Shown: positions 1-64,000 of the stretch, piece after piece
Numbering within the stretch: position 1 is the first letter of the stretch
Layout of the letters: the number at the start of each line of letters is the position of its first letter
Origin: Clitopilus passeckerianus
Taxonomy: Eukaryota; Basidiomycota; Agaricomycetes; Agaricales; Entolomataceae
Length of the DNA stretch: 64,000 nt
Direction: 5' to 3'
Assembly: GCA_944990035.1 (NCBI GenBank)
Contig: CALYLX010000133.1
Span: forward strand, 434,001-498,000
The notes under the pieces: generated by a model
The model's input: only the letters and a program-made list of their open reading frames with translations
What the model was told of the DNA's origin: nothing
Database searches by the model: none
Made by a program: the position numbers and the translations under genes

Positions 1-483
1 ATATTGGTTTTCCAGCCTCTTTGTCCAGGCTCGAGGTATTTCGCAAAATTGTAGTCGTAAACGAACGATACGCAGTTTCGAACGGTTTCATTCCACGGAG
101 AAGACAGGAATTCCTCCCATACGTGTGAGCCAAGGTATTGAGAGGTGTTGAATTGGGTGGAAAACTCGAGGATGAGATTCTGGTGCTAAAGGATTGCTTG
201 AGAGTCAACGTCGGAAGAAGAGGCTTTCCCAATGATTCCATACCTGCTTATGAGTATACACTACATCCACTCTCATATGCTCAAAGTCATCCGATAGCAT
301 GATCTCAAACCAAGCAGCAACATTGTTGATAAAATTCGGATGTCCTGGTTGACCCCATGGATTGACGACAACGAGGTAAGTTGCCTCTGCTTCGCGGACC
401 TAGAACACCGGCTCAATACACCTAAAGCCGGGTATACAGATCCAAAGACATACCTTGTTCTTATTTTTGTTCTTCTTGCCCAT
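1..483 (-). CDS. Partial gene of unknown function, runs off left edge
   Basis: I read three exons on the minus strand: 483-454 (ten codons, MGKKNKNKNK, Lys/Asn-rich), 399-244 and 185-1. All junctions are GT-AG and the frame is continuous. The ATG at 483 is the first after an in-frame stop near 570. Exon 2 contains VVVNPWGQPGHPNFINN followed by a stretch rich in aromatic and acidic residues. Exon 3 continues with FNTSQYLGSHVWEEF and YDYNFAKYLEPG. I recognise no family. The clean frame across two introns, with Trp/Tyr-rich well-folded-looking sequence, supports a real gene. The 3' part lies outside the window, so length and function are unknown. Confidence 0.55.
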
Positions 484-1861
484 GAACGACAAGAAGGCGA
501 GGAACGGACGTGGAGGTCGAGGCGAACGTCCCTCAGCCTGGGGGCTACTCCGGCACAACCGGGCCTACAGTGGGCTGTGCCTCAATTCGTAAGCGCCTGG
601 GCGCCTATTTTGTCCCCTCTAACTTCTACCTTGACGGCCATTGTTGACCTCAAGCCGCTGCAACAGTGCAACTCATATTCCATCTCGTCTGTAACATTCT
701 CGTCTAGTCACTTAAGTAGGTATAAACCGAACTTATACATACTCGGCACTTGGCGTCTCATGGTTACGTCGATGTGTTCTGAAATGACTATTCACGAGCT
801 CAACACGAGCTTTTCCACCACACTTTCTCCGATGACCGAAACAGGAGCCATATAAGCATTCACACCACAGCAAGCCGCAATACCAGACTGGAAGCACCCC
901 GTGATGCCCGCCTCATACCCCCTCGCCTACTTCCTTATCGTTCTGCCTCGGCAGCCCTTGAGTGTCCCAGACCTTGGGGTTATTGGATCCACGGAACCTC
1001 AGAGGCACTGTGATACCTCAGAGCGGCTCGTTGGACAAGGAACTCGCCGGAACAAAGCGTACGGGGCCGATGTGTATGAAAGCCAGTCAAATTATCAGAG
1101 CACTCCCACATGGGAACTTCTAGTAAGTCCGGTCTGGCTATGGAAACCTAACGCACCTAACACACTGCTCGCACAGTGGTAACTCGCTCGCTATCCAATC
1201 TTATTCTCGGTCCTTGTTTACCTAGACGGAGAGAGGGATGCCGATGCCGTTGATAAAGCCGAAGTGGGATTCCTATTACATATCAGTTGAAGAGGCCGAG
1301 AAGACTTTCATATCACACAAATCGGTAGGACGATGACAGGCCACAAGGTGCTTGAAATGAACCTCGTACCCTTGAATTATCTCGGCGCACAGATTCGGAG
1401 TTTTGCTCGAAGTTTTCCCGTGTATTTTGTCCTCGCTCGTCGACTCCTCATCTACCTATTCAACACCTGGCGAGCTTTTTTGGACTCTCGTACGACAACA
1501 AGAAGATGCACCTCTCAGCCGTCCCATTTTCTGTCTAGCCTACGGCGGTTTCTCCTTTAGCTAACGGATGTTGTTCTAGGACTTTCTCATTCTGGCATTC
1601 CGCTCATTCACGGCGATCGAGTTTTGCCTACTCCAAGGCCAACTGCATTCTGATGATTAGGTCGCGCTCTGCAGCATCGAAGATTACAGTATGTACATAA
1701 ATACAAGGATGTGGTTTCCATGGTATGGGTCGAAGAAATACAGGATGAATTCTATAAGAATCAAAGACATTACATGTTCCACAATGCCATCAGAAATAAG
1801 AGTGGACGCAGGCTACTGTGTATTTTTTGAATGAACCAAGCGATTTGAAGAGAGAAGAATA
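484..1861. other. Gene-free stretch
   Basis: Only short open frames without spliceable continuity, domain-like sequence or paralogues in the window. It lies between the 5' end of the left partial gene and the 3' end of pseudogene A, so it probably holds the promoter of the left gene. I see no repeat or RNA gene. Confidence 0.4.
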
Positions 1862-4800
1862 CTACGTTGAAAGAAACAGCCGAGGAAACAATGGATCATG
1901 CATGAAGTGAAACCAATCCCAGTCCTCTGCCCCTCTTGCCCGAAGCAGTAAGCAGATTTCCTCCCATTGTGGGTCGATATGTGCTTGCCTTTGGGCATAA
2001 AAGAGTGGGGAATGCCCTTCATTGTCCGGTAGATTGATGTCCAAGTCCTCTCGGGAGAGTAGAAGTTCGGCGATTGATTTAGCATTAACATCAGCGGCAT
2101 CCATGTGCCACGGGGTGACGCAGACACCAACAAGGACAGTCCTTCCTCTGATGTCGCTGCTGTTCACTTGGATACCCGACTGATTCAGGAGGCATTTGAC
2201 GAGGCCTTCTTTGTGATTAGAAGTGGCCCAGTAAAGTGGGGTCCGCCCTTCTTTGTCGGCGAGGTTGACATCGATGCCTGGGTTGTCGAGCAAGAGCCTC
2301 ACCACCGCTTCATTAGCATGCTGAATTGCCAAGAGCAGTGGTGTCCACCCTTCCAAGTCTGCTAAATTTACGTTTGCCTTGTGCTTGAGTAAAAGTGCCA
2401 CCGTTGCTTCGCAGTTCCAGCGAATGGCATGCATTAATGGCGTCCAGCCGTTAGACTCCACCAAATTTATGTCGATGTCCTCGTGGTCGAGCAGAAGTTC
2501 AACTATTGCTGGGCGGTATCGGCCGGCTGCATAGCTTAATGGTGTCCGCCCGTCGTGATTGGTGGCGTTGATATTAATATTATGGTGTTGTAGCAAGAAT
2601 CGTATAGCTCCTTCACTGTCACTGATGTCCCAAAGTGCCCTGGACAGCGGCGTAAACCCGTCCGAGTCTGCCAAATTCGTATCAATGCACTCGTGCTCGA
2701 GTAAGAGTGCCACAACCGCATCGTGGTCATGTTCAGTTGCATGACTGAGCGCGGTCCTCTCGGCGTTGTCCATCAAATTGACCTCAATATCGTCGTGGCT
2801 AAGCAAGAGTGCTACCTCTGCTTCGTGGCCATACCGGCAGGCATGGATTAACGCCGTGCCTCCGCCTGCATCCTTCCCATTTATAGCGCCGGTTGGTAGC
2901 GGTCTTTGTGCAGACTGCCTATAGGAGAGGAAGCTGGCGGCTAAGGCATCATGCTCCGTCCTAGACCACCCTAGCATTGCCTTGAGACAAGTCTTCCTTC
3001 CCGCGCGGGCGGCATAAATGAGGGGTGTTCTGCCCTCAACTGTCAGGGAACTTCCTCTAGCGTGGCTAGAAGCTTTCCTAATGTGTCAATCCGATCGTAC
3101 CATATTGCCAGGAAGATAGGGGATATCTTGGGAGTTGAAGTACGATCCTTAATGTGAAAATGTGTGAAGATGTGGCTGGAACACAGATGATCTGCTATGT
3201 TGCTGCTCGTTAGGAACATATCGAGATCGCTTGGTTCCTCTTCTTGGCTATGGGATGCCAGATAATCAGTTGCATGGTTGGCAAAAGGGAAGGGGTCAGC
3301 ACCGCGTTGGCCCCCACGCATCTTAAAATATGCCTCGAGGCCTGGCGAGAAGGATAGGTAGGCAAGACAGGCTCTGAAAATTGCCCCTTCAGCGTCCGGA
3401 AAATATCGGCGTTGAATATCGGCGTTGTCAAAGAAATCTTGGGCCGTAAAATCTGAAATAATGGAAGCTCGGCATAAGATACACCAGGCACACAATCGAG
3501 TACTTACGGACAAAAACGACACTTCTATCTCGAATGATGACTCGGCCAGCACAGAGAGAAGTGATTGTTGACATGGACGTGACATAGTCCTCGATATTTT
3601 GGAGCCCAGGCCGAGTAGCCAGTGCATGCTGTAGCTCTCTGACGGACAAACGCCGCTTTGAACGTGCGACCCAGGCCAGAGCCATCATAGCGAGCTCCCT
3701 GTGTGATTCAGGGTATGTCCTCATCCGTTGGAGGACCCGTTCATAAGTCGCGTCGATTCCACGCGGGAGAACTTCCAGTGCATCCGGAAGACTGCCTGGA
3801 TTGAGTTGCTCCGCGAGAGTATTCATGTGGAGCTCAGCCATCAGGAACCTATTCCGTGAGTGGTCTTCAGAGAGCACGAACAGCAGTTTGACATCATCCA
3901 AATCCCACCTTCCTCCAGCGGCCTTCGTCACCTTGTCCTCGATTTCCTTTGACAAGAGATCTGGGATGGAGAAACGAAACCCCGATGTTCTGGTCCTGCA
4001 GTATATATATCTTGCCATGTCTTCGTCGCTCGCAACAATATCCTCTCGTTTTGCGCCTAGTTCTTGGAAGAGTTCTTCCATGCCATTAAGAATACGCGAG
4101 GTGATAAGTAGCTTGATCATACTCCCAAGAGAGGTTAGTGTCGTCAGGAGTTTCCGGATGTCCTCAAGGTTATAGTGCTCCAGGTATTCGTCAAGGGCAT
4201 CGAGCACGATCTAATATTGCTGAAAGTTTTGACATGTATTTGAAAGAGCGGTATAGAGACCATTGGCTGGGGGCCGCGGGTGGTTAATATGGTTGGCCTC
4301 GTAAAAGGCTTCTAGACTTGAGGAGGCCCCTAGGCCTTGGTAAGATTCGTACAGCTGCCTTGATAGGCTTCCGAGGACCATAGTGGCACTCTGTTGACCT
4401 TGAAGCTTGTAGTTGAAGTACGTGAATCCAATAGCCACACGTTCAGAACGACGCTGGCGTAAATAATCGATACAAGAGTGCTGGGAAAATAGAAGATATG
4501 AGGCATATGGTATTGAAAGGATAAACTGCTCAGAAGACAAGAGCCAGCTTCCAGTGTTCTCAGCTCGTTTCCTGGAGATGTCATGGTGCGTCAGCCGGTA
4601 GTCGGCCGAGGAATACCATTTGGCGACCTTTCTGTGGTCGCCTAGAATAGCAAGTCAGAGAAAAAGTTGAGGAATATGGGAAATGGGTCCTTACTCGAAT
4701 CTGAGAAAATTTTCTGTAAGCCAGCAGTTCCAAAAGTGGTGGACGCTGACGTTACTTACAGACGATTTCCCAGTTATCTCCTGCAATGTTCTTGAAATTT

Positions 4801-5759
4801 CCACCATAGAATTCGATTCCGTCGCGGTTCTTCAACCCTTCTAAAACATTGTTCTGAACATCTGGTCGTGCCCTAGTGCCCTCATGAGTTTGGCTTGCAG
4901 GCGCTTCTGCCTTGGTTGTTCCGTCAGCCCTTTCAGGGTGTCCAATAGCTGTAGCATTGCCTTCCCGCTCGTCTCTGCACCCTTCGTCTCCCCGCTCATC
5001 CTGTAGTGTTTCTTGAGTGATCAACGCTTCCGTAAATTGAGTTGTTAATGTGTAAGGTTGCTGAACGCTTACTATCCTCCTCCTCGACTTTCACTGCAGG
5101 CATCGTTGGGGAACTGGGTTGAGATAATACATCATGCTTGGGATTGAGATGTCCCCCGGTCCTGGTATCCTCATTCCGGTAATCTGACGTATCTTTCACG
5201 AGGCTCACGACGATGTCTGTATATCATTCAAGTCAGAATTGGATTCGGTGACTAAATTGAGCTACTTACTGTGAGAGCGCAAAGCTTCGAAGGAACCTCT
5301 CCTCCAGCAAGCTAGAAATATATCACGAAGTTCTGCATCCCCTTCCAACAGTTTCGCCACCTCTCCCTCTTTCAGCGAAGCTCCAAGGTATGACAGGATC
5401 TCTCCAAGCAACGCAGCTTCAACAATAGACCCGATGTGAGTAGACATCGTTCTATACGTAGCCCAATCGTATTTCAAGAGCAAGAGGGTGTCTTCTTCGA
5501 CTCTCATGGTATCTTCGCTCTCCTCACTCTCCTCGCCCACACTGGCCTCTAGATTATCCGCATGGGTTCCATTTTCCCGTTCAAATATTTCCGCGGAGGT
5601 TGTATCTGCATGCTCCTGAGCGGATTCGCTGCCAGTTGTAACAGGCAGCTTTCTGTGTTCCCATAGGAGGTAACCACCGGCAAGAATGGCCAGTGCACCA
5701 GCTGGAATGAGATATTTCGGCAATCGATTACTGGTGCGAAAGCGACCATAAAATGACAT
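1862..5759 (-). pseudogene. NACHT-ankyrin NLR copy A (P-loop lost, nonsense, frameshift)
   Basis: Order on the minus strand: basic N-terminus plus hydrophobic helix (LIPAGALAILAGGYLLW, start ATG 5759), acidic linker, a conserved helical block ending FLACWRRGSFEAL, the short motif YGGNFKNIAGDNWEI, NACHT domain, helical region, then ankyrin repeats ending near 1862. Three lesions are visible against copies B and C. (1) The segment with the P-loop exon and flanking introns is absent; the reading goes from the SSEQF region straight to CIDYLRQ (about 4472-4530) and no GKT is present. (2) A TAG at 4211-4213 replaces the Tyr/Phe codon just before Walker B IVLDALDE. (3) One base is missing near 3046-3052, giving a TGA at 3043-3045, after which the ankyrin part continues in another frame. 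Its ankyrin repeats are more diverged than those of B and C. It could only make truncated products. Confidence 0.85.
4695..4700 (-). other. Candidate 6-nt microexon (copy A)
   Basis: ATTCGA lies between a CAG acceptor and a GTAAGG donor. The same position and flanks recur in copies B and C. Included, it adds codons for Tyr-Ser-Ser across the two junctions between the GGNF motif exon and the NACHT lead exon. Skipping it also keeps the frame, so expression data are needed. Confidence 0.5.
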
Positions 5760-8202
5760 CAACGACCAGGTGCGTAGTAGGGAAGCAAGGGTCCTAACAG
5801 GATGTTGGAAGAGGAGAGGTGTGGAGGGCTGTGTACTGCCCGCTCTGAATTAGGTGAAGCTATCTGCAAAACACAAAGCGAGCTCAGGATTGATCTCAGA
5901 GGTCTAAATCAGAGAGCACCAAAATGTTCATTCGTTCGGGGTCGCTCCAAAAAATAGGTGGACGGTATGCCACTGATTAGATTTTCGCGAAATTTGAGCA
6001 AAAGCCAGCGACCAAAAATTGAGCACATCGGCATAGGGGAGGAAAAGGAAAGGTTCAAAGGATTTCTCACAGGTGACGGAAAGTAACGACACGTGAGGCA
6101 ACGGACGTGAGCAAAATGTCACGTCTGGCAGCGATTCAATTTCAAGGTTGCTGGGCCCTTGCGTTGCGCAAGGCTTGTTTCTACCCAACTATTCTAATTT
6201 CGCAACGCTCGCTTTATATCACGCGGCCTCTCGAAGCAATGGAGTCCCTATGGGTCGTCGCCTTCCAAAATTATATTCGTATGTACGCTTCTTTACTCCT
6301 GACGCTGACAATAGGTGCTGACAACTTTTATAAAAAGTCTTCCTCAAGCTGAGGAAAGGAAACATGGAACGTCGTCTCGATGACTGAAGAGCTATCTTCC
6401 ATCAGTTGCAAGCATCAGGTAGATAAATTTTGCACACAAGTCGGTCCCATTTCCTACATTCTGCGCCTCTGTGCGCTCTAAATGACTCACCTAACCTCTT
6501 TCTGACGAACTTTCAGGAAGATCTTCAATACTTGATTTGGCACGGGACAACTGGAGTACACCAGATTGATGATGCGCACACCGGCGCACGAACACCTTCC
6601 TCATATCAAGCATCGCGCAAACTAGGATGACAGGAGTGGTTTTAAGCCCGCCCAGATTAACGCTGTGAACTCCTGCAGGTACTTATACCTCTTTTCGTCT
6701 GTTCTCCTCTCCTGCCTCCGGGCCTTCACTTCGTGATTCTCCTCCCTGGCCCCCTCATCTCGTCGTCTTTTCGTGGGCGATCTGGAAAACAAACAACTTA
6801 CCACACACTCACAGGATCAAGGAACCACTCCCCCCCATCGTTTGAGCTACACAAATTAGCTCCGCATCCGCTTCGTCGCAGTGACTCGCTATTCCCCAAT
6901 CATTGCACAGACTAGATCCATCCTTTGAGCAGCGCTGCGCAGACAACATTCAGGCGTTTCTATGCACGCTTCATGCAGCAAACAGATACCCTAGTCAACG
7001 TTCACGTCGCTTTCTAGTTTCTGACGCCATGCGAGTTCGCAGCCTTACCCAAGCACCCTCATACGCCGATGATGATATCCTACTGCAGAGCCTCGAGTAG
7101 AAACATTCATCTACGCAGATGTAGGGGCAGTCATCGATCGCCACCGAATCAGCGTGGGCTTTGGCCAGTTCAAGCTCGCTAGCTTGCCTTCTCGATTGTG
7201 GGGAGAACGTATGTCTGCACGGACATAGGAGCAGTTATCGATCGGCACCGTGATCATCTGAACCCCTTTGGCCATATAAACCACACAAGTGGACCTCTCA
7301 CGCTACCCTCCACCTATGTTACTCGAGATGCCCCGGTTTTCGTCGAGCTCTCCCTGCACGGTTCAGCCCATTCTATCACTTCCGTCAGGCGGATGTTGGT
7401 ATCTTCAAGCACCAAATCGTTAACAAATATGACGACGGAGCAGCCCTTACCTGGGCGTCGTCATCCTATGCCGACTTGCGTGGAGTTATGGTGGACTCTT
7501 CTCATTTGAGGGTTGTTAGAGGGAGGCTGGCGAAGGTCTAGAGGAAGCGGGAGGGGGAAGCAAGCCGTGGTATGACGATTGAGAGGGTGACGGGGACGTT
7601 GCAGCGCTCCATGTCGAACCTCAAGCAAACCATCTCCAATCAACGGCAAAACAGATATTCGGCTGACAAGATGAAGCCACATCATGCTGAGGCTTTAGGC
7701 CTTCGGCTTTGAGCTTCAAGCCCTTGTATCCCGTCGAGAAATGTCTCTTCAACCTCAACTCGTCTTCGATGTGCCATATCAATCACCTACACCTCCCATA
7801 TCTTTCAAAACATCGGGCACTTAGGGAGCATCGGGCATCCTATTCCTTCGATTGCTGCCTCTCCCCTCCCCCTCCACAACCTCTTTCGTAGCAAGAAGCC
7901 ACGCCTGGGATCTCAAGTCTCTCGTCGACTACCTTCCCTTCCATCAGAGAAGCCAGTCGAGGAGCTGAATTTGAACGGGCAAAGATGAACATGTTGTTTC
8001 TGGGTCGGCGATGTTCAAAACATGAAGACGGGCGACAAAGATATGGGTGTATCGTATTTGGGCATCAAGGCCTGGAAATTTGTATTGGTTTACGGATAAC
8101 TGTAGTTGATGGAGAGGGTATGTACATGCATATGTAATGTTGCCCGCCTATGATATTCTGGTTTATATGTAATGGAAGTGTAACTGGATTAATGCAAGGC
8201 GT
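5760..8202. other. Intergenic stretch with relics of a repeated coding unit
   Basis: No intact gene. Around 6838-6870 the DNA resembles 16782-16815 (both contain gagctacacaaattagct), so this stretch holds a relic of a sequence that also occurs near copy B. Two nearby passages at about 7105-7150 and 7205-7250 resemble each other around gcagt(c/t)atcgatcg(c/g)caccg and look like a decayed local duplication. The short open frames here do not join into a supported gene. The promoter of copy A lies at the left end. Confidence 0.4.
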
Positions 8203-11200
8203 TCAGGACATCAGGGATGGTTCAAGGGAGAGAATAGCGGATATGTCAAGGAGAAGGATACGTCCGTCTTCACAGCCTACTGCAACCAATGTGCCGGTAG
8301 GGTTCAACGAAGTTGTCCAAACGTTGAGATGTGGAGGAAACCAGCAGATCGGGTAGGTGACGTACTTCCCGTCTGCTAACAGTTTCATCACTATCAAACC
8401 TGATAAAGAGGGATACTTTCGGCGCACTGTCAGTATAACATATATGGGATAAACGGATGATTTAGAGGGAGTAGAACTTGGATTGGGAACAACAACACGA
8501 GAGCCATTGATCGACACAGGTGATGAGGGTGAGAAGGAAATGTCAGGGAAAAAGGCGAGAGAATCGATTGAATCCAGATGTTTCTCAGAGAATATGAAGT
8601 AGCGGCTTTGTTGACAGTCCCACAGACGCAGCGTCCCGTCAGCTGATTCCAAGGCAAGCCATGAGCCATCGGGAGAGAATGTAATAGCATTGACCGCATC
8701 AGAATGGCCTTCGAGGGTGGTGATATGCACCCCTGTTTTTCCATCCCATAGCCGCACTGTCTTGTCAGCAGATCCCGATGCGAGCCTTGAGCCATCGTGA
8801 GAGAATGCGACAGCATAGACCCCTTCGGAATGGCCATTGAGGGTGGCTATATGTACCCCCGTCTTTCCATCCCACAGCCGGATTGTCTGGTCCCCCGATC
8901 CTGATGCAAGCCTTGAGCCATCAGGAGAGAATGCAACAGCGCTGACCGAGGTAGAATGGCCTTTTAGGGTAGTGATATACACTCCCGTCTTTCCATCCCA
9001 CAGCTGGATTGTCTGGTCTCCTGATCCCGATGCAAGCCTTGAGCCATCGGGAGAGAATGCGACAGCAGTGACCAGTAGAGAATGGCCTTTGAGGGTGGTG
9101 ATATGCACCCCTGTCTTTCCATCCCACAGCCGCACTGTCTTGTCGTCTGATGCCGATGCAAGTCGTGAGCCATCGGGAGAGAATGCGACAGCTTTGACCC
9201 AACTGGAATGGCCATTTAGGGTGGTGATATGCAGCCCCATCTTTCCATCCCACAGCCGCAATGTGCCGTCACAAGATGCCGATACAGGTATTGAACCATT
9301 GGGGGAGTATGCAACAGCATTGACCGCATCGGAATGGCCTTCGAGGGTTGTGATAGGCACTCCTGTCTTTCCATCCCACAGCCGCACTGTCTTGTCAGAA
9401 GATCCCGATGCAAGTCGCGAGCCATCATGAGAGAATGCGACAGTATAGACCTCCTTGGAGTGGCCATTGAGGGTGGTAATTTGCGCCCCCGTCTTTCCGT
9501 CCCACAGCCGCAATGTGTTATCATCTGATGCCGATGCAAGTCGTGAGCCATCGCGAGAGAATGTGACAGCTCTGACCCAACCGGAATGGCCTTCGAGGGT
9601 GGTGAAATGCACCCCCGTCTTTCCATCCCATAGCTGTACTGTCTTGTCGGAAGATGCTGATGCAAGTCTGGAGCTATCGGGAGAGAATGCGACGGCCCTG
9701 ATACAACCGGAATGGCCTTCAAGGGTGGTGATAAACACCCCCGTTTTTGCATCCCAAAGCCGCACTGTGTGGTCATCTGATGCCGATGCGAGCCTTGAGC
9801 CATCGGGAGAGAATGCGACAGCATAGACCGCATTGAAATGGCCATCAAGGGTGGTGATATTTACGCCCGTCTTTCCATCCCACAGCCGCACCGTGTTGTC
9901 ATAAGATGCCGATGCGAGTTTTGAGCCACAGGGAGAGAATGTGACAGCATCGACCGCTTCAGAATGGCCATTGAGGGTGGTGATATGCATCCCCGTCCTT
10001 GAATCCCACAGTCGCACAGTCCTGTCATACGATGCCGATGCGAGTCTGGAGCCATCGGGAGCAAATGCGACAGCAGTGACCAATTGGGCATGGCCATTGA
10101 GGGTGGTGATATGTACCCCCGTCTTCCCATCCCACAGCCGCACTGTGTCGTCAGAAGATGCCGATGCAAGTCTTGAGCCATCCGGAGAGAACGCGACAGC
10201 GTTCACTGCACCTGAGTGGCCCGTCATGGCAATAAGTGCAGAATCCCACTGTTCTTGAATCCCGGCTAGAACCCGTGCACTGATCGCTTCTCGGTACGTG
10301 GTAAATATTGCTGATTTTCCGGGTACAAATGGCAGGGCTGACCAGTAAACATGCATTGGTGACAACTTGAGAATTTCACCGCTTTGCAGCACGAATCGAC
10401 TGGTGTCAAAGAGTAACTCTCGGATCGTACTCTCTTCTGACCAGCTTTCATAATGTGCGTCCTGTGATACCGCTAATCAGTTTTCGCACTCTATGAACGG
10501 CAGTCAGCCTATTTAACAGAGCACGGCTCACCACGGTGTCGAGCGCTTTCTTCAAGATTCCATATGACTTGTCAACCTGGTTCAGGATGCACATAGCTTC
10601 GAGCCATTTCAGGATGTGTTGAGAGGCCCAGTTCTTGAGATCTCCCTTGGCTTCACTGGCGATGGATCTCGCAGCTTGAATGTGGGAGGACCAATAAGTG
10701 ACAGCATAAGCAAGCTCATCCGAAATGAGTTGCTGCGCAAGACGGGGGATATTGGTCTTGTCTTGGTACCATTCCTCAGAGGAGAGGTTGGCTATGTTCC
10801 GCTTCAACTGTTGATCCATTACACGGAAGCATGCCTTTGCCAGCCGCAGATGATGGTCCTCTGCGTCTATAAGCAAAGCAGGAACAAGATATGGAATGAC
10901 CGCTCCCAAATGACTCATTGAGTGTTTGATACGCTCTTCATTTGTGATGAAATCGGGGAATGATTTGTGATGTACCCGAAATATGAGGTCTTCGCCGTAC
11001 GGTGCGACCAAAGAATGAAGGTGGGCTAGGGCTTCCTCAATAGAAGCAGGGTGCACATCAAGTAACTGTGCTAGAACTTGGCAAGGCAAGGGGTTCCGAA
11101 GAACAACAACTGCTCCAACAACGGTTTGATACCGGTCGATCCAAGGTCTGGTAAGTTTAGCTGGAGCAGCGGCGCGAATGATCTGGATGTAAAACCTGTC

Positions 11201-12441
11201 CATTACATCTGTTTGTTCTGAGCCAGAAAAGTCTTCAGGGGAGACGCCATCAAGGATGCATGCGAGCTGCGCTTCCGGGCCCAAACCCTTCTTGTCAAGA
11301 ATGAATTTTGCAGCAGTGGATGCAATGATGAAGAGCTTTCCTGCAATGCCGCATAACATATCCATGTCTTTGGCATTTGGCTGCCATGCAGGTTGACGTT
11401 TGGGGAAAACCCTCATAACACGCTCGACAGATAAGGAGGAGGAGAGATATAAGCGAATATCAGTTTCAACGATGGTGTCGTCAATGTCGTGCAAATGGAA
11501 AAGTTCGTGGTTGCTATCATCTTCGAGGATTTCTCGGATATGCTGTTCTGGGCGAGCAGTAACGAGGATCCTGAGTTGGGGTAGATGGTGGATATGCTGG
11601 GCGAGAAGGGTTAAGAGTAATTCGGCTTCATCATCTTTGCATTCGTCGAGGGCGTCAATAACAATGAGAATCGGGTGCTCCTTCTGAACCAAGAGACTTT
11701 GAAGTGGGGAGAGGATGAGGAGTTGCAGCTGCTGTAGGAGATTTTTCTGCGCAGCATCTGGGTCGTGTTCGACTGCCTCGGCGATCCGACGAGCAAATGT
11801 TTCGTTAAAGCAAGCAAGGTGGAATGCGATGGTTGGAAAAAAATGTTTGGCCATCATTCGTTCTACTTCATTTCTCGTGAAGAAGAAGCTGGCGCCGAGC
11901 ATGCCAAGATATGCAGCTCGCTCAGCTACCGTCTGCGATATCGTTGATTTCCCTATACCAGCTATTCCATCCAGCACATATATTGGTATTTGATTACCAC
12001 CGGTGAACCACATCTCTATTTCGCCCAGTAGCTGTACGCGTGTGTTTTCGAAGCATTTTGATCTTTCGTGGGCCGTGTAGGAGTTATATGCTGCACTGAT
12101 TGGATTAAGAAGTGCCTTGAGGCGAACCTACTCCCCATTAGCGAGTGCAGGAACCGTGATCCACGGGATGGGATACATACTAGCATCGGCGTATCCTTAT
12201 TGATCGTCAAATTTCCTGCAACATTGTTTATGTTAATGTCTCTTTCAGCAGCCAGCCGATTGTTTGTCATAGTCGAACTGAATTGGAGGCCATGAGGGGA
12301 ACGCGAGCCTGGTAGGTACGAGGGTGGGCCAGAGGCATCTGCAGGAGAGGTAAACGTAGCGTTTCTGACTGTCCCATCGTCCTGTGGCTCGTCCATGATT
12401 ATATCGGCCAAGTCCATGTATGGAGGAGCAGACGCTGCCAT
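8203..12441 (-). CDS. NACHT-WD40 NLR-like protein (HET-D/E/R type architecture)
   Basis: Start ATG 12441. Intron 1 (GTATGT to TAG) joins NKDTPML to VRLKALLNPISAAYNSY; intron 2 lies near 10458-10540. N-terminus: disordered, then the motif ININNVAGNLTINKD, then the lead-in helix. The NACHT domain has Walker A GIAGIGKST and Walker B ILIVIDALDEC, and a winged-helix-like region follows. The C-terminal half holds 13 near-identical WD40 repeats plus a degenerate final one. Family knowledge: such STAND proteins in fungi sense non-self through WD repeats and trigger incompatibility or cell death; NTP-driven oligomerisation is expected. No frame lesion was seen. The N-terminal effector type is not recognisable beyond the short beta-motif. 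It sits between pseudogenes A and D on the same strand. Confidence 0.9.
8605..10240 (-). repeat. 13 tandem WD40 units, 126-bp period
   Basis: Each unit reads like GHSxxVxAVAFSPDGSRLA followed by SASxDxTVRLWDGKTG. Units differ mainly at a few fixed positions: the residues after GHS (AV, LV, CI, WV, EV, SV, GV) and the S-x-D-x-T spot (SDD, YDR, YDN, DDH, SDK, CDG, GDQ, ADK, ADG). This is the pattern of WD repeats under concerted evolution with selected variable sites. Confidence 0.9.
12194..12243 (-). other. Short beta-rich motif in NACHT-WD40 N-terminus
   Basis: Encodes ININNVAGNLTIN, similar in pattern to the GGNFKSVAGDNWEI motif upstream of NACHT in copies A-C. It lies before the NACHT domain in both gene types, where fungal NLRs may carry amyloid-forming or adaptor motifs. 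Function is inferred only from position and pattern. Confidence 0.45.
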
Positions 12442-12725
12442 CGGTATCACCGTTGGTCAGAATATGGCAGGACTCAAGTAAGCGCCCGACTTCCAATATT
12501 CTGTTCACACGCTCAAGGTGATGACCATCCACTGACCGAATAGCGCCTACAGCATCGGCTGGGAGAAAGGTGTAGCAGCCAGATACGACAGAGAAAGTGA
12601 GGTTTCCTCGATATATCATAGGATACCTTACGCTGTACGGTTACAGTAGACACAAGCTAACGAAGAGCACAGGTTATATTGCGGTTCGAACCGTGTTATA
12701 CGTATTGGTTGTTGCAGGTGCAATA

Positions 12726-13531
12726 CAGGGTTTGACCGGTCACTTGTACACGTAATCACTATTTGCCTTCTCATTCGTGACTGGCTCAGAATCAGGCTTT
12801 CGGATGTGTTCCATTGGAAAGATAGATGTCGAAATATTTAGGGAAATTATTTTTGGGTAGATAGGAGGCAATATTATGTGCTGGGATGCTTTCGAAGTCG
12901 ATGATGCATGAAATGGCCATTACGGCTGATTTGTACACTTTTAGCCGAGCTGAAGGGAGATTGGACAATATAACACGATCGGGGTCGTTTTGCTTCAATA
13001 TTTTGATACGAGCTACTTTGTATGTATGTAGGATGATATATACATCATACCTTCAATTGTTTCGCGAACGTTTTTTTGCCATAATCAGGTTCAGAACGTA
13101 TAAACCGCCATAAACTGCCTTCGCTTGTGGCAGTGCTTCTGAGTCGCGGCACAACGCTGATTTCGCCCTTCTGGCGAGTGTTCTCTCAAATACAGCTCTT
13201 GCCGCACGCAGGGAGCCTTAAAAATTGGTAATATATGTAGTTACATGCTATACTTTATATCTGCCACCAATAAGTAGTCGAAACCCCTCCTTATAGGCTC
13301 TCTAGGTGGAGATTATGGTGCCATCAAAAATTCTAAAGTGGCAGTTTTTCGACCTTATTCGCATTTCTCGTGCACACCAGAGGTATTTATAGCTATTTAG
13401 CCTGCCATATATATGGAATACATCTATACACATCGAATGGCACCCATAAAGCGCCAGGAATTGACCGCCATCCACCGAAAATGCGAAGTGTACAGTTGAC
13501 CCATAGTGTACAAGTGACTGGTCAAACCCTG
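12726..13531. mobile_element. 806-bp non-autonomous DNA transposon with TIRs and TA duplication
   Basis: The ends are inverted repeats of 26 bp with one mismatch. The left end begins CAGGGTTTGACC and continues to CTTGTACAC (12726-12751); the right end is its reverse complement (13506-13531). Both ends are flanked by TA (12724-12725 and 13532-13533), a 2-bp target duplication as in Tc1/mariner/pogo elements. The interior has no transposase-like frame, so it would depend on an outside enzyme. It lies between the 5' end of the NACHT-WD40 gene and the decayed 3' end of copy D. Confidence 0.75.
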
Positions 13532-13679
13532 TAGGCGTGTGAAGAATATGTAGTGGGACACTGGTTCAAACATAATTGAGACGAAGTAGGGACTGTTAAT
13601 CAAATGAAGCTGTACAGGTCATCTTAGAATATCTGAGAGAGCAACTGTCAACGAATTGCGGATGAAATCCGACCAGTCA

Positions 13680-15625
13680 GCTCATTCCAACCAACATCGT
13701 GCTGGTTGAGCAGGAGTGCCACCGCTTCTTCATGGCGGAGTCAAACTCCCTGTATCAGCGGCGTCCATCTGTGAAACTGACACTGATGCAGCAGCAGCAG
13801 AGCGTCAGAGTCACACGCAGTAGGATGGAACAGTGGTGCTCGACCTTTGTCGTCTGCCAAACCGGAGGGCAAAAGACGCCACGACTGCTTCACGGCAATG
13901 GATACATCCATGCATGTACCAACGCCGTGCAACCCTCCTCATCCCTTCCTTTGTGTCCTAGTCGGGAGGCTGGGCTGGGCTCTACGAGAGCCACGTAACA
14001 TCGCTTAAGGGCAAGTTGCACCGCCAGTGCAAGTAGTGTACATCAGAGATGTTAGACCCCATGCAGTAAGAGGGTATACATGCAGCAACGATGATCCGCG
14101 CGTCCTTGATTGCGAGAAATAGGCCAAGGCCTGTTAACGTTTCCTAAGCATGGCCTTGAGCAGGAAGGGCTAAGCTTCGGGGTCTCGAGGATTTCACAAA
14201 TTTCCACGTAGCGGATGGGTGTTCGGAGGGATAGGCGTGAGGCAGGTCCAAAAATGCCTCTTGAGCCCCGGAGAAGTATTGGGCCAGCATACGAGAGTGG
14301 TCGAAGAAATCTCGAGCTGTGATAACTGAGTAAATATGTGATTAGCGAGCGATTCATAAGTAAGCATATAGATAGGACTTACGGACAAATGTTGAGCTAT
14401 GACGAGACCACTACATGGGATGTGGTTGTTGGCGCCGGCGTAACATATTCCTCTATGCTTTCCAGCACGGGTCGGGTGACGGGCTTCTCCCAGTACTCAT
14501 GAGAGCATCAAGCTCGATATAATGCCACCAAAATTGCCAAAATGTCTTCGAAAGAGTGGGGTGCAGGCCGTTTGCTGGGAGTCGCGACGCCCTCGAGATT
14601 GGGTGATGTAGCACGGCTTTAATATGCGTTACCTAGAAGGTAAATACTAAGTAAGCGGTCGAGCCATAAGTAAGGACGGCAGGTTCGACTGACAGTAAAA
14701 CCGGTCTGCTACAATATCGTTGAAGATTCCATCGTGGATTTCAGCAACATAGCGGCCTTGCAGGACGTTGTTTAAGGTTTCTTGGGTTCCTTCAAAGCCT
14801 GGAGCGTCAAGAGCAACAGTCGGGCTCTGACTACTGGTTCGCTTCGCAATACGGTTCGCTTTGTCTTTGCTCAAAATGGTGTTGAGTCCCTGTGGCACCA
14901 GTACACCGTAAGTCGACATTCTTGGATCAGGTTAAGGGGTTGCTTACCATCTCTATCCTCTTACGCGATAATGGGCATCATGAAACCTCCGAGCTGCCAT
15001 GCACCGTATTCTGTGCCAGCTTTGGGGCTGATGGGTTCGTTCCTGCAGCTCAGTGTGTTCCGGACGAGGCTCAAAATGGTGTCTGAAAAGGTCTTGTCAG
15101 TGACGAAACCGGGAAACGCAGGTAGACTGAAATACGTACCTTGGTACCACGACATCTCGAAGGAGCCTTTATCCCAGCACGCGAGAAGTAGGCGCCAAAG
15201 CTGCGCGCCTTCGGCCAGCAGTTTGGACACTTCTCCCTCGTTTGAAATAACTCCAAGGCTGGCAAAAAGTCGCCAGGGAATGCAGGTTCGACAACTGCCG
15301 GACCCAATTCGACATCTTCTTATATATGGTCAATCCTATCACCCAAGGAGTGTTACTTCTTCGTCGGTTTCTACACCATTTCCGTGAGCCTCGAAGTTTA
15401 TCTGTTCTTGCTCTTTTTGGTTGGCCTTCGGTGTTCGTGCAATGGTGCCACTTTCGTCTTCAGCATCATGCCACTGGTGACAGCAGACCACGGGTGTTCT
15501 ATACTCCCAGGTAGTTTGGCCACCAGCGAGGAGTACAAATGCATCAATCGGGAGAAGATAGGTCGAAAGCCGATTCCTGGTGTAGAAACGACGTTCAAGT
15601 TGAGAGCAAAGTTCTTGGACAAATA
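13680..15625 (-). pseudogene. NACHT-ankyrin copy D, heavily decayed
   Basis: Pieces of the same gene family occur in order on the minus strand. About 15600-15530: FYTRNRLSTYLLPIDAF (membrane anchor). About 15240-15160: EGEVSKLLAEGAQLWRLLLAC. About 15080: DTILSLVRNT. About 14745-14700: the IHDGIFNDIVADRF motif. About 14590-14490: LPANGLHPTLSKTF and HYIELDAL (Walker B remnant). About 14480-14430: RPVLESIEEYVT. About 14330-14210: ITARDFFDHSRM. About 13930-13680: ankyrin scraps such as RHEEAVALLLNQHD. Frames change repeatedly, stops are frequent, and the NACHT lead exon and P-loop are missing. It cannot encode a receptor. Confidence 0.8.
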
Positions 15626-15699
15626 GACGCAAACGGACACTTACTCTCCAAATTCCCTCCCTTTGCACGCCCACCAAATTCTGGGACATGGACCGAGTC

Positions 15700-17480
15700 T
15701 AATACCCACTATACACTGGCTATACGGGGAAGAAATCACACTTCTACCATGACGAAGAAATTTACGAAATTCGTCGAGTATTCGGAATCGTTACTTCAGA
15801 AACATGGATATCCAAATTGAACATGTTACATGAGTGGGATGGGTAAGCGTTCCTTTCTCTCTCGATGCTCTCTTCTGCCCTTTGCCAGTGCTAGTGATTG
15901 CTAAACGTTGAACCATTGACTGACTCACCGCTTACTGATACCATTCACATTAGGCAGAATCATCACTGGAGACCATATTTTTGCAAGCAAGATGGCGCAG
16001 GAACATCCACTTTCTCATCCGTGGTCAGCATCAAGAGGAATGGAGGGGGTTTGATGATTGTATGCAGGTACAGCTCGTTACATCTGGCTTCTTTCCATGC
16101 CTCCGTCAATCCTTCGTTCTCATCCCTTCCTACTCGTTTTCCCCTATCATCATCTTCTCAACAATCGAGAAACGACTGACTGACGATGTACTTACAGCAT
16201 GGGAGGGCCAACTCCACCTCGCATCTCTGAGTCCTCCATCACTCGCCCTGCCCGAGGGCTGGCCACAGTCACGAAGTGTACTACGGCTAGGGATTCAATC
16301 ATCCATTTCAGCGAAAAGCCCGTGAATGAGTACGTTACTTTCTCACTCTGTTCATCGCTACGCTTTCCTCCCTTTTCTTTTTCCTGCCTTTCCTTTTCCC
16401 CGTTTACGATGTCCTTCTCCCATCCTTCACGTCCCTAGTTCTGACTCCGTCGCGCATACACCGACTAACTCGTCACTCACAGACGCTGGCTTGGCTAGGC
16501 CCGATCGCTATAGAAGGTTGCTTTGCGAACAATATCCCACGAATATCCTTCTTCTAGATATGGGAGGAGGATTGGCAGTAGTTAGGTTACGAGCACCCGA
16601 ATCGGGCAGTTATGACTTCCACCCAGGTACATATCTTTTCGTTCAATCTTCTCCCGTTCCTACCTCCTTCATCCCTCTCTTCACCACTTCTCTTGAACCT
16701 GACCCATCACTGCGGGAACAGACAACTGACGACGCGCTCACAGGAACATCCCATTTTAAATCCAATGCAGAAGTCTACGTCGTTCGAGCTACACAAATTA
16801 GCTCTGCATCCGCCTCATTGAGAGCAAACTCCTCGTCGCCTTCTTCGCCACCCACCAGACTCTCAAGTTCTAGATCACGCCAACCACAAGCCGGACATTC
16901 CGTTACCCATCAATGCCGCAAGTTTCGAGCTTTTCATATTCCGCACACTCGCGGCCCTGCTCAACCACCCCAAACGACAATAGCGGTTCTTCACTGCACT
17001 ACAGGCATTCCATCCCCCACCACGGCACCATCTCTACTTCTATCATCTCTGACCCTTCCATCTCGAGGATGCACCAGCAGCCGCACTGGCCGGGCTAGAC
17101 GAAGTGGAAGGACCAACGGTCTAGGGAAGTTCACGTCGGAAGCCCGTCAACAACAGTTTCAGGAGCAGTGGGGCCACCAGCTCGAAGTTGCGACGAGCTT
17201 CGAGCTTCATCTGGCGTCTGGCTAGGCCCTAGTTCGAGTTGGAATTGGCCTCAAGATACTACCGTCGCCGCGCCAGAGTCGGAAGATTGCTCCAAGCTGT
17301 TTGGCGCCATCATGATCTGGGGGTTGGGTCGGCGGAATGGAGGTGGGAGCGGGGCCGCTAAACAAGGGAGGGGAGGTTGGACGAAAGAACTTCTGCGACA
17401 ATTTCATTCTTATTCGCCGGAAGTGATTGAGAAAATAGATTCCCTGCTGGCGCCTTGCTCTATCTGTCGCTGAGTGACAA
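15700..17480 (+). pseudogene. Relic coding unit E3, unknown family
   Basis: Several exon-like blocks lie between plausible splice sites. About 15954-16069 reads LQARWRRNIHFLIRGQHQEEW. About 16483-16625 reads RYRRLLCEQYPTNILLLDMGGGL then AVVRLRAPESGSYDFHP. About 16745-16840 reads SNAEVYVVRATQISSASAS. The end near 17060-17100 (ctcgaggatgcaccagcag) resembles the ends of units E1 and E2. Frames shift and stops interrupt, so I treat it as a decayed gene. I do not recognise the family. It converges on copy B. Confidence 0.4.
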
Positions 17481-17639
17481 TGATAGGCCCTCCTCGTCGA
17501 CCTTCGTCATCGACGACAAACGCCGCGATAAATATCCTCTATCCCTCCTAGAACCCCTCTTCTCCCTTGGAAGAGGGGGGACGGTTCCCTCCAGGTTCTC
17601 CCAAATCGACGCAGTTTTTACCCAGACATGAACAATTGA

Positions 17640-19274
17640 TAGCTTGAATCACCCAGATGCTTAGTATGGACGGGGCGGGCCTATCCGTGGGCTATACGAG
17701 CAGAAGAAGGGAGAGTGGGAGGGAGAGGGTGGATATATGCATTAGTTGGTCGTCAGTCGTCACTCTGGCGCATGGGTGAAACGTGAGAAGGAAATTTTGA
17801 ATAGGCGAAGGGGAGTGTTGAATGGAATGACGCAATGATATCAGACAATACTTTCGACCATTGCCCTACCCGTTCACCGCACCCTTTTTGCAATTCAAAT
17901 CAAGGTCGTGCGTGCACATGACGCCTTGAGGATTCAGAAACATTCCAGCTTGGGTATCCACCCTGCAAGCGTTCTGCCTATTTACTGTGGAATATAGCCT
18001 GATCTTACTTCATAGGGCATATTCTACTAGCAGTTCGGCGGCAGCCCTCACCAGCATGGAATGCAACGAATAGGGACCTTGTTACATTTCATCACTGGCG
18101 TCTATTGTTGCATCCTCGTCCAACGAACTAGTCGAAACATGTCAATTGTGGCTGCAACATCCCGCTCTTGCCCCAACTCCGAGATTCAGCCTGATGAATA
18201 CCATTGGGAGCACCTTTCCGATCCTCCACACCACATCCATCATCGTTGATAACCTCTCCTGCTTCCTCGCCCTCTTTCCTCCACTTCGACGGCATAACGG
18301 CTCTCTCCTACCCTCATCTACTCCTTAGGTGTAGGACTTTCTCCCGTGAAACGAACTGCAAACAGAGAGAGAGAACTCTATGGGAAAATGGGAATGGGAT
18401 GAGAGCTGAGAAGACGCGGATTTCGAGGCCACCGCATCGTGGAAGGACGGTTACGAAAGACCATGTAGGAGGCAGATATGGTCAGTCCACTTCTTCACCT
18501 CTTTCCTGCACTTAACTCATTGCAGTAACAGGCTCTGCATTGCATAAACGTCGACATCAGCATCCTAGTTCAACGTACACTCGAACACATGTGGAGGAGG
18601 TATGTCTGATGCCAGCTCTCGTTGCTTGCTATCTACAGTAAAACACTATCCACTCTTCAACTTGTGTCCGCTCAAGACAGATGGCAAATCCCGAGGGTAT
18701 GTCCGACACCACTCTGCGCCATATAATGTTGAACTACCCATGGATAGAGCCACTTTAGACTGCCGCTTTCTCGAGATACCATTCCTCTCCCTTCGACTCC
18801 CGACGACGGCCGGCCGACGATCATGGATTTGGGTCCTTACACAGCTCGCCAGACAAATTATACCCAACATTCGAATCCTATCCCCATATCTGTCCCTCCC
18901 TGAATTGTGTATTGGCTACTTCGGCCGCACATGCTATCTCAACATCAGCTACTCGTGCTATCCGGATGAGTCGATGGATGGGTTGGGTTGTCTGGGATTT
19001 TGACGTTACTTGCCAGGAGATGCATTGGCCAGGGTGACGGAAAGCTGGGGTAGAGGGTGGTGATAACTAGCGAAGATTAATGTTTTCTCATGCTGCGTAG
19101 GGTAGCGTACATGTAAGATTGAGATATAAAAACGAGCCAGTGTGATGGAAGGATATATGCGAGCTTTTGAATCAGGATAGTAGAGTCGCAAAGACGTGGA
19201 ATATGAGGCCAATAGTTACAAGAGAAATCAGTAGCAAGTATACGGGTGAATGTGCATACGTAAAATGCGACCAG
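17640..19274. repeat. Downstream block duplicated with NLR copy B (matches 32780-33880)
   Basis: Long collinear similarity with 32780-33880. Examples: the passage ending gtcactctggcgca at about 17770 and 32880; cattgcagtaacag at 18525 and 33193 followed by about 90 similar bases; and the stretch ending ctactcgtgct...gatgggttggg at about 18950-18990 versus 33530-33570. Because it lies directly downstream of copies B and C, the duplicated segment includes gene plus flank. I see no coding potential in it. Confidence 0.7.
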
Positions 19275-19689
19275 TTAGGCAAAGGAAAATGTGGACGAAA
19301 CGAATAGCTGGGGGAAGTACGAATCATGCATGAAGTCCGACCAGTCCCAATCCCTTGTATGTTCCATTGCACCCCTTGCCCGAAGTAATCCACATACTTC
19401 ATCCCACTGCTGATCATCCTTAGCTCTCCTTTGAGCATAGAAGAGTGGGGTATAACCCTCGTTGTCTGGTAGATTGAGGTCCAGGTCATCTCGCAAAAGA
19501 AAAAGTTCAATGATTGGTTTGGCGGCGTCAACACCGGATCGCTTGTTTGTGCCATCCCAATCGATGATGGTTCGAGTAAGGGCAGTTGCCCCTTTGATGT
19601 CCTGCCTGGTCAGTTGAATCTCGGGATGGGACAAGAGATGTTTAATGACTGCCGCTTGATCCCGGGAAGCGGCAAAAAAAAGCGGGGTC

Positions 19690-20430
19690 CATCCATCATC
19701 ATCTGCGAGATTGACGTCGATGCCCTCGTGGTTGAGCAAGAGTCCTACCACTCCTTCATGGCCCCTTCTGGCTGCATGGCTTAATGGTGTCATTCCATTG
19801 AATGCCGCCAAATTGACGTTGATGCCCTCGTGGTTGAGCAAGAGTCCCACCACTCCTTCATGGCCACTTCTGGCTGCATGGCTTAATGATGTCCTTCCAT
19901 TGTTGTCCGCCAAATTGGCGTCAATGCCCTCGTGGTTGAGCAAGAGTCCCACCACTCCTTCATGGCCCCTTCCGGCTGCATGGCTTAATGGTGTCATTCC
20001 ATTGAATGCCGCCAAATTGACGTTGATGCCCTCGTGGTTGAGCAAGAGTCCCACCACTCCTTCATGGCCATTGGCAAACGCCCAGAGTAATGGTGTCCAT
20101 CCATCGGATTCCGCCAAATTGGCGTCGATGCCCTCGTGGTTGAGCAAGAGTCCCACCACTCCTTCATGGCCACTTCTGGCTGCATGGCTTAATGGTGTCA
20201 TTCCATTGAATGCCGCCAAATTGACGTTGATGCCCTCGTGGTTGAGCAAGAGTCCCACCACTCCTTCATGGCCACTTCTGGCTGCATGGCTTAATGGTGT
20301 CATTCCATTGAATGTCGCCAAATTGACGTTGATGCCCTCGTGGTTGAGCAAGAGTCCCACCACTCCTTCATGGCCCCTTTCGGCCGCATGGCTTAATGGT
20401 GTCCTTCCATCGTTGTCTCTTCCGTTGACA
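19690..20430 (-). repeat. Seven near-identical ankyrin units, 102-bp period (copy B)
   Basis: The DNA string ccctcgtggttgagcaagag recurs at 19723, 19825, 19927, 20029, 20131, 20233 and 20335, exactly 102 bp apart. Each unit encodes 34 residues of type GHEGVVGLLLNHEGIxxNLA then xxxGxTPLSHAAxx. Variation is limited to a few residues on the loop and first helix. Such identity implies recent unequal exchange or gene conversion. Confidence 0.9.
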
Positions 20431-22040
20431 TGACCAACTGGGAGCATTCCTTGTGCATCCTCTACAGAGAGGCCTGAGCAGCGTAACATTGCTTCAAGGC
20501 ACGCTGTCCTCCCCATGCGCGCAGCATAGATCAGAGGTGTTCTACTTTCAGCTGTCAGGGGAACCTCTTCATGGGCGCAAAGAAGATTTTGTACTGTGGC
20601 AATTCGATTGTAGTGTATTGCCAGGTAAACGGGGGATATAGCGGTAGTTGAAGGACGATCGTAGAACAACGTGAGCACGTGTACACAGCACACATGGACG
20701 GCTGTATTGCTGCTTGTCAAGAATTTGTCGACATCTTCCGAAGCCTGCTCAGCCCGCCCATGAAGCGCCAAGTTCTGGACTGCATAATCATAGAATGGAA
20801 TGATATGCGATACTGAACCCCACGTGGATTCTTGCAATGTGTCGATGCATAGTGAGAGGGAAACATAGGCAAGGCATGTCCTGAATATTGAGTCTTCCGC
20901 AAGGGGGAAGTACTTGGATTGGATGTGAAGGTTGTTGAAGAAGTCTTGAGCAGTGAAATCTGAGAGAACAGAAGATCAGCGTGGAATCCAGCTAGCACAG
21001 TGCCGAGGACGTACGGACAAAAATAACACTCTCGTCTCGCACAATGACCAGGCCAGCACACAGAGAGGTGATTGTTGACATGGATGTAACATGATCCTCG
21101 ATATCCTCCAACCCAGGCTGGGTGGCCAAGGCATGCTGCACCTCTCTGACAGATAACCGCCGCTTTGCACGGGAAACCAGGGTCAAGGTCATCATAGCGA
21201 GTTCCCTGTGCGATTTGGGATACGTCTTGATGCGTTGAAGGACTCGCTCATATGTAGCATCAATTCCTTTGGGAAGATCAAACAGAGCTTTTCGGAGACT
21301 ACCACGATTAAGTTGTTCCTTGAGAGTGTTCATGTGGAGCTCGGCCATGAGGAACCTAAGTTTGATGTTTGGTGAGAGCAGAATAACCATCTTGTAACGT
21401 AGGACTCTTACCTTCCTCCTGCAGCCTCCTTGACTTTCTCCACAATTTCCTCTGACAATGCATCTGGAATGTCAAAGCGAAACTCCGCTGTTTCAATCCT
21501 GCTCTTGAGATATCTTTTCATGTCCTCATCATCTACAATGATCTCCTCTTTGCTCGCCTCGAACTCTCCAAATAACCTTCCATCCCATCCAAAAACCGCG
21601 ACGTGATAAGTAACTTGATCATGGGTCCCAGTGAGGCGAGAGCCGTCAAGAGCTTGCGGATGTTCTCTATGTTGTAGCTCTCTAGGTACTCGTCGAGCGC
21701 ATCAAGCACAATGAAGTACTGCCGAAATCGCTGGCACGTCTTAGACAGAGCACCGTGGAGTCCGCTGGCCGGTGGTCGAGTGTAGTCCTTCTTGTTTGTA
21801 TTATACAAGTCTTCAAGACAGGATGACGTCCCGTCGCCTTCATAAGCTTCGTATAGCTGCCTTGAGAGGCATTCAAGAACCATTGTTGTACTCTGTTGAC
21901 CTTGAAGCTTGTAGTTGAGGTAGGCGAATCCGATGGCTACAGTTTCGGAGCGATGCTGGCGTAAATAGTCGATCACAAGCGAGCTGAAGGACAGAGGGAT
22001 GAGTGACAGCTTGAAAGGAGTAATCACCGGAACAACTTAC

Positions 22041-22065
22041 GCTATAGTAGTCTTTCCGACTCCCG
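22041..22065 (-). other. 25-nt microexon carrying the P-loop (copy B)
   Basis: Flanked by ...ctag and gtaagt. Together with one base from each neighbouring exon it encodes P-G-V-G-K-T-T-I-A, i.e. the complete Walker A. Joining to the left exon gives LWCPGIPGVGKTTIASLVIDY. The same exon exists in copy C; it is absent in copy A. Confidence 0.85.
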
Positions 22066-22348
22066 CTAGATAGGAGGAACCCGGTCAGAATAGGGCAATA
22101 TTGTTGAGATGAAGTCCTTACGTATGCCTGGGCACCATAGGACACGACAGCTGGGGTCTGTCTGCCACTGCTTGAACGACTCCGAGTTAAGTAGCCACAT
22201 TCCGGTATTCTTTGCTCGTTTCTTCGAGATATCATTGTGCGTCAGCCGGTAGTCCGTCGAAGAATACCATTCTGCCACTTTTCTATGGTGGTCGCCTAAG
22301 TTTGCAGGTCATAAGCAAAAGTAAACGAATCTGCGGACAAGTCCTTAC

Positions 22349-22354
22349 TTGAAT
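22349..22354 (-). other. Candidate 6-nt microexon (copy B)
   Basis: ATTCAA between a CTAG acceptor and a GTAAGG donor, upstream of the exon that begins with DHHRKVAEWYSS. Conserved in position and flanks in A and C. Inclusion gives ...EITYSSDHHRK.... Both inclusion and skipping keep the frame. Confidence 0.5.
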
Positions 22355-22410
22355 CTAGAAGGAGCATGTGCGTCAGATGTCATGGCCAAGCATTGTACAC
22401 CCCGAACCTA

Positions 22411-22470
22411 CAAGTAATCTCCCAATTATCACCTGCGACACTCTTGAAGTTTCCGCCGGTTATCACGATT
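22411..22470 (-). other. GGNF motif before NACHT (copy B)
   Basis: Encodes ITGGNFKSVAGDNWEIT just before the introns leading into the NACHT domain. Near-identical in copy C (37224-37283), slightly changed in A (YGGNFKNIAGDNWEI) and worn in D. Strict conservation between long variable linkers suggests a functional short motif. Confidence 0.6.
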
Positions 22471-23446
22471 CCATCGCGAGTCTCTAGGCCCTCGAGGATG
22501 GATTCCTGAACTCCTTTCAGCTCACGGATATCGGGACGTGTTTGAGCAACAGATATTCTCGGCGGCTCAGCCACCAGCTCGTTCGTTTCAATCCATTCAG
22601 TATCCGGACCCGTAGTGCCCCCGCCTGAGTCTCCCGTCTTAACGACTGCGTTCTCTGTTGTTTGTTGATCAGCTTGGCTGTCTTTATGCCTGGACCCATC
22701 CAGTAGTAGTTCCCGGGTATTCGAGTCTGCCGTACGTTGGATTACTGGCCGGGGAATAAGTCTCAATCACTGCTTACTATTGGCCTTCTCGTTCCTAACC
22801 GCCGGTGCAACAAGAGGACTGGGTGGCATTGCCTCGTGTTCTGCCTCCAAACAGACGCTGGGAATGGTGTCCTCATTCGGGCAGCCCGATGTGTTCTTTA
22901 CGAGCTTTATGAAAGTGTCTGTATATCATTTCAGCCAGTAACAAATTCAGTCATCTGGTGGAATTACTTACCATTGCACCTCAACGCATTAAAGGAGCCT
23001 TGTTCCCAACATGCCAGGAGCACTGCACGAAGCACTGAGTCTTCTAACAACAGTTTTGTGGCCTCCCCTTCCTTCACTGTAGCTCCATAGCGCGACAGAA
23101 CCATACCGAGAAGCGATGCTTCAACGATAGGCCTGAAGTGAGGTGAAAGCGTCTTATACTCGGCCCAATCATATTCCGAGAGCAACGACATGTCTTCTTT
23201 GGATTCCATATCATCTTCACCCTTGTTCAGGGCTTCCTTTTCTGTACTTTCGGTGGATGCGTCTTCATCTTCCTCAGGTGGTATGGCTGAAGTCGCGGAT
23301 GCATCTTCTCGGCTGGAGCTGCTGGCAGCAACAGCAGATCGTGTCCCATACTCCCATAGGAAATAGCCGCCAGCTACAAGTGCCAATGCACCAGCTGGGA
23401 TCAGATACTTTGAAAGTCGATTCCTGGCCCGGAAACGGCCCAACAT

Positions 23447-24199
23447 GACATCAACGACGGTAAATGTAAGCGTTTTGTTTGAGCTGTAGGCGTAGGAGGT
23501 GGGGATATGGTTTGTTGGCCAGAAGAAAGGTGTCAAGATGGGCTGTGTGCAACCTGTCGTCTGGGCGCTTGTGTCCACAAGCAGGTCATGAGGCTGAAAA
23601 GCGCTAATCTCGACGTTAGTGCTGGTTCGCAAGGTCACGGTGAAAGGATCCGACGTACCCCAGCATTCATTTTTCGAATCCCTCATTGACGATTTCCCAA
23701 CGCTAAAGGTCCGTCAGTTGCTGGATGTTAAGACAGTCGCTTGGAGGTCAGCTCCTGATTAGTTCTTTGCGTTTCGGACGGTCGGCAGCGAGGAATCAGC
23801 AGTTTTAGGATTCGAAAGTTGCATTGCAGATTTTGAATTCGATTACACCATAGTCGATACGATACGATACAGTACCCGCAAAGCTGGTGAACCAGACTTG
23901 ACTCGAGTCGCTGAACTCGGCGTGGACTCGGCGAATTGAAGACTAGAAGAGGCAGATTCTTCTCACGAGTAACGACAAGAGGAAAGAATCGTAGCACGTG
24001 CCGTCATGACAAATTCCTCACAGACGATCATGATTCCGATTCGACGACGGACCGAAAGTCCTTTCCAAATTCCATAAAGCTGCTCGCATAAGGACACCAA
24101 ACTGAAAAGTGGTAAGCCATTATGACACTTGCTGTATATACATCGTGGATGCTGACTCGAACGGCTAGATCTGACGATACCTGCACTGCACCCTCTCCC
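23447..24199. other. Upstream region of copy B, no gene
   Basis: Probable promoter/5' region of copy B; the open frame extending the gene upstream to 23686 is not shared with copies A and C. A short (atacg)n-like repeat lies at about 23853-23875. No coding sequence is supported. Confidence 0.4.
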
Positions 24200-25880
24200 A
24201 AAGCCCTCTTACTGTACTTTCCGTTTGACTTTTAGGATGCAACCTCCAATCGTCCTCAAATCGACTACTTCCTCACCCTGTCTTCCTGTAACCATCTACA
24301 GCCATCTGTACCCCCAACAAAACTTGACAATGCTCGTCCAATGCCGTAAAGCCAACCACCTATCGAAGGATCTCAAGTCCACGCTCTTCACCTCGACGAC
24401 TTACATCTCGAACCATGATTTCTCAAGCTATCAACGCGGTCCCCATTCCTAATGGTCGCAATTGGCAAGAAATTAAGAACATGAGGTAGAGAACGTCGTC
24501 AAGAATCCGGCTGTGACCTACCTTGACGTACTTGTATATTCTCGGCGGAAGGTGTGTATGTACACGCATATCTCTTTGCTTTTAGACGACTCATTTAGGT
24601 GTATAGACACTACCAAGACATGGCCTGGTCAAACAAATGAGGTTCTTCACGTCGGCGACGTATACGTTTACCAGCACTTGGACATGAGGCTATAAGACTG
24701 ACTCAAAGCCATATGTCTGGAGTCAAATTCCAAGGTCCGTCGATTCATCCAGTTCCATTTTCTCGACTCGTTATCTCACCCATTCCCTATAGATCCACAC
24801 CGACCGCTCCCTATGCGCCTTGGTCTTTTATGTTGCCGACCGGTTTCTCAAAGCCAATGTTAGAGCCGTCCTTTGCGCGACAAGAGTTCAAGCTTCGCGA
24901 CTATCAACGGTTCCATTGACGTTCTACTGTCACATGAGACGATGAGGATCCCTGTCAAGATACAGAAAGCGAATTCCCGAAAAAGCCACGTCGTCTGCGT
25001 CAGCTCAACAGCTTGATGTTTGACAAGCCGTACAAGAAATATCTCCGCGAGACATGTGAAGTTCTCGAGAAGGGAGCAAAATTATCAGTCGTAAGTTTTC
25101 ACTCGAATACCTGGGGACAAATTTATTAATTATACTACCCAGCTCAGCTTCCCTGTCTGGCGCTCCCTCTCCTTCAAACACTTCTGCGAGAATGAAAACG
25201 GAATCTGGCTCTAACGTATCGACTCCTCTCGTGGTCTGCTGGCCCGTACATGCTTCCTTTCATCCATCTGCGCATACCTCCCATCCACTACACGTGCAGG
25301 AACGACCTTAGCGGATGCGAGGGATGTTGTTCATCTCTCCGTCAGCTCCGTCAAGACGGTGAAGACGAAGGGAAAAGACGAAGCTACCTTCGTTCTCAAC
25401 CTTGGAACTACAGGTCGTTGGTCCCTCGCCGCTGCCATTTACGCGCATCAGCGACGGCTCAGAGTGGTGACGAATATAAAGAGTTATGGGAGCCGAAGCT
25501 GAGATGGGAAAGAATGAACCGTTGATGGGTTGTCTTCGCCTTTCAGAGTTCCGGAGGCGTCAGTGGGGTGGTGGAAAGAAGAATTCGGCATGGATAGAAA
25601 GAGACGGCTTGTTGACAAGGCGAGGCGGGAGAGCAATAAATTCCTCTTGTGGCGCTGTGTACCCTGGGACGCTAGCTATGGTTGAAGAAGAAAGGGTGGA
25701 TGATGGCGAAGGAATCTATCGCCACCCAGGCGTCATCTTCGGCAGTTTGCTGGTCGGACCTCGAGAACCGACTGTACCTTCGCCCCAGATCAGGCTTCCA
25801 GGACCTTTAATTCGAGTCTCTTCTCGAAGCTGCATTCGCAGCGGCACCAGTTGTAGTGGATGAAGTGGTGGAAAAAACAG
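24200..25880 (+). pseudogene. Relic coding unit E1, unknown family
   Basis: Exon-like blocks shared with unit E2 (31000-32816). About 24795-24915 reads DRSLCALVFYVADRFLKANVR after an AG acceptor. About 25010-25090 reads LMFDKPYKKYLRETCEVL. About 25480-25530 reads GAEAEMGKNEPLMGCL, matching GAGAEMGKSVPLMACL in E2. The end near 25820-25870 resembles the ends of E2 and E3. Stops and frame changes break it. It was probably a soluble, helix-rich protein; I cannot name the family. Unlike E2 and E3 it faces no NLR copy. Confidence 0.4.
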
Positions 25881-25889
25881 TCTAGGGGG

Positions 25890-27060
25890 GGAGTTCGCGT
25901 TGGATGTCCCTCGGCGACATGTGTAGGCGCAGCGGGAGCACCAACTCGAGCATGGCTTGAATCATTGAGATGTTTAGGACGGACGGGCGGGAAATAGTGA
26001 TGAGGGGTACGAGCAGGGAAAAGTAGGCTGGGAGGGAGAGGAAGGCAATATGCAGTCGTTTGGCCATCATTATGGGCCAGTTTGGCGCGAGGGTGGACGG
26101 AACTGGAGGAGGTTGAAGCTAAAAAGGAGATTACCCGAATGACGCAATGACATCTGGAAAGAATATTTTTACGACGAGAAATCTCATCTCAGCGAAACAA
26201 CCACTTTTACACTAGTACTGCTTTCCTCGTCCTTCCGTCTAAATCCTAGATGACATCAACGCTGCTGCCTCCCTCGGTACGATCGACATAACGCATGCAT
26301 ATCACTGCATCACGTCGAATATGCAACGACCGTCACTGAAGGATACGAGACTATCGCAATCATTCACTTCTTGCTCTTTGCTGCTGTCCTGCGTATCTCC
26401 TACCACATGCACACACCACATGAAGGAAGCCCCCCGCCCTCCTTCGTACCTCAGCATATCCACTCACTGAACATGCTTCAACAACATGGAGGATCCTTTG
26501 GGCACGATGGGGGTGAACAGGGCTAGGACGTCTGAGTTGGAAGGGGAGAAGATCGTGAAAATAACATATTTTACGTCGAGTGATCTGGCGCAGTCAGTCA
26601 AATCTCGGCCTTGACCCTTCCATCTGCTCTAACTTAGGCCATTCACGGCTACGTTAAAGAAGGAACTCGTGCCCCCAATGACTTTCGGGCGGAACACATC
26701 CACGGCGGCCCTTTTCAAATGTTTTCTACCACTTAGCAGTAGCATCCAGATCTCGTACGGAACATGTCATCGCAGTGGACACGTACCTTACATCCGATCA
26801 ACCTCTACTTCGAACTTATCTCGAACAATCCTAGTTGCCATCCGACAAACTTATTGAAACCTGCCCACTGCACCTGCATCCTCCTGCCTTTGTCCTGACT
26901 CCGACATTCAACGCAACATACGCCACCTGGAGCACCCTCCCAATCCTTTGTTCCCTTATCACCGTGGCTGCTCCCTCCAGCCCGCTTTGCGCTTTCTTGT
27001 CCTCCTCCTATCACTTTGACTGCATAACGGCTCTCTCCCCCTTTATTCCGCCAAGACTTA
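25890..27060. repeat. Third, older copy of the NLR-downstream block
   Basis: About 25960-26100 resembles 17655-17790 and 32820-32890 (gagggagaggaaggcaatatgcag, then a tctggcgcg-like string), and 26940-27045 resembles 18225-18310 (both contain a gcataacggctctctcc string). It follows unit E1 as the matching blocks follow E2 and E3. This suggests a third module whose NLR was lost. Confidence 0.45.
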
Positions 27061-27819
27061 TCTACTCACTGAATGTACGGAACCTGCTTTCGCGGGCCGA
27101 AGCACAAATCGAGATGGTAGCTGTATGCGGGTGGGCTTGCAGAAACGACGGAATTGCGCCCGCGACTACATCGATGACCCTGGAACGATTGTTTGCTGGA
27201 AACTAAGTCTCGACCTGGGACGCCGTCGGTGAACTCTTCGGCATCCTCAACACTGTATTTCATAACAAGAGCCACCTCCCCTCCTATGACACATCTTTCA
27301 AGCTTCTATCGAGTTTTTCCGCCTAGCAACCCTTCCGAGTGTATACAACGACCTCACACCGACCCTCTCGCCTCAAAACTCAATGGCGAAGAACGCCAAT
27401 CCTGCGTTCGAGTAGGAAAGAGTCTTAGTAGAGGTGGTTAAGGTTATAACGGTGGACATTCTACGAGATAGGTTCAATAACTACTGACATGTAATCCACT
27501 ACCAACAACAATCGTGCTCAAAGCTCTGCCCTTCCCTTGGCACGACTCCTCCCCTGAACCGCTTGAGCCCTGGCCGCATTCTGTACCTCCTAGGTCCATC
27601 TCTCCGTTCCGCCACTCAAGCCGCTTCAGCACGGAACATGATTTTTTTTACGGGGAGGATGGTTTCCGCCACTGCCTCGCTATTACATTCTTCGAACTCC
27701 TTTCACCTCTGCGAATCAAAATATGACGAGGAGGTTTTGTTACAAATACAAAAACAACGAAATTCGGCCAACTCGACAACCTAGAAACCGATTTGCAAGT
27801 CTGCATCATCCACGAGACT
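27061..27819. other. Gene-free stretch
   Basis: Only short frames without splice support. Lies downstream of the phosphatase-lipase gene's stop codon. No repeat recognised. Confidence 0.3.
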
Positions 27820-30307
27820 TTAGATGAGGAAGGGCATCATGTAAAAGATGCCGAAGTACTGTATAATCCACATCAGCCAACAAGAAGCGGAGTCAGTGCA
27901 CAAATAAAACTTTTGCATACCATGAGATGAGGAGGATTGATACCCGTGGTTGGGATCTTCATTGAACCCTCTGGATCCTCCTCGCCATCGACTCCGTTAC
28001 AAATGAGCGTCTGCTCAGGTGAACTTGGAGGGGACAGCGCCCAATACTCGGTACCTGAATTATGGTGGTCAGGAACAAGTGCTCTGGAGAGGTAAGCGCT
28101 CTCACCGTGATGTCTGAACCCTAGCATTCGAGGAGCCATAGTGGGCACACTATAGTTGTGCGCAACAAGCACCAGTCAGCGAGATTTTACCGTCTGGGAA
28201 GCTTACATACCCGTCAAGAGAGTGGACGACTACGAGGGCATGTGTCAACAGACATTTAAATGCGTCAGAGTGCTCGTACGTACCTCTGAAGATTCTTTTC
28301 GGTGTGACAACCTTCTCGACCCACCGAGCATAAGTTTCGTTGCCCGTGCGGGGCTGACCGTATGTGTACATCTTCACGGTACTTGTAGAGTCCAGGTTGG
28401 TCAGATGCAGACGAAATTGAAGAGGAGATCAATACATACGTAGAGGGGAAGATCTTCTGTAAAGACACTGCACAGAGCGATGCCATTGCACCACCGAGCG
28501 AGTGACCAGTGCACACAATAGAATAGGAAGGATGGCTACCCAACTCGGATGTGACTTTCTTAATCGTCGAGTCTGAAACGGACCTCCACCTGTGTGTCGT
28601 GTTGAGTCCGAGAACGAACACAGAAAAAAATGAATACTCACGCTTGTTGGAAGCCAAAGTGCACTTGGGTTCCATCTTGAAGGCGTGCCAGTTAACAATC
28701 CCGTTCAGAAACTCTGATTTCAAATTGAGGTACATACCAGGTGCGTCAACAGCGGTGGTCGCGGGATTCCAGTTTACCATCATGCCCAACGCATCCGTCA
28801 CGAAGTTCATCGGTGTAGTACTGTGTAATTTAGACTTCAGTCAGACAGCCAAGTGCATGGTGGTGCGATAATTGACCTTCCGCGATAAGCGACAATAATC
28901 TCCTTGCGAGTGTCGTCCCGTGCGACGTAGCCATGCGAATCCGTCAAAAGGTCCCACATCTGTGTCATTCAATCCACGTTTAGCACACCCGACAGAAGTT
29001 ATGAACGAGCATGCTTCTCACCTTCCCGCACAACTTCTGCCCGTTCGGGCGGCCGAGAGTGGGAAGTGTCAGGGCGTACGCTGTCGACGCGAACTTGAAG
29101 TAATGCACTAGATCGTCGTACACGGCTGGTGTAGTTTAATTACGCGACGCAATACTAAAATAAGTGCCATGGCTTACCCTGCGTAACGGAAGGCTTGTGT
29201 GCAAGCCCAAGGGCCGTGGCTTGCATACTGCTGGTTTGTCGAGGGGCTGCGAATTGACTGTTCAGCTGATCGAGACCTGGAAGGCTGGGTATCTTGAAGC
29301 CTAGCTTGGAAATCGCAGGAAGGGTAGGAAGACCAGCCAAGCCAGGTAAGGTGCGAGACGTCGTTTCAGATGAGATTGTAGCATCCTTCTGCACGACTGC
29401 ATGGGTCTCGGTAACCTGGACTGAGGAATCCGGTTGTACGACGGTTTGGGTAACATCGACATTGATGGAGGCGTCTGGCCCGACGGTCGTATGCGTAACA
29501 ATGGTCGCGGCACCTTGCCAGTCCGGGCCAAGTGCTTTAGCCCTGGCGACTTTGACGACTTCGTTGTTACCGTCCATAATACCAGTGACGCCGTCCTTGA
29601 CCATTTGACGAACGGAACCGGCGCGCAAGAGCTTCATACCAGGTAAATGTCTCCCTGTGATTCCGCTAGTGATTCCAGACAGGACTTTGTTTTTCTGTGT
29701 AGATGCAGCCGCTACGTCCTCCTCGTCCTGTTCGGTGAGTCCATAGCGGGCGGCGTAGTCCCTGAGTTGCTTCCTGAAGCCTGCGTTGGGATGGGTGACG
29801 CGTCGACAGTCATGGGCGTAGGCAATGGCTTCTTCAGCGGTCAAGCCCTTAGCAGCAATAAGGTAGGCACAGGTAACGGAAACGCTACGACTGAGACCGC
29901 CCAAACAGTGCACCTAAAAGAGGAGTGAGGTCTGAGTGACGGATCGGACGGCTATAATTGATGCAAACAACACGCACTAAGACTTTGGTTCCGTCATCCT
30001 TGGAAAGGGCCTTGTGGATGAATTCAGTGGTCCGGTCAAAGTGCTCAGAGATGTCGCAGAAGGGTAGATCGGAGATGCATATGTGGAGATGCTCGATCTT
30101 TCCGGGGATGATGGGGGCAACCTCGACGACAGAGACAACATGGGTGATACCAAGATGTGAAAGAGCAGCCCAGTTTCCAGCGACGATCCAGTCGGTGAGG
30201 TACAGTCGGGGAGTTATCTGGCTGGCAGTGAGGGCGCCGATACTTCCAGGGATGGATTTGAGTGAGTTGAGAGGAGAAGAAGCAAGATTGAGCAAAGAGG
30301 AAGCCAT
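27820..30307 (-). CDS. Dual-specificity phosphatase fused to class-3 lipase
   Basis: Exon 1 (30307-29978) and exon 2 (29913-29178) encode a DSP domain: SQITPRLYLTDW, then the signature VHCLGGLSRSVSV (C-x5-R). A repetitive Pro/Val/Thr linker follows. A canonical GTAAGC...CAG intron then joins ...KPSVTQ in phase to A-VYDDLVHYFKFASTAYA (exon 3, 29125-29022), the start of a fungal lipase_3 domain. That domain includes GYVARDDTRKEIIVAYRG, the nucleophile elbow TGHSLGGA, YTYGQPRTGN, the Asp site VVHSLDGVPTM, FRHHGTEYW and the His site INPPHLMYFGI. The stop is at 27820-27822. No stop codon or promoter-sized gap separates the halves, and the phases match exactly. There is no obvious signal peptide, so an intracellular lipase is implied. 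Alternative: a separate lipase transcript from an internal ATG near 29229. Confidence 0.8.
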
Positions 30308-30999
30308 TGAACTTGCTGGGTCAGATAACCTCAGAGCTTTTTAATTGCCGTCGCCGTTCATTATTCGCCGATGAATGGGATTGCGATTCAATGGTACAGG
30401 TACCAACAGTCTCATCGGCAATCCACGATTTCCCCCATAGACTCAACCTGGTATCGATCTCACACAGCCTTCACGACAGGTGTACTGGAAGTCTGAAAAT
30501 GATGGGTTTTCTAGATTGAAGATTAGATTGGCCTGAATGAAGAAGCCTTCACGACGGTGAACTCGAAATGAACCTTTGCGCCGAATTTTATTCAGAAAAG
30601 TTCTCTAGCCTGGCGAAAACTGAAGCGGCCGACCTGATGTTGTCTTGGTATGAATAGATGAGTAGTATGATACGGCATCTTTACTAACCGGTTCTCAGGT
30701 AGCTGTCAGAATCTGTCAGAATTTGGCATAGAACCAAGATTTGTTTCCAGGAGATAACATATCGCCGTATTCAAACAATGCCCAACTCCGGACTTACCTT
30801 ATCAAACCGGTCCGGGTTGGCCTGATGCTTCCCATCACAGGCTGTGCAGCTGAGTCTCGCATTACCTGATGAAAGAACTGTGATTTACTTCGACCCCGCT
30901 TGCATCGATGCCTTCTTCAACCGCCCTCCTCTAATATTACTCGCTCTAGCCTAATGCCGCTTCCCAACAACAAGACTTATACTCGTCACAACCAACTAT
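30308..30999. other. Intergenic, no gene
   Basis: Upstream of the phosphatase-lipase start codon. Contains a small tandem string (tgtcagaatctgtcagaat, about 30706-30724). No coding sequence supported. Confidence 0.35.
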
Positions 31000-32816
31000 T
31001 GAAATTTGAAGGAACTCGAGTGAACCTTCTTCACCTTGGCCACTCCCGGGAGTACCTATGCCACCTCAAATCATCGACAGTGTCCATTCTTACCGTCGTA
31101 CTCAGCAAGAATCGAGATGACAAGGAATTGGTGAATCTCGTCAAGAATTCGGTTGGGCTCTACCTCGGCTGTACTTCTGTGTTCTCCACGAAAGGTGCGT
31201 ATATACATATCCACATGTTATCAACCTAATAAAGGTTTATAGACGCGAGCATGGAGTAATCTAATCGAACGAATGAAGTTTTTCTCGTCCGTGACATATT
31301 TTTTCAAATCCTGAACATCGGGAGATGAAGATATACTCAGAGGCGTGTCGAATATCAAGGTCCATTAAACAATACAATTGCATTCGCTTGACTTGTTATC
31401 TCACCCGTTCCCCTAGAACCACAAAGACCGCTCCACATGCGCCTTGGTCAACACACGCTCTCGGCCCCGTTTCTAGAATTGTAGAGCAATGTGACTTCGA
31501 GCTTCAAGCTTCATCTTCTTGAACGGTCGTGCAATATGGTGGATGTTAAGCCTTACGAGTAATACCTCCGACAGACGAATATGAAGTTCCCGAGAGGGGA
31601 GTATAGCATATACTCCCCGTAGGTTTTTCATTCGAACCACTACTTCAATTGAATTTGAATAACCAACATATCTGGCTCAGCATCCTCTCCTGCGCTCCAC
31701 TCTTTTAGAGCTCGGCCAACCTTTCGACTTTACTACATCCCGGGAAAGCAAAACAAGCATCGGGCCGCAGGCCTCGTCAACGTCCAAATCCTCCCACCAC
31801 TTCCTGTCCCATCCATGCCATCTTCATCCTTCCGCGCACACCTCCCTTTCCCATCCAGGAATGGCAGCGGATCCTAATGATGCTTTGCATGTCAAGATGG
31901 AGGCGACGAAGAAATAGGCGAACCGCGTTCTTGGTGAACACCCGCCTATACCTTGGCGTTTCGGAATGTGGGTCCCTCCCCGCTGCCATTCAAGCGCACC
32001 AGCGACGCCTTGGCATCCCGGCGGTCTGGATATCAGCGCTTCAGAACGGACTCTTAACAAGCAAACTCGACGAAAGAATATAATCCTGCCTCGTTTAATT
32101 TAAATTAACGTCCAACTCCCCCACCACCTCCTGCGCCCATTCATCCCTCCATACACGCCCTCTTTCCCATCCATTATACGGCCAGAAACGGTAGCAGTGG
32201 GTGCTAGGGAAGCCGGTCATGCTTCTGTCGCCACCTATCAAGACCGAGAAGAAGAAGAAAAAGACGAAGCTACTTCCATTTTAGGTGGACAACCCACCTC
32301 AAGCTAAGGGTACGGGTTGTCAGTCCCTCACGCTATCATTCACGCGCATCAGCGAGGGCTTATACTGGTGGACAAACATCAATCGAAGCCTTGGGAGCCG
32401 GTGCTGAGATGGGCAAGAGCGTACCGCTGATGGCTTGCCTTGCCATCGAGACGTGTGGAGACGATGGAGGGCGTGGAGGGTGACGAGAAGAAATTGGCAA
32501 GGATCAAGGAGGGAGAAAGAAATGGGTACGCTACGAAGGGGAGAAGTGAGGAGAAGAGGCGATTTGGCGCATCATCGCGCTCATTGTGAACAACTGGCAT
32601 ATTACGCCTGAAACTGGATAAAGGCCTCTCAGTTGTGGTTGAGGAAGCAAGGGAGGTGGATGCCGATTCGAAGGAAGTTATCACTTCCGAGGTCTTCCAG
32701 GGATATCGGAGTCTCGAAGCCCGACTGGATATTCGCCTTCGAATCAGCATGGTCGAGACTTTGAAGTTTCGCCTCGAGGATGTGCCGGCAGTGGCACTAA
32801 CCAGGCTAGAGTAAAA
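31000..32816 (+). pseudogene. Relic coding unit E2, unknown family
   Basis: Paralogue of E1. About 31090-31190 reads LSKNRDDKELVNLVKNSVGL. About 31415 reads KDRSTCALV. About 32395-32450 reads GAGAEMGKSVPLMACLAIE. The most coherent part is 32633-32816, ending EVITSEVFQGYRSLEARLDI then RLRISMVETLKFRLEDVPAV and a TAA; this looks like an amphipathic C-terminal helix region. Earlier blocks contain stops and frame changes. Converges on NLR copy C. Confidence 0.45.
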
Positions 32817-33880
32817 GAGAGGAGGGAGAGAGGGAGAGGAGAGAGATATGCATTACTCGGTCATCGGTCATCACTCTGGCGCAAGGATCGAACGAGAGGG
32901 GGAGAACTCGAAGAAGTGTAGAGGCATATGACACGATACTCCTGGGCATCAACCTGACAGGTGTTATTGATTACTTACTGATTACTCGAAGCAGTCGCTT
33001 TCTACATTCTTAGTGTCTCTGTTTCAAGTTGTATATCCCTTCTCTTCCCCCAGCCAATCATTTCCCCCGTTCGTGATGTCCTCTCTTGGCCCTCTCCCCA
33101 CCTTTCAAATCCAATAATTATCACTGAACGTCAACACCGTCTGTGATCTCCCGGTCAGCTCACTTCCTCTTCGCCTCTTCCCGGCACTTCATTGCAGTAA
33201 CAGACTCTATGTTGCATAACCATCGATATCAACATCTTAGTCGAACATACACTGAAACCCATCTGTAGGAGGCACGTCTGCTCAAGTTAGTGGCGGATCT
33301 CAGGGGTATGGCCGGTCACTACTCTGTGCCATACTACGTTCAAGTTGCGATAACAACAGGTAGAGGTAGCATGCCTCTCACTTCAGCTGACGACGACGGA
33401 TATTGATCTGGACGACTCCTGAACGCCGCAAAGCTCACCAGGCGATCATGCCGACCATCCCAATCCTGTCCTCAAACCTGTCACTCCTTAAATGGCAATT
33501 AAGCTACTTTGACTGGACCTGGCATGTCGGCTACTCGTGCTGCTTAGATGAGTTGATGAATGGGTTGGGCTATCTGAGACCTTGACAGCTCGTCAGGAGA
33601 AGCATGGAACAAAGGTTGAGTGAAGGAGGGCTTGGGGCGGTGGGGCAAGTAACAGAGCTTATTATCTCCCCCTGCCAAGTAGGCTAGCATACAGGACACG
33701 TTTGAGATATAATATAATACCAGGTTATATGCGAGCTGTGGATTCCTTTCTAAGTCCAACCTGCATCCGATTTGTGAAGATGCGAAATACGCGGGGAAAA
33801 GTTGGAAGAGAAATTGATAACAAATGTGAGGGGTGCCGATGATGGTACATATGTGCTTACTCCGACAAATATGGGGTTGA
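32780..33880. repeat. Downstream block duplicated with NLR copy C (matches 17640-19274)
   Basis: Collinear with the block downstream of copy B. Shared marks include cattgcagtaacag and the ctactcgtgct...gggttggg passage. Non-coding as far as I can see. Confidence 0.7.
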
Positions 33881-33882
33881 AA

Positions 33883-34286
33883 TTACGAAACGAAGAGCTG
33901 GGGAAACAACAAATCATCCACCAAGTCCGCCCAGTCCAACACCGTAACTGCTCCGCTTGCTCGAAGTAACCCACGAACTTCCTCCCACCGCTGATCACTC
34001 TCGGCTCTCTTTAAAGCATAGAAGAGTGGGGCCGTCTTTATCTGGTAGTTTGGGGCCCTGGTCATCTTGCAAGAGGAAATGTTCAATGATTGGCTTGGCA
34101 GCGTCAATCAAGCGTCAATACTAGACCGCTCGCTCGCGCCGCCCCATCCACTGATGGTTCAAGTAAGGACAGTTGCCCCTTTCGTGTCCCGCCTGTTGGG
34201 TTGAATATCGGGATGGCGCAGTAGGTCTTTGATGACCTGTCCGTCGTTGCAAGCGGCCAAAAACAGCGGGGTCCATCCATCACTGT
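33883..34286 (-). pseudogene. Decayed C-terminal tail of NLR copy C
   Basis: Beyond the stop at 34287 the sequence still matches copy B's tail in other frames: INLVDSDGWTPLF, HPDIQPNRRDTKGATVLT, then TGA (34159-34161) where B has a CGA Arg codon, and APLFYALKRAESDQRWEEV to LLFPQLFV. A one-base deletion at about 34311-34314 caused the shift. Confidence 0.75.
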
Positions 34287-37200
34287 CTACGAGGTTGATG
34301 TCCGAGTTGACGCCTCATGGTTGAGCAAAAGTCCCACCACTCCTTTATGGCCCCTTCCGACTGCATGGGTTAATGGTGTCCATCCATTTTTGTCCGCCAA
34401 ATTGACATCGATACCCTTGTGGTTGACCAAGCGTCCCACCACTCCTTCATGACCATTAACAGCTGCCCAGACCAATGGTGTCCATCCCTTGGATGTCGTC
34501 AAATTGACATTGGTGCCCTTGTGGTTGAGCAACAGTCCCACCACTCCTTCATGACCATCTTCAGCTGCATGGCTTAATGGTGTCCCTCCATCGGATTCAG
34601 CCAAATTGACGTTGATTCCCTTGTGGTTGAGCAAAAGTCCCACCACTCCTTCATAGCCACTTCCGGCTGCATGGCTTAATGGTGTTCTTCCATCGTCGTC
34701 CGCCAAATTGACGTCGATGCCCTCGCGGTTGAGCAAGAGTCCCACCACTCCTTCATGACCATTAACAGCTGCCCATATCAATGGTGTCCATCCATCGGAT
34801 TCCGCCAAATTGACATCGATGTCCACGTGGTTGAGCAAGAGTCCTACCACTTCTTTGTGGCCCCTTCCGACTGCATGGCTTAATGGTGTCCATCCATTTT
34901 GGCCCGCCAAATTGACGTCAATGCCCTTGTGGTTGAGCAAGAGTCCCACTACTCCTTCATGGCCCCTTCCGACTGCATGGCTTAACGGCGTCCTTCCATG
35001 ATTGTCCGCCAAATTGACGTCGATGCCCTTGTATTTGAGCAAGAGTCCCACCACTCTTTCATGGCCATTCCGAGTTGCCCAGATCAATGGTGTCCACCCA
35101 TCGGATTCCGCCAAATTAACGTTGATGCCCTCGTGGTTGAGCAAGAGTCCCACCACTCCTTCATGGCCACTTCCGGCTGCATGACTTAATGGCGTCCTTC
35201 CATTGGCATCTCCTCCATTGACATGGCTAACTGGGTGCATTCCTTGTGCATCCGCTGCAGGGAGGCCCGAGCAGCGTAACATTGCTTCAAGGCACGCTAT
35301 CCTGCCCATGCGTGCCGCATAGATCAGAAATGTTCTACTTTCAGCTGTCAGGGAAACCTCTTCATGGGCGCGAAGAAGATTTTGTACTATGGCAATTCGA
35401 TTGTAGTGTATTGCCAGATACACAGGAGATATAGCGGTAGTTGAAGGCCCACGATCGTAGAACAAAGTGAGCACGTGTACACAGCACATATGGACGGCTA
35501 TATGGCTGCTTGTCAAGAATTTGTCAACGTCTTCCGAAGCCTGCTCAGCCTGCCCGTGAAGGGCCAAGTTCTGGACTGCATAATCATAGAATGGAATGAT
35601 ATGCGATACTGAACCCCACGTGGATCCCTGCAATGTGTCGATGCATAGTGAGAGGGAAACATAGGCAAGGCATGTCCTGAATAACGATTCTTCCGCGCCG
35701 GGGAAGTACTTGGATTGGATGTGAAGGTTGTCGAAGAAGTCTTGAGCAGTGAAATCTGAGAGAACAGAAGATCCATAAGATCAGCAGGAAATTTAGCTAG
35801 CACAAGTGCCAAGGACGTACGGACAAAAATAACACTCTCGTCTCGAACAATGACCAGGCCAACACACAGGGAGGTGATTGTCAACATAGAGGTAACATGA
35901 TCCTCGATATCCTCCAACCCGGGCTGGGTGGCCAATGCGTGCTGCACCTCTCTAACAGTTAATCGCCGCTTTGCGTGGGAAACCAAAGTCAAGGTCATCA
36001 TGGCGAGTTCCCTGTGCGATTCGGGATATGTCTTGATGCGTTGAAGGACACGTTCATACGTAGCGTCAATTCCTTTGGGAAGATTAACTAGAGCTTTCTT
36101 GAGGCTGCCCCGATTGAGTTGTTCTGTGAGTGTATTCATGTGCAGCTCGGCCATGAGAAATCTACCCATAATTGGTGTTCAGTAAGAGCGAAACAATTAT
36201 CTGGTAGACTAAGACTCCCACCTTCCTCCTGCAGCGTCCTTCACCTTCTCTACGATTTCTGTTGACAACTCGGCCGAAATGTCGAAGCGGAATCCTGCCG
36301 TCCCAATCCTGCTCTCAAGATATGTTTTCATGTCTTCACCATCTGCAACAATCTCCTCTCGGCTTGCCCCGAACTCCTCGAATAATACGTCCATCCCATC
36401 TAAAAACCGCGACGTAATAAGTAGCTTGACCGCGTTTCCCAAGGAGCCAAGTGTTTTGAGGAGCTTGCGAATGTCGTCGATGTTATAGTTCTCCAGGTAC
36501 TCGTCAAGCGCATCAAGTACGATATAGTAACAACCAAATTGTTGGCAGGTCTTGTACAGAGCGGCGTGAAGACCACTGGCCGGGGGCTGGGGGTGGTCGT
36601 TCTGGTTGGCCTCATAGAAGGCCGCAAGATTTGAGGAGGTTCCATTGCCTTGATATGCTTCGTATAACTGCCTCGATAAGCTTTCCAGAACGGCCGTTGC
36701 ACTCTGTTGTCCTTGAAGCTTATAGTTGAAGTAGGCGAATCCGACGGCTACGGTTTCGGAGCGATACTGACGTAGGTAATCGATCACAAGTGAGCTAAGG
36801 GAGAACAAGGAAATTAGCCCAAGTAATCAACGGTGCGTGGCAACGCACGCTATAGTGGTCTTTCCGACGCCGGCTGAATAGGAACGAGCCCGTTAGGTAC
36901 AATACTATAGCAGGGCGGGGTTGGAGTCCTTACGTATGCCCGGACACCATAAAATACAGCTACTGACGGCTGTCTTCCACTTGATGAACGATTCTGAACG
37001 AAGTAGCCACATTCCGGTACTTTTCGCTCGCTTCTTCGTTATATCATGGTGCGTTAGGCGGTAATCTGTTGCGGAAAACCATTTGGCGAGTTTTCTGTGG
37101 TGGTCGCCTAAGTTTGTAGGTCATGAGCAAAAGTGAACGAATCTAAAAATCTCTCCTTACTTGAATCTAGAAGGAGCATATACGTCAGCTATCATGGCCA

Positions 37201-38259
37201 GGCATTGAAAACCTCGACCTTACAAGTAATCTCCCAATTATCGCCGGCGACACTCTTGAAGTTTCCGCCAGTTATTACGATTCCATCGCGAGTCTCTAGG
37301 CCCTCGAAGATGGATTCCTGAACTCCTTCCTGTCCTTGGATGTCGGTACGAGTTTGAGCAACGGGCGCTTCCTGCTCAGCCACCAACTCGTTCCTTTCAA
37401 TCCATTCAGTCTCCGGACCCACAGTACCATCGTCTGAGTCTGCGCTCTGAACGACTGCGTCGCCTCTGGCAGCTTCATCGGCTTCGCGGTCTTTGTGCCT
37501 GGATCCATTCTGAGACGGTTCTTGGTCGGTTGAGGCTATCGTATGGTCAATTACTGATCATGGATGAAATTTTGATCAAACGCTTACTATTGTCCTCCTC
37601 GTTCTTGACCATGGGTGCCACTTGAGATCTGAGCGGCGATACCTGTTGTTCTGCATCGTAGGGGGAGGTATCGTCGGTCTGGGATGTCGGCGTATGCTTC
37701 ACGATGCTTACAATAGTGTCTGTACATGATTTCAGCTTTCAACAATCTCAGCCATCAGATCTGAATCCGTACCATGACGCCTCAAAGCCTCGAACGATCG
37801 CCTCTCCCAGCCTGTTAAGAGCACCGCACGAAGCTCTGAGTGTTCCCATAGCAGTTTCGCGGCCTCTCCCTCCTTCAGTGGAGCTCCAAGGCTCGACAGA
37901 ATCTCAGCAAGTAGCGCAGCTTCGACAATGGATCCAACGTGAGTCGAGAGCATCTTGTACCCGGACCAATTATACCGCAAGAGTAGCAATGCATCTTCTT
38001 TAGTTCCTGCGTTATCTTCGCTCTCCTCCTCCATGGTGCCCACTTCTTGATTCTTGCTGTATGCTTCAATCTCCTCATCCGAGGGGCATACGACTGAAGT
38101 CGTCAACGCATCTTCTTGGCTGGAGCTGCTAGCAGATGCAGCAAATTGTCTTCCGTATTCCCAGAAGAAATAGCCACCAGCTACGAATGCCAATGCACCA
38201 GTTGGGAGAAGAAACTTCAAATGCCGATTCCTAGAGCGGAAACGGCCCAGAAATGACAT
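34287..38259 (-). CDS. NACHT-ankyrin NLR-like protein copy C
   Basis: Nine exons: 38259-37773, 37719-37588, 37535-37224, 37166-37161, 37107-36934, 36873-36849, 36794-36222, 36161-35821 and 35755-34287. The sum is 3519 nt, a complete frame of about 1172 residues. N-terminus: basic MSFLGRFRSRNRHLKF, then the hydrophobic helix PTGALAFVAGGYFFW (residues about 18-34), an acidic Ser-rich linker and a helical block. The GGNFKSVAGDNWEIT motif lies near residues 291-308. NACHT Walker A GVGKTT is near residue 372 and Walker B IVLDALDEY near 470. A helical region (HMNTLTEQLNRG, KGIDATYERVL, RELAMMTLTLV) follows, then nine very similar ankyrin repeats. The protein ends early in a shifted frame compared with copy B. 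It is the only member able to make anchor, NACHT and ankyrins in one chain. Likely role: non-self receptor; ligand unknown. Confidence 0.75.
34310..35215 (-). repeat. Nine ankyrin units, 102-bp period (copy C)
   Basis: Units of 34 residues, type GHEGVVGLLLNHxGIxVNLA then xxxGWTPLxxAxxx. They are more varied than in copy B: three have IWA/VWA in place of SHA, and NHKG, NREG, NHVD and KYKG replace NHEG. The number of units also differs (nine versus seven). Confidence 0.9.
36849..36873 (-). other. 25-nt microexon carrying the P-loop (copy C)
   Basis: Between attcag and gtgcgt. Joined to its neighbours it encodes PGVGKTTIA within WCPGIPGVGKTTIASLVIDY. Leaving it out would shift the frame and remove Walker A. 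Confidence 0.85.
37161..37166 (-). other. Candidate 6-nt microexon (copy C)
   Basis: ATTCAA between ttctag and gtaagg, conserved with copies A and B. Upstream donor ACTT|gtaagg and downstream acceptor cttag|GCGACC complete the model, giving EIT-YSS-DHHRKLAKW. Confidence 0.5.
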
Positions 38260-39027
38260 CGACGACGCCTAGAGCGAGCGTGCAAAGCGTCTTCTCCGGG
38301 TGATAAGAATGAGAAGTGGGGATAAAGTTGGTTGGACGGAAGACAGATGTCAAGTTGGGCTGTGTTGAGTTGGCTAGCAGCATCAAGGAATCCACACATC
38401 ATCATCATTAATGGTTGTCTTGCGAGGTTTGAATACGAGTTATATAATAAAGCATGTGCATGCAGTTAACACTACACAATACCTGCGAAGCCGATGAACC
38501 AGACATGACGCTGAACTTGTTGAAGTGAGCTTGATATTCGAAGGCAGCATGGAGGTGGAAGGAATAATCCTCTCAGGATAACTGGGATGGGACGAATCAC
38601 AGCACGTGTTACGAGGATGGAGGTTAGCCGACACTGAATCTCCTCGATTTCGTTACATAATACATTGTTTGCACCTATTGATTTTGAGTTTTCTACGAGA
38701 TTTGATTGGTCTAGAAAACCCATGATTAGTGTTGCCGCGAGCTGGAGGTACTCAGAGTCAAGTTCAAGCTCGACTCGATGCATTTCCTAATTGGTTACCT
38801 TGACAAATTTTGCTATTGATAGCAATAGGGGCGTTCTAGTCTCGTACCCAGCCATTGCGGATGACTGTTCCTCCACAAGATTCTTATAAAGGAGTTGTAC
38901 CTGCACGAGATTGGCGTGTCATCTAGTTCTCGATATATAACGAGGGGATATCATTTCAGAAGAAGACGCTAATATCATTTTGATATCATTTGTGACTATA
39001 CGAGTGCAAGGTTATGCCGAGACGATG
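38260..39027. other. Intergenic, no gene
   Basis: Upstream region of copy C and downstream region of the carboxypeptidase relic. Contains a small palindrome tgctattgatagca (about 38811) and a short direct repeat of tgatatcattt near 38970-38990. No coding sequence seen. Confidence 0.35.
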
Positions 39028-41047
39028 TTATGTAGATTTCAATGGCTGACCAGACACGATCTGGTCGAAGAACTGAAGTGCAGCTTGGCCAACAGCTAGT
39101 TTTCCATACTAGACAACCGTCAGTTTGTTTTTCATGCAGAAATTAGAGCAGGATCGCGCTCACCCCGAATGAAGGAACTAAATGCCCAGCCCCGTAGACA
39201 AGGAGGTACGAGAACGTGCCAACTTGTTTATATTGTCCAGTTGACTGGCCGGCGACTTTGTAATCGGACCAGTTTTGGCGCTGGTAGTCCCTAGCGAACT
39301 TGGTTTGGAGAGCATCAACTAGGGCTTCTTGACCATGGAAGTTGCAGAGGTAGTCCTGTGCAAGAGAGAAGGCATGGTGAGGGATATCCAAACAGAACAA
39401 ATCGCTGATAGACGTACAGCATCAGCATTCTCCATCCCAAATGATTGTTCTCACGCCGGCATTGATGATCTTCTGGAGTATTGGCCTGTAGTTCCTCACC
39501 GTCACCCATAGGGAAGTTCTGTTAGTTCGTACTTCGTCAGGAAGTCATAACTTACGTACCGGTAGAAAGGAAGTTGGCGTAAACCGCAGCACTACTCAGC
39601 TGCCACACTCCCTCACCACCGATTTTGGATTGAACAAATGCCAAGTATTTGGAAAAGTCGGGTGGGTATGGGGCACCGTTTGGGATTCGGACATCGTAAA
39701 CCTGCGATATACATATTTTATTATCGGGAGCGATTATTTCAACGAAACACCGCTCACATTGTACTCACCGCCCAGAGGTGTGAGGACATAGACGACACAG
39801 TAAAGTTGGGCGATGGAGCAGAGAATGTCAGAGCCAGTATCGCGGCAGTGTTGAATCTAACTCATCATCAATCTAAGGGCGCGTGGTTTAAGGGTTGTAA
39901 AACCAACCTGTTCCTTGCACCCGGCCGGGCTGCCCCAGTATACTTCTCTTTGTGAGATATTGGCAGGCGTTGTAGTTGGGTGGTATGGATTGTTTTGTGC
40001 GTATGTCGTAAAATTAGCCCATTGGATAAGAGTGTCCTGCCGCATCAACTTCAAAATTCCAAAAGGGATAGCGTAAGACATATGTCACGCACAGTGAGAC
40101 CGTTTCCGATGCCAAAAGCCTTCAGGTTGAGTGTCAGACCAGAAAAAGCGCCAGCTACAATGGCAGAGTTCTGGGAGAGGAAGTAGCTGTTGACGACTTT
40201 CAGTCGGTCACATAAACCTCAGGACCGGTTGGATACATACTCTGCGAACGCCGAGCCGTAATGACCACCGTATCTATTTCAGCTCATTGGTAAGTATTCC
40301 CAAGAGTGAGAGGTCAGAGCAACGTACGATTCAGACCAGATGCCAATCTCGCTCTTCTGATACTTGCTGATCCTAGAGTCTTTGAGCCAAATTTGCTTGA
40401 ACGACCACAGATCAGCAGCAGCAGCGGTTGAGTTGGTGACAACGGTTTCTCCGTACGGGAAACCGGTGCCAATGGGTTGGTCGATGTAAAGAACAATTGA
40501 ATTGTTATTCCACGAAGAAGGGTTGAATTCCACATCCGAGGTCTCGTTCTTTATTCTGCAAGGGCCAGTCTCATAAAAGACACCCAGCATGCTCGATGCA
40601 CCAGGCTACCAGGAATATTAGTCCGAGTTCGAGCACTCATAGTAGTCGAGGAAGGCCTTACTCCACCAGCAAACCAGAGTGCGAGGGGAGCATTGTCCGG
40701 ATTATTGCGTGCTGCAAAGAACCAGAAGAAGACGCTCTTGTTTGCGGCGATGTCACCATATGCAGAAGCCTGGTAAACCCCGGGAGTCGTTTCTAAGTCT
40801 TAGGATAAGCAACGATGGCGGAGGGGGGCAAGTTTGAGCAAAATCTTTCACCACAAACGCCAGAGTTTTCCGTCACTCGAAGAGCTCCAGGAGTAGTAGC
40901 AGCTACAGATCGGACAAGTGGCTGAACCTTCTTGTGGACAGTATCCTTGGGCAGACCGCCAATGATGCCATCCGATGGAAAGAGACCAAAAGCCAGTGAA
41001 GAGACTGGGAGGCTAAAAAGGGCGCGTAATCTCGCAGAAGAGAGCAT
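39028..41047 (-). pseudogene. S10 serine carboxypeptidase paralogue 1, frame broken near catalytic Asp
   Basis: Start ATG 41047, signal peptide MLSSARLRALFSLPVSSLAFG, then TPGALRVTENSGVCG. The exon pattern is identical to the intact paralogue at 62025. It has SWNNNSIVLYIDQPIGTGF, catalytic Ser in WSE-S-YGGHYG (S split by an intron), CxxQ-type disulfide exons (SPAGCKEQ), and the catalytic His in VYGAGHLVP. Two lesions: the acceptor and first bases of the exon at about 39497-39510 are altered (TATGGGTGAC where the others have AG|G(C/T)GAC, one base short), and 7 extra bases at about 39421-39431 create a TGA (39422-39424) in the WDGDADY motif that carries the catalytic Asp. The product would lack Asp and His. 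Confidence 0.8.
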
Positions 41048-41080
41048 AGGGAGATCGTGTTGTAGACTGGCATGAAGCAC

Positions 41081-41092
41081 CTTCAATTTATG
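41081..41092 (-). promoter_or_regulatory. TATA-like element of carboxypeptidase 1
   Basis: CATAAATTGAAG on the minus strand, about 40 bp before the ATG at 41047. The same string with TATAAATTGAAG occurs 38-45 bp before the ATG of the paralogue at 62025. Confidence 0.5.
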
Positions 41093-42114
41093 GTCGATCG
41101 GAAGGCTGTAACAGACTGACGGAACGTGCTTGGCTCGTGCAGCAGTCGGTCGGGAAATGATGTAATTTGTGCGCGGCCGAGGAAAGGGCTCTCTAATGCA
41201 GTCGCCGACCTCACTTCATGCTGCAGAAGGAACTTCAACCTTGTTTTTAGAAAGGGTTAACGGAAACCAATCGCCGTCCATGACTTCAAACACTGCTCTG
41301 GCACGGTTTGCGCATTGCTACCACAGCTTGTCGCGTATACTGGTCGGGCGGGATATAGGAGGGGACCAATAGTCATGGTAAGGGTTGACTAGAAGAATGA
41401 AACCTTCGATCTAGCTGTGCAACTTACTTAAAGGCTCCGAAATTTCAGCCGATCGGGATACTGAATGTCATCCAATACCTGACTATGATGCCGTAAGTCA
41501 AGAAGTTCCTTCCGTTTGACTGAATAATCTCAGTCAGCGCAAACGTTCCTGTCAGATTCCTGCTTTGATTGAGTGGACGTACTAAGTTGTTCGGCATCCA
41601 GCCCATTGGCAGACTCGGCTCTGGGATGTGTTGGTTGTACACGAGGAACGCGGTGGTTTGTGGGAAGTGACTCCTCATCCTCCTCATCATCATCAGTACC
41701 CCTCACGTTATCGCTGTGTGGTAGGGTTGGTGTCAAAGTTAGCTTCCAATCTCTACCACGTTGAAGTAACATTCCAATTTGCAAGCCATAATCACAATTG
41801 CTGCGAAGGATCGATATCTGATCTGATAGGCTACCACAGAGTCCTCCGCTAGGCTTGAGTTTTTTCGCAGCCCTCTTTCCTAGTAACCACAAACCTTCAT
41901 CGCCTTCAGCGTCACTCAGTTGGACGCACGCGGGTGCACCAGCGCATACATACTGCTCGTGAAAATTTGACTCGGAGTCCGCAGTAAACTGTATTGTACA
42001 GGAGGGTATAAACTTCCTAGGGCGGTGGATATACGTAACATAGCGGAGGTATCTGTTGTACACGGCGTGAAGAAGTACAGTAGCTACAAGAAAAGGGACA
42101 TGGATAAAATAATC
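41093..42114. other. Intergenic, no convincing gene
   Basis: A 177-codon minus-strand frame (41530-42063) has no ATG start and an uneven acidic composition; it directly follows the stop of the NB-ARC gene and is probably 3' flank. A GAGCCAAGCA(C/T)GTTC element at about 41125-41140 (minus) recurs upstream of the carboxypeptidase at 60764. Confidence 0.35.
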
Positions 42115-45100
42115 TCAAGCCCGAAGGGGTATGTAAAACTCTGGAAGGTCACCAGCTGGATCGCCCGCTGCGACGTACTCGATATACCTCAAGTTCTGCA
42201 GCGCCTCTTCAACCATCGACGTCGAAGTGAAATCATCCAGACCGGCACATTTCTTGATGGCCTCTTCGTAAGCAAGCTTGGCAGCAGGCCAATCCTCGTT
42301 ACGGACGTAGATTTCAGCGAACTCCACCAAACACTGTGCGATTTGTCGAGACAGGCCAAGCTCCTGATAAAACTGAAGAGCAGTCCTGAACGTTGCATCC
42401 AAATCGCTGTCCCAGCGATCGGCTCTCTTGAGAATGCGGCCTTTGATGAAATGCGATGAAGTCCACTCTTGGCTGGTGAGGTTTTCACCATATAGGGACC
42501 TAAAGCCATCGATGGCGGCATTAATGGCATCAAGAGCTGCTATACTATCCCCTAAGGAAGCATGTGCCCTGGCTATATAGTAGTTGGCGAGGGCAATTTG
42601 GAGCTTGCAAGGTGGGTCAAGTTGCTCGAACAAGAGCTGGGCTTCTTTGAGATCGGCTAATGCTTCTTCGTTCATCACTTGATACCAGTTGATCTGGCCG
42701 CTGTGAAAGAGGAACCAGGCATTATAGGCCGGATTCTCGGCCAGACGATCTCCCCAATGAAAGCGAGCCTCGACCATGCGCTCTTTCGCGATGTTGAAGT
42801 CACCGAAGGCTGTATCCAGATCGATATCCATCAACTCGGATCGGAGTGCCATGAGCTCGTCACCCGAATCTGTGAACATGGTTTGGGCTCTGGTGAAAGC
42901 TTCGCGGGAAGCCTGAAACTTGTTAATGGTCCAGAAGACGGAGCCGAGGCAGAAGAGGGCAGCTGCTTCATGTCGGGTCTCTCCGTGTTTCTTGGCAAGG
43001 GCAACAACATGTTCTGCGATTTCCGGGCGAGGCTTGGTCCAATGCTGATGCCAGGCAAAAGCAAGAAGGGCATCTAGCTGTTCCTTCGGCGTTGTCATGA
43101 TAGGTGCATTGACGTAAGGAGGAGGTGAAGGGGTCGAATCGGCGAAAGAATCCTTGATCATCCTTGTCAACAAGGCGTGGATATTTGTTTCTTGCGTGGT
43201 TATAGCGATAGCATGCTGCTGGAAACGAAAATCGTTGGGTCCTTGAGTTGTTGCGCTGTGTTTCGCCAGGAATTGGTAGCAGGCAGTAAACACCTGGTGC
43301 TGTACTTCGTTGGGAATTCGATGGCGATGTTTCATGTGTGACTGGACGACTGGGAGTACAAAGAGATGCATCTTTGTCTTGTTCCCTATGACAACCTCCC
43401 TCGCCAAAACCAGAGCTGCATCGCGAAGTGTATCCACAGCCTCCGAACGCCATCCTTCAGCCCAAATCGATAGGTCCTCGTGATATATACCGGCGGGTAG
43501 CATGGAGAGAATCTGCAAGAGTCGGATGGCGCCGGGGGAGCGGCTGACGAAGTTGCTGTCTATTGAGAGGCAGATGGAATGATCGATCCCTTCTTCAGGT
43601 TTCGATAACATGGTGCTTCCGATTTCCTTCCACTCCTGGAGAAGTTGTTGAGGGTTGGAGAGGGACCGTTTCCCTCTGGAGGCCATTAGAGTGATGGCGT
43701 AGGGAAGGTGCCCAAGGGCGTCAAGAAGGTCATCAAGTTCGGGATAGTTGGCTGCACTGGCGTCAATGGCAGTGTATATCTTTCGGGAGTCTTCGGGGTG
43801 AATTTGTGACAGACGTTCGCAGTTCCACCTCTCAAGAGGGCTGAATTCTGATCTCATGGTAGTGAGAATGGCAACATGTGGAAGGGCATCCAAGGCTTCA
43901 AGAACCAGTCTGATGGTAGACTGGCTACCTTCGACGGGGTGCCATGGGGTTTCAAAGTTATCGAGAAGAATGATGCAGGGTTCGGTTGTCTCCTGAAGGG
44001 TGGAGATAATGTCGTCAAGAAGGTCTTCCGTTTTCCGCTCCGCTCTGACATGTTTGGACAGAAGAGCTAGGAAGTTCGTTGGGGAATTTGCGCTGATACA
44101 CGGCACCCAAAACCTGCGCTGTCGGGGGAAGCTCTGTTGGATGAGTTCGTGCTCCATGATTGCAAGGGCTGCAGAAGTCTTGCCCATTCCGCCCGGCCCA
44201 ACTATGCAGACGCGAGAGCGTCGGATGTCGCCGCTGGACAAATCTCCTGCAATGCGTTGAACAATAACATCGCGGCCAAAGAAGACATCTGGGGAACGAG
44301 GCATTCTCGCCAGGATGTTGGCTTGCTCGAGCACATTCTTTGTTAACATGGCTTTGAGATCATTCACCGAGCTCTCGATCTCGTAGACCTTCTGCCGAGT
44401 GTCCTTGACATCAACGGCCATTTCTTCTGTTATGCCGTACATTCTGATGAGCTGTTGTTGGATAGTGGCCAAATCCTGAGCAGCATAAAGGGTTTGCAGC
44501 GTCTATTACGAGATAACATGGATCAAGATGTATCCAAGATGGCGTAAGGGTACCCTTACCTGGAAACGACTAATCCCATGTTGAAACTGGAGCTCGCAGT
44601 CATCGATTACTTCTAGATTCGGTTGTGAGAGAAGACCAGTCAGAAAGGCATTTTGATCATTGATAGAGTTGAGCCGCGTGGTGATTGACGCCAGGCAGCT
44701 AAACATTCGAGGCGATTGAGTATAAAAACATGGCTATTCGTAGAGTACGCACTCCTTGAGTTCCCAAAGATCGGTACTAAGGTCATCTGAAAGCTTGGAA
44801 GCAGACTTCGCATACTCGCTGTCTTTTGTGACCTTAGCAACCACAAGAAGAAAGCTGGCGATGCGATTTTTAATCCCGCGACTTTGCTTTGTACGTCGTT
44901 GATAGCCTAAATGCAAGACAATTACGGTCTGCAATCAAGTATCAGAGGGACTGCAAACGTACCTCACAAGTCTTGATGATATTAAGGCCAAGCTCAAGGA
45001 CCTCTTTAACTAGCGGCACAGGAGCAAGAGTGGCAACACCTTTCAGAATTTCAATGGTTCTCTTGGTGGCCTCCAGAGCATAATCAGCAGCGGTTGGTAA

Positions 45101-45283
45101 AGCTTTCGTGCTTTGCTTCGGTTTGGTATCTTTGACTGGGTTTCCTACCGACTTGCTCGGTCGATTAATATGTGAACTGTGATCCAAGAATGAGTACTGT
45201 ACCTTTTTCGTCCGCTTTTCCCGTATCTTCTTCTTGTCAAACCGACACGGGAAACACCCAGAGCCGTGACCATCAGTCGACAT
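42115..45283 (-). CDS. NB-ARC/TPR STAND protein with MLKL-like helical N-terminus
   Basis: Start ATG 45283 is the first in a long frame (MSTDGHGSGCFPC, basic KKK stretch). The N-terminal helices include VKEVLELGLNIIKTCE, KNRIASFLLVVAKVTKD and LASITTRLNSINDQN, resembling the four-helix MLKL-type domain common in mushroom STAND proteins. The NB-ARC part has Walker A GPGGMGKTSAA, Walker B CIILLDNFETPW and HLPYAITLMA (GxP-type motif). The C-terminal half has TPR-like helical hairpins (HEAAALFCLGSVFWTINKF, ALANYYIARAHASLGDS, AQCLVEFAEIYVRNEDWPAA). One splice site is uncertain: after IIKTCE the obvious acceptor gives AINDVQSKV but then the frame is off, while the acceptor ACAAAG gives QSRGIKNR in frame. 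Expected role: NTP-driven signalling platform, possibly cell death. Confidence 0.85.
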
Positions 45284-45942
45284 GGGCCACAACCCACGGT
45301 CCCGAACGGAAAGATGGTGGTCTTGATAGTTCGAAGGGTAACGATGAGCTTGAGAACGCCGCTTCACGGTACAAGTATGTCGCTAGCCACAATCCAACCC
45401 ATATTTACTCGGCAACGTGAAATCCGTGCATCGCCATTTTGAATGTTTGGGCATCTTCCTTTCCTGGCCGTAACTGCTGTGAAGGTTATTAACATTTGGA
45501 GGAAAGGGCTGTGTGTCGTACCAGTTTCCATCAACATGGCTTTATATGACTGCATATCCAATGCCAGATGGTGGTAGATATCCTTTAAGTGTTTCCTTGA
45601 GCTTAATAGTTGCTTTGGACGGTCACAGTGGTCTGCAGTAAGGGTGTAACGAAAACTATTCCGGGTCCGGCTTCTCACGGGCCGGATCAATTTCGTCCGA
45701 ACCAAGCGGACATCGCTTGAGCTCCCTCAATTTCTCTTTAATCGAATTCCTTTCTGTTCAACTATCCATACGGCCTATGGGTGACGCAGCGCCTAGTAGC
45801 ATTCAATCAAGGTATAATTTTGGATTTTCAGACCAATATAAATATCCCTCACACTCATCGTCTGACTGATACCCAGCTATGAGTATTAGCCCCATCACTG
45901 TGGCCTCACGTTCCTCCTCTGTTTCATTGTCGGTATCGATAT
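45284..45942. other. Intergenic, no gene
   Basis: Upstream of the NB-ARC gene and downstream of an F-box relic. No spliceable coding sequence or repeat recognised. Confidence 0.3.
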
Positions 45943-46218
45943 CTAACGCCACTTCTTCCAGGTTAGAGCAAACCTTTCTAAGAAGTGTACTACAGGTCGG
46001 AGGTCATCTAAGCTATACCATATAACGGACACAGTAGGCTCGTAGAATAGCCGACAAGTTCGTGAAAGAGCTGCCAATGAGGCGTCCAGGGAGTCTCGTA
46101 ATATGCATGGTCGCAGACGAGTTCCACAATTTACGCAAGGATGCATATGATGGAGGTGTTGGCGGCTTACTCGAAAGGCGGAGGACCCTGTGAACAGCCA
46201 GGACGAAACTGATCGCAC
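45943..46218 (-). pseudogene. F-box relic
   Basis: Encodes MHPCVNC...LRDSLDASLAALSRTC, then RLFYEPTVSVIWYSLDDLRPV. This matches the plan of the F-box start of the gene at 48519 (MHPCLHVPEIL...LALALTCKHFYEPAMSALWRI). No LRR part follows, and the beginning is worn by a frame change. It is an isolated fragment about 2 kb from the complete paralogue. Confidence 0.55.
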
Positions 46219-46307
46219 ATTTAATCTCCCTCATGCATCCTAGGCAGCGTCCAGCGGAGGACTCTCTTCGTCTCAACAAGGAAGAGTGCTATTGGGCCTT
46301 AGAAACT

Positions 46308-46331
46308 GTATAACATACATACATACATACA
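46308..46331. repeat. (catacata)n microsatellite
   Basis: Five to six copies of the 4-bp unit cata in the short space between the F-box relic and the 3' end of the RGG gene. Confidence 0.8.
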
Positions 46332-46443
46332 AGATCTGTACAAAGATAGCAATGAGGTGGTATACGGAATGCTGCAAGAAATGCCCAAAAATATCAAGAA
46401 TATTTAACTCAAAATTAATACGCTCAGAAGAAATGGAACATCG

Positions 46444-48301
46444 CTATGCTTTGCCTCGGCCTCGACCTCGACCTCTACCACCCCTACCCCTTCCCCTCGT
46501 GACGGCGGAAAATCCGTCTGGGGCACCGTCAGAGGTCGTACTCTCGCCATTGACTGAGGCCAGCTCGTCTCCCCCGCTTCTCCACTGCCCATCTTCGCTA
46601 CCTCCCTCACGACCACCCTTCTTGGCTTCATTCTTCTCTATCCTTTTCTGACGTCCTCTCTCCCTCTTCTCCTGCTCCCTCTTCTCTCTAGCCTCCTTCT
46701 TCTCTTGCTCGGCTCGCCACTGGCAAATTCCCTTCTTGCAATTCCGGCCAGGATGATGTGGGCAAGGTGCAAGCGACGCCGGGAGCTCCTGTTTCGAAGG
46801 TTCTTCAGCCCAGGCTCCTTCGTAGTCGTTCCCTCCACCAGTATGTGTCCAAGCGCTGGTATTGAGAACCTTTTCGTCGTAAACACCGTCGATAGCGTTG
46901 GACACATTGGGCGCTGAAGGAGAAACAACGTATACCCCGCCCGCCATCGGCCCATCTTCATCCTCGCGTTCCCAAGGTTGGAGAACTTCATGCTCATCAG
47001 GGACCATGTTATCGTCGTAGGGATCGACTCCATCCCATATCGCTTGCTGGCTTTGCGACATTGAGATAGATTTGAACTGTGCTTGTAGACCTTCAATCTC
47101 GGGCAGTTCATCATCCATGGATGTCCAGTCGGTTGTACCACCAGAACCTCCAGAGCCGGATCCGGACAGGCCAGAACCACTCGAGGTGTTGGCGGTAGAG
47201 GTAGAATTGTTCCCGGAACTCTTCACAAGTCCAGGTGGTGCCGGATAGTCCGCACCCCAGCTGGCATGGGGTCTGTTGTTCGTGAGCCCGCCACTGGCTG
47301 AATTGATAGCGGGAGTTGCGAGAGGAGGCTTAACCCATGCATTCGGAGCGGGTGAAGGACCGGATGGCCCTGCGCCGTGAACGATAGGTTTATTCCCTAC
47401 GGAGTGGTGTAAGTTAGCAGAGCTTCTGGAACGACAACTGGTACGTAACTTACATGCACTTCGATTCTCTGGTCCTGCGCCGGCAACTTGGGCTTGGGCT
47501 TCATTTTTGCGTTGTTCCCAAGCTCCTCGGAGCGCACGTTGGGTCGGGCGAGATTTGGACTTCGCTTGAGCCCATGCTGAGGAACCGACAACTAGGCGTG
47601 TATTTTTAGGCAAGCGTTCGAAATGATGAAGGAAACTTACGCACCAGGCGGGGCAGCTTTAGGCGGTGGTGCTTTGTCTTTAACCGGGAGTGGACGACAA
47701 AGAGATTTATTGGTTTGGTCCTCCTTAGGAACGGGGCACCAGTGGGTTTCGGGGTAAGGTAGATGCATTGAGATAGTAGGGTGCCAATTCTCGAACCAGG
47801 AGGATTCCACATGAATGCGTTTCCAACCTTGTTGTATTATGAGTTTTGTCGATCATCGGAAAGGGAACTAGAAAACATGCCATCTTTCTGAGCTTCCCTG
47901 CCTCTTGCGTAGAACGAGTGGAAAATTTGCGAAACCTTTTCTTTCTCATCCGGTGTGGGTTTCTTGAGGAACTCATTCCAGCGATGTTCTCCAAGTATTC
48001 GTTCGTTGTGAGCATACTGCTTGTCGATTTCCAAAATGATCATTCCACGAGCCTATGAACTCAATTAGCGCCTCGCCTAATCACTCGTACCCACGAAAGA
48101 ATCGGCGTGAAAGCGATGACATACACTAGGCTTCCACCACATACCGTGCAGAGGGTTGGGTCCGACTACGGCCGCGATCCATCTCGCACATGCTATGTAG
48201 TCGTCCTGGACCTCAAAGTCGGCGTTTGAGGGAAATGGTTTGTAGACAGTAAAATACTTGTCGGTTTCCGGGATCTCGGGCGATTTGGCGCGCTTGACCA
48301 T
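46444..48301 (-). CDS. RGG-box protein with Cys/His motif, probable RNA-binding
   Basis: Start ATG 48301 (MVKRAKSPEIPETDKYFTVY). Exons join by GT-AG: ...KPSVCHRFHADSFV, then MIILEIDKQYAHNERILGEH, then WKRIHVESSWFENWHPTISM and HWCPVPKEDQ, then VVGSSAWAQAKSKSRPTQRA, then a Gly/Ser/Thr-rich disordered part. Near the C-terminus a compact motif C-PHHPGRN-C-KKGI-C resembles a small metal-binding knuckle. It is followed by a highly charged coiled-coil-like Glu/Lys/Arg stretch and a terminal GRGRGGRGRGRGRGK tail. The RGG tail and basic helix suggest RNA or ribonucleoprotein binding. I do not recognise a named orthologue. Intact as spliced. Confidence 0.75.
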
Positions 48302-48518
48302 AGTCAATGCAGGCTATCGATGGGCTATATTATGAAGGAGGTTGAAACAATAGACAATAGATTCAATGAGGCGAAATGGTATGTAAATGAGAGGAAGAAG
48401 GCCAAGATTGTTTATAACGTCCCGATCGTGTTTGTTCACACGGTCCAGATAAACGACATCCCCTTTCGGCAAATTTCTATGCGAACACCACCGCAGTTCA
48501 ACCTCAGAGCTTTGTATC

Positions 48519-50120
48519 ATGCATCCATGCCTTCATGTACCAGAGATCCTCGACTTGATTTGCTCAAGCTTGCTCACTCCGTATCTCATCGAGTATGAAC
48601 CTAACAGGGACCTCCTAGCTCTGGCCCTTACTTGCAAGCATTTCTACGAACCCGCGATGTCAGCACTTTGGAGAATTTTGGATTTTAGGCCAATAATTCA
48701 ATGCATGGGCAAAGATGTTTATACGAAGGATGCACGCACCCGAAACTTGGTAAGCCTTGTTTAGACATGAGTGCCAATCACTGCTGGATTGAATTTTCGA
48801 AGGAAATCATCCGACCAATCCACGCTTCTGACCTTTTGGTGTTCAAAAAATACGTGCATCGCGTTCGTACTTTACTCTTGCATGATCGGTGGGGTTCGCA
48901 GGATCATACTTGTCTTGTCTACCGCGCAATCAACCTGCTCTCGGGCAGGCAAGCGCTGTTCCCAAACATTACGGAGATCCATTTGGACGTAGCAGGACAT
49001 TCTGAATACCTCCCATTTCTGAACCTTTTCATCGGACCTCGCCTGAAGTCTCTCATCATAAGGGGCTCCCCAGTGACGGAAGAATGCGACTTCCTGCTGA
49101 CCACTTTCCTGACCGACCTCGCGGTTAGACATCCTACATTGACTAATCTGGATATCAGCAACGTCGGTTCCCCAGCAGATGCCATATCCAACAGCACCTT
49201 TCACTGGAACCATCTTGTCTCACTGCGCACAGGACAGATTAGCGTACCGGATATCCGTCATTTAGCAACTCTGTCCTCTTTATGTGACCTCAGCCTCGAC
49301 GTTGCTTTTCTCCATTCGAAGAAGTCAAGCCAACGAGAGCCACTGGAGGGTGACGCCAGGCCCCTGTACCCGTTATTTAGATCCCTCCAGAATCTAACTC
49401 TCAACTCGGATGATTTATCTCAATGCAGCCAGTTCCTCTCATTTCTATCTTCTGACACGAGAGTGCACTCACTGGCCGTTTTCACTCGCAATACACCCAC
49501 GTTCCATGATTCAGAAGAGTTCTTCATGATGGTGGGATGTAAAATGAATGCCAAAACATTCAGAGGCTTCGACCTTAACAGTTGGAGCGATCCAAGCGCT
49601 ACCTTGTCCATCCCTGGAGGAGCTTTGGAACCGCTCAAGAAATTTACTCAACTCGAATCGCTCCATGTGAGCATGTCCAATAGCCTTGACATTACCGACG
49701 AAAACATGGAAAGCCTCTGCGCAGCGTGGCCAAGGATGAGGCGCTTGTATTTGGAGAATCAGCGGAGTATCACCACGACACCGGGGAAGGCTTACCCTAC
49801 GAGGTGTAGCATCTGCAGCTTCTCATTGTCCCAAACTGGGAGTATTGACTCTTGCTTTCGACGCGAGGTGTTGTTACCTCCCAGCCATCGACAAGATATC
49901 GACCTCGTTGCATACATTGGATCCCATGGAGTCACTTATCGATGACGCGGAGCTTGTAGCCCCCGTGTTCTTCAAGATGTTTGGATGCATCATGATTGAT
50001 ACTGGCTTTGATTGGGAAGACGAACAAGATGTAGAACTGGCATCGGATTTGGCGTTGGAATGGAAAAAGGTTCAGGATTTGTTGATTCGATATCATCGAA
50101 GAGCAAAATACGTAACATGA
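48519..50120 (+). CDS. F-box/LRR-like protein with probable late frameshift
   Basis: Exon 1 (48519-48749) encodes an F-box of mushroom type (MHPCLHVPEILDLI, LALTCKHFYEPAMSALWR). A GTAAGC...GAAG intron leads to exon 2 at 48803 (EIIRPIHASDLLVFKKYVHR). Leucine-rich segments follow: LFPNITEIHLDV, RLKSLIIRG, HPTLTNLDISN, SLQNLTLNSDDL, FTQLESLHVS, WPRMRRLYLEN. Near 49760-49795 the frame appears to shift by one base. In the reading frame so far the protein would end at 49945, but the other frame continues with the expected family pattern (HCPKLGVLTLAFDARC, TSLHTLDP, LALEWKKVQDLLIRYH) to 50120. No intron can fix this. Role if intact: substrate receptor of an SCF ubiquitin ligase. Confidence 0.7.
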
Positions 50121-50312
50121 TCTTATACAATGATGATTTTGAGATCTCAATGGGCGACAGTGAGTTGAAGGTGTTAAGGTGCCAGCAAATAATGTACCAA
50201 CGCTCCTGGGATGAACATCCCTACATCGCTTTTCACTACATTCAATTCATAAGAGCAACACTACACTTTCAGGAGATATGAACTGTTGGTTGTGAAGATG
50301 GATTAATGGGGT

Positions 50313-50507
50313 ATGGATTCAGATATGATAATTGGAATCGCTCTTTTAGCCTTTCTGGTCTTCGTTCTGTGGAACATACTGCACATCGTAAACTCGAATA
50401 GATACCAAGACCAAGAGTTTCTTCTGCATAAATTACGACGGACCCAACGTAAGGTACTCGAAGAAGGTATAAGAGGGTATCTAGTAGAGTCCCTTGCTCG
50501 CTCATAA
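50313..50507 (+). CDS. Small single-pass membrane protein, hypothetical
   Basis: A 64-residue frame from ATG 50313 with a strong hydrophobic helix (IIGIALLAFLVFVLWNI, residues 6-22) followed by a charged helix (HKLRRTQRKVLEEGIRG). The signal-anchor-like layout favours a real peptide. No paralogue or splice evidence supports it, and it may be part of the 3' region of the F-box gene. Confidence 0.3.
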   Translation: MDSDMIIGIALLAFLVFVLWNILHIVNSNRYQDQEFLLHKLRRTQRKVLEEGIRGYLVESLARS

Positions 50508-50657
50508 TATATGTAGTATCTAGATGTAGTCCATAACTTTGTCATGATAAACGTGAAAATGTAGGTTAGATTCGTAATTAGACAGACAGTCCAGTCAAGA
50601 AGCTATTAGTAAGAAGGTCCACAGGGTCTCAAACTCCTCGCCATAGGCCAAACTTGG

Positions 50658-53116
50658 TCACCTCCCCCGCCCCGTCCCAGATCCAGCCCTCAAACTTGCA
50701 GGAACACCTGGTCCAGTTCTATTCCTCGGGCCACTAACGCTTCCAGACGGACCCAACCTCGGAGCTACAGCAGAAATCGGAGTTCCGGGTCCTACTGAAG
50801 CACCTGCATTAGGTCGCAAGCTAGGTGGAATTGCAGTGGTAGGTGGAGGCGAGGCAGAATTGGGAGGTGAGGCGATGGGGACGGATGTCTGCCTTGCAGG
50901 ACTGTAACCTGGCAGACTAGGTCGTAGAGACGATGGGATGTTTGATGCCTCCGTAGTGGTGTTCGAGCCAGTCCTGTCATGACCAGGCGCACTTGGCCGC
51001 ATCCTTGACGAAGATATCGAGGCCTGCGCCGGAGAATGGGTTTTCTCGTTTCCGCCTCCAGCATGCTCCATCTTTGGTGTGCCAACCAATGTCCTTTCCG
51101 ACTGGTCAGACAGACGATGAGCAGCAGGGAACACCGACGGCAGCACACTCTTCTGCTTGGGCGCAAGCGAGACCGTAGGGCTGGACACGACTGCTCCAAA
51201 CTCTGTCATAGGTGGCGGAGGGGACATGTTCACTTCCACTCCTGTATTCAAGCTCAAATCCGCGCCGGAGGCGGTTTTGAAAGGGTTCGAGTTCCTCAAG
51301 ACGGCGGTGGTGGAGGTACTCCCTGAAGCTGTCGTTGAGCGGGATACTGAACTGTCTGGATCTGATTCCGACTCTGCCACGTCTCGGAGGAAGAATAAGG
51401 GCGGAGAAAGCGGCTGGGTAGAGGAAGAGCTTCGAGCAATGTCGTATACTGGCGTTGGGGAATTTGGGTCGAGAGGTTCAGGAGGTGGTATAACCGTGAA
51501 ATCGGAGTTCACAGTATCATCTGTCCCTTTTCTCTGCGAGGGTGCTTGTAAGGGCGGATTCGGGAATCGATGGAGGAGGGTGGGTGTGTTTGTTCCCGAA
51601 GAAAGGGATTCCAATGTAGATGAGTTCGATAGTGTCTGAACAACGGGAGGAGGTTGAGGCGTAGGAGTCCTTGATGGCACCCGACTGGACCTTGGAGACG
51701 GCGATCCCATCCTCAATGACTCAAAATCTGGCAATTGAGGTAACAGATAATCTGTTGTTCTCCTCTTCTCCTGCCGCTGCTCGGCCACACTCGTGTCCTC
51801 GGTCGCAAGCATCTTCGCCTCTTCCTCATCCTCAATCGCCCTCATCCGTTCCTCGACATCCACGATAATTCTCGGACTGCCAGTAGACATCAATTGCTGA
51901 GAAAGCAGTAGGTTCTCTGTACTCCCGCTCTTTCCACCCTTCCTGGGGGTAAACTCCGGGATTATCGGGTCTACAGGACTTTCAGTATAACCACTGTGCT
52001 CCGTATGCGCCTCGGTAACAGTGTCCATAGTCATTGACTTCTGTTTTCCTTTCGCTCTTGACCTGATTCGCCTGAGCTCAGCTTCGTCGGTAGATGTGAG
52101 GGAGGTTATGGAGCCAGTACGTTCAATGGCGGAGATATTGGTAAATCGACGGGGTGGGCTGCGCTTGGCGCGGTCGCGCAGGGCTTTACCGACTGCGGTG
52201 TCGTCAAGTTCGAGTTGGGGAGGGGGCTCTGTACGACGGCTGGGTGTCAAAGATGGGGAAGTTGTGCGAGTCTGGCATGTAGATAGTGCGCAGGGATGGG
52301 AGGTATAGGTGGGATTGGGGATGCTGGTGTCGGGGAGTTAGCGGCAGAAGGCATAGAATACATCGATTCCGTGGTTGCGACTGAAGGTGCGATGGAGACG
52401 TTTCTGTGAAGATTTGCGCCTCCTTGTTCGTCTGGAGAGGGTATCATTACCGCCATATTCTGGGGGACCGAGGGGAGAGGCTTTGTGGCTTCGGGTTCAA
52501 GATTAGGTCTCGAGGGTGAAGGGAGACGTACAAGGGTAGAAGGAGGTTGTTGAGAAGGAATGATTGGGGTGATGTGGAGGAACGATGAAGCAGGATCATC
52601 AACTCCCAATGCGGCATATCCACCCCTTGAGAACGAGTTCGGAGGCTGGAAAGGTTCGTAAATCATCTCCTGATCTTCGCTACCTCCACCAGCAGGGGAT
52701 CCTCCGATCGTCGATCTTCCAATACTTCTCTCAGCAAGCAAGGGCACGTCGCTCAACATCCTTTGATGACTCGAGCCTGAGTACTCTTGCATTCCTCTTG
52801 ACCTGTTGCCGCTGCCTCGTCTATTCTGTGCCCTGTTGTGCCCGAGCCAAAACCAAACGCCGAGGCTCGCGAGAATTATGAAAGCTACTCCGCCTAGGAC
52901 GCCTCCTACGATGGCACCGACATTGACTTTATTTCCTCCTGATGGCGACGGTGAAGGTATAGCAGGCGTGGGCGCAACAACAATGGTGGTCAAAGACACG
53001 GTTGGTGTCTGAATCGTTGGTTCAGTTACAACGGATGGCGATTCTACCTGGCGCTTGGTGAAAGTTGGCCTGAGTGGCCGTATCGAGTACGTCGTTGGCT
53101 GGGCTTGTGGCGCCAT
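50658..53116 (-). CDS. Single-pass membrane protein with long disordered cytoplasmic tail
   Basis: Start ATG 53116. A short Ser/Thr/Pro-rich N-terminus (probably outside) leads to a Gly-rich transmembrane helix (VGAIVGGVLGGVAFIILASL then GVWFWL, residues about 70-94), a basic stop-transfer (HNRAQNRRGSGNRSRG), and more than 700 residues of Ser/Pro/Thr-rich sequence. Two long frames are joined if 52324-52361 (GTATTC...ACCAG, 38 bp, with a CTAAC branch-like string) is removed. The lengths then fit exactly (755 + 1666 = 2421 nt, 806 residues). The tail contains poly-Pro patches and many phosphorylatable SP/TP sites. The architecture resembles fungal surface sensors and adaptor-type membrane proteins, but no catalytic domain is present. 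Confidence 0.65.
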
Positions 53117-54128
53117 TTTCTACCGGAGCACTTCTCCAAGTGCGATATCCGGTACGAAGAGAAGATGAAAGGGAGAAGGAGGTGACTTGGAAGACCGACA
53201 ACAGGTATATGTAGAGCAACCGCGGACGACTATCAACGGTTACAGGAAGGGTCCAAGTTGACGGTGTGAACCTGAGGCTGAGGCTGATACACATTTTCAC
53301 GGGCCACCTCCACGAAGCGATGCACTTGTCAGAGCCTGCGGCATGGCTGATTGCCATCTTGAGTTGACGACGAGGCTGCGGGTTTGTGGTGTATCGGACA
53401 CAGCCTTAAGGCTTCGAACGTCCGTACATGATGCCCACGCCAAGGCAATGGGAGTTCACTACCGCGGTAGTTTAGGCTCAAGTAATTGAGAGCTTGCGTC
53501 CATTGTACGTGTACGTCTTCTCCAAATTTGATCGAGATTGCCTTAGGTTTGAAGAGAAGACCGTGTGAGCGTCGAGGTAAGAATTGATGGTAAGCGGGAA
53601 GGTCTCGGGTGATTTTCAGGACCGTCAGAAATCAGAAAAGGCCAATCTCCGTGACGCCAGCCGTTTGAGACATCCATTGGACTAAATACTACGTCTGGAG
53701 ATGTTTATCATTACTGTACCATCCCTTTGGTTGCTCTCAAAGTCGGTGCTGCTAGATGTGAATCCTAGGAGGGCCTCTGACGAGTTCAAATTTGAGGATT
53801 GGGCTGGAATGGATGCTACAACCACATCTGTAAATTCTTTATCGCGACGCCCTCGGGGAGGCCACGTCGGGCTGTTTACCCGGTCTTCTCATTCGTGACG
53901 CATCCAGACCACAATGCCGATTCAGAATTTGGAAGAGACGTACCTGAAGTCGGATTCCTGATATATGGAAGATCTTTCGATGTTGATACACTTATGACAT
54001 ATGGTTTAGCGCGAGATTGATGAAGGAAGGAAGCCGAGCGTGAATGAAAGTATGGAGCACATCCGTGAATCAAGTTCAAACTACAACTTCGGGTATATTC
54101 GACCAATGAAAGAGCCAATTATATTATC
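53117..54128. other. Intergenic, no gene
   Basis: Upstream of the membrane-protein gene and downstream of the SNM1-like gene. Open frames here lack splice continuity. Nothing repeated seen. Confidence 0.35.
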
Positions 54129-57100
54129 TCACTGACTCTTTGCACAAACTAGCTCCGGAACCTCTGGCCTCTTTCCAACCTTGACAGCCTCCCTAATCGT
54201 ATCGGCAATAAACCTACTTCTCTCCCAATCAACTCCACGGGCGTCTGTCGACTCCCCCTCGTCATACACCGTCCTCCAATCCTCTCCATCCTCCCTTTCA
54301 CCCTCTCGTCTCCGCTTTCTTCCTGTTCCACCCATGCTCAGGGAACTGTAGCTGAGCGAAGCATACCTCTCCTCCCTCCTCTCCAGCTTCCGCCTCTTCC
54401 CTTCATATCCTCTTACAACCAAATCTGGCCTCTCCTTTGCGAGTTTCTCCCCGACCTTAAGCCGTGCAGAGTTCATAGCTGCGCGGAGATTGCGCTTTTC
54501 TGACAGAACCTGGAAGGACCGCTCAGCTTTCGAGGGAGAGTGGTTGGACTTCGAATGTGATTGGGGATGTCCGGCGTGGCATTTAGGATTGACGAGGAAA
54601 GATGTCGAAGACAGGATATCATCCTCGAGGCAACTCCGCGAGAACCCTCGAGCGAAAGGTTTGGCGGGAAAAGGGTCCTTGTCTATCATCTCTTGCGATG
54701 AAGAGCTTTTCAGTGGCCTTCCCTTCTCCTTCTCCACCCCCAGCTCTAGATTCCCAACCTCAATCAAAGGCTCGGATGATGCAGGTGTCAATCTCCCACC
54801 AACAGTAGTGTATCGAGACCGACTTGGATTCGAGCTGCCGGCTTCTGCGGTGACTCCAGAAGGCGCCACAGTCCCATCTCGGCTTTGAGCTGGTAGTGCG
54901 GTTGCATCTGCTGCTATTTCAGTTGATTCATGGATCCGGACTTTCTTCCTAGGCCGTTCTTCCACCTCGTCCACACCTCTGGCAGCTGTCCCTGCCACGG
55001 CTGCAGGAGGAGCTTGGATCTGGGACTTTCCTGTCCTCCTTCGAGGTGACAGTGTAGTTGGACCTCGTGGATTCGGAATCCAGATAGGCGAAGACGAGTT
55101 TCGAACCTCGATATGCCCTTTCTCCTTCTCCTGCTGACCAGCCTCCATCTTCCCTTTCTCATTCCGTCGGTCACGGACCATAATCGGAGCCATAGTTGGC
55201 TTCCTGTTGCCATATTCAGCCTTATGCCGAGCCGGTGCCGGCCGTTTCCGGTGATGCGCCACCAAAACGATTTCCTCCTCTTCTACCACTCGCTTCTGCA
55301 CCCGCGCAGGAGAGGCTTTCTCCTTGCCTTTGGCCTTCAACGACTTTGGGCCTTTATCCTTGTCCTCTGCGCCTGCATCCATCCCCATTTTCTTCACAAG
55401 TCTGAACGGCGAGGCTAACGGCCCTCCAGCTAAAGGTGAATTCTTTACCATTGCGGCATTGGCTCCTGTGGTTGCGTCCGTATCTGTATCCCTTTGCCTC
55501 TTCACCGACGTAGGGCGCTGCAGCTTGCTAATAGGTGTGAAAGGCAGCGGTGGTGGGCGTTGTGATTTCATGGCCGAGGTCGCAGCTTCCGGTTGACGTT
55601 GAGGCGGGCTGTCGACAGAGAGAGGTAACTTCCTCTTATTCTTCGTCGAGGAAGAGCCGCCAAGCCTGAGCAGAGGTGTATTCGTGTGTCTATCTCCACC
55701 TCCCGGCAGAAGCGGAGGTTTGACAGGTGAAGACACAGGTGTGACCAGCGTCTTCTGCTGAGGCTGTGAGTTCGGTGAAGCACTCGCCCACCATCTCTTT
55801 CCATTGACGTCCTCTGGATCAAGTCCACTCATCTCCGCGAATAAAAGATGTGCAGTCCGGCCTCGTTCATCGTCGCTTGAGTCATAATTTGTGGTTGCTT
55901 GACTTGAGTGAGCAGTACCAGCTGGTGGGGATGAGGTGCGAAAGGGACGGTTGCGGATAGCACGCGAAGATTTGCATTTAATATGGGAGGTAGATGGGGC
56001 GGTGGTTTTGGTGATTGCCTTAGTAGTGGAGGGTTGAACTTCGGCAGGAGCAGACGAAGATGACAGCAGTTGGACCTTGGCGAGGCTGGATTCTTTCTTG
56101 ACTTTCGTAACAGGCCGTATGACTGCATTCAGTCCTTTCGAACTCCCAGCAGTATCCTTCCCGGCTACACCGCTGCCGAATACCTCCCTCAACATTCTCC
56201 TCTCCTCCTCGCCCTCCATCCACTCTCCTAGAATCTTCATCTTGGTCTTCTTCCACTCCCCTTTCCACTTCTCGGCGACTTGTTCAGCGCCTTCTCCAAC
56301 GAGGTTGCTCAAAGCAATATTGCCTTCCTCTCTCTCTTCTTCTTTCTTCTCTCCTCTCACGATGTGTCCCGTTCTCATCTGACTTAGGACCCGGCGATCC
56401 ACGACCGGCTGCGGTATGGCATTCGACCGCTTTGTAGGACGTAAGCAGTCCCGGAACATCCTATCAATTACAACCCAGTCGAGCCCTCCGAGTTTGGGGT
56501 CAAGTGTGTTGGGTATTATGCGTTTGGGTCGGAAGAGGGAGACAAATTGGCGAAGTTCTGGGAGGGGAGAATGTCGGGAGAGAGGGACGAGCTGGTAAGA
56601 TATGCATGCTTAGCAAAGTGAAGGGAGTCAGAGGACAGACGCATACCAAATTATTTACTTGCTCGCCATTCAAGAGCTTCAGCTTCGTCTCGTAAAGATA
56701 CGAGTCCCACTTTTTCTCGTCCATAGTGACGGGATTGACGTAGACAACATGTTTGCCCTCCCGACTGGTATAGCTGTACTCCTTCCCGTTGTCGTCGCAA
56801 GCGACGTACGAACAACGGTCAAACCGTTCACAGGCGTGAAACCTTGTCTCATGAGGTTCGGTCGTGAGTATAGACCGAAGAAACGGATCCGAGAGAGAGG
56901 TGAGGACGTTGTGTTTGTATCGGTCGACGTGGATCTACGCATACAGCGAGCCTTTTTGGCTCGCGAGAGTATAAAATTGGGAGTACAAACCTTGGAATTG
57001 AATCCTTGAGCTACGGCTTTGAGAATATCTTCGTATCCCCATGTCCATGCGTTTATGAAAAAGTAAGTCGTGGGTGGGAACAGCTTGATTAGTTCGACCA

Positions 57101-57877
57101 GGCCATCTGTTGCCCGTTTCTACTCCTATGAACTTTAGTGACCCGAAGAAGCTGAGCATGTGCTGACCTTTGATGGCACATCCACTATTGAGAAGACACA
57201 AGCTGTGTCAAGGTATATCGCATCCAACGTCTTGACTACATTATGTCGTTCATCGTTGTCTTCCGCTCTTGCCAGATATAGCTGCAGGAAGGGATTCCGC
57301 AATAACGAATCCAAAAACCAAGGTTCAGCACGAAAGTCTCCTGTGTGGAGTATGTTGCCCTGGGTTCCTTCAATAAGATACCTGTAGAATGTTAGAATTG
57401 AGAGCACCATAGAATGCAATTGACCAACATCACAGCGCCAGGACAATGGTTCGCATCAACGGCTGTAATCTTCACAATCTCCCCGTCCTCCAACTCAAAG
57501 TCCCTCATCTTATTCATTTCGATCACATCCAGAAGATCTCGCGAGCCACTATAGACCAACAAGCCATCTGGTCCGACCACAGGCGCAACTTTCAGATGCC
57601 TGAACGTCCTTGTCTTCTGGGCCCTCATGTCGTTTGCCAACAACTCCCTCTCGGCGTAAACCTCATGTCGTAGGAGCATGTTCTTTGCATCTGATGTACA
57701 AATAACTTTGGATGCAAAAGAAGGAGCGGAGAGTCCCGTTATGTGGTCGGTATGCGTATGTGTGAGGAGGTGCAGTTGGGCCGAGGGAAGGGAGGATTCG
57801 GAAGAGGGCGTAGAAAATGCATCGATGCGGATACGATAGGGTAGGGCAAAGGATTCGAAGGGTGCTCCAGGCGGCAT
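54129..57877 (-). CDS. SNM1/Artemis-family metallo-beta-lactamase/beta-CASP nuclease
   Basis: Start ATG 57877. Early residues ALPYRIRIDAFSTPSS lead to the metal motif LLTHTHTDHITG (HxHxDH), then DANHCPGAVM joined by a clean intron to YLIEGTQGNILHTGDFRAEP. This is the classic His and Asp ligand set of the SNM1/Pso2/Artemis family. Further exons carry YLDTACVF, INAWTWGYEDILKAVAQGF, HVDRYKHNVLTSLSDPFL, TRFHACERFD and KEYSYTSREGKHVVYVNP. A very long, basic, Ser/Pro-rich tail of over 700 residues follows (54129-56459). Family role: 5' exonuclease or hairpin-opening endonuclease in end joining or cross-link repair, in the nucleus. The N-terminal layout is more Artemis-like than Pso2-like, but I could not test this. 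The tail holds many Lys/Arg clusters that could be nuclear signals. Confidence 0.85.
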
Positions 57878-58741
57878 AAATAGCTTATAATATTGATTTC
57901 AGAAGTCGAAGGAGAAGCGAAAGTGGAATAGCCGCTGTAATGAAACATTCAGGTATATGTATACCGGATCTAGTCGTCCGAGTCAGTCCTTGTCGACATG
58001 TGGCCGAGTACCAGCACAGCAGCTCACCGTTTCTTATCGTCGCGTGAGCCTCCGTTCTGCAAGCATCACCTATTCGACTCACTCTGACACTGACACGGCG
58101 TGTGTGGTTGAGTCAATCAACGGAATGTTGGCGTGACATACTTTCTAGCGTCAGTCACGTCCGCACGTGCCGTTACTCGCATTTCTCCGTGGGAACATTC
58201 CTTGGAATCGTCTTTCCGCCGCTTCCAACTCAAGCTCTCCTCTCCAGATCAATACATGATGTGTACCTCCATGATTTCCTTTCTCCCGTTCCTGTCTTCT
58301 CAATCTCCAGCTTCTTCTCGCAATCTCAAACATATAGTCCAATTCAGATGCCTCGTCATTACCGAGAGAGGAACTTCGTGGGCATTTTGTAACTCCTCTA
58401 CACAAAACTGGAGTCAAGTGCAGCCTCACCTAGGCTATGCTGGCAGCTAACGAGGATAGAGAGTAGGCCTGGAATGGAAGGAAGGAAGTCCGGAGGCAAT
58501 GATGTATAAAGGATTACTCGTAGTTGCAGGTTACTAGTCCAATATACAAGGCGATATGGGTCATTTTGTCATTACATATTATAATTCTGATAATGAAGTA
58601 ATCGTCTGAACGCGAATAATTTGATGCTGGAACGGAATCACGGCGAGGTGCGAATCCTGATTCAACGAAAGATAAGGATAGTGGGGATGCAATAAGAAAT
58701 TACGTCAGAAATAAGAAGAATTACAACCAATCTTTTCTGCG
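57878..58741. other. Intergenic, no gene
   Basis: Promoter side of the SNM1-like gene; short plus-strand frames (58102-58450) look fortuitous. Confidence 0.35.
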
Positions 58742-60764
58742 TCATGTAGAGGTCAAGGACTGACCAGACGTGATTTGGTCGAAGAATTGAAGAGCAGCTT
58801 GGCCGGTAGCGAGTTCACCGTACTAAAGACACACAATGTTAGTTGGATTTCCTTGCAGCGAGCGGGAAGGCGTTCATTACCTTGTATGCGGGAACCAAAT
58901 GTCCAGCGCCGTAGACACGAAGATATGACAATGTGCCAGCTTGCTTGTATTGTCCGGCCGAATGACCAGCGACTTTGTAGTCGGCCCACTTTTGCTGATT
59001 GTATTCCTTCGTAAAATTTGTTTGAAGAGCATCCATAAGGAGCTCTACTCCGTGGAAGTTGCAAATATAGTCCTATCAGAGAAGGCGGTGAAATGAGGGA
59101 CAGCCAGCTAGTACAATAGGCTAAGACGTACAGCATCTCCGTCGTAGAGAATAGTCCTCACGCCGGCATTGATAACGGACTCGAGGTGAGGCTTGTAACT
59201 CCTCACCCAGTCGCCTGGAACAGATAGCGATGTGAGTTTCCTCGTCGATATGAAGTACCACAAGCAACCTACCAGTTAAGCCAAAGTACCCCAAAACATC
59301 CAAATTGATCTGCTGCCACTCAACATCGGCGCCAATCTTGGTACGGACGGAAGATAACCATTTATCGAATTTGGGTGGGTACGGGTCGGGGTTGCGGGCT
59401 CGAATATCATAAACCTATAGCGTCGTGATCAATTTTGAAACAGAAACATGAATGGTCAGGAAGCTGCTTACGTCGTAATCAACGTTCAAACCTGATAGGA
59501 CGTAAGTGTTACAGTATTGTTGTGCAATGAAGCAGAGGGTATCAGAGCTAGTGTTGTGGCAATTGACGATCCAGTTGTTCGGCGTCAAACTAAAAAGGCA
59601 TGGCTCAGAAGACGCAAAGCCTTACCTGTTCCTTGCAAGCGGCTGGGCTTTTCCAGTATGTCTCTCCTATTGAGATGTTGGGTGGAGTGGCGGTTGGGTG
59701 GTATGGGTTATTTCGTGCATAGGTGACATATCCAGCGTATTGGATAAGAGCGTCCTGCGGTGTACGTTAAGATTTAAATCGGTAGAGACTTTTAAGATTA
59801 CCTACGATTATGCCGTTGCCAATGCCCAAAACCTTTAGATTGAGTGGAACACCAGAGACCGTGCCTGCAGCAATGGCAGCGTTCTGGGAGAGGAAGTGAC
59901 TTTACACAATTGTTAGGCCGGCAACGCAACTGTGAGATTGAACATAATACATACGCTGCGAATGCCGGACCATAATGACCGCCATATCTGGTTCGACCGA
60001 TTGATTAGGTTTCGGTAAATCAGGGAGAACTGAGTGCGCGGCAACCTACGATTCTGTCCAGAGAGCAAGATCGTTCTTCTGATACTTGCTAAACTTGGAG
60101 TCATTAAGCCAAATTTGCAGGAAGGACCATATCTCGACAGCAGCTTGCGTAGAGGAGTTGACTTGAATATCTCCGTAAGAGAAGCCGGCACCGACGGGTT
60201 GGTCGATGTAGAGGACGTTTGCTTTGGTATTCCAGGAAGGGGTTCAGATCTACAGTCGAGCTATCGTTTCTAATTCGACAGGGACCGTGCTCTTGAATAA
60301 GGCCAGTCATGCTAGAACTGCCAGGCTAACAGCAAGGTCAGCTTGAGTTTCATCGTTCATCAAAAATGTTCTTACGCCTCCGTTGAACCAAAGAGCCAGA
60401 GGGGCAGTATCCGAATTGTTACGCGCGGCGAAGAACCAGAAGAAGATGCTCTTGTTGGCAGCAATGTCACCATATCCAGAAGCCTGATACACGCTGCGAG
60501 TGGTTTCTAAGTCAGAAGGTGAGAAACAGTGGCGAACATATAACAAAATTACTGACCGCAAACACCAGAGTTTTCTGTCACGCGCAGGGCTCCAGGAGTA
60601 GTGGTGTTGGCAGTAGCTACTGAAAAAACCCTCGGTTGGACTTTGGTTTGGCCAGGCTCTTTCGGTATGCCACCAAGAACACCATTGACCACTGGGAATT
60701 CGCCAATCGCGAGCGCAGAGAGCGGGAGGCAAAGCAGGGCAAGTAATTTCGCATAAGAGAACAT
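58742..60764 (-). pseudogene. S10 serine carboxypeptidase paralogue 2, 2-bp deletion
   Basis: Start ATG 60764, signal peptide MFSYAKLLALLCLPLSALAIG, then TPGALRVTENSGVCG. The exon plan is the same as the copy at 62025. Ser motif TES-YGGHYGPAFA, Asp exon ILYDGDA|DYICNF and His motif VYGAGHLVPAYK are all present. At about 60232-60238 two bases are missing in the NPF-SWNTK segment: the reading goes NPFLEYQSKRP, whereas the other frame gives WNTKANVLYIDQPVGAGFSY. This ends translation long before the catalytic Ser. All other exons and splice sites look good, so the lesion is young or a sequence error. Stop TGA at 58742-58744. Confidence 0.75.
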
Positions 60765-61979
60765 GGTAGATTGTTGGAGACCTCTACGAAATTCTGCTTT
60801 GACTTATATTATAATCCATCGTAGGTTGGAAAGCCTGAAAGAACATGCTTGGCTCTCTGGGCAGTGTTTGGAGAGTGGAGCATCTTGGGGCATGCGGAGG
60901 GGTACCATTCCCATGCAGTGTTCTATGCTCGCTAGAGGCAGAGTCGAAGCGATAAAATGAGCTTGCATCGTAGTATGACGATCGTTGGCCGACGGTTTCC
61001 AGTCGTTACTGCGGAAGGGCCGACACAACTATTGGTGGGGTTCTTGTGGAGACCATTCTCACAGTTTATTTCATTGGGAACAAAGGCCACAGTCAGCGTA
61101 CTCGGTTTGATCGTAGGACCGATGCAAGTGCTCTGAAGTACAGACGAGCCAATACACCGATATTGGTTCATTCCATCACTCTTCGACGCTAACCGTCCAG
61201 GATGGCTCAGACGTTTGATGGATTCCCTGAAATGGGCATCAAGTGACGTCTTCAGATGTTAGGGCACATGGTGTGAAGGAGCGAAGGTTGACAATGTGGC
61301 ACCTGTTCTTTTGATGTGGCTATGCTACCTGCAACCTTGAAGGTTGCGTTTGTCACTCGGAATTCTCCTTCGGATGTTTCCTAGTGGTCTACTATCATAC
61401 TATGGGCTTGTTCACCTTCTCATCCATGCTCTACTTACGGCATCTAATGTGATGGAAGACACTTTTGAGTTCTCGTCAAGGGTTCCTCCAGTGACTAGAG
61501 GGTGAGGGCACGGCCACGGCGCTAGATCAGGGCACCAGAGAGCCTGTACACTGAATCGCCATTATCCAGTTACACGAATGGAGCCTTTAGGCTCTAGACT
61601 TACCTTGGATGAGACCCGGTCTGTAAATGGTGAGAACTTGATTGGCATGCCACGAGGAGTTCATTCTCAAAGGATATCCCGCTGGACTCGGACCGGCGAA
61701 TTAGACTGATTCAAATGACAACGTAAGGATATGATAGCATGCGCAAACCTGTTGCAGGGCAGTGTCGACTGGTCGGTGGTTACTTTGGAGTTCCAAATCC
61801 GCAGTAATGTTCGAAGCTTGCCTTGCAGAACGTCTCCCCAGGGTGCGGCATCGAATGCTATCGGGAATTCGTACAATAATGTCAGTTCTGCCGGGAAATA
61901 GGGTCCGGCACTGTATGGGAGTAGCTTCTTCGGACGCGCCCAAGGATGCAAGAGGGGTGCGCAGCTTCCATAACAGCTC
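60765..61979. promoter_or_regulatory. Shared upstream region of two divergent carboxypeptidases
   Basis: Divergent spacer between the genes starting at 60764 (-) and 62025 (+). A TATA-like string TATAATATAAG lies at 60803-60813 on the minus strand. A block at about 60870-60930 read on the minus strand (cactgcatgggaatgg..., ccaagatgc) resembles 61905-61950 read on the plus strand (cactgtatgggagtag..., ccaaggatgc). Upstream DNA was therefore duplicated along with the genes. No gene seen inside. Confidence 0.5.
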
Positions 61980-61987
61980 TATAAATT
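61980..61987 (+). promoter_or_regulatory. TATA box of carboxypeptidase 3
   Basis: TATAAATT 38 bp before the ATG at 62025, matching in sequence and spacing the element before the carboxypeptidase at 41047. Confidence 0.6.
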
Positions 61988-62024
61988 GAAGGAGGATTCA
62001 TGCTAGTCTGCAACAACATCCATC

Positions 62025-64000
62025 ATGCTCTCCTCTGCGAGGTTACTCACCCTTGTTGGCCTCCCCCTCTTTGCACTGGCTGCCGGTCCGCTCCCTGTGA
62101 ACAATAGAGACAGTACGCCATCAACGGTTCGGCGAAATGGTCGATCCGAAGCTGCTACAACTCCCGGAGCCCTTCGTGTGACCGAAAACTCTGGAGTTTG
62201 TGGTCAGTGATTTTGCTTGGACTGACTCCTCTTTACTACGGCTGCTCACCTGCGAATTAGAAACAACTCCTGGGGTTTACCAGGCCTCTGGATACGGCGA
62301 CATTGACACTAACAAGAGCGTATTCTTCTGGTTTTTTGAAGCACGCAACAATCCAGATACTGCTCCCCTTACTGTTTGGTTCGATGGCGGAGTAAGTTAG
62401 TTTCCGATTCGTATGATCTTCGAACTAATCTTCCCAATAGCCTGGTGTTTCCAGCATGCAGGCTCCCTTCTTTATCAATGGCCCTTGCAGAGTCAACCAC
62501 AATGTCACAAGCGTTGAATATAATCCGTATTCCTGGAATAACGACTCGAATCTCCTTTACATTGACCAACCCATTGGTGTCGGTTTCTCATACGGAGATG
62601 GCGTGGTCAATAACACCAACGCTGCTGCTGCTGATGTGTGGTCGTTTATGCAAATTTGGCTCAATGACTCGAGGTTCAGCAAGTACCAGAACGCCGACCT
62701 TGGTCTCTGGACTGAATCGTAGGTTACCTGCTCGTGTTATGTTTTGGCTCCGGATTCTGACCGAGGGATTGCAACAGATATGGCGGCCACTATGGTCCAG
62801 CGTTTGCGGAGTACGTGTTTGATTGTCTTTTATATTCAATAGTCTGACGGTTGTTGGCAGCCACTTCCTCTCCCAGAACGCCGCCATCGCTAATGGGACT
62901 GTCTCTGGGTTGACGCTTAATCTCAAGAATCTTGGCATCGGAAACGGTCTCACTGTGTGTAACATACGTTTTACACTACTCTTTATCTGATGCTGATGAG
63001 GGTACTATAGGATGCTCTTATTCAATATGCTAATCTCACGACTTATGCTCAAAATAATCCATACCACCCACTTGTTCCGCCTGCAGACATCTCACGAGGA
63101 GAAGTATACTGGAGCAGCCCAGCCGGTTGCAAGGAACAGGTGGGGTTTGTATTTTCTAAATCCAAGCGCCTGTAAGCTAATGATGAGCTAGATCTTGAAT
63201 TGCCAGAACACTGGCTCTGACACTCTATGTTTCATCGCTCAAATCTACTGCCTCAATTATCTCGTAACTCCTCTGGCTGGTGATTACAACGTGGGTGCTG
63301 GCTTGTGAGAATCGTTGCTCCCATCTACTAACCTCTGATTCTATAGGTTTATGATGTTCGATCCAAAGACAGCCCGTACCCAGATGATGCTGCCTTCGCC
63401 AAATTCTTGGCATCGGTTCAATCCAAGCTAGGCGCAGAAGTGGAGTGGAAGGACCTTAGTGCCGAGGTTTACGGCCTTTTTCTCCTTACCGGTGCGTCAA
63501 TATCGATTTCCCAAACGAAATGCTAGTTAACATGGCTGTTTTACTCAGGTGACACGGTGAGAACTTACAAGCCTGTACTCGAGAGGGTTATCAACGCTGG
63601 CGTGAGAACGCTTCTCTTTGACGGTGATGCTGTACGTATAGGGTTATCCTGCTTGGCAATTTCTCACAATGGCCCCTCCTATACATAGGACTACCTCTGC
63701 AACTTCCAAGGACAAGAGGCCTTGGTCGACGCTCTTCAAACCAAGTTCACGAAGGAATATCAGCAACAGGATTGGGCCGACTACAAAGTCGATGGACAGT
63801 CGACTGGACAATATAAGCAAGCTGGAACGTTCTCGTACCTTCGTGTCTACGGTGCTGGGCATTCATCTCCCGCATACAGTGTGAGCTCATTCTTCACTTC
63901 TTACATATACCAATGGACTGACTTTTCGGCTAGTATGGGAAACTGGCGGCTGGTCAATCCGGTCTTCAGTATTTTAACCAGATCATTTCTGGGAAGTCTT
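62025..64000 (+). CDS. S10 serine carboxypeptidase paralogue 3, intact, cut by right edge
   Basis: Start ATG 62025, signal peptide MLSSARLLTLVGLPLFALAAG, then a short Arg-containing propeptide and TPGALRVTENSGVCG. Eleven exons join with conserved GT-AG sites and unbroken frame. Key parts: YNPYSWNNDSNLLYIDQPIG, catalytic Ser split by an intron in WTES|YGGHYGPAFA, NLGIGNGLT, SPAGCKEQ, catalytic Asp LLFDGDA|DYLCNF, catalytic His VYGAGHSSPAY. The His loop has SS where the paralogues have LV, a possible change of substrate pocket. The last exon (YGKLAAGQSG...) runs to the window end; only a few residues should be missing. Secreted or vacuolar peptidase removing C-terminal residues. Of the three S10 copies it is the only one with no lesion. 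Confidence 0.9.

What the first reader, a model, noticed from the sequence alone, without database searches (positions are those of the whole stretch)
36849..36873. Walker A of an NLR encoded on its own 25-nt microexon
In copies B (22041-22065) and C (36849-36873) the whole GVGKTT P-loop sits on a 25-nt exon between two short introns. Skipping it would shift the frame and remove nucleotide binding, so splicing of one tiny exon could act as an on/off switch for the receptor.
Basis: partly seen in the sequence, partly recalled or inferred. Interest (0 to 1): 0.75.

Follow-up and report, generated by a model that had tools for sequence, protein, structure and literature searches.

The report
Conserved ATP-site microexon in mushroom NLRs
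In this mushroom-like fungus a large family of immune-type receptor genes carries the heart of its ATP-binding site on a separate 25-letter exon, which is probably spliced in as a matter of course rather than used as a switch, but which gene-finding programs can easily miss.

Summary
In copies B (22065-22041) and C (36873-36849), minus strand, PGVGKTTIA sits on a 25-nt exon between two GT-AG introns of 54-60 nt; only the first Gly of GxxxxGKT is on the exon before it. It is no quirk of two copies. The AG|25-nt P-loop|GT pattern occurs 148 times in this genome (alleles included), 0 times in the reversed control. Of 101 family loci read, 94 keep it and none shows it merged with a neighbouring exon. 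The gene also has a 6-nt microexon upstream, in 50 of 91 loci. The on/off switch has no support here: fourfold sites in the microexon and the flanking intron sequences evolve at neutral-like rates and the introns are short. I judge it a constitutive, family-wide ancestral microexon. Breaks in four annotated ascomycete homologs fall exactly on its two edges, so the intron pair may be shared across Dikarya. No RNA data were available.

The parts
36849..36873 (-). Copy C exon 6: 25-nt microexon coding PGVGKTTIA, the Walker A motif without its first glycine
   Evidence: AG before, GT after, frame restored on both sides
22041..22065 (-). Copy B exon 6: 25-nt Walker A microexon
36874..36933 (-). Copy C intron 5 (60 nt, phase 1)
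36795..36848 (-). Copy C intron 6 (54 nt, phase 2)
36934..37107 (-). Copy C exon 5 (174 nt), ends ...ILWCPGI, holds the first Walker A glycine
36222..36794 (-). Copy C exon 7 (573 nt), rest of the nucleotide-binding domain incl. IVLDALDEY (Walker B-like, name recalled)
37161..37166 (-). Copy C exon 4: 6-nt microexon ATTCAA (frame-preserving)
   Evidence: 50 of 91 loci match [CT]AG-6-GTRNG there, against 0-3 of 91 for other exon lengths from 3 to 12
22349..22354 (-). Copy B exon 4: 6-nt microexon
4695..4700 (-). Copy A exon 4: 6-nt microexon ATTCGA
37773..38259 (-). Copy C exon 1 (487 nt): start, hydrophobic stretch LLPTGALAFVAGGYFFWEYG, no Pfam hit
37588..37719 (-). Copy C exon 2
37224..37535 (-). 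Copy C exon 3
35821..36161 (-). Copy C exon 8
34287..35755 (-). Copy C exon 9: ankyrin repeats in one long exon; frame ends at 34287 inside the array
20710..23446 (-). Copy B, exons 1 to part of 9 as modelled; frameshift in exon 7
4526..5759 (-). Copy A, exons 1-5; the 3' third of exon 5 and the Walker A microexon are missing; in-frame TAG in exon 7

Best explanation
The 25-nt exon is an obligatory, constitutively spliced microexon that is part of the ancestral gene structure of a large family of fungal STAND/NLR receptors (NPHP3_N-type nucleotide-binding domain plus ankyrin repeats). Two introns of fixed position and phase (phase 1 in the Pro codon, phase 2 after the second base of the Ala/Ser/Thr codon) cut the P-loop out as about nine codons. 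The spliceosome most likely recognises the short introns (intron definition, recalled knowledge), so the tiny exon needs no special enhancers. Inclusion restores GxPGxGKT and ATP binding; skipping gives an early stop, and so does most intron retention, so errors fail safe. Shown: anatomy, conservation, frames, neutral-like evolution around the exon. Inferred: constitutive inclusion, intron definition, loss of erroneous RNA by nonsense-mediated decay.
For: 148 AG-25-GT P-loop sites in the genome, 0 in the control. 94 of 101 family loci keep the exon, down to about 27% protein identity in the next exon, and none shows it merged with a neighbour. Introns 47-69 and 49-66 nt, GT-AG by construction of the search; the commonest donors are GTACGT and GTGAGT (intron 5) and GTAAGT and GTGAGT (intron 6). 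Fourfold divergence in the exon 0.529 against a mean of 0.506 (sd 0.079) in 65 seven-codon windows. Intron divergence tracks fourfold divergence at 80-98.5% protein identity, 49 pairs. The spliced protein gives one unbroken domain match. In 68 of 91 loci the donor of intron 6 itself reads TAA, TGA or TAG in frame. In plants, microexons found by all three methods compared had a median inclusion near 1 and about half of microexons are not multiples of three, while animal ones are usually in frame (PMC8831610, passages). Phanerochaete P450 genes have exons down to 6 bp and frequent 45-55 bp introns (PMC1184071, passages).
Against: No RNA evidence of inclusion. Both donors beside the exon have C at position -1 (89 and 91 of 91 loci), and over nine positions they match the U1 consensus less well (5.52 and 5.12) than intron 7 donors (6.30 in 23 loci, a set picked by requiring AG before GT, which favours it); this could make splicing leaky. 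The neutrality tests would miss a switch driven only by splice-site strength or by trans factors, and intron comparisons at 70-80% identity are near the shuffled baseline.
Confidence: 0.78

Rival explanations
1. Regulated on/off switch: cells change inclusion of the microexon to make a P-loop-competent or a truncated receptor.
For: Skipping gives a frameshift and stop in 91 of 91 loci. Precedent: a 20-nt, non-3n microexon in Trichoderma virens Xlr2 that is included under low glucose and completes a DNA-binding domain (PMC11121469, abstract and section 2.4). The exon is bordered by splice sites in 94 of 101 loci. Donors with C at -1.
Against: No excess conservation of exon or introns; copy B is frameshifted regardless; no RNA data.
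Confidence: 0.1
2. Splicing noise valve: inclusion is mostly constitutive, but imperfect splicing of two short introns around a tiny exon wastes a fixed fraction of transcripts and so damps the dose of a potentially lethal receptor, without regulation.
For: Retention puts a stop within intron 6 in 82 of 91 loci and within intron 5 in 65 of 91; donors match the consensus less well than intron 7 donors (biased comparison); the Trichoderma Xlr2 authors suspected inefficient splicing beside their microexon.
Against: Stops in a phase-2 intron follow from the usual donor sequence; nothing shows that splicing is poor.
Confidence: 0.1
3. Not an exon: the genes are pseudogenes and the P-loop match is a relic between degenerate sequences.
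For: Copies A and B are broken and copy C ends early in its repeats.
Against: Exact length and splice sites kept in 94 of 101 loci, synonymous change inside the exon, continuous domain match.
Confidence: 0.02

Closest known systems
Fungal STAND/NLR proteins, NACHT-ankyrin class (PF24883 NPHP3_N domain)
   Same: NPHP3_N match at 110.5 bits, ankyrin repeats, tandem and genome-wide expansion; homologs in Ascomycota and Basidiomycota.
   Different: The P-loop is on its own 25-nt exon; other NLRs of this genome, the one at window 12127-10448 and five read loci, have it inside a long exon. The N-terminal 310 residues have no Pfam match.
Tuber melanosporum nank family with codon-sized mini-exons (Iotti et al. 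2012, not seen; described in passages of PMC4986451, PMC3689799, PMC9815663, PMC10197012)
   Same: NACHT-ankyrin genes of a fungus with very small exons.
   Different: There tens of codon-sized exons diversify the C-terminal sensor by alternative splicing; here the ankyrin array of copy C is one exon of about 1.4 kb and the microexons lie in and before the nucleotide-binding domain.
Xlr2 microexon of Trichoderma (PMC11121469, abstract and section 2.4)
   Same: A short exon (20 nt), not a multiple of three, that completes an essential domain and is missed by gene prediction.
   Different: Condition-dependent inclusion was seen there by RNA-seq; not tested here. Here the exon is shared by a family of about 150 loci, alleles included.
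Conserved plant microexons (PMC8831610, passages) and basidiomycete P450 microexons (PMC1184071, passages)
   Same: Small exons, often not 3n, misannotated in plants; P450 exons down to 6 bp beside small introns.
   Different: Not NLRs; no P-loop.

Membership tests
Fungal STAND/NLR (NPHP3_N-ankyrin) | Nucleotide-binding domain over the curated cut-off with intact GxxxxGK[ST] | tested here: met
   Spliced copy C (first 904 residues), PF24883 110.5 bits against cut-off 24.8; GIPGVGKT after splicing
Fungal STAND/NLR (NPHP3_N-ankyrin) | C-terminal repeat sensor | tested here: met
   Ank_2 53.4 bits, cut-off 27.3
Fungal STAND/NLR (NPHP3_N-ankyrin) | N-terminal effector or signalling domain | tested here: inconclusive
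   No Pfam hit at E up to 1 in the first 310 residues
Microexon (internal exon up to 30 nt between spliceosomal introns) | Length, canonical splice sites, frame restored | tested here: met
   25 nt, GT-AG both sides, 91 loci with both neighbours found
Microexon (internal exon up to 30 nt between spliceosomal introns) | Seen in spliced RNA | not testable with these tools
   No RNA data
Switch microexon (Xlr2 type) | Loss disrupts an essential domain | tested here: met
   Frameshift and stop in 91 of 91 loci
Switch microexon (Xlr2 type) | Inclusion changes with condition | not testable with these tools
   No RNA data
Switch microexon (Xlr2 type) | Extra conservation of exon or flanking introns, expected if cis elements regulate it (not defining for all) | tested here: not met
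Tuber nank mini-exon system | Many codon-sized exons in the C-terminal repeat region | tested here: not met
   Copy C ankyrin array is a single open exon of about 1.4 kb

The most novel reading that the evidence does not exclude
The P-loop microexon is an ancient exon kept apart since before the split of Ascomycota and Basidiomycota, and its splicing efficiency is a shared control point: a change in spliceosome activity, for example under stress or after non-self fusion, would cut the supply of ATP-binding receptor from about 150 NLR loci at once, while the 6-nt exon upstream could tune the same proteins without breaking the frame.
Probability: 0.08. Interest if true: 0.82.

Novelty: new variant of a known kind. 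Interest (0 to 1): 0.5.

Why it matters
A 25-nt exon holding the ATP-binding core of a receptor family can be skipped or misread by gene prediction, so some fungal NLRs annotated without a P-loop, or with an odd one, may be annotation errors: four of 144 database homologs break exactly on its edges. It is also a natural test of how spliceosomes handle tiny exons between tiny introns, with a hundred-odd parallel copies in one genome, and of how old NLR introns are. If inclusion did prove variable, it would be a family-wide off switch for fungal immunity-type receptors.

Tried and rejected
Chance motif: rejected by the reversed-pattern control and by conservation. Recent oddity of two copies: rejected by the 101-locus survey. 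Tuber-type sensor diversification: rejected, the ankyrin array of copy C is one exon. Exonic or intronic regulatory constraint: not found. Structure prediction was not run; it would not tell on splicing.

Rows dropped before counts: 7 of 101 loci without a usable microexon (L012, L020, L039, L073, L088, L090, L093); of the 94, L043, L069 and L094 were left out of the intron counts because one neighbour exon was not placed by my rule; 87 of 91 were used for divergence. Intron 7 donors were found in only 23 loci, by a rule that favours good donors. Of the 148 pattern sites, 85 were analysed with their flanks (76 of 77 Val-type, 9 of 71 Ala-type); three more, L110-L112, were fetched but not analysed; the other 60 were seen as pattern matches only.

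Full report
What is there. The window is C130:434001-498000 of a 64.8-Mb genome in 160 contigs. A partial DNA-repair (Artemis-like) protein assembled by eye from the window is closest to Lyophyllum, Termitomyces, Tricholoma and Hypsizygus, 59-64% identity, so the organism is an agaricomycete, probably of the Agaricales (classification recalled). Three related genes lie on the minus strand: A (about 5759-1862), B (about 23446-19275) and C (38259-34287), and a decayed fourth near 15700-14300. Copy C assembles into one open frame of nine exons with introns of 52-65 nt. Exon 6 is the 25-nt exon of the finding, 36873-36849. Exon 4, 37166-37161, is a 6-nt microexon that is not in the finding. The first 904 residues of the joined protein have a full NPHP3_N domain and ankyrin repeats; the GPIID_WHD match (24.6 bits) is below its cut-off of 27.

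Precision of the claim. GVGKTT is entirely on the 25-nt exon (PGVGKTTIA), but the first glycine of GxxxxGK[ST] is in the penultimate whole codon of exon 5, in 91 of 91 loci. Of the two copies named, B carries a frameshift in exon 7; contig C40 holds a near-identical exon 7 with an open frame (L013, 3 mismatches over 572 bases). C has an open nucleotide-binding region but its frame stops inside the last repeats. A lacks the 3' third of exon 5 and the microexon, a deletion as judged by eye, and has an in-frame TAG.

The exon is a family trait. The 191-residue stretch after the microexon has 104 matches in the genome. I read 101 loci; the other three matches are second pieces of loci already read. 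85 of 101 hold a strict AG-25-GT P-loop exon. Four more have GSGKT or GTGKT, and five have a mutated P-loop in an exon of the same length with AG and GT (L028 without the lysine; L068, L096, L102, L103 without the glycine after Pro), 94 of 101 in all. L090 has a GC donor, L088 has lost both splice sites, L039 and L012 are decayed, and L020 (copy A), L073 and L093 lack it. No locus shows the motif merged with a neighbouring exon with an intron gone; in 7 of 91 loci intron 5, and in 4 of 91 intron 6, could be read through in frame, so there separation rests on the splice sites alone. Genome-wide the pattern occurs 148 times (77 with Val, 71 with Ala at that position), against 0 for the reversed control; the core motif without AG and GT has 261 matches, its reversed control 90. 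These counts include alleles, since the assembly seems to hold both haplotypes: 91 loci fall into 71 clusters at 95% identity of the start of exon 7. So the split P-loop seems to mark one superfamily.

The 6-nt exon. Looking 205-262 bases upstream of intron 5 for [CT]AG-n-GTRNG, n = 6 is found in 50 of 91 loci and any other n from 3 to 12 in 0-3 of 91. With one base from the exon before and two from the exon after, it reads Tyr-Ser-Ser or Tyr-Ser-Asn in most of the 39 loci that fit a narrower pattern. That kind of pattern does not find it in most distant subfamilies.

What splicing errors would do. With both introns placed in 91 loci, intron 5 is 47-69 nt (median 53) and intron 6 is 49-66 nt (median 55). 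Skipping the exon gives a stop in 91 of 91 (median 32 codons, at most 134; 59 within 50), after three codons in copy C. Retaining intron 6 puts a stop inside it in 82 of 91 and intron 5 in 65 of 91. In 68 of 91 the donor of intron 6 itself, read in phase 2, gives TAA, TGA or TAG.

Is it a switch? Three signs were examined. Divergence at fourfold sites in the seven whole codons of the exon is 0.529 over 463 pairs, against a mean of 0.506 (sd 0.079) for 65 windows in the flanking exons. Intron 5 and intron 6, splice signals left out, differ by 0.239 and 0.237 at 80-90% protein identity (28 pairs) where fourfold sites differ by 0.234, and by 0.083 and 0.119 at 90-98.5% (21 pairs) where fourfold sites differ by 0.091; at 70-80% (148 pairs) the intron values (0.381, 0.392; fourfold 0.465) are close to the shuffled baseline of 0.421 and say little. 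The intronic parts of the donors score about 5.1 of 6 against GTAAGT, above the 4.4 of intron 7; but over nine positions the microexon donors score lower (5.52 and 5.12 against 6.30), since position -1 is C in 89 and 91 of 91, forced by the protein, while the 23 intron 7 donors were picked by requiring AG there. None of this shows regulation; none excludes it. The likeliest working is constitutive splicing by intron definition (inference). In a plant survey microexons found by all methods had a median inclusion near 1 and about half of microexons were not 3n, while animal microexons are usually in frame (PMC8831610, passages). The fungal precedent for a switch is Xlr2 of Trichoderma virens, whose authors call functional microexons not previously described in filamentous fungi (PMC11121469, abstract and section 2.4).

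How old is it? Homologs found with copy C are at best 33% identical (27 proteins), from Ascomycota and Basidiomycota. Of 144 homologs (27, 117 more from the 120 listed of 1130) aligned to a 112-column profile, 137 run through. Seven do not by my rule. Four break exactly on the microexon's edges: P0042 (Glutinoglossum) begins at its first codon, P0046 (Trichoglossum) stops at the codon before it, and P0095 (Trichoglossum) and P0027 (Pyronema) begin at the codon after it. P0021 (Flavoplaca) begins three columns before; P0022 has extra residues close to the second edge and P0088 further on. By eye, P0005 (Thermothelomyces) also has six extra residues exactly at the second edge and P0011 (Corynascus) a garbled stretch at the first. 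Such scars are what mispredicted splicing of the same two introns would leave, so I infer that the intron pair occurs in ascomycetes too. This is indirect: no DNA of those species was read, and the 137 that run through could have or lack the introns.

In print. Searches on microexon with fungi and NLR, basidiomycete, P-loop and NACHT, truffle and NACHT, filamentous fungi, exon skipping with NLR and P-loop, and Agaricomycetes listed no paper whose title or abstract start reports a Walker A microexon in NLRs; two searches showed only 20 of 1,450 and of 113 papers, and the library lacks most subscription papers. I did not see Iotti et al. 2012 on Tuber. Small exons are known in basidiomycete multigene families: 41 Phanerochaete P450 genes carry exons of 29 bp or shorter (PMC1184071, passages), so tiny exons as such are ordinary here. 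What is unusual is the fixed 25-nt exon on the catalytic motif across about 150 receptor loci, alleles included.

Noticed in passing
window 37161-37166, 22349-22354, 4695-4700: A 6-nt microexon (ATTCAA or similar) two exons upstream of the Walker A exon, present in 50 of 91 family loci by pattern.
   Followed up: yes
window 10448-12127 and 8203-10476, minus strand: NACHT-type NLR with a P-loop inside one long exon and WD40-like repeats in the next open frame, lying between copies A and B (WD40 recognised by eye).
   Followed up: partly
window 42115-44502, minus strand: NB-ARC type protein in one long open frame; an equally scoring match lies on contig C131, which suggests an allelic contig.
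   Followed up: no
window about 14300-15700, minus strand: A decayed fourth copy of the A/B/C gene, recognisable by eye from its N-terminal and exon 3-like parts.
   Followed up: no
L028, L068, L096, L102, L103: Family copies whose microexon keeps length and splice sites but has a changed P-loop residue; L028 has lost the lysine and may be P-loop-dead.
   Followed up: partly
L090; L088 with its sister L071: L090 has a GC donor after the microexon; L088 has mutations at both splice sites of the microexon where L071 has AG and GT.
   Followed up: partly
window about 34287-34313: Copy C leaves its frame inside the last ankyrin repeats, with repeat-like sequence continuing in another frame.
   Followed up: no
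genome contigs C130, C40, C131, C44 and others: Near-identical genes on different contigs suggest that the assembly holds both haplotypes of a dikaryon; copy B's exon 7 is frameshifted on one contig and open on another.
   Followed up: partly
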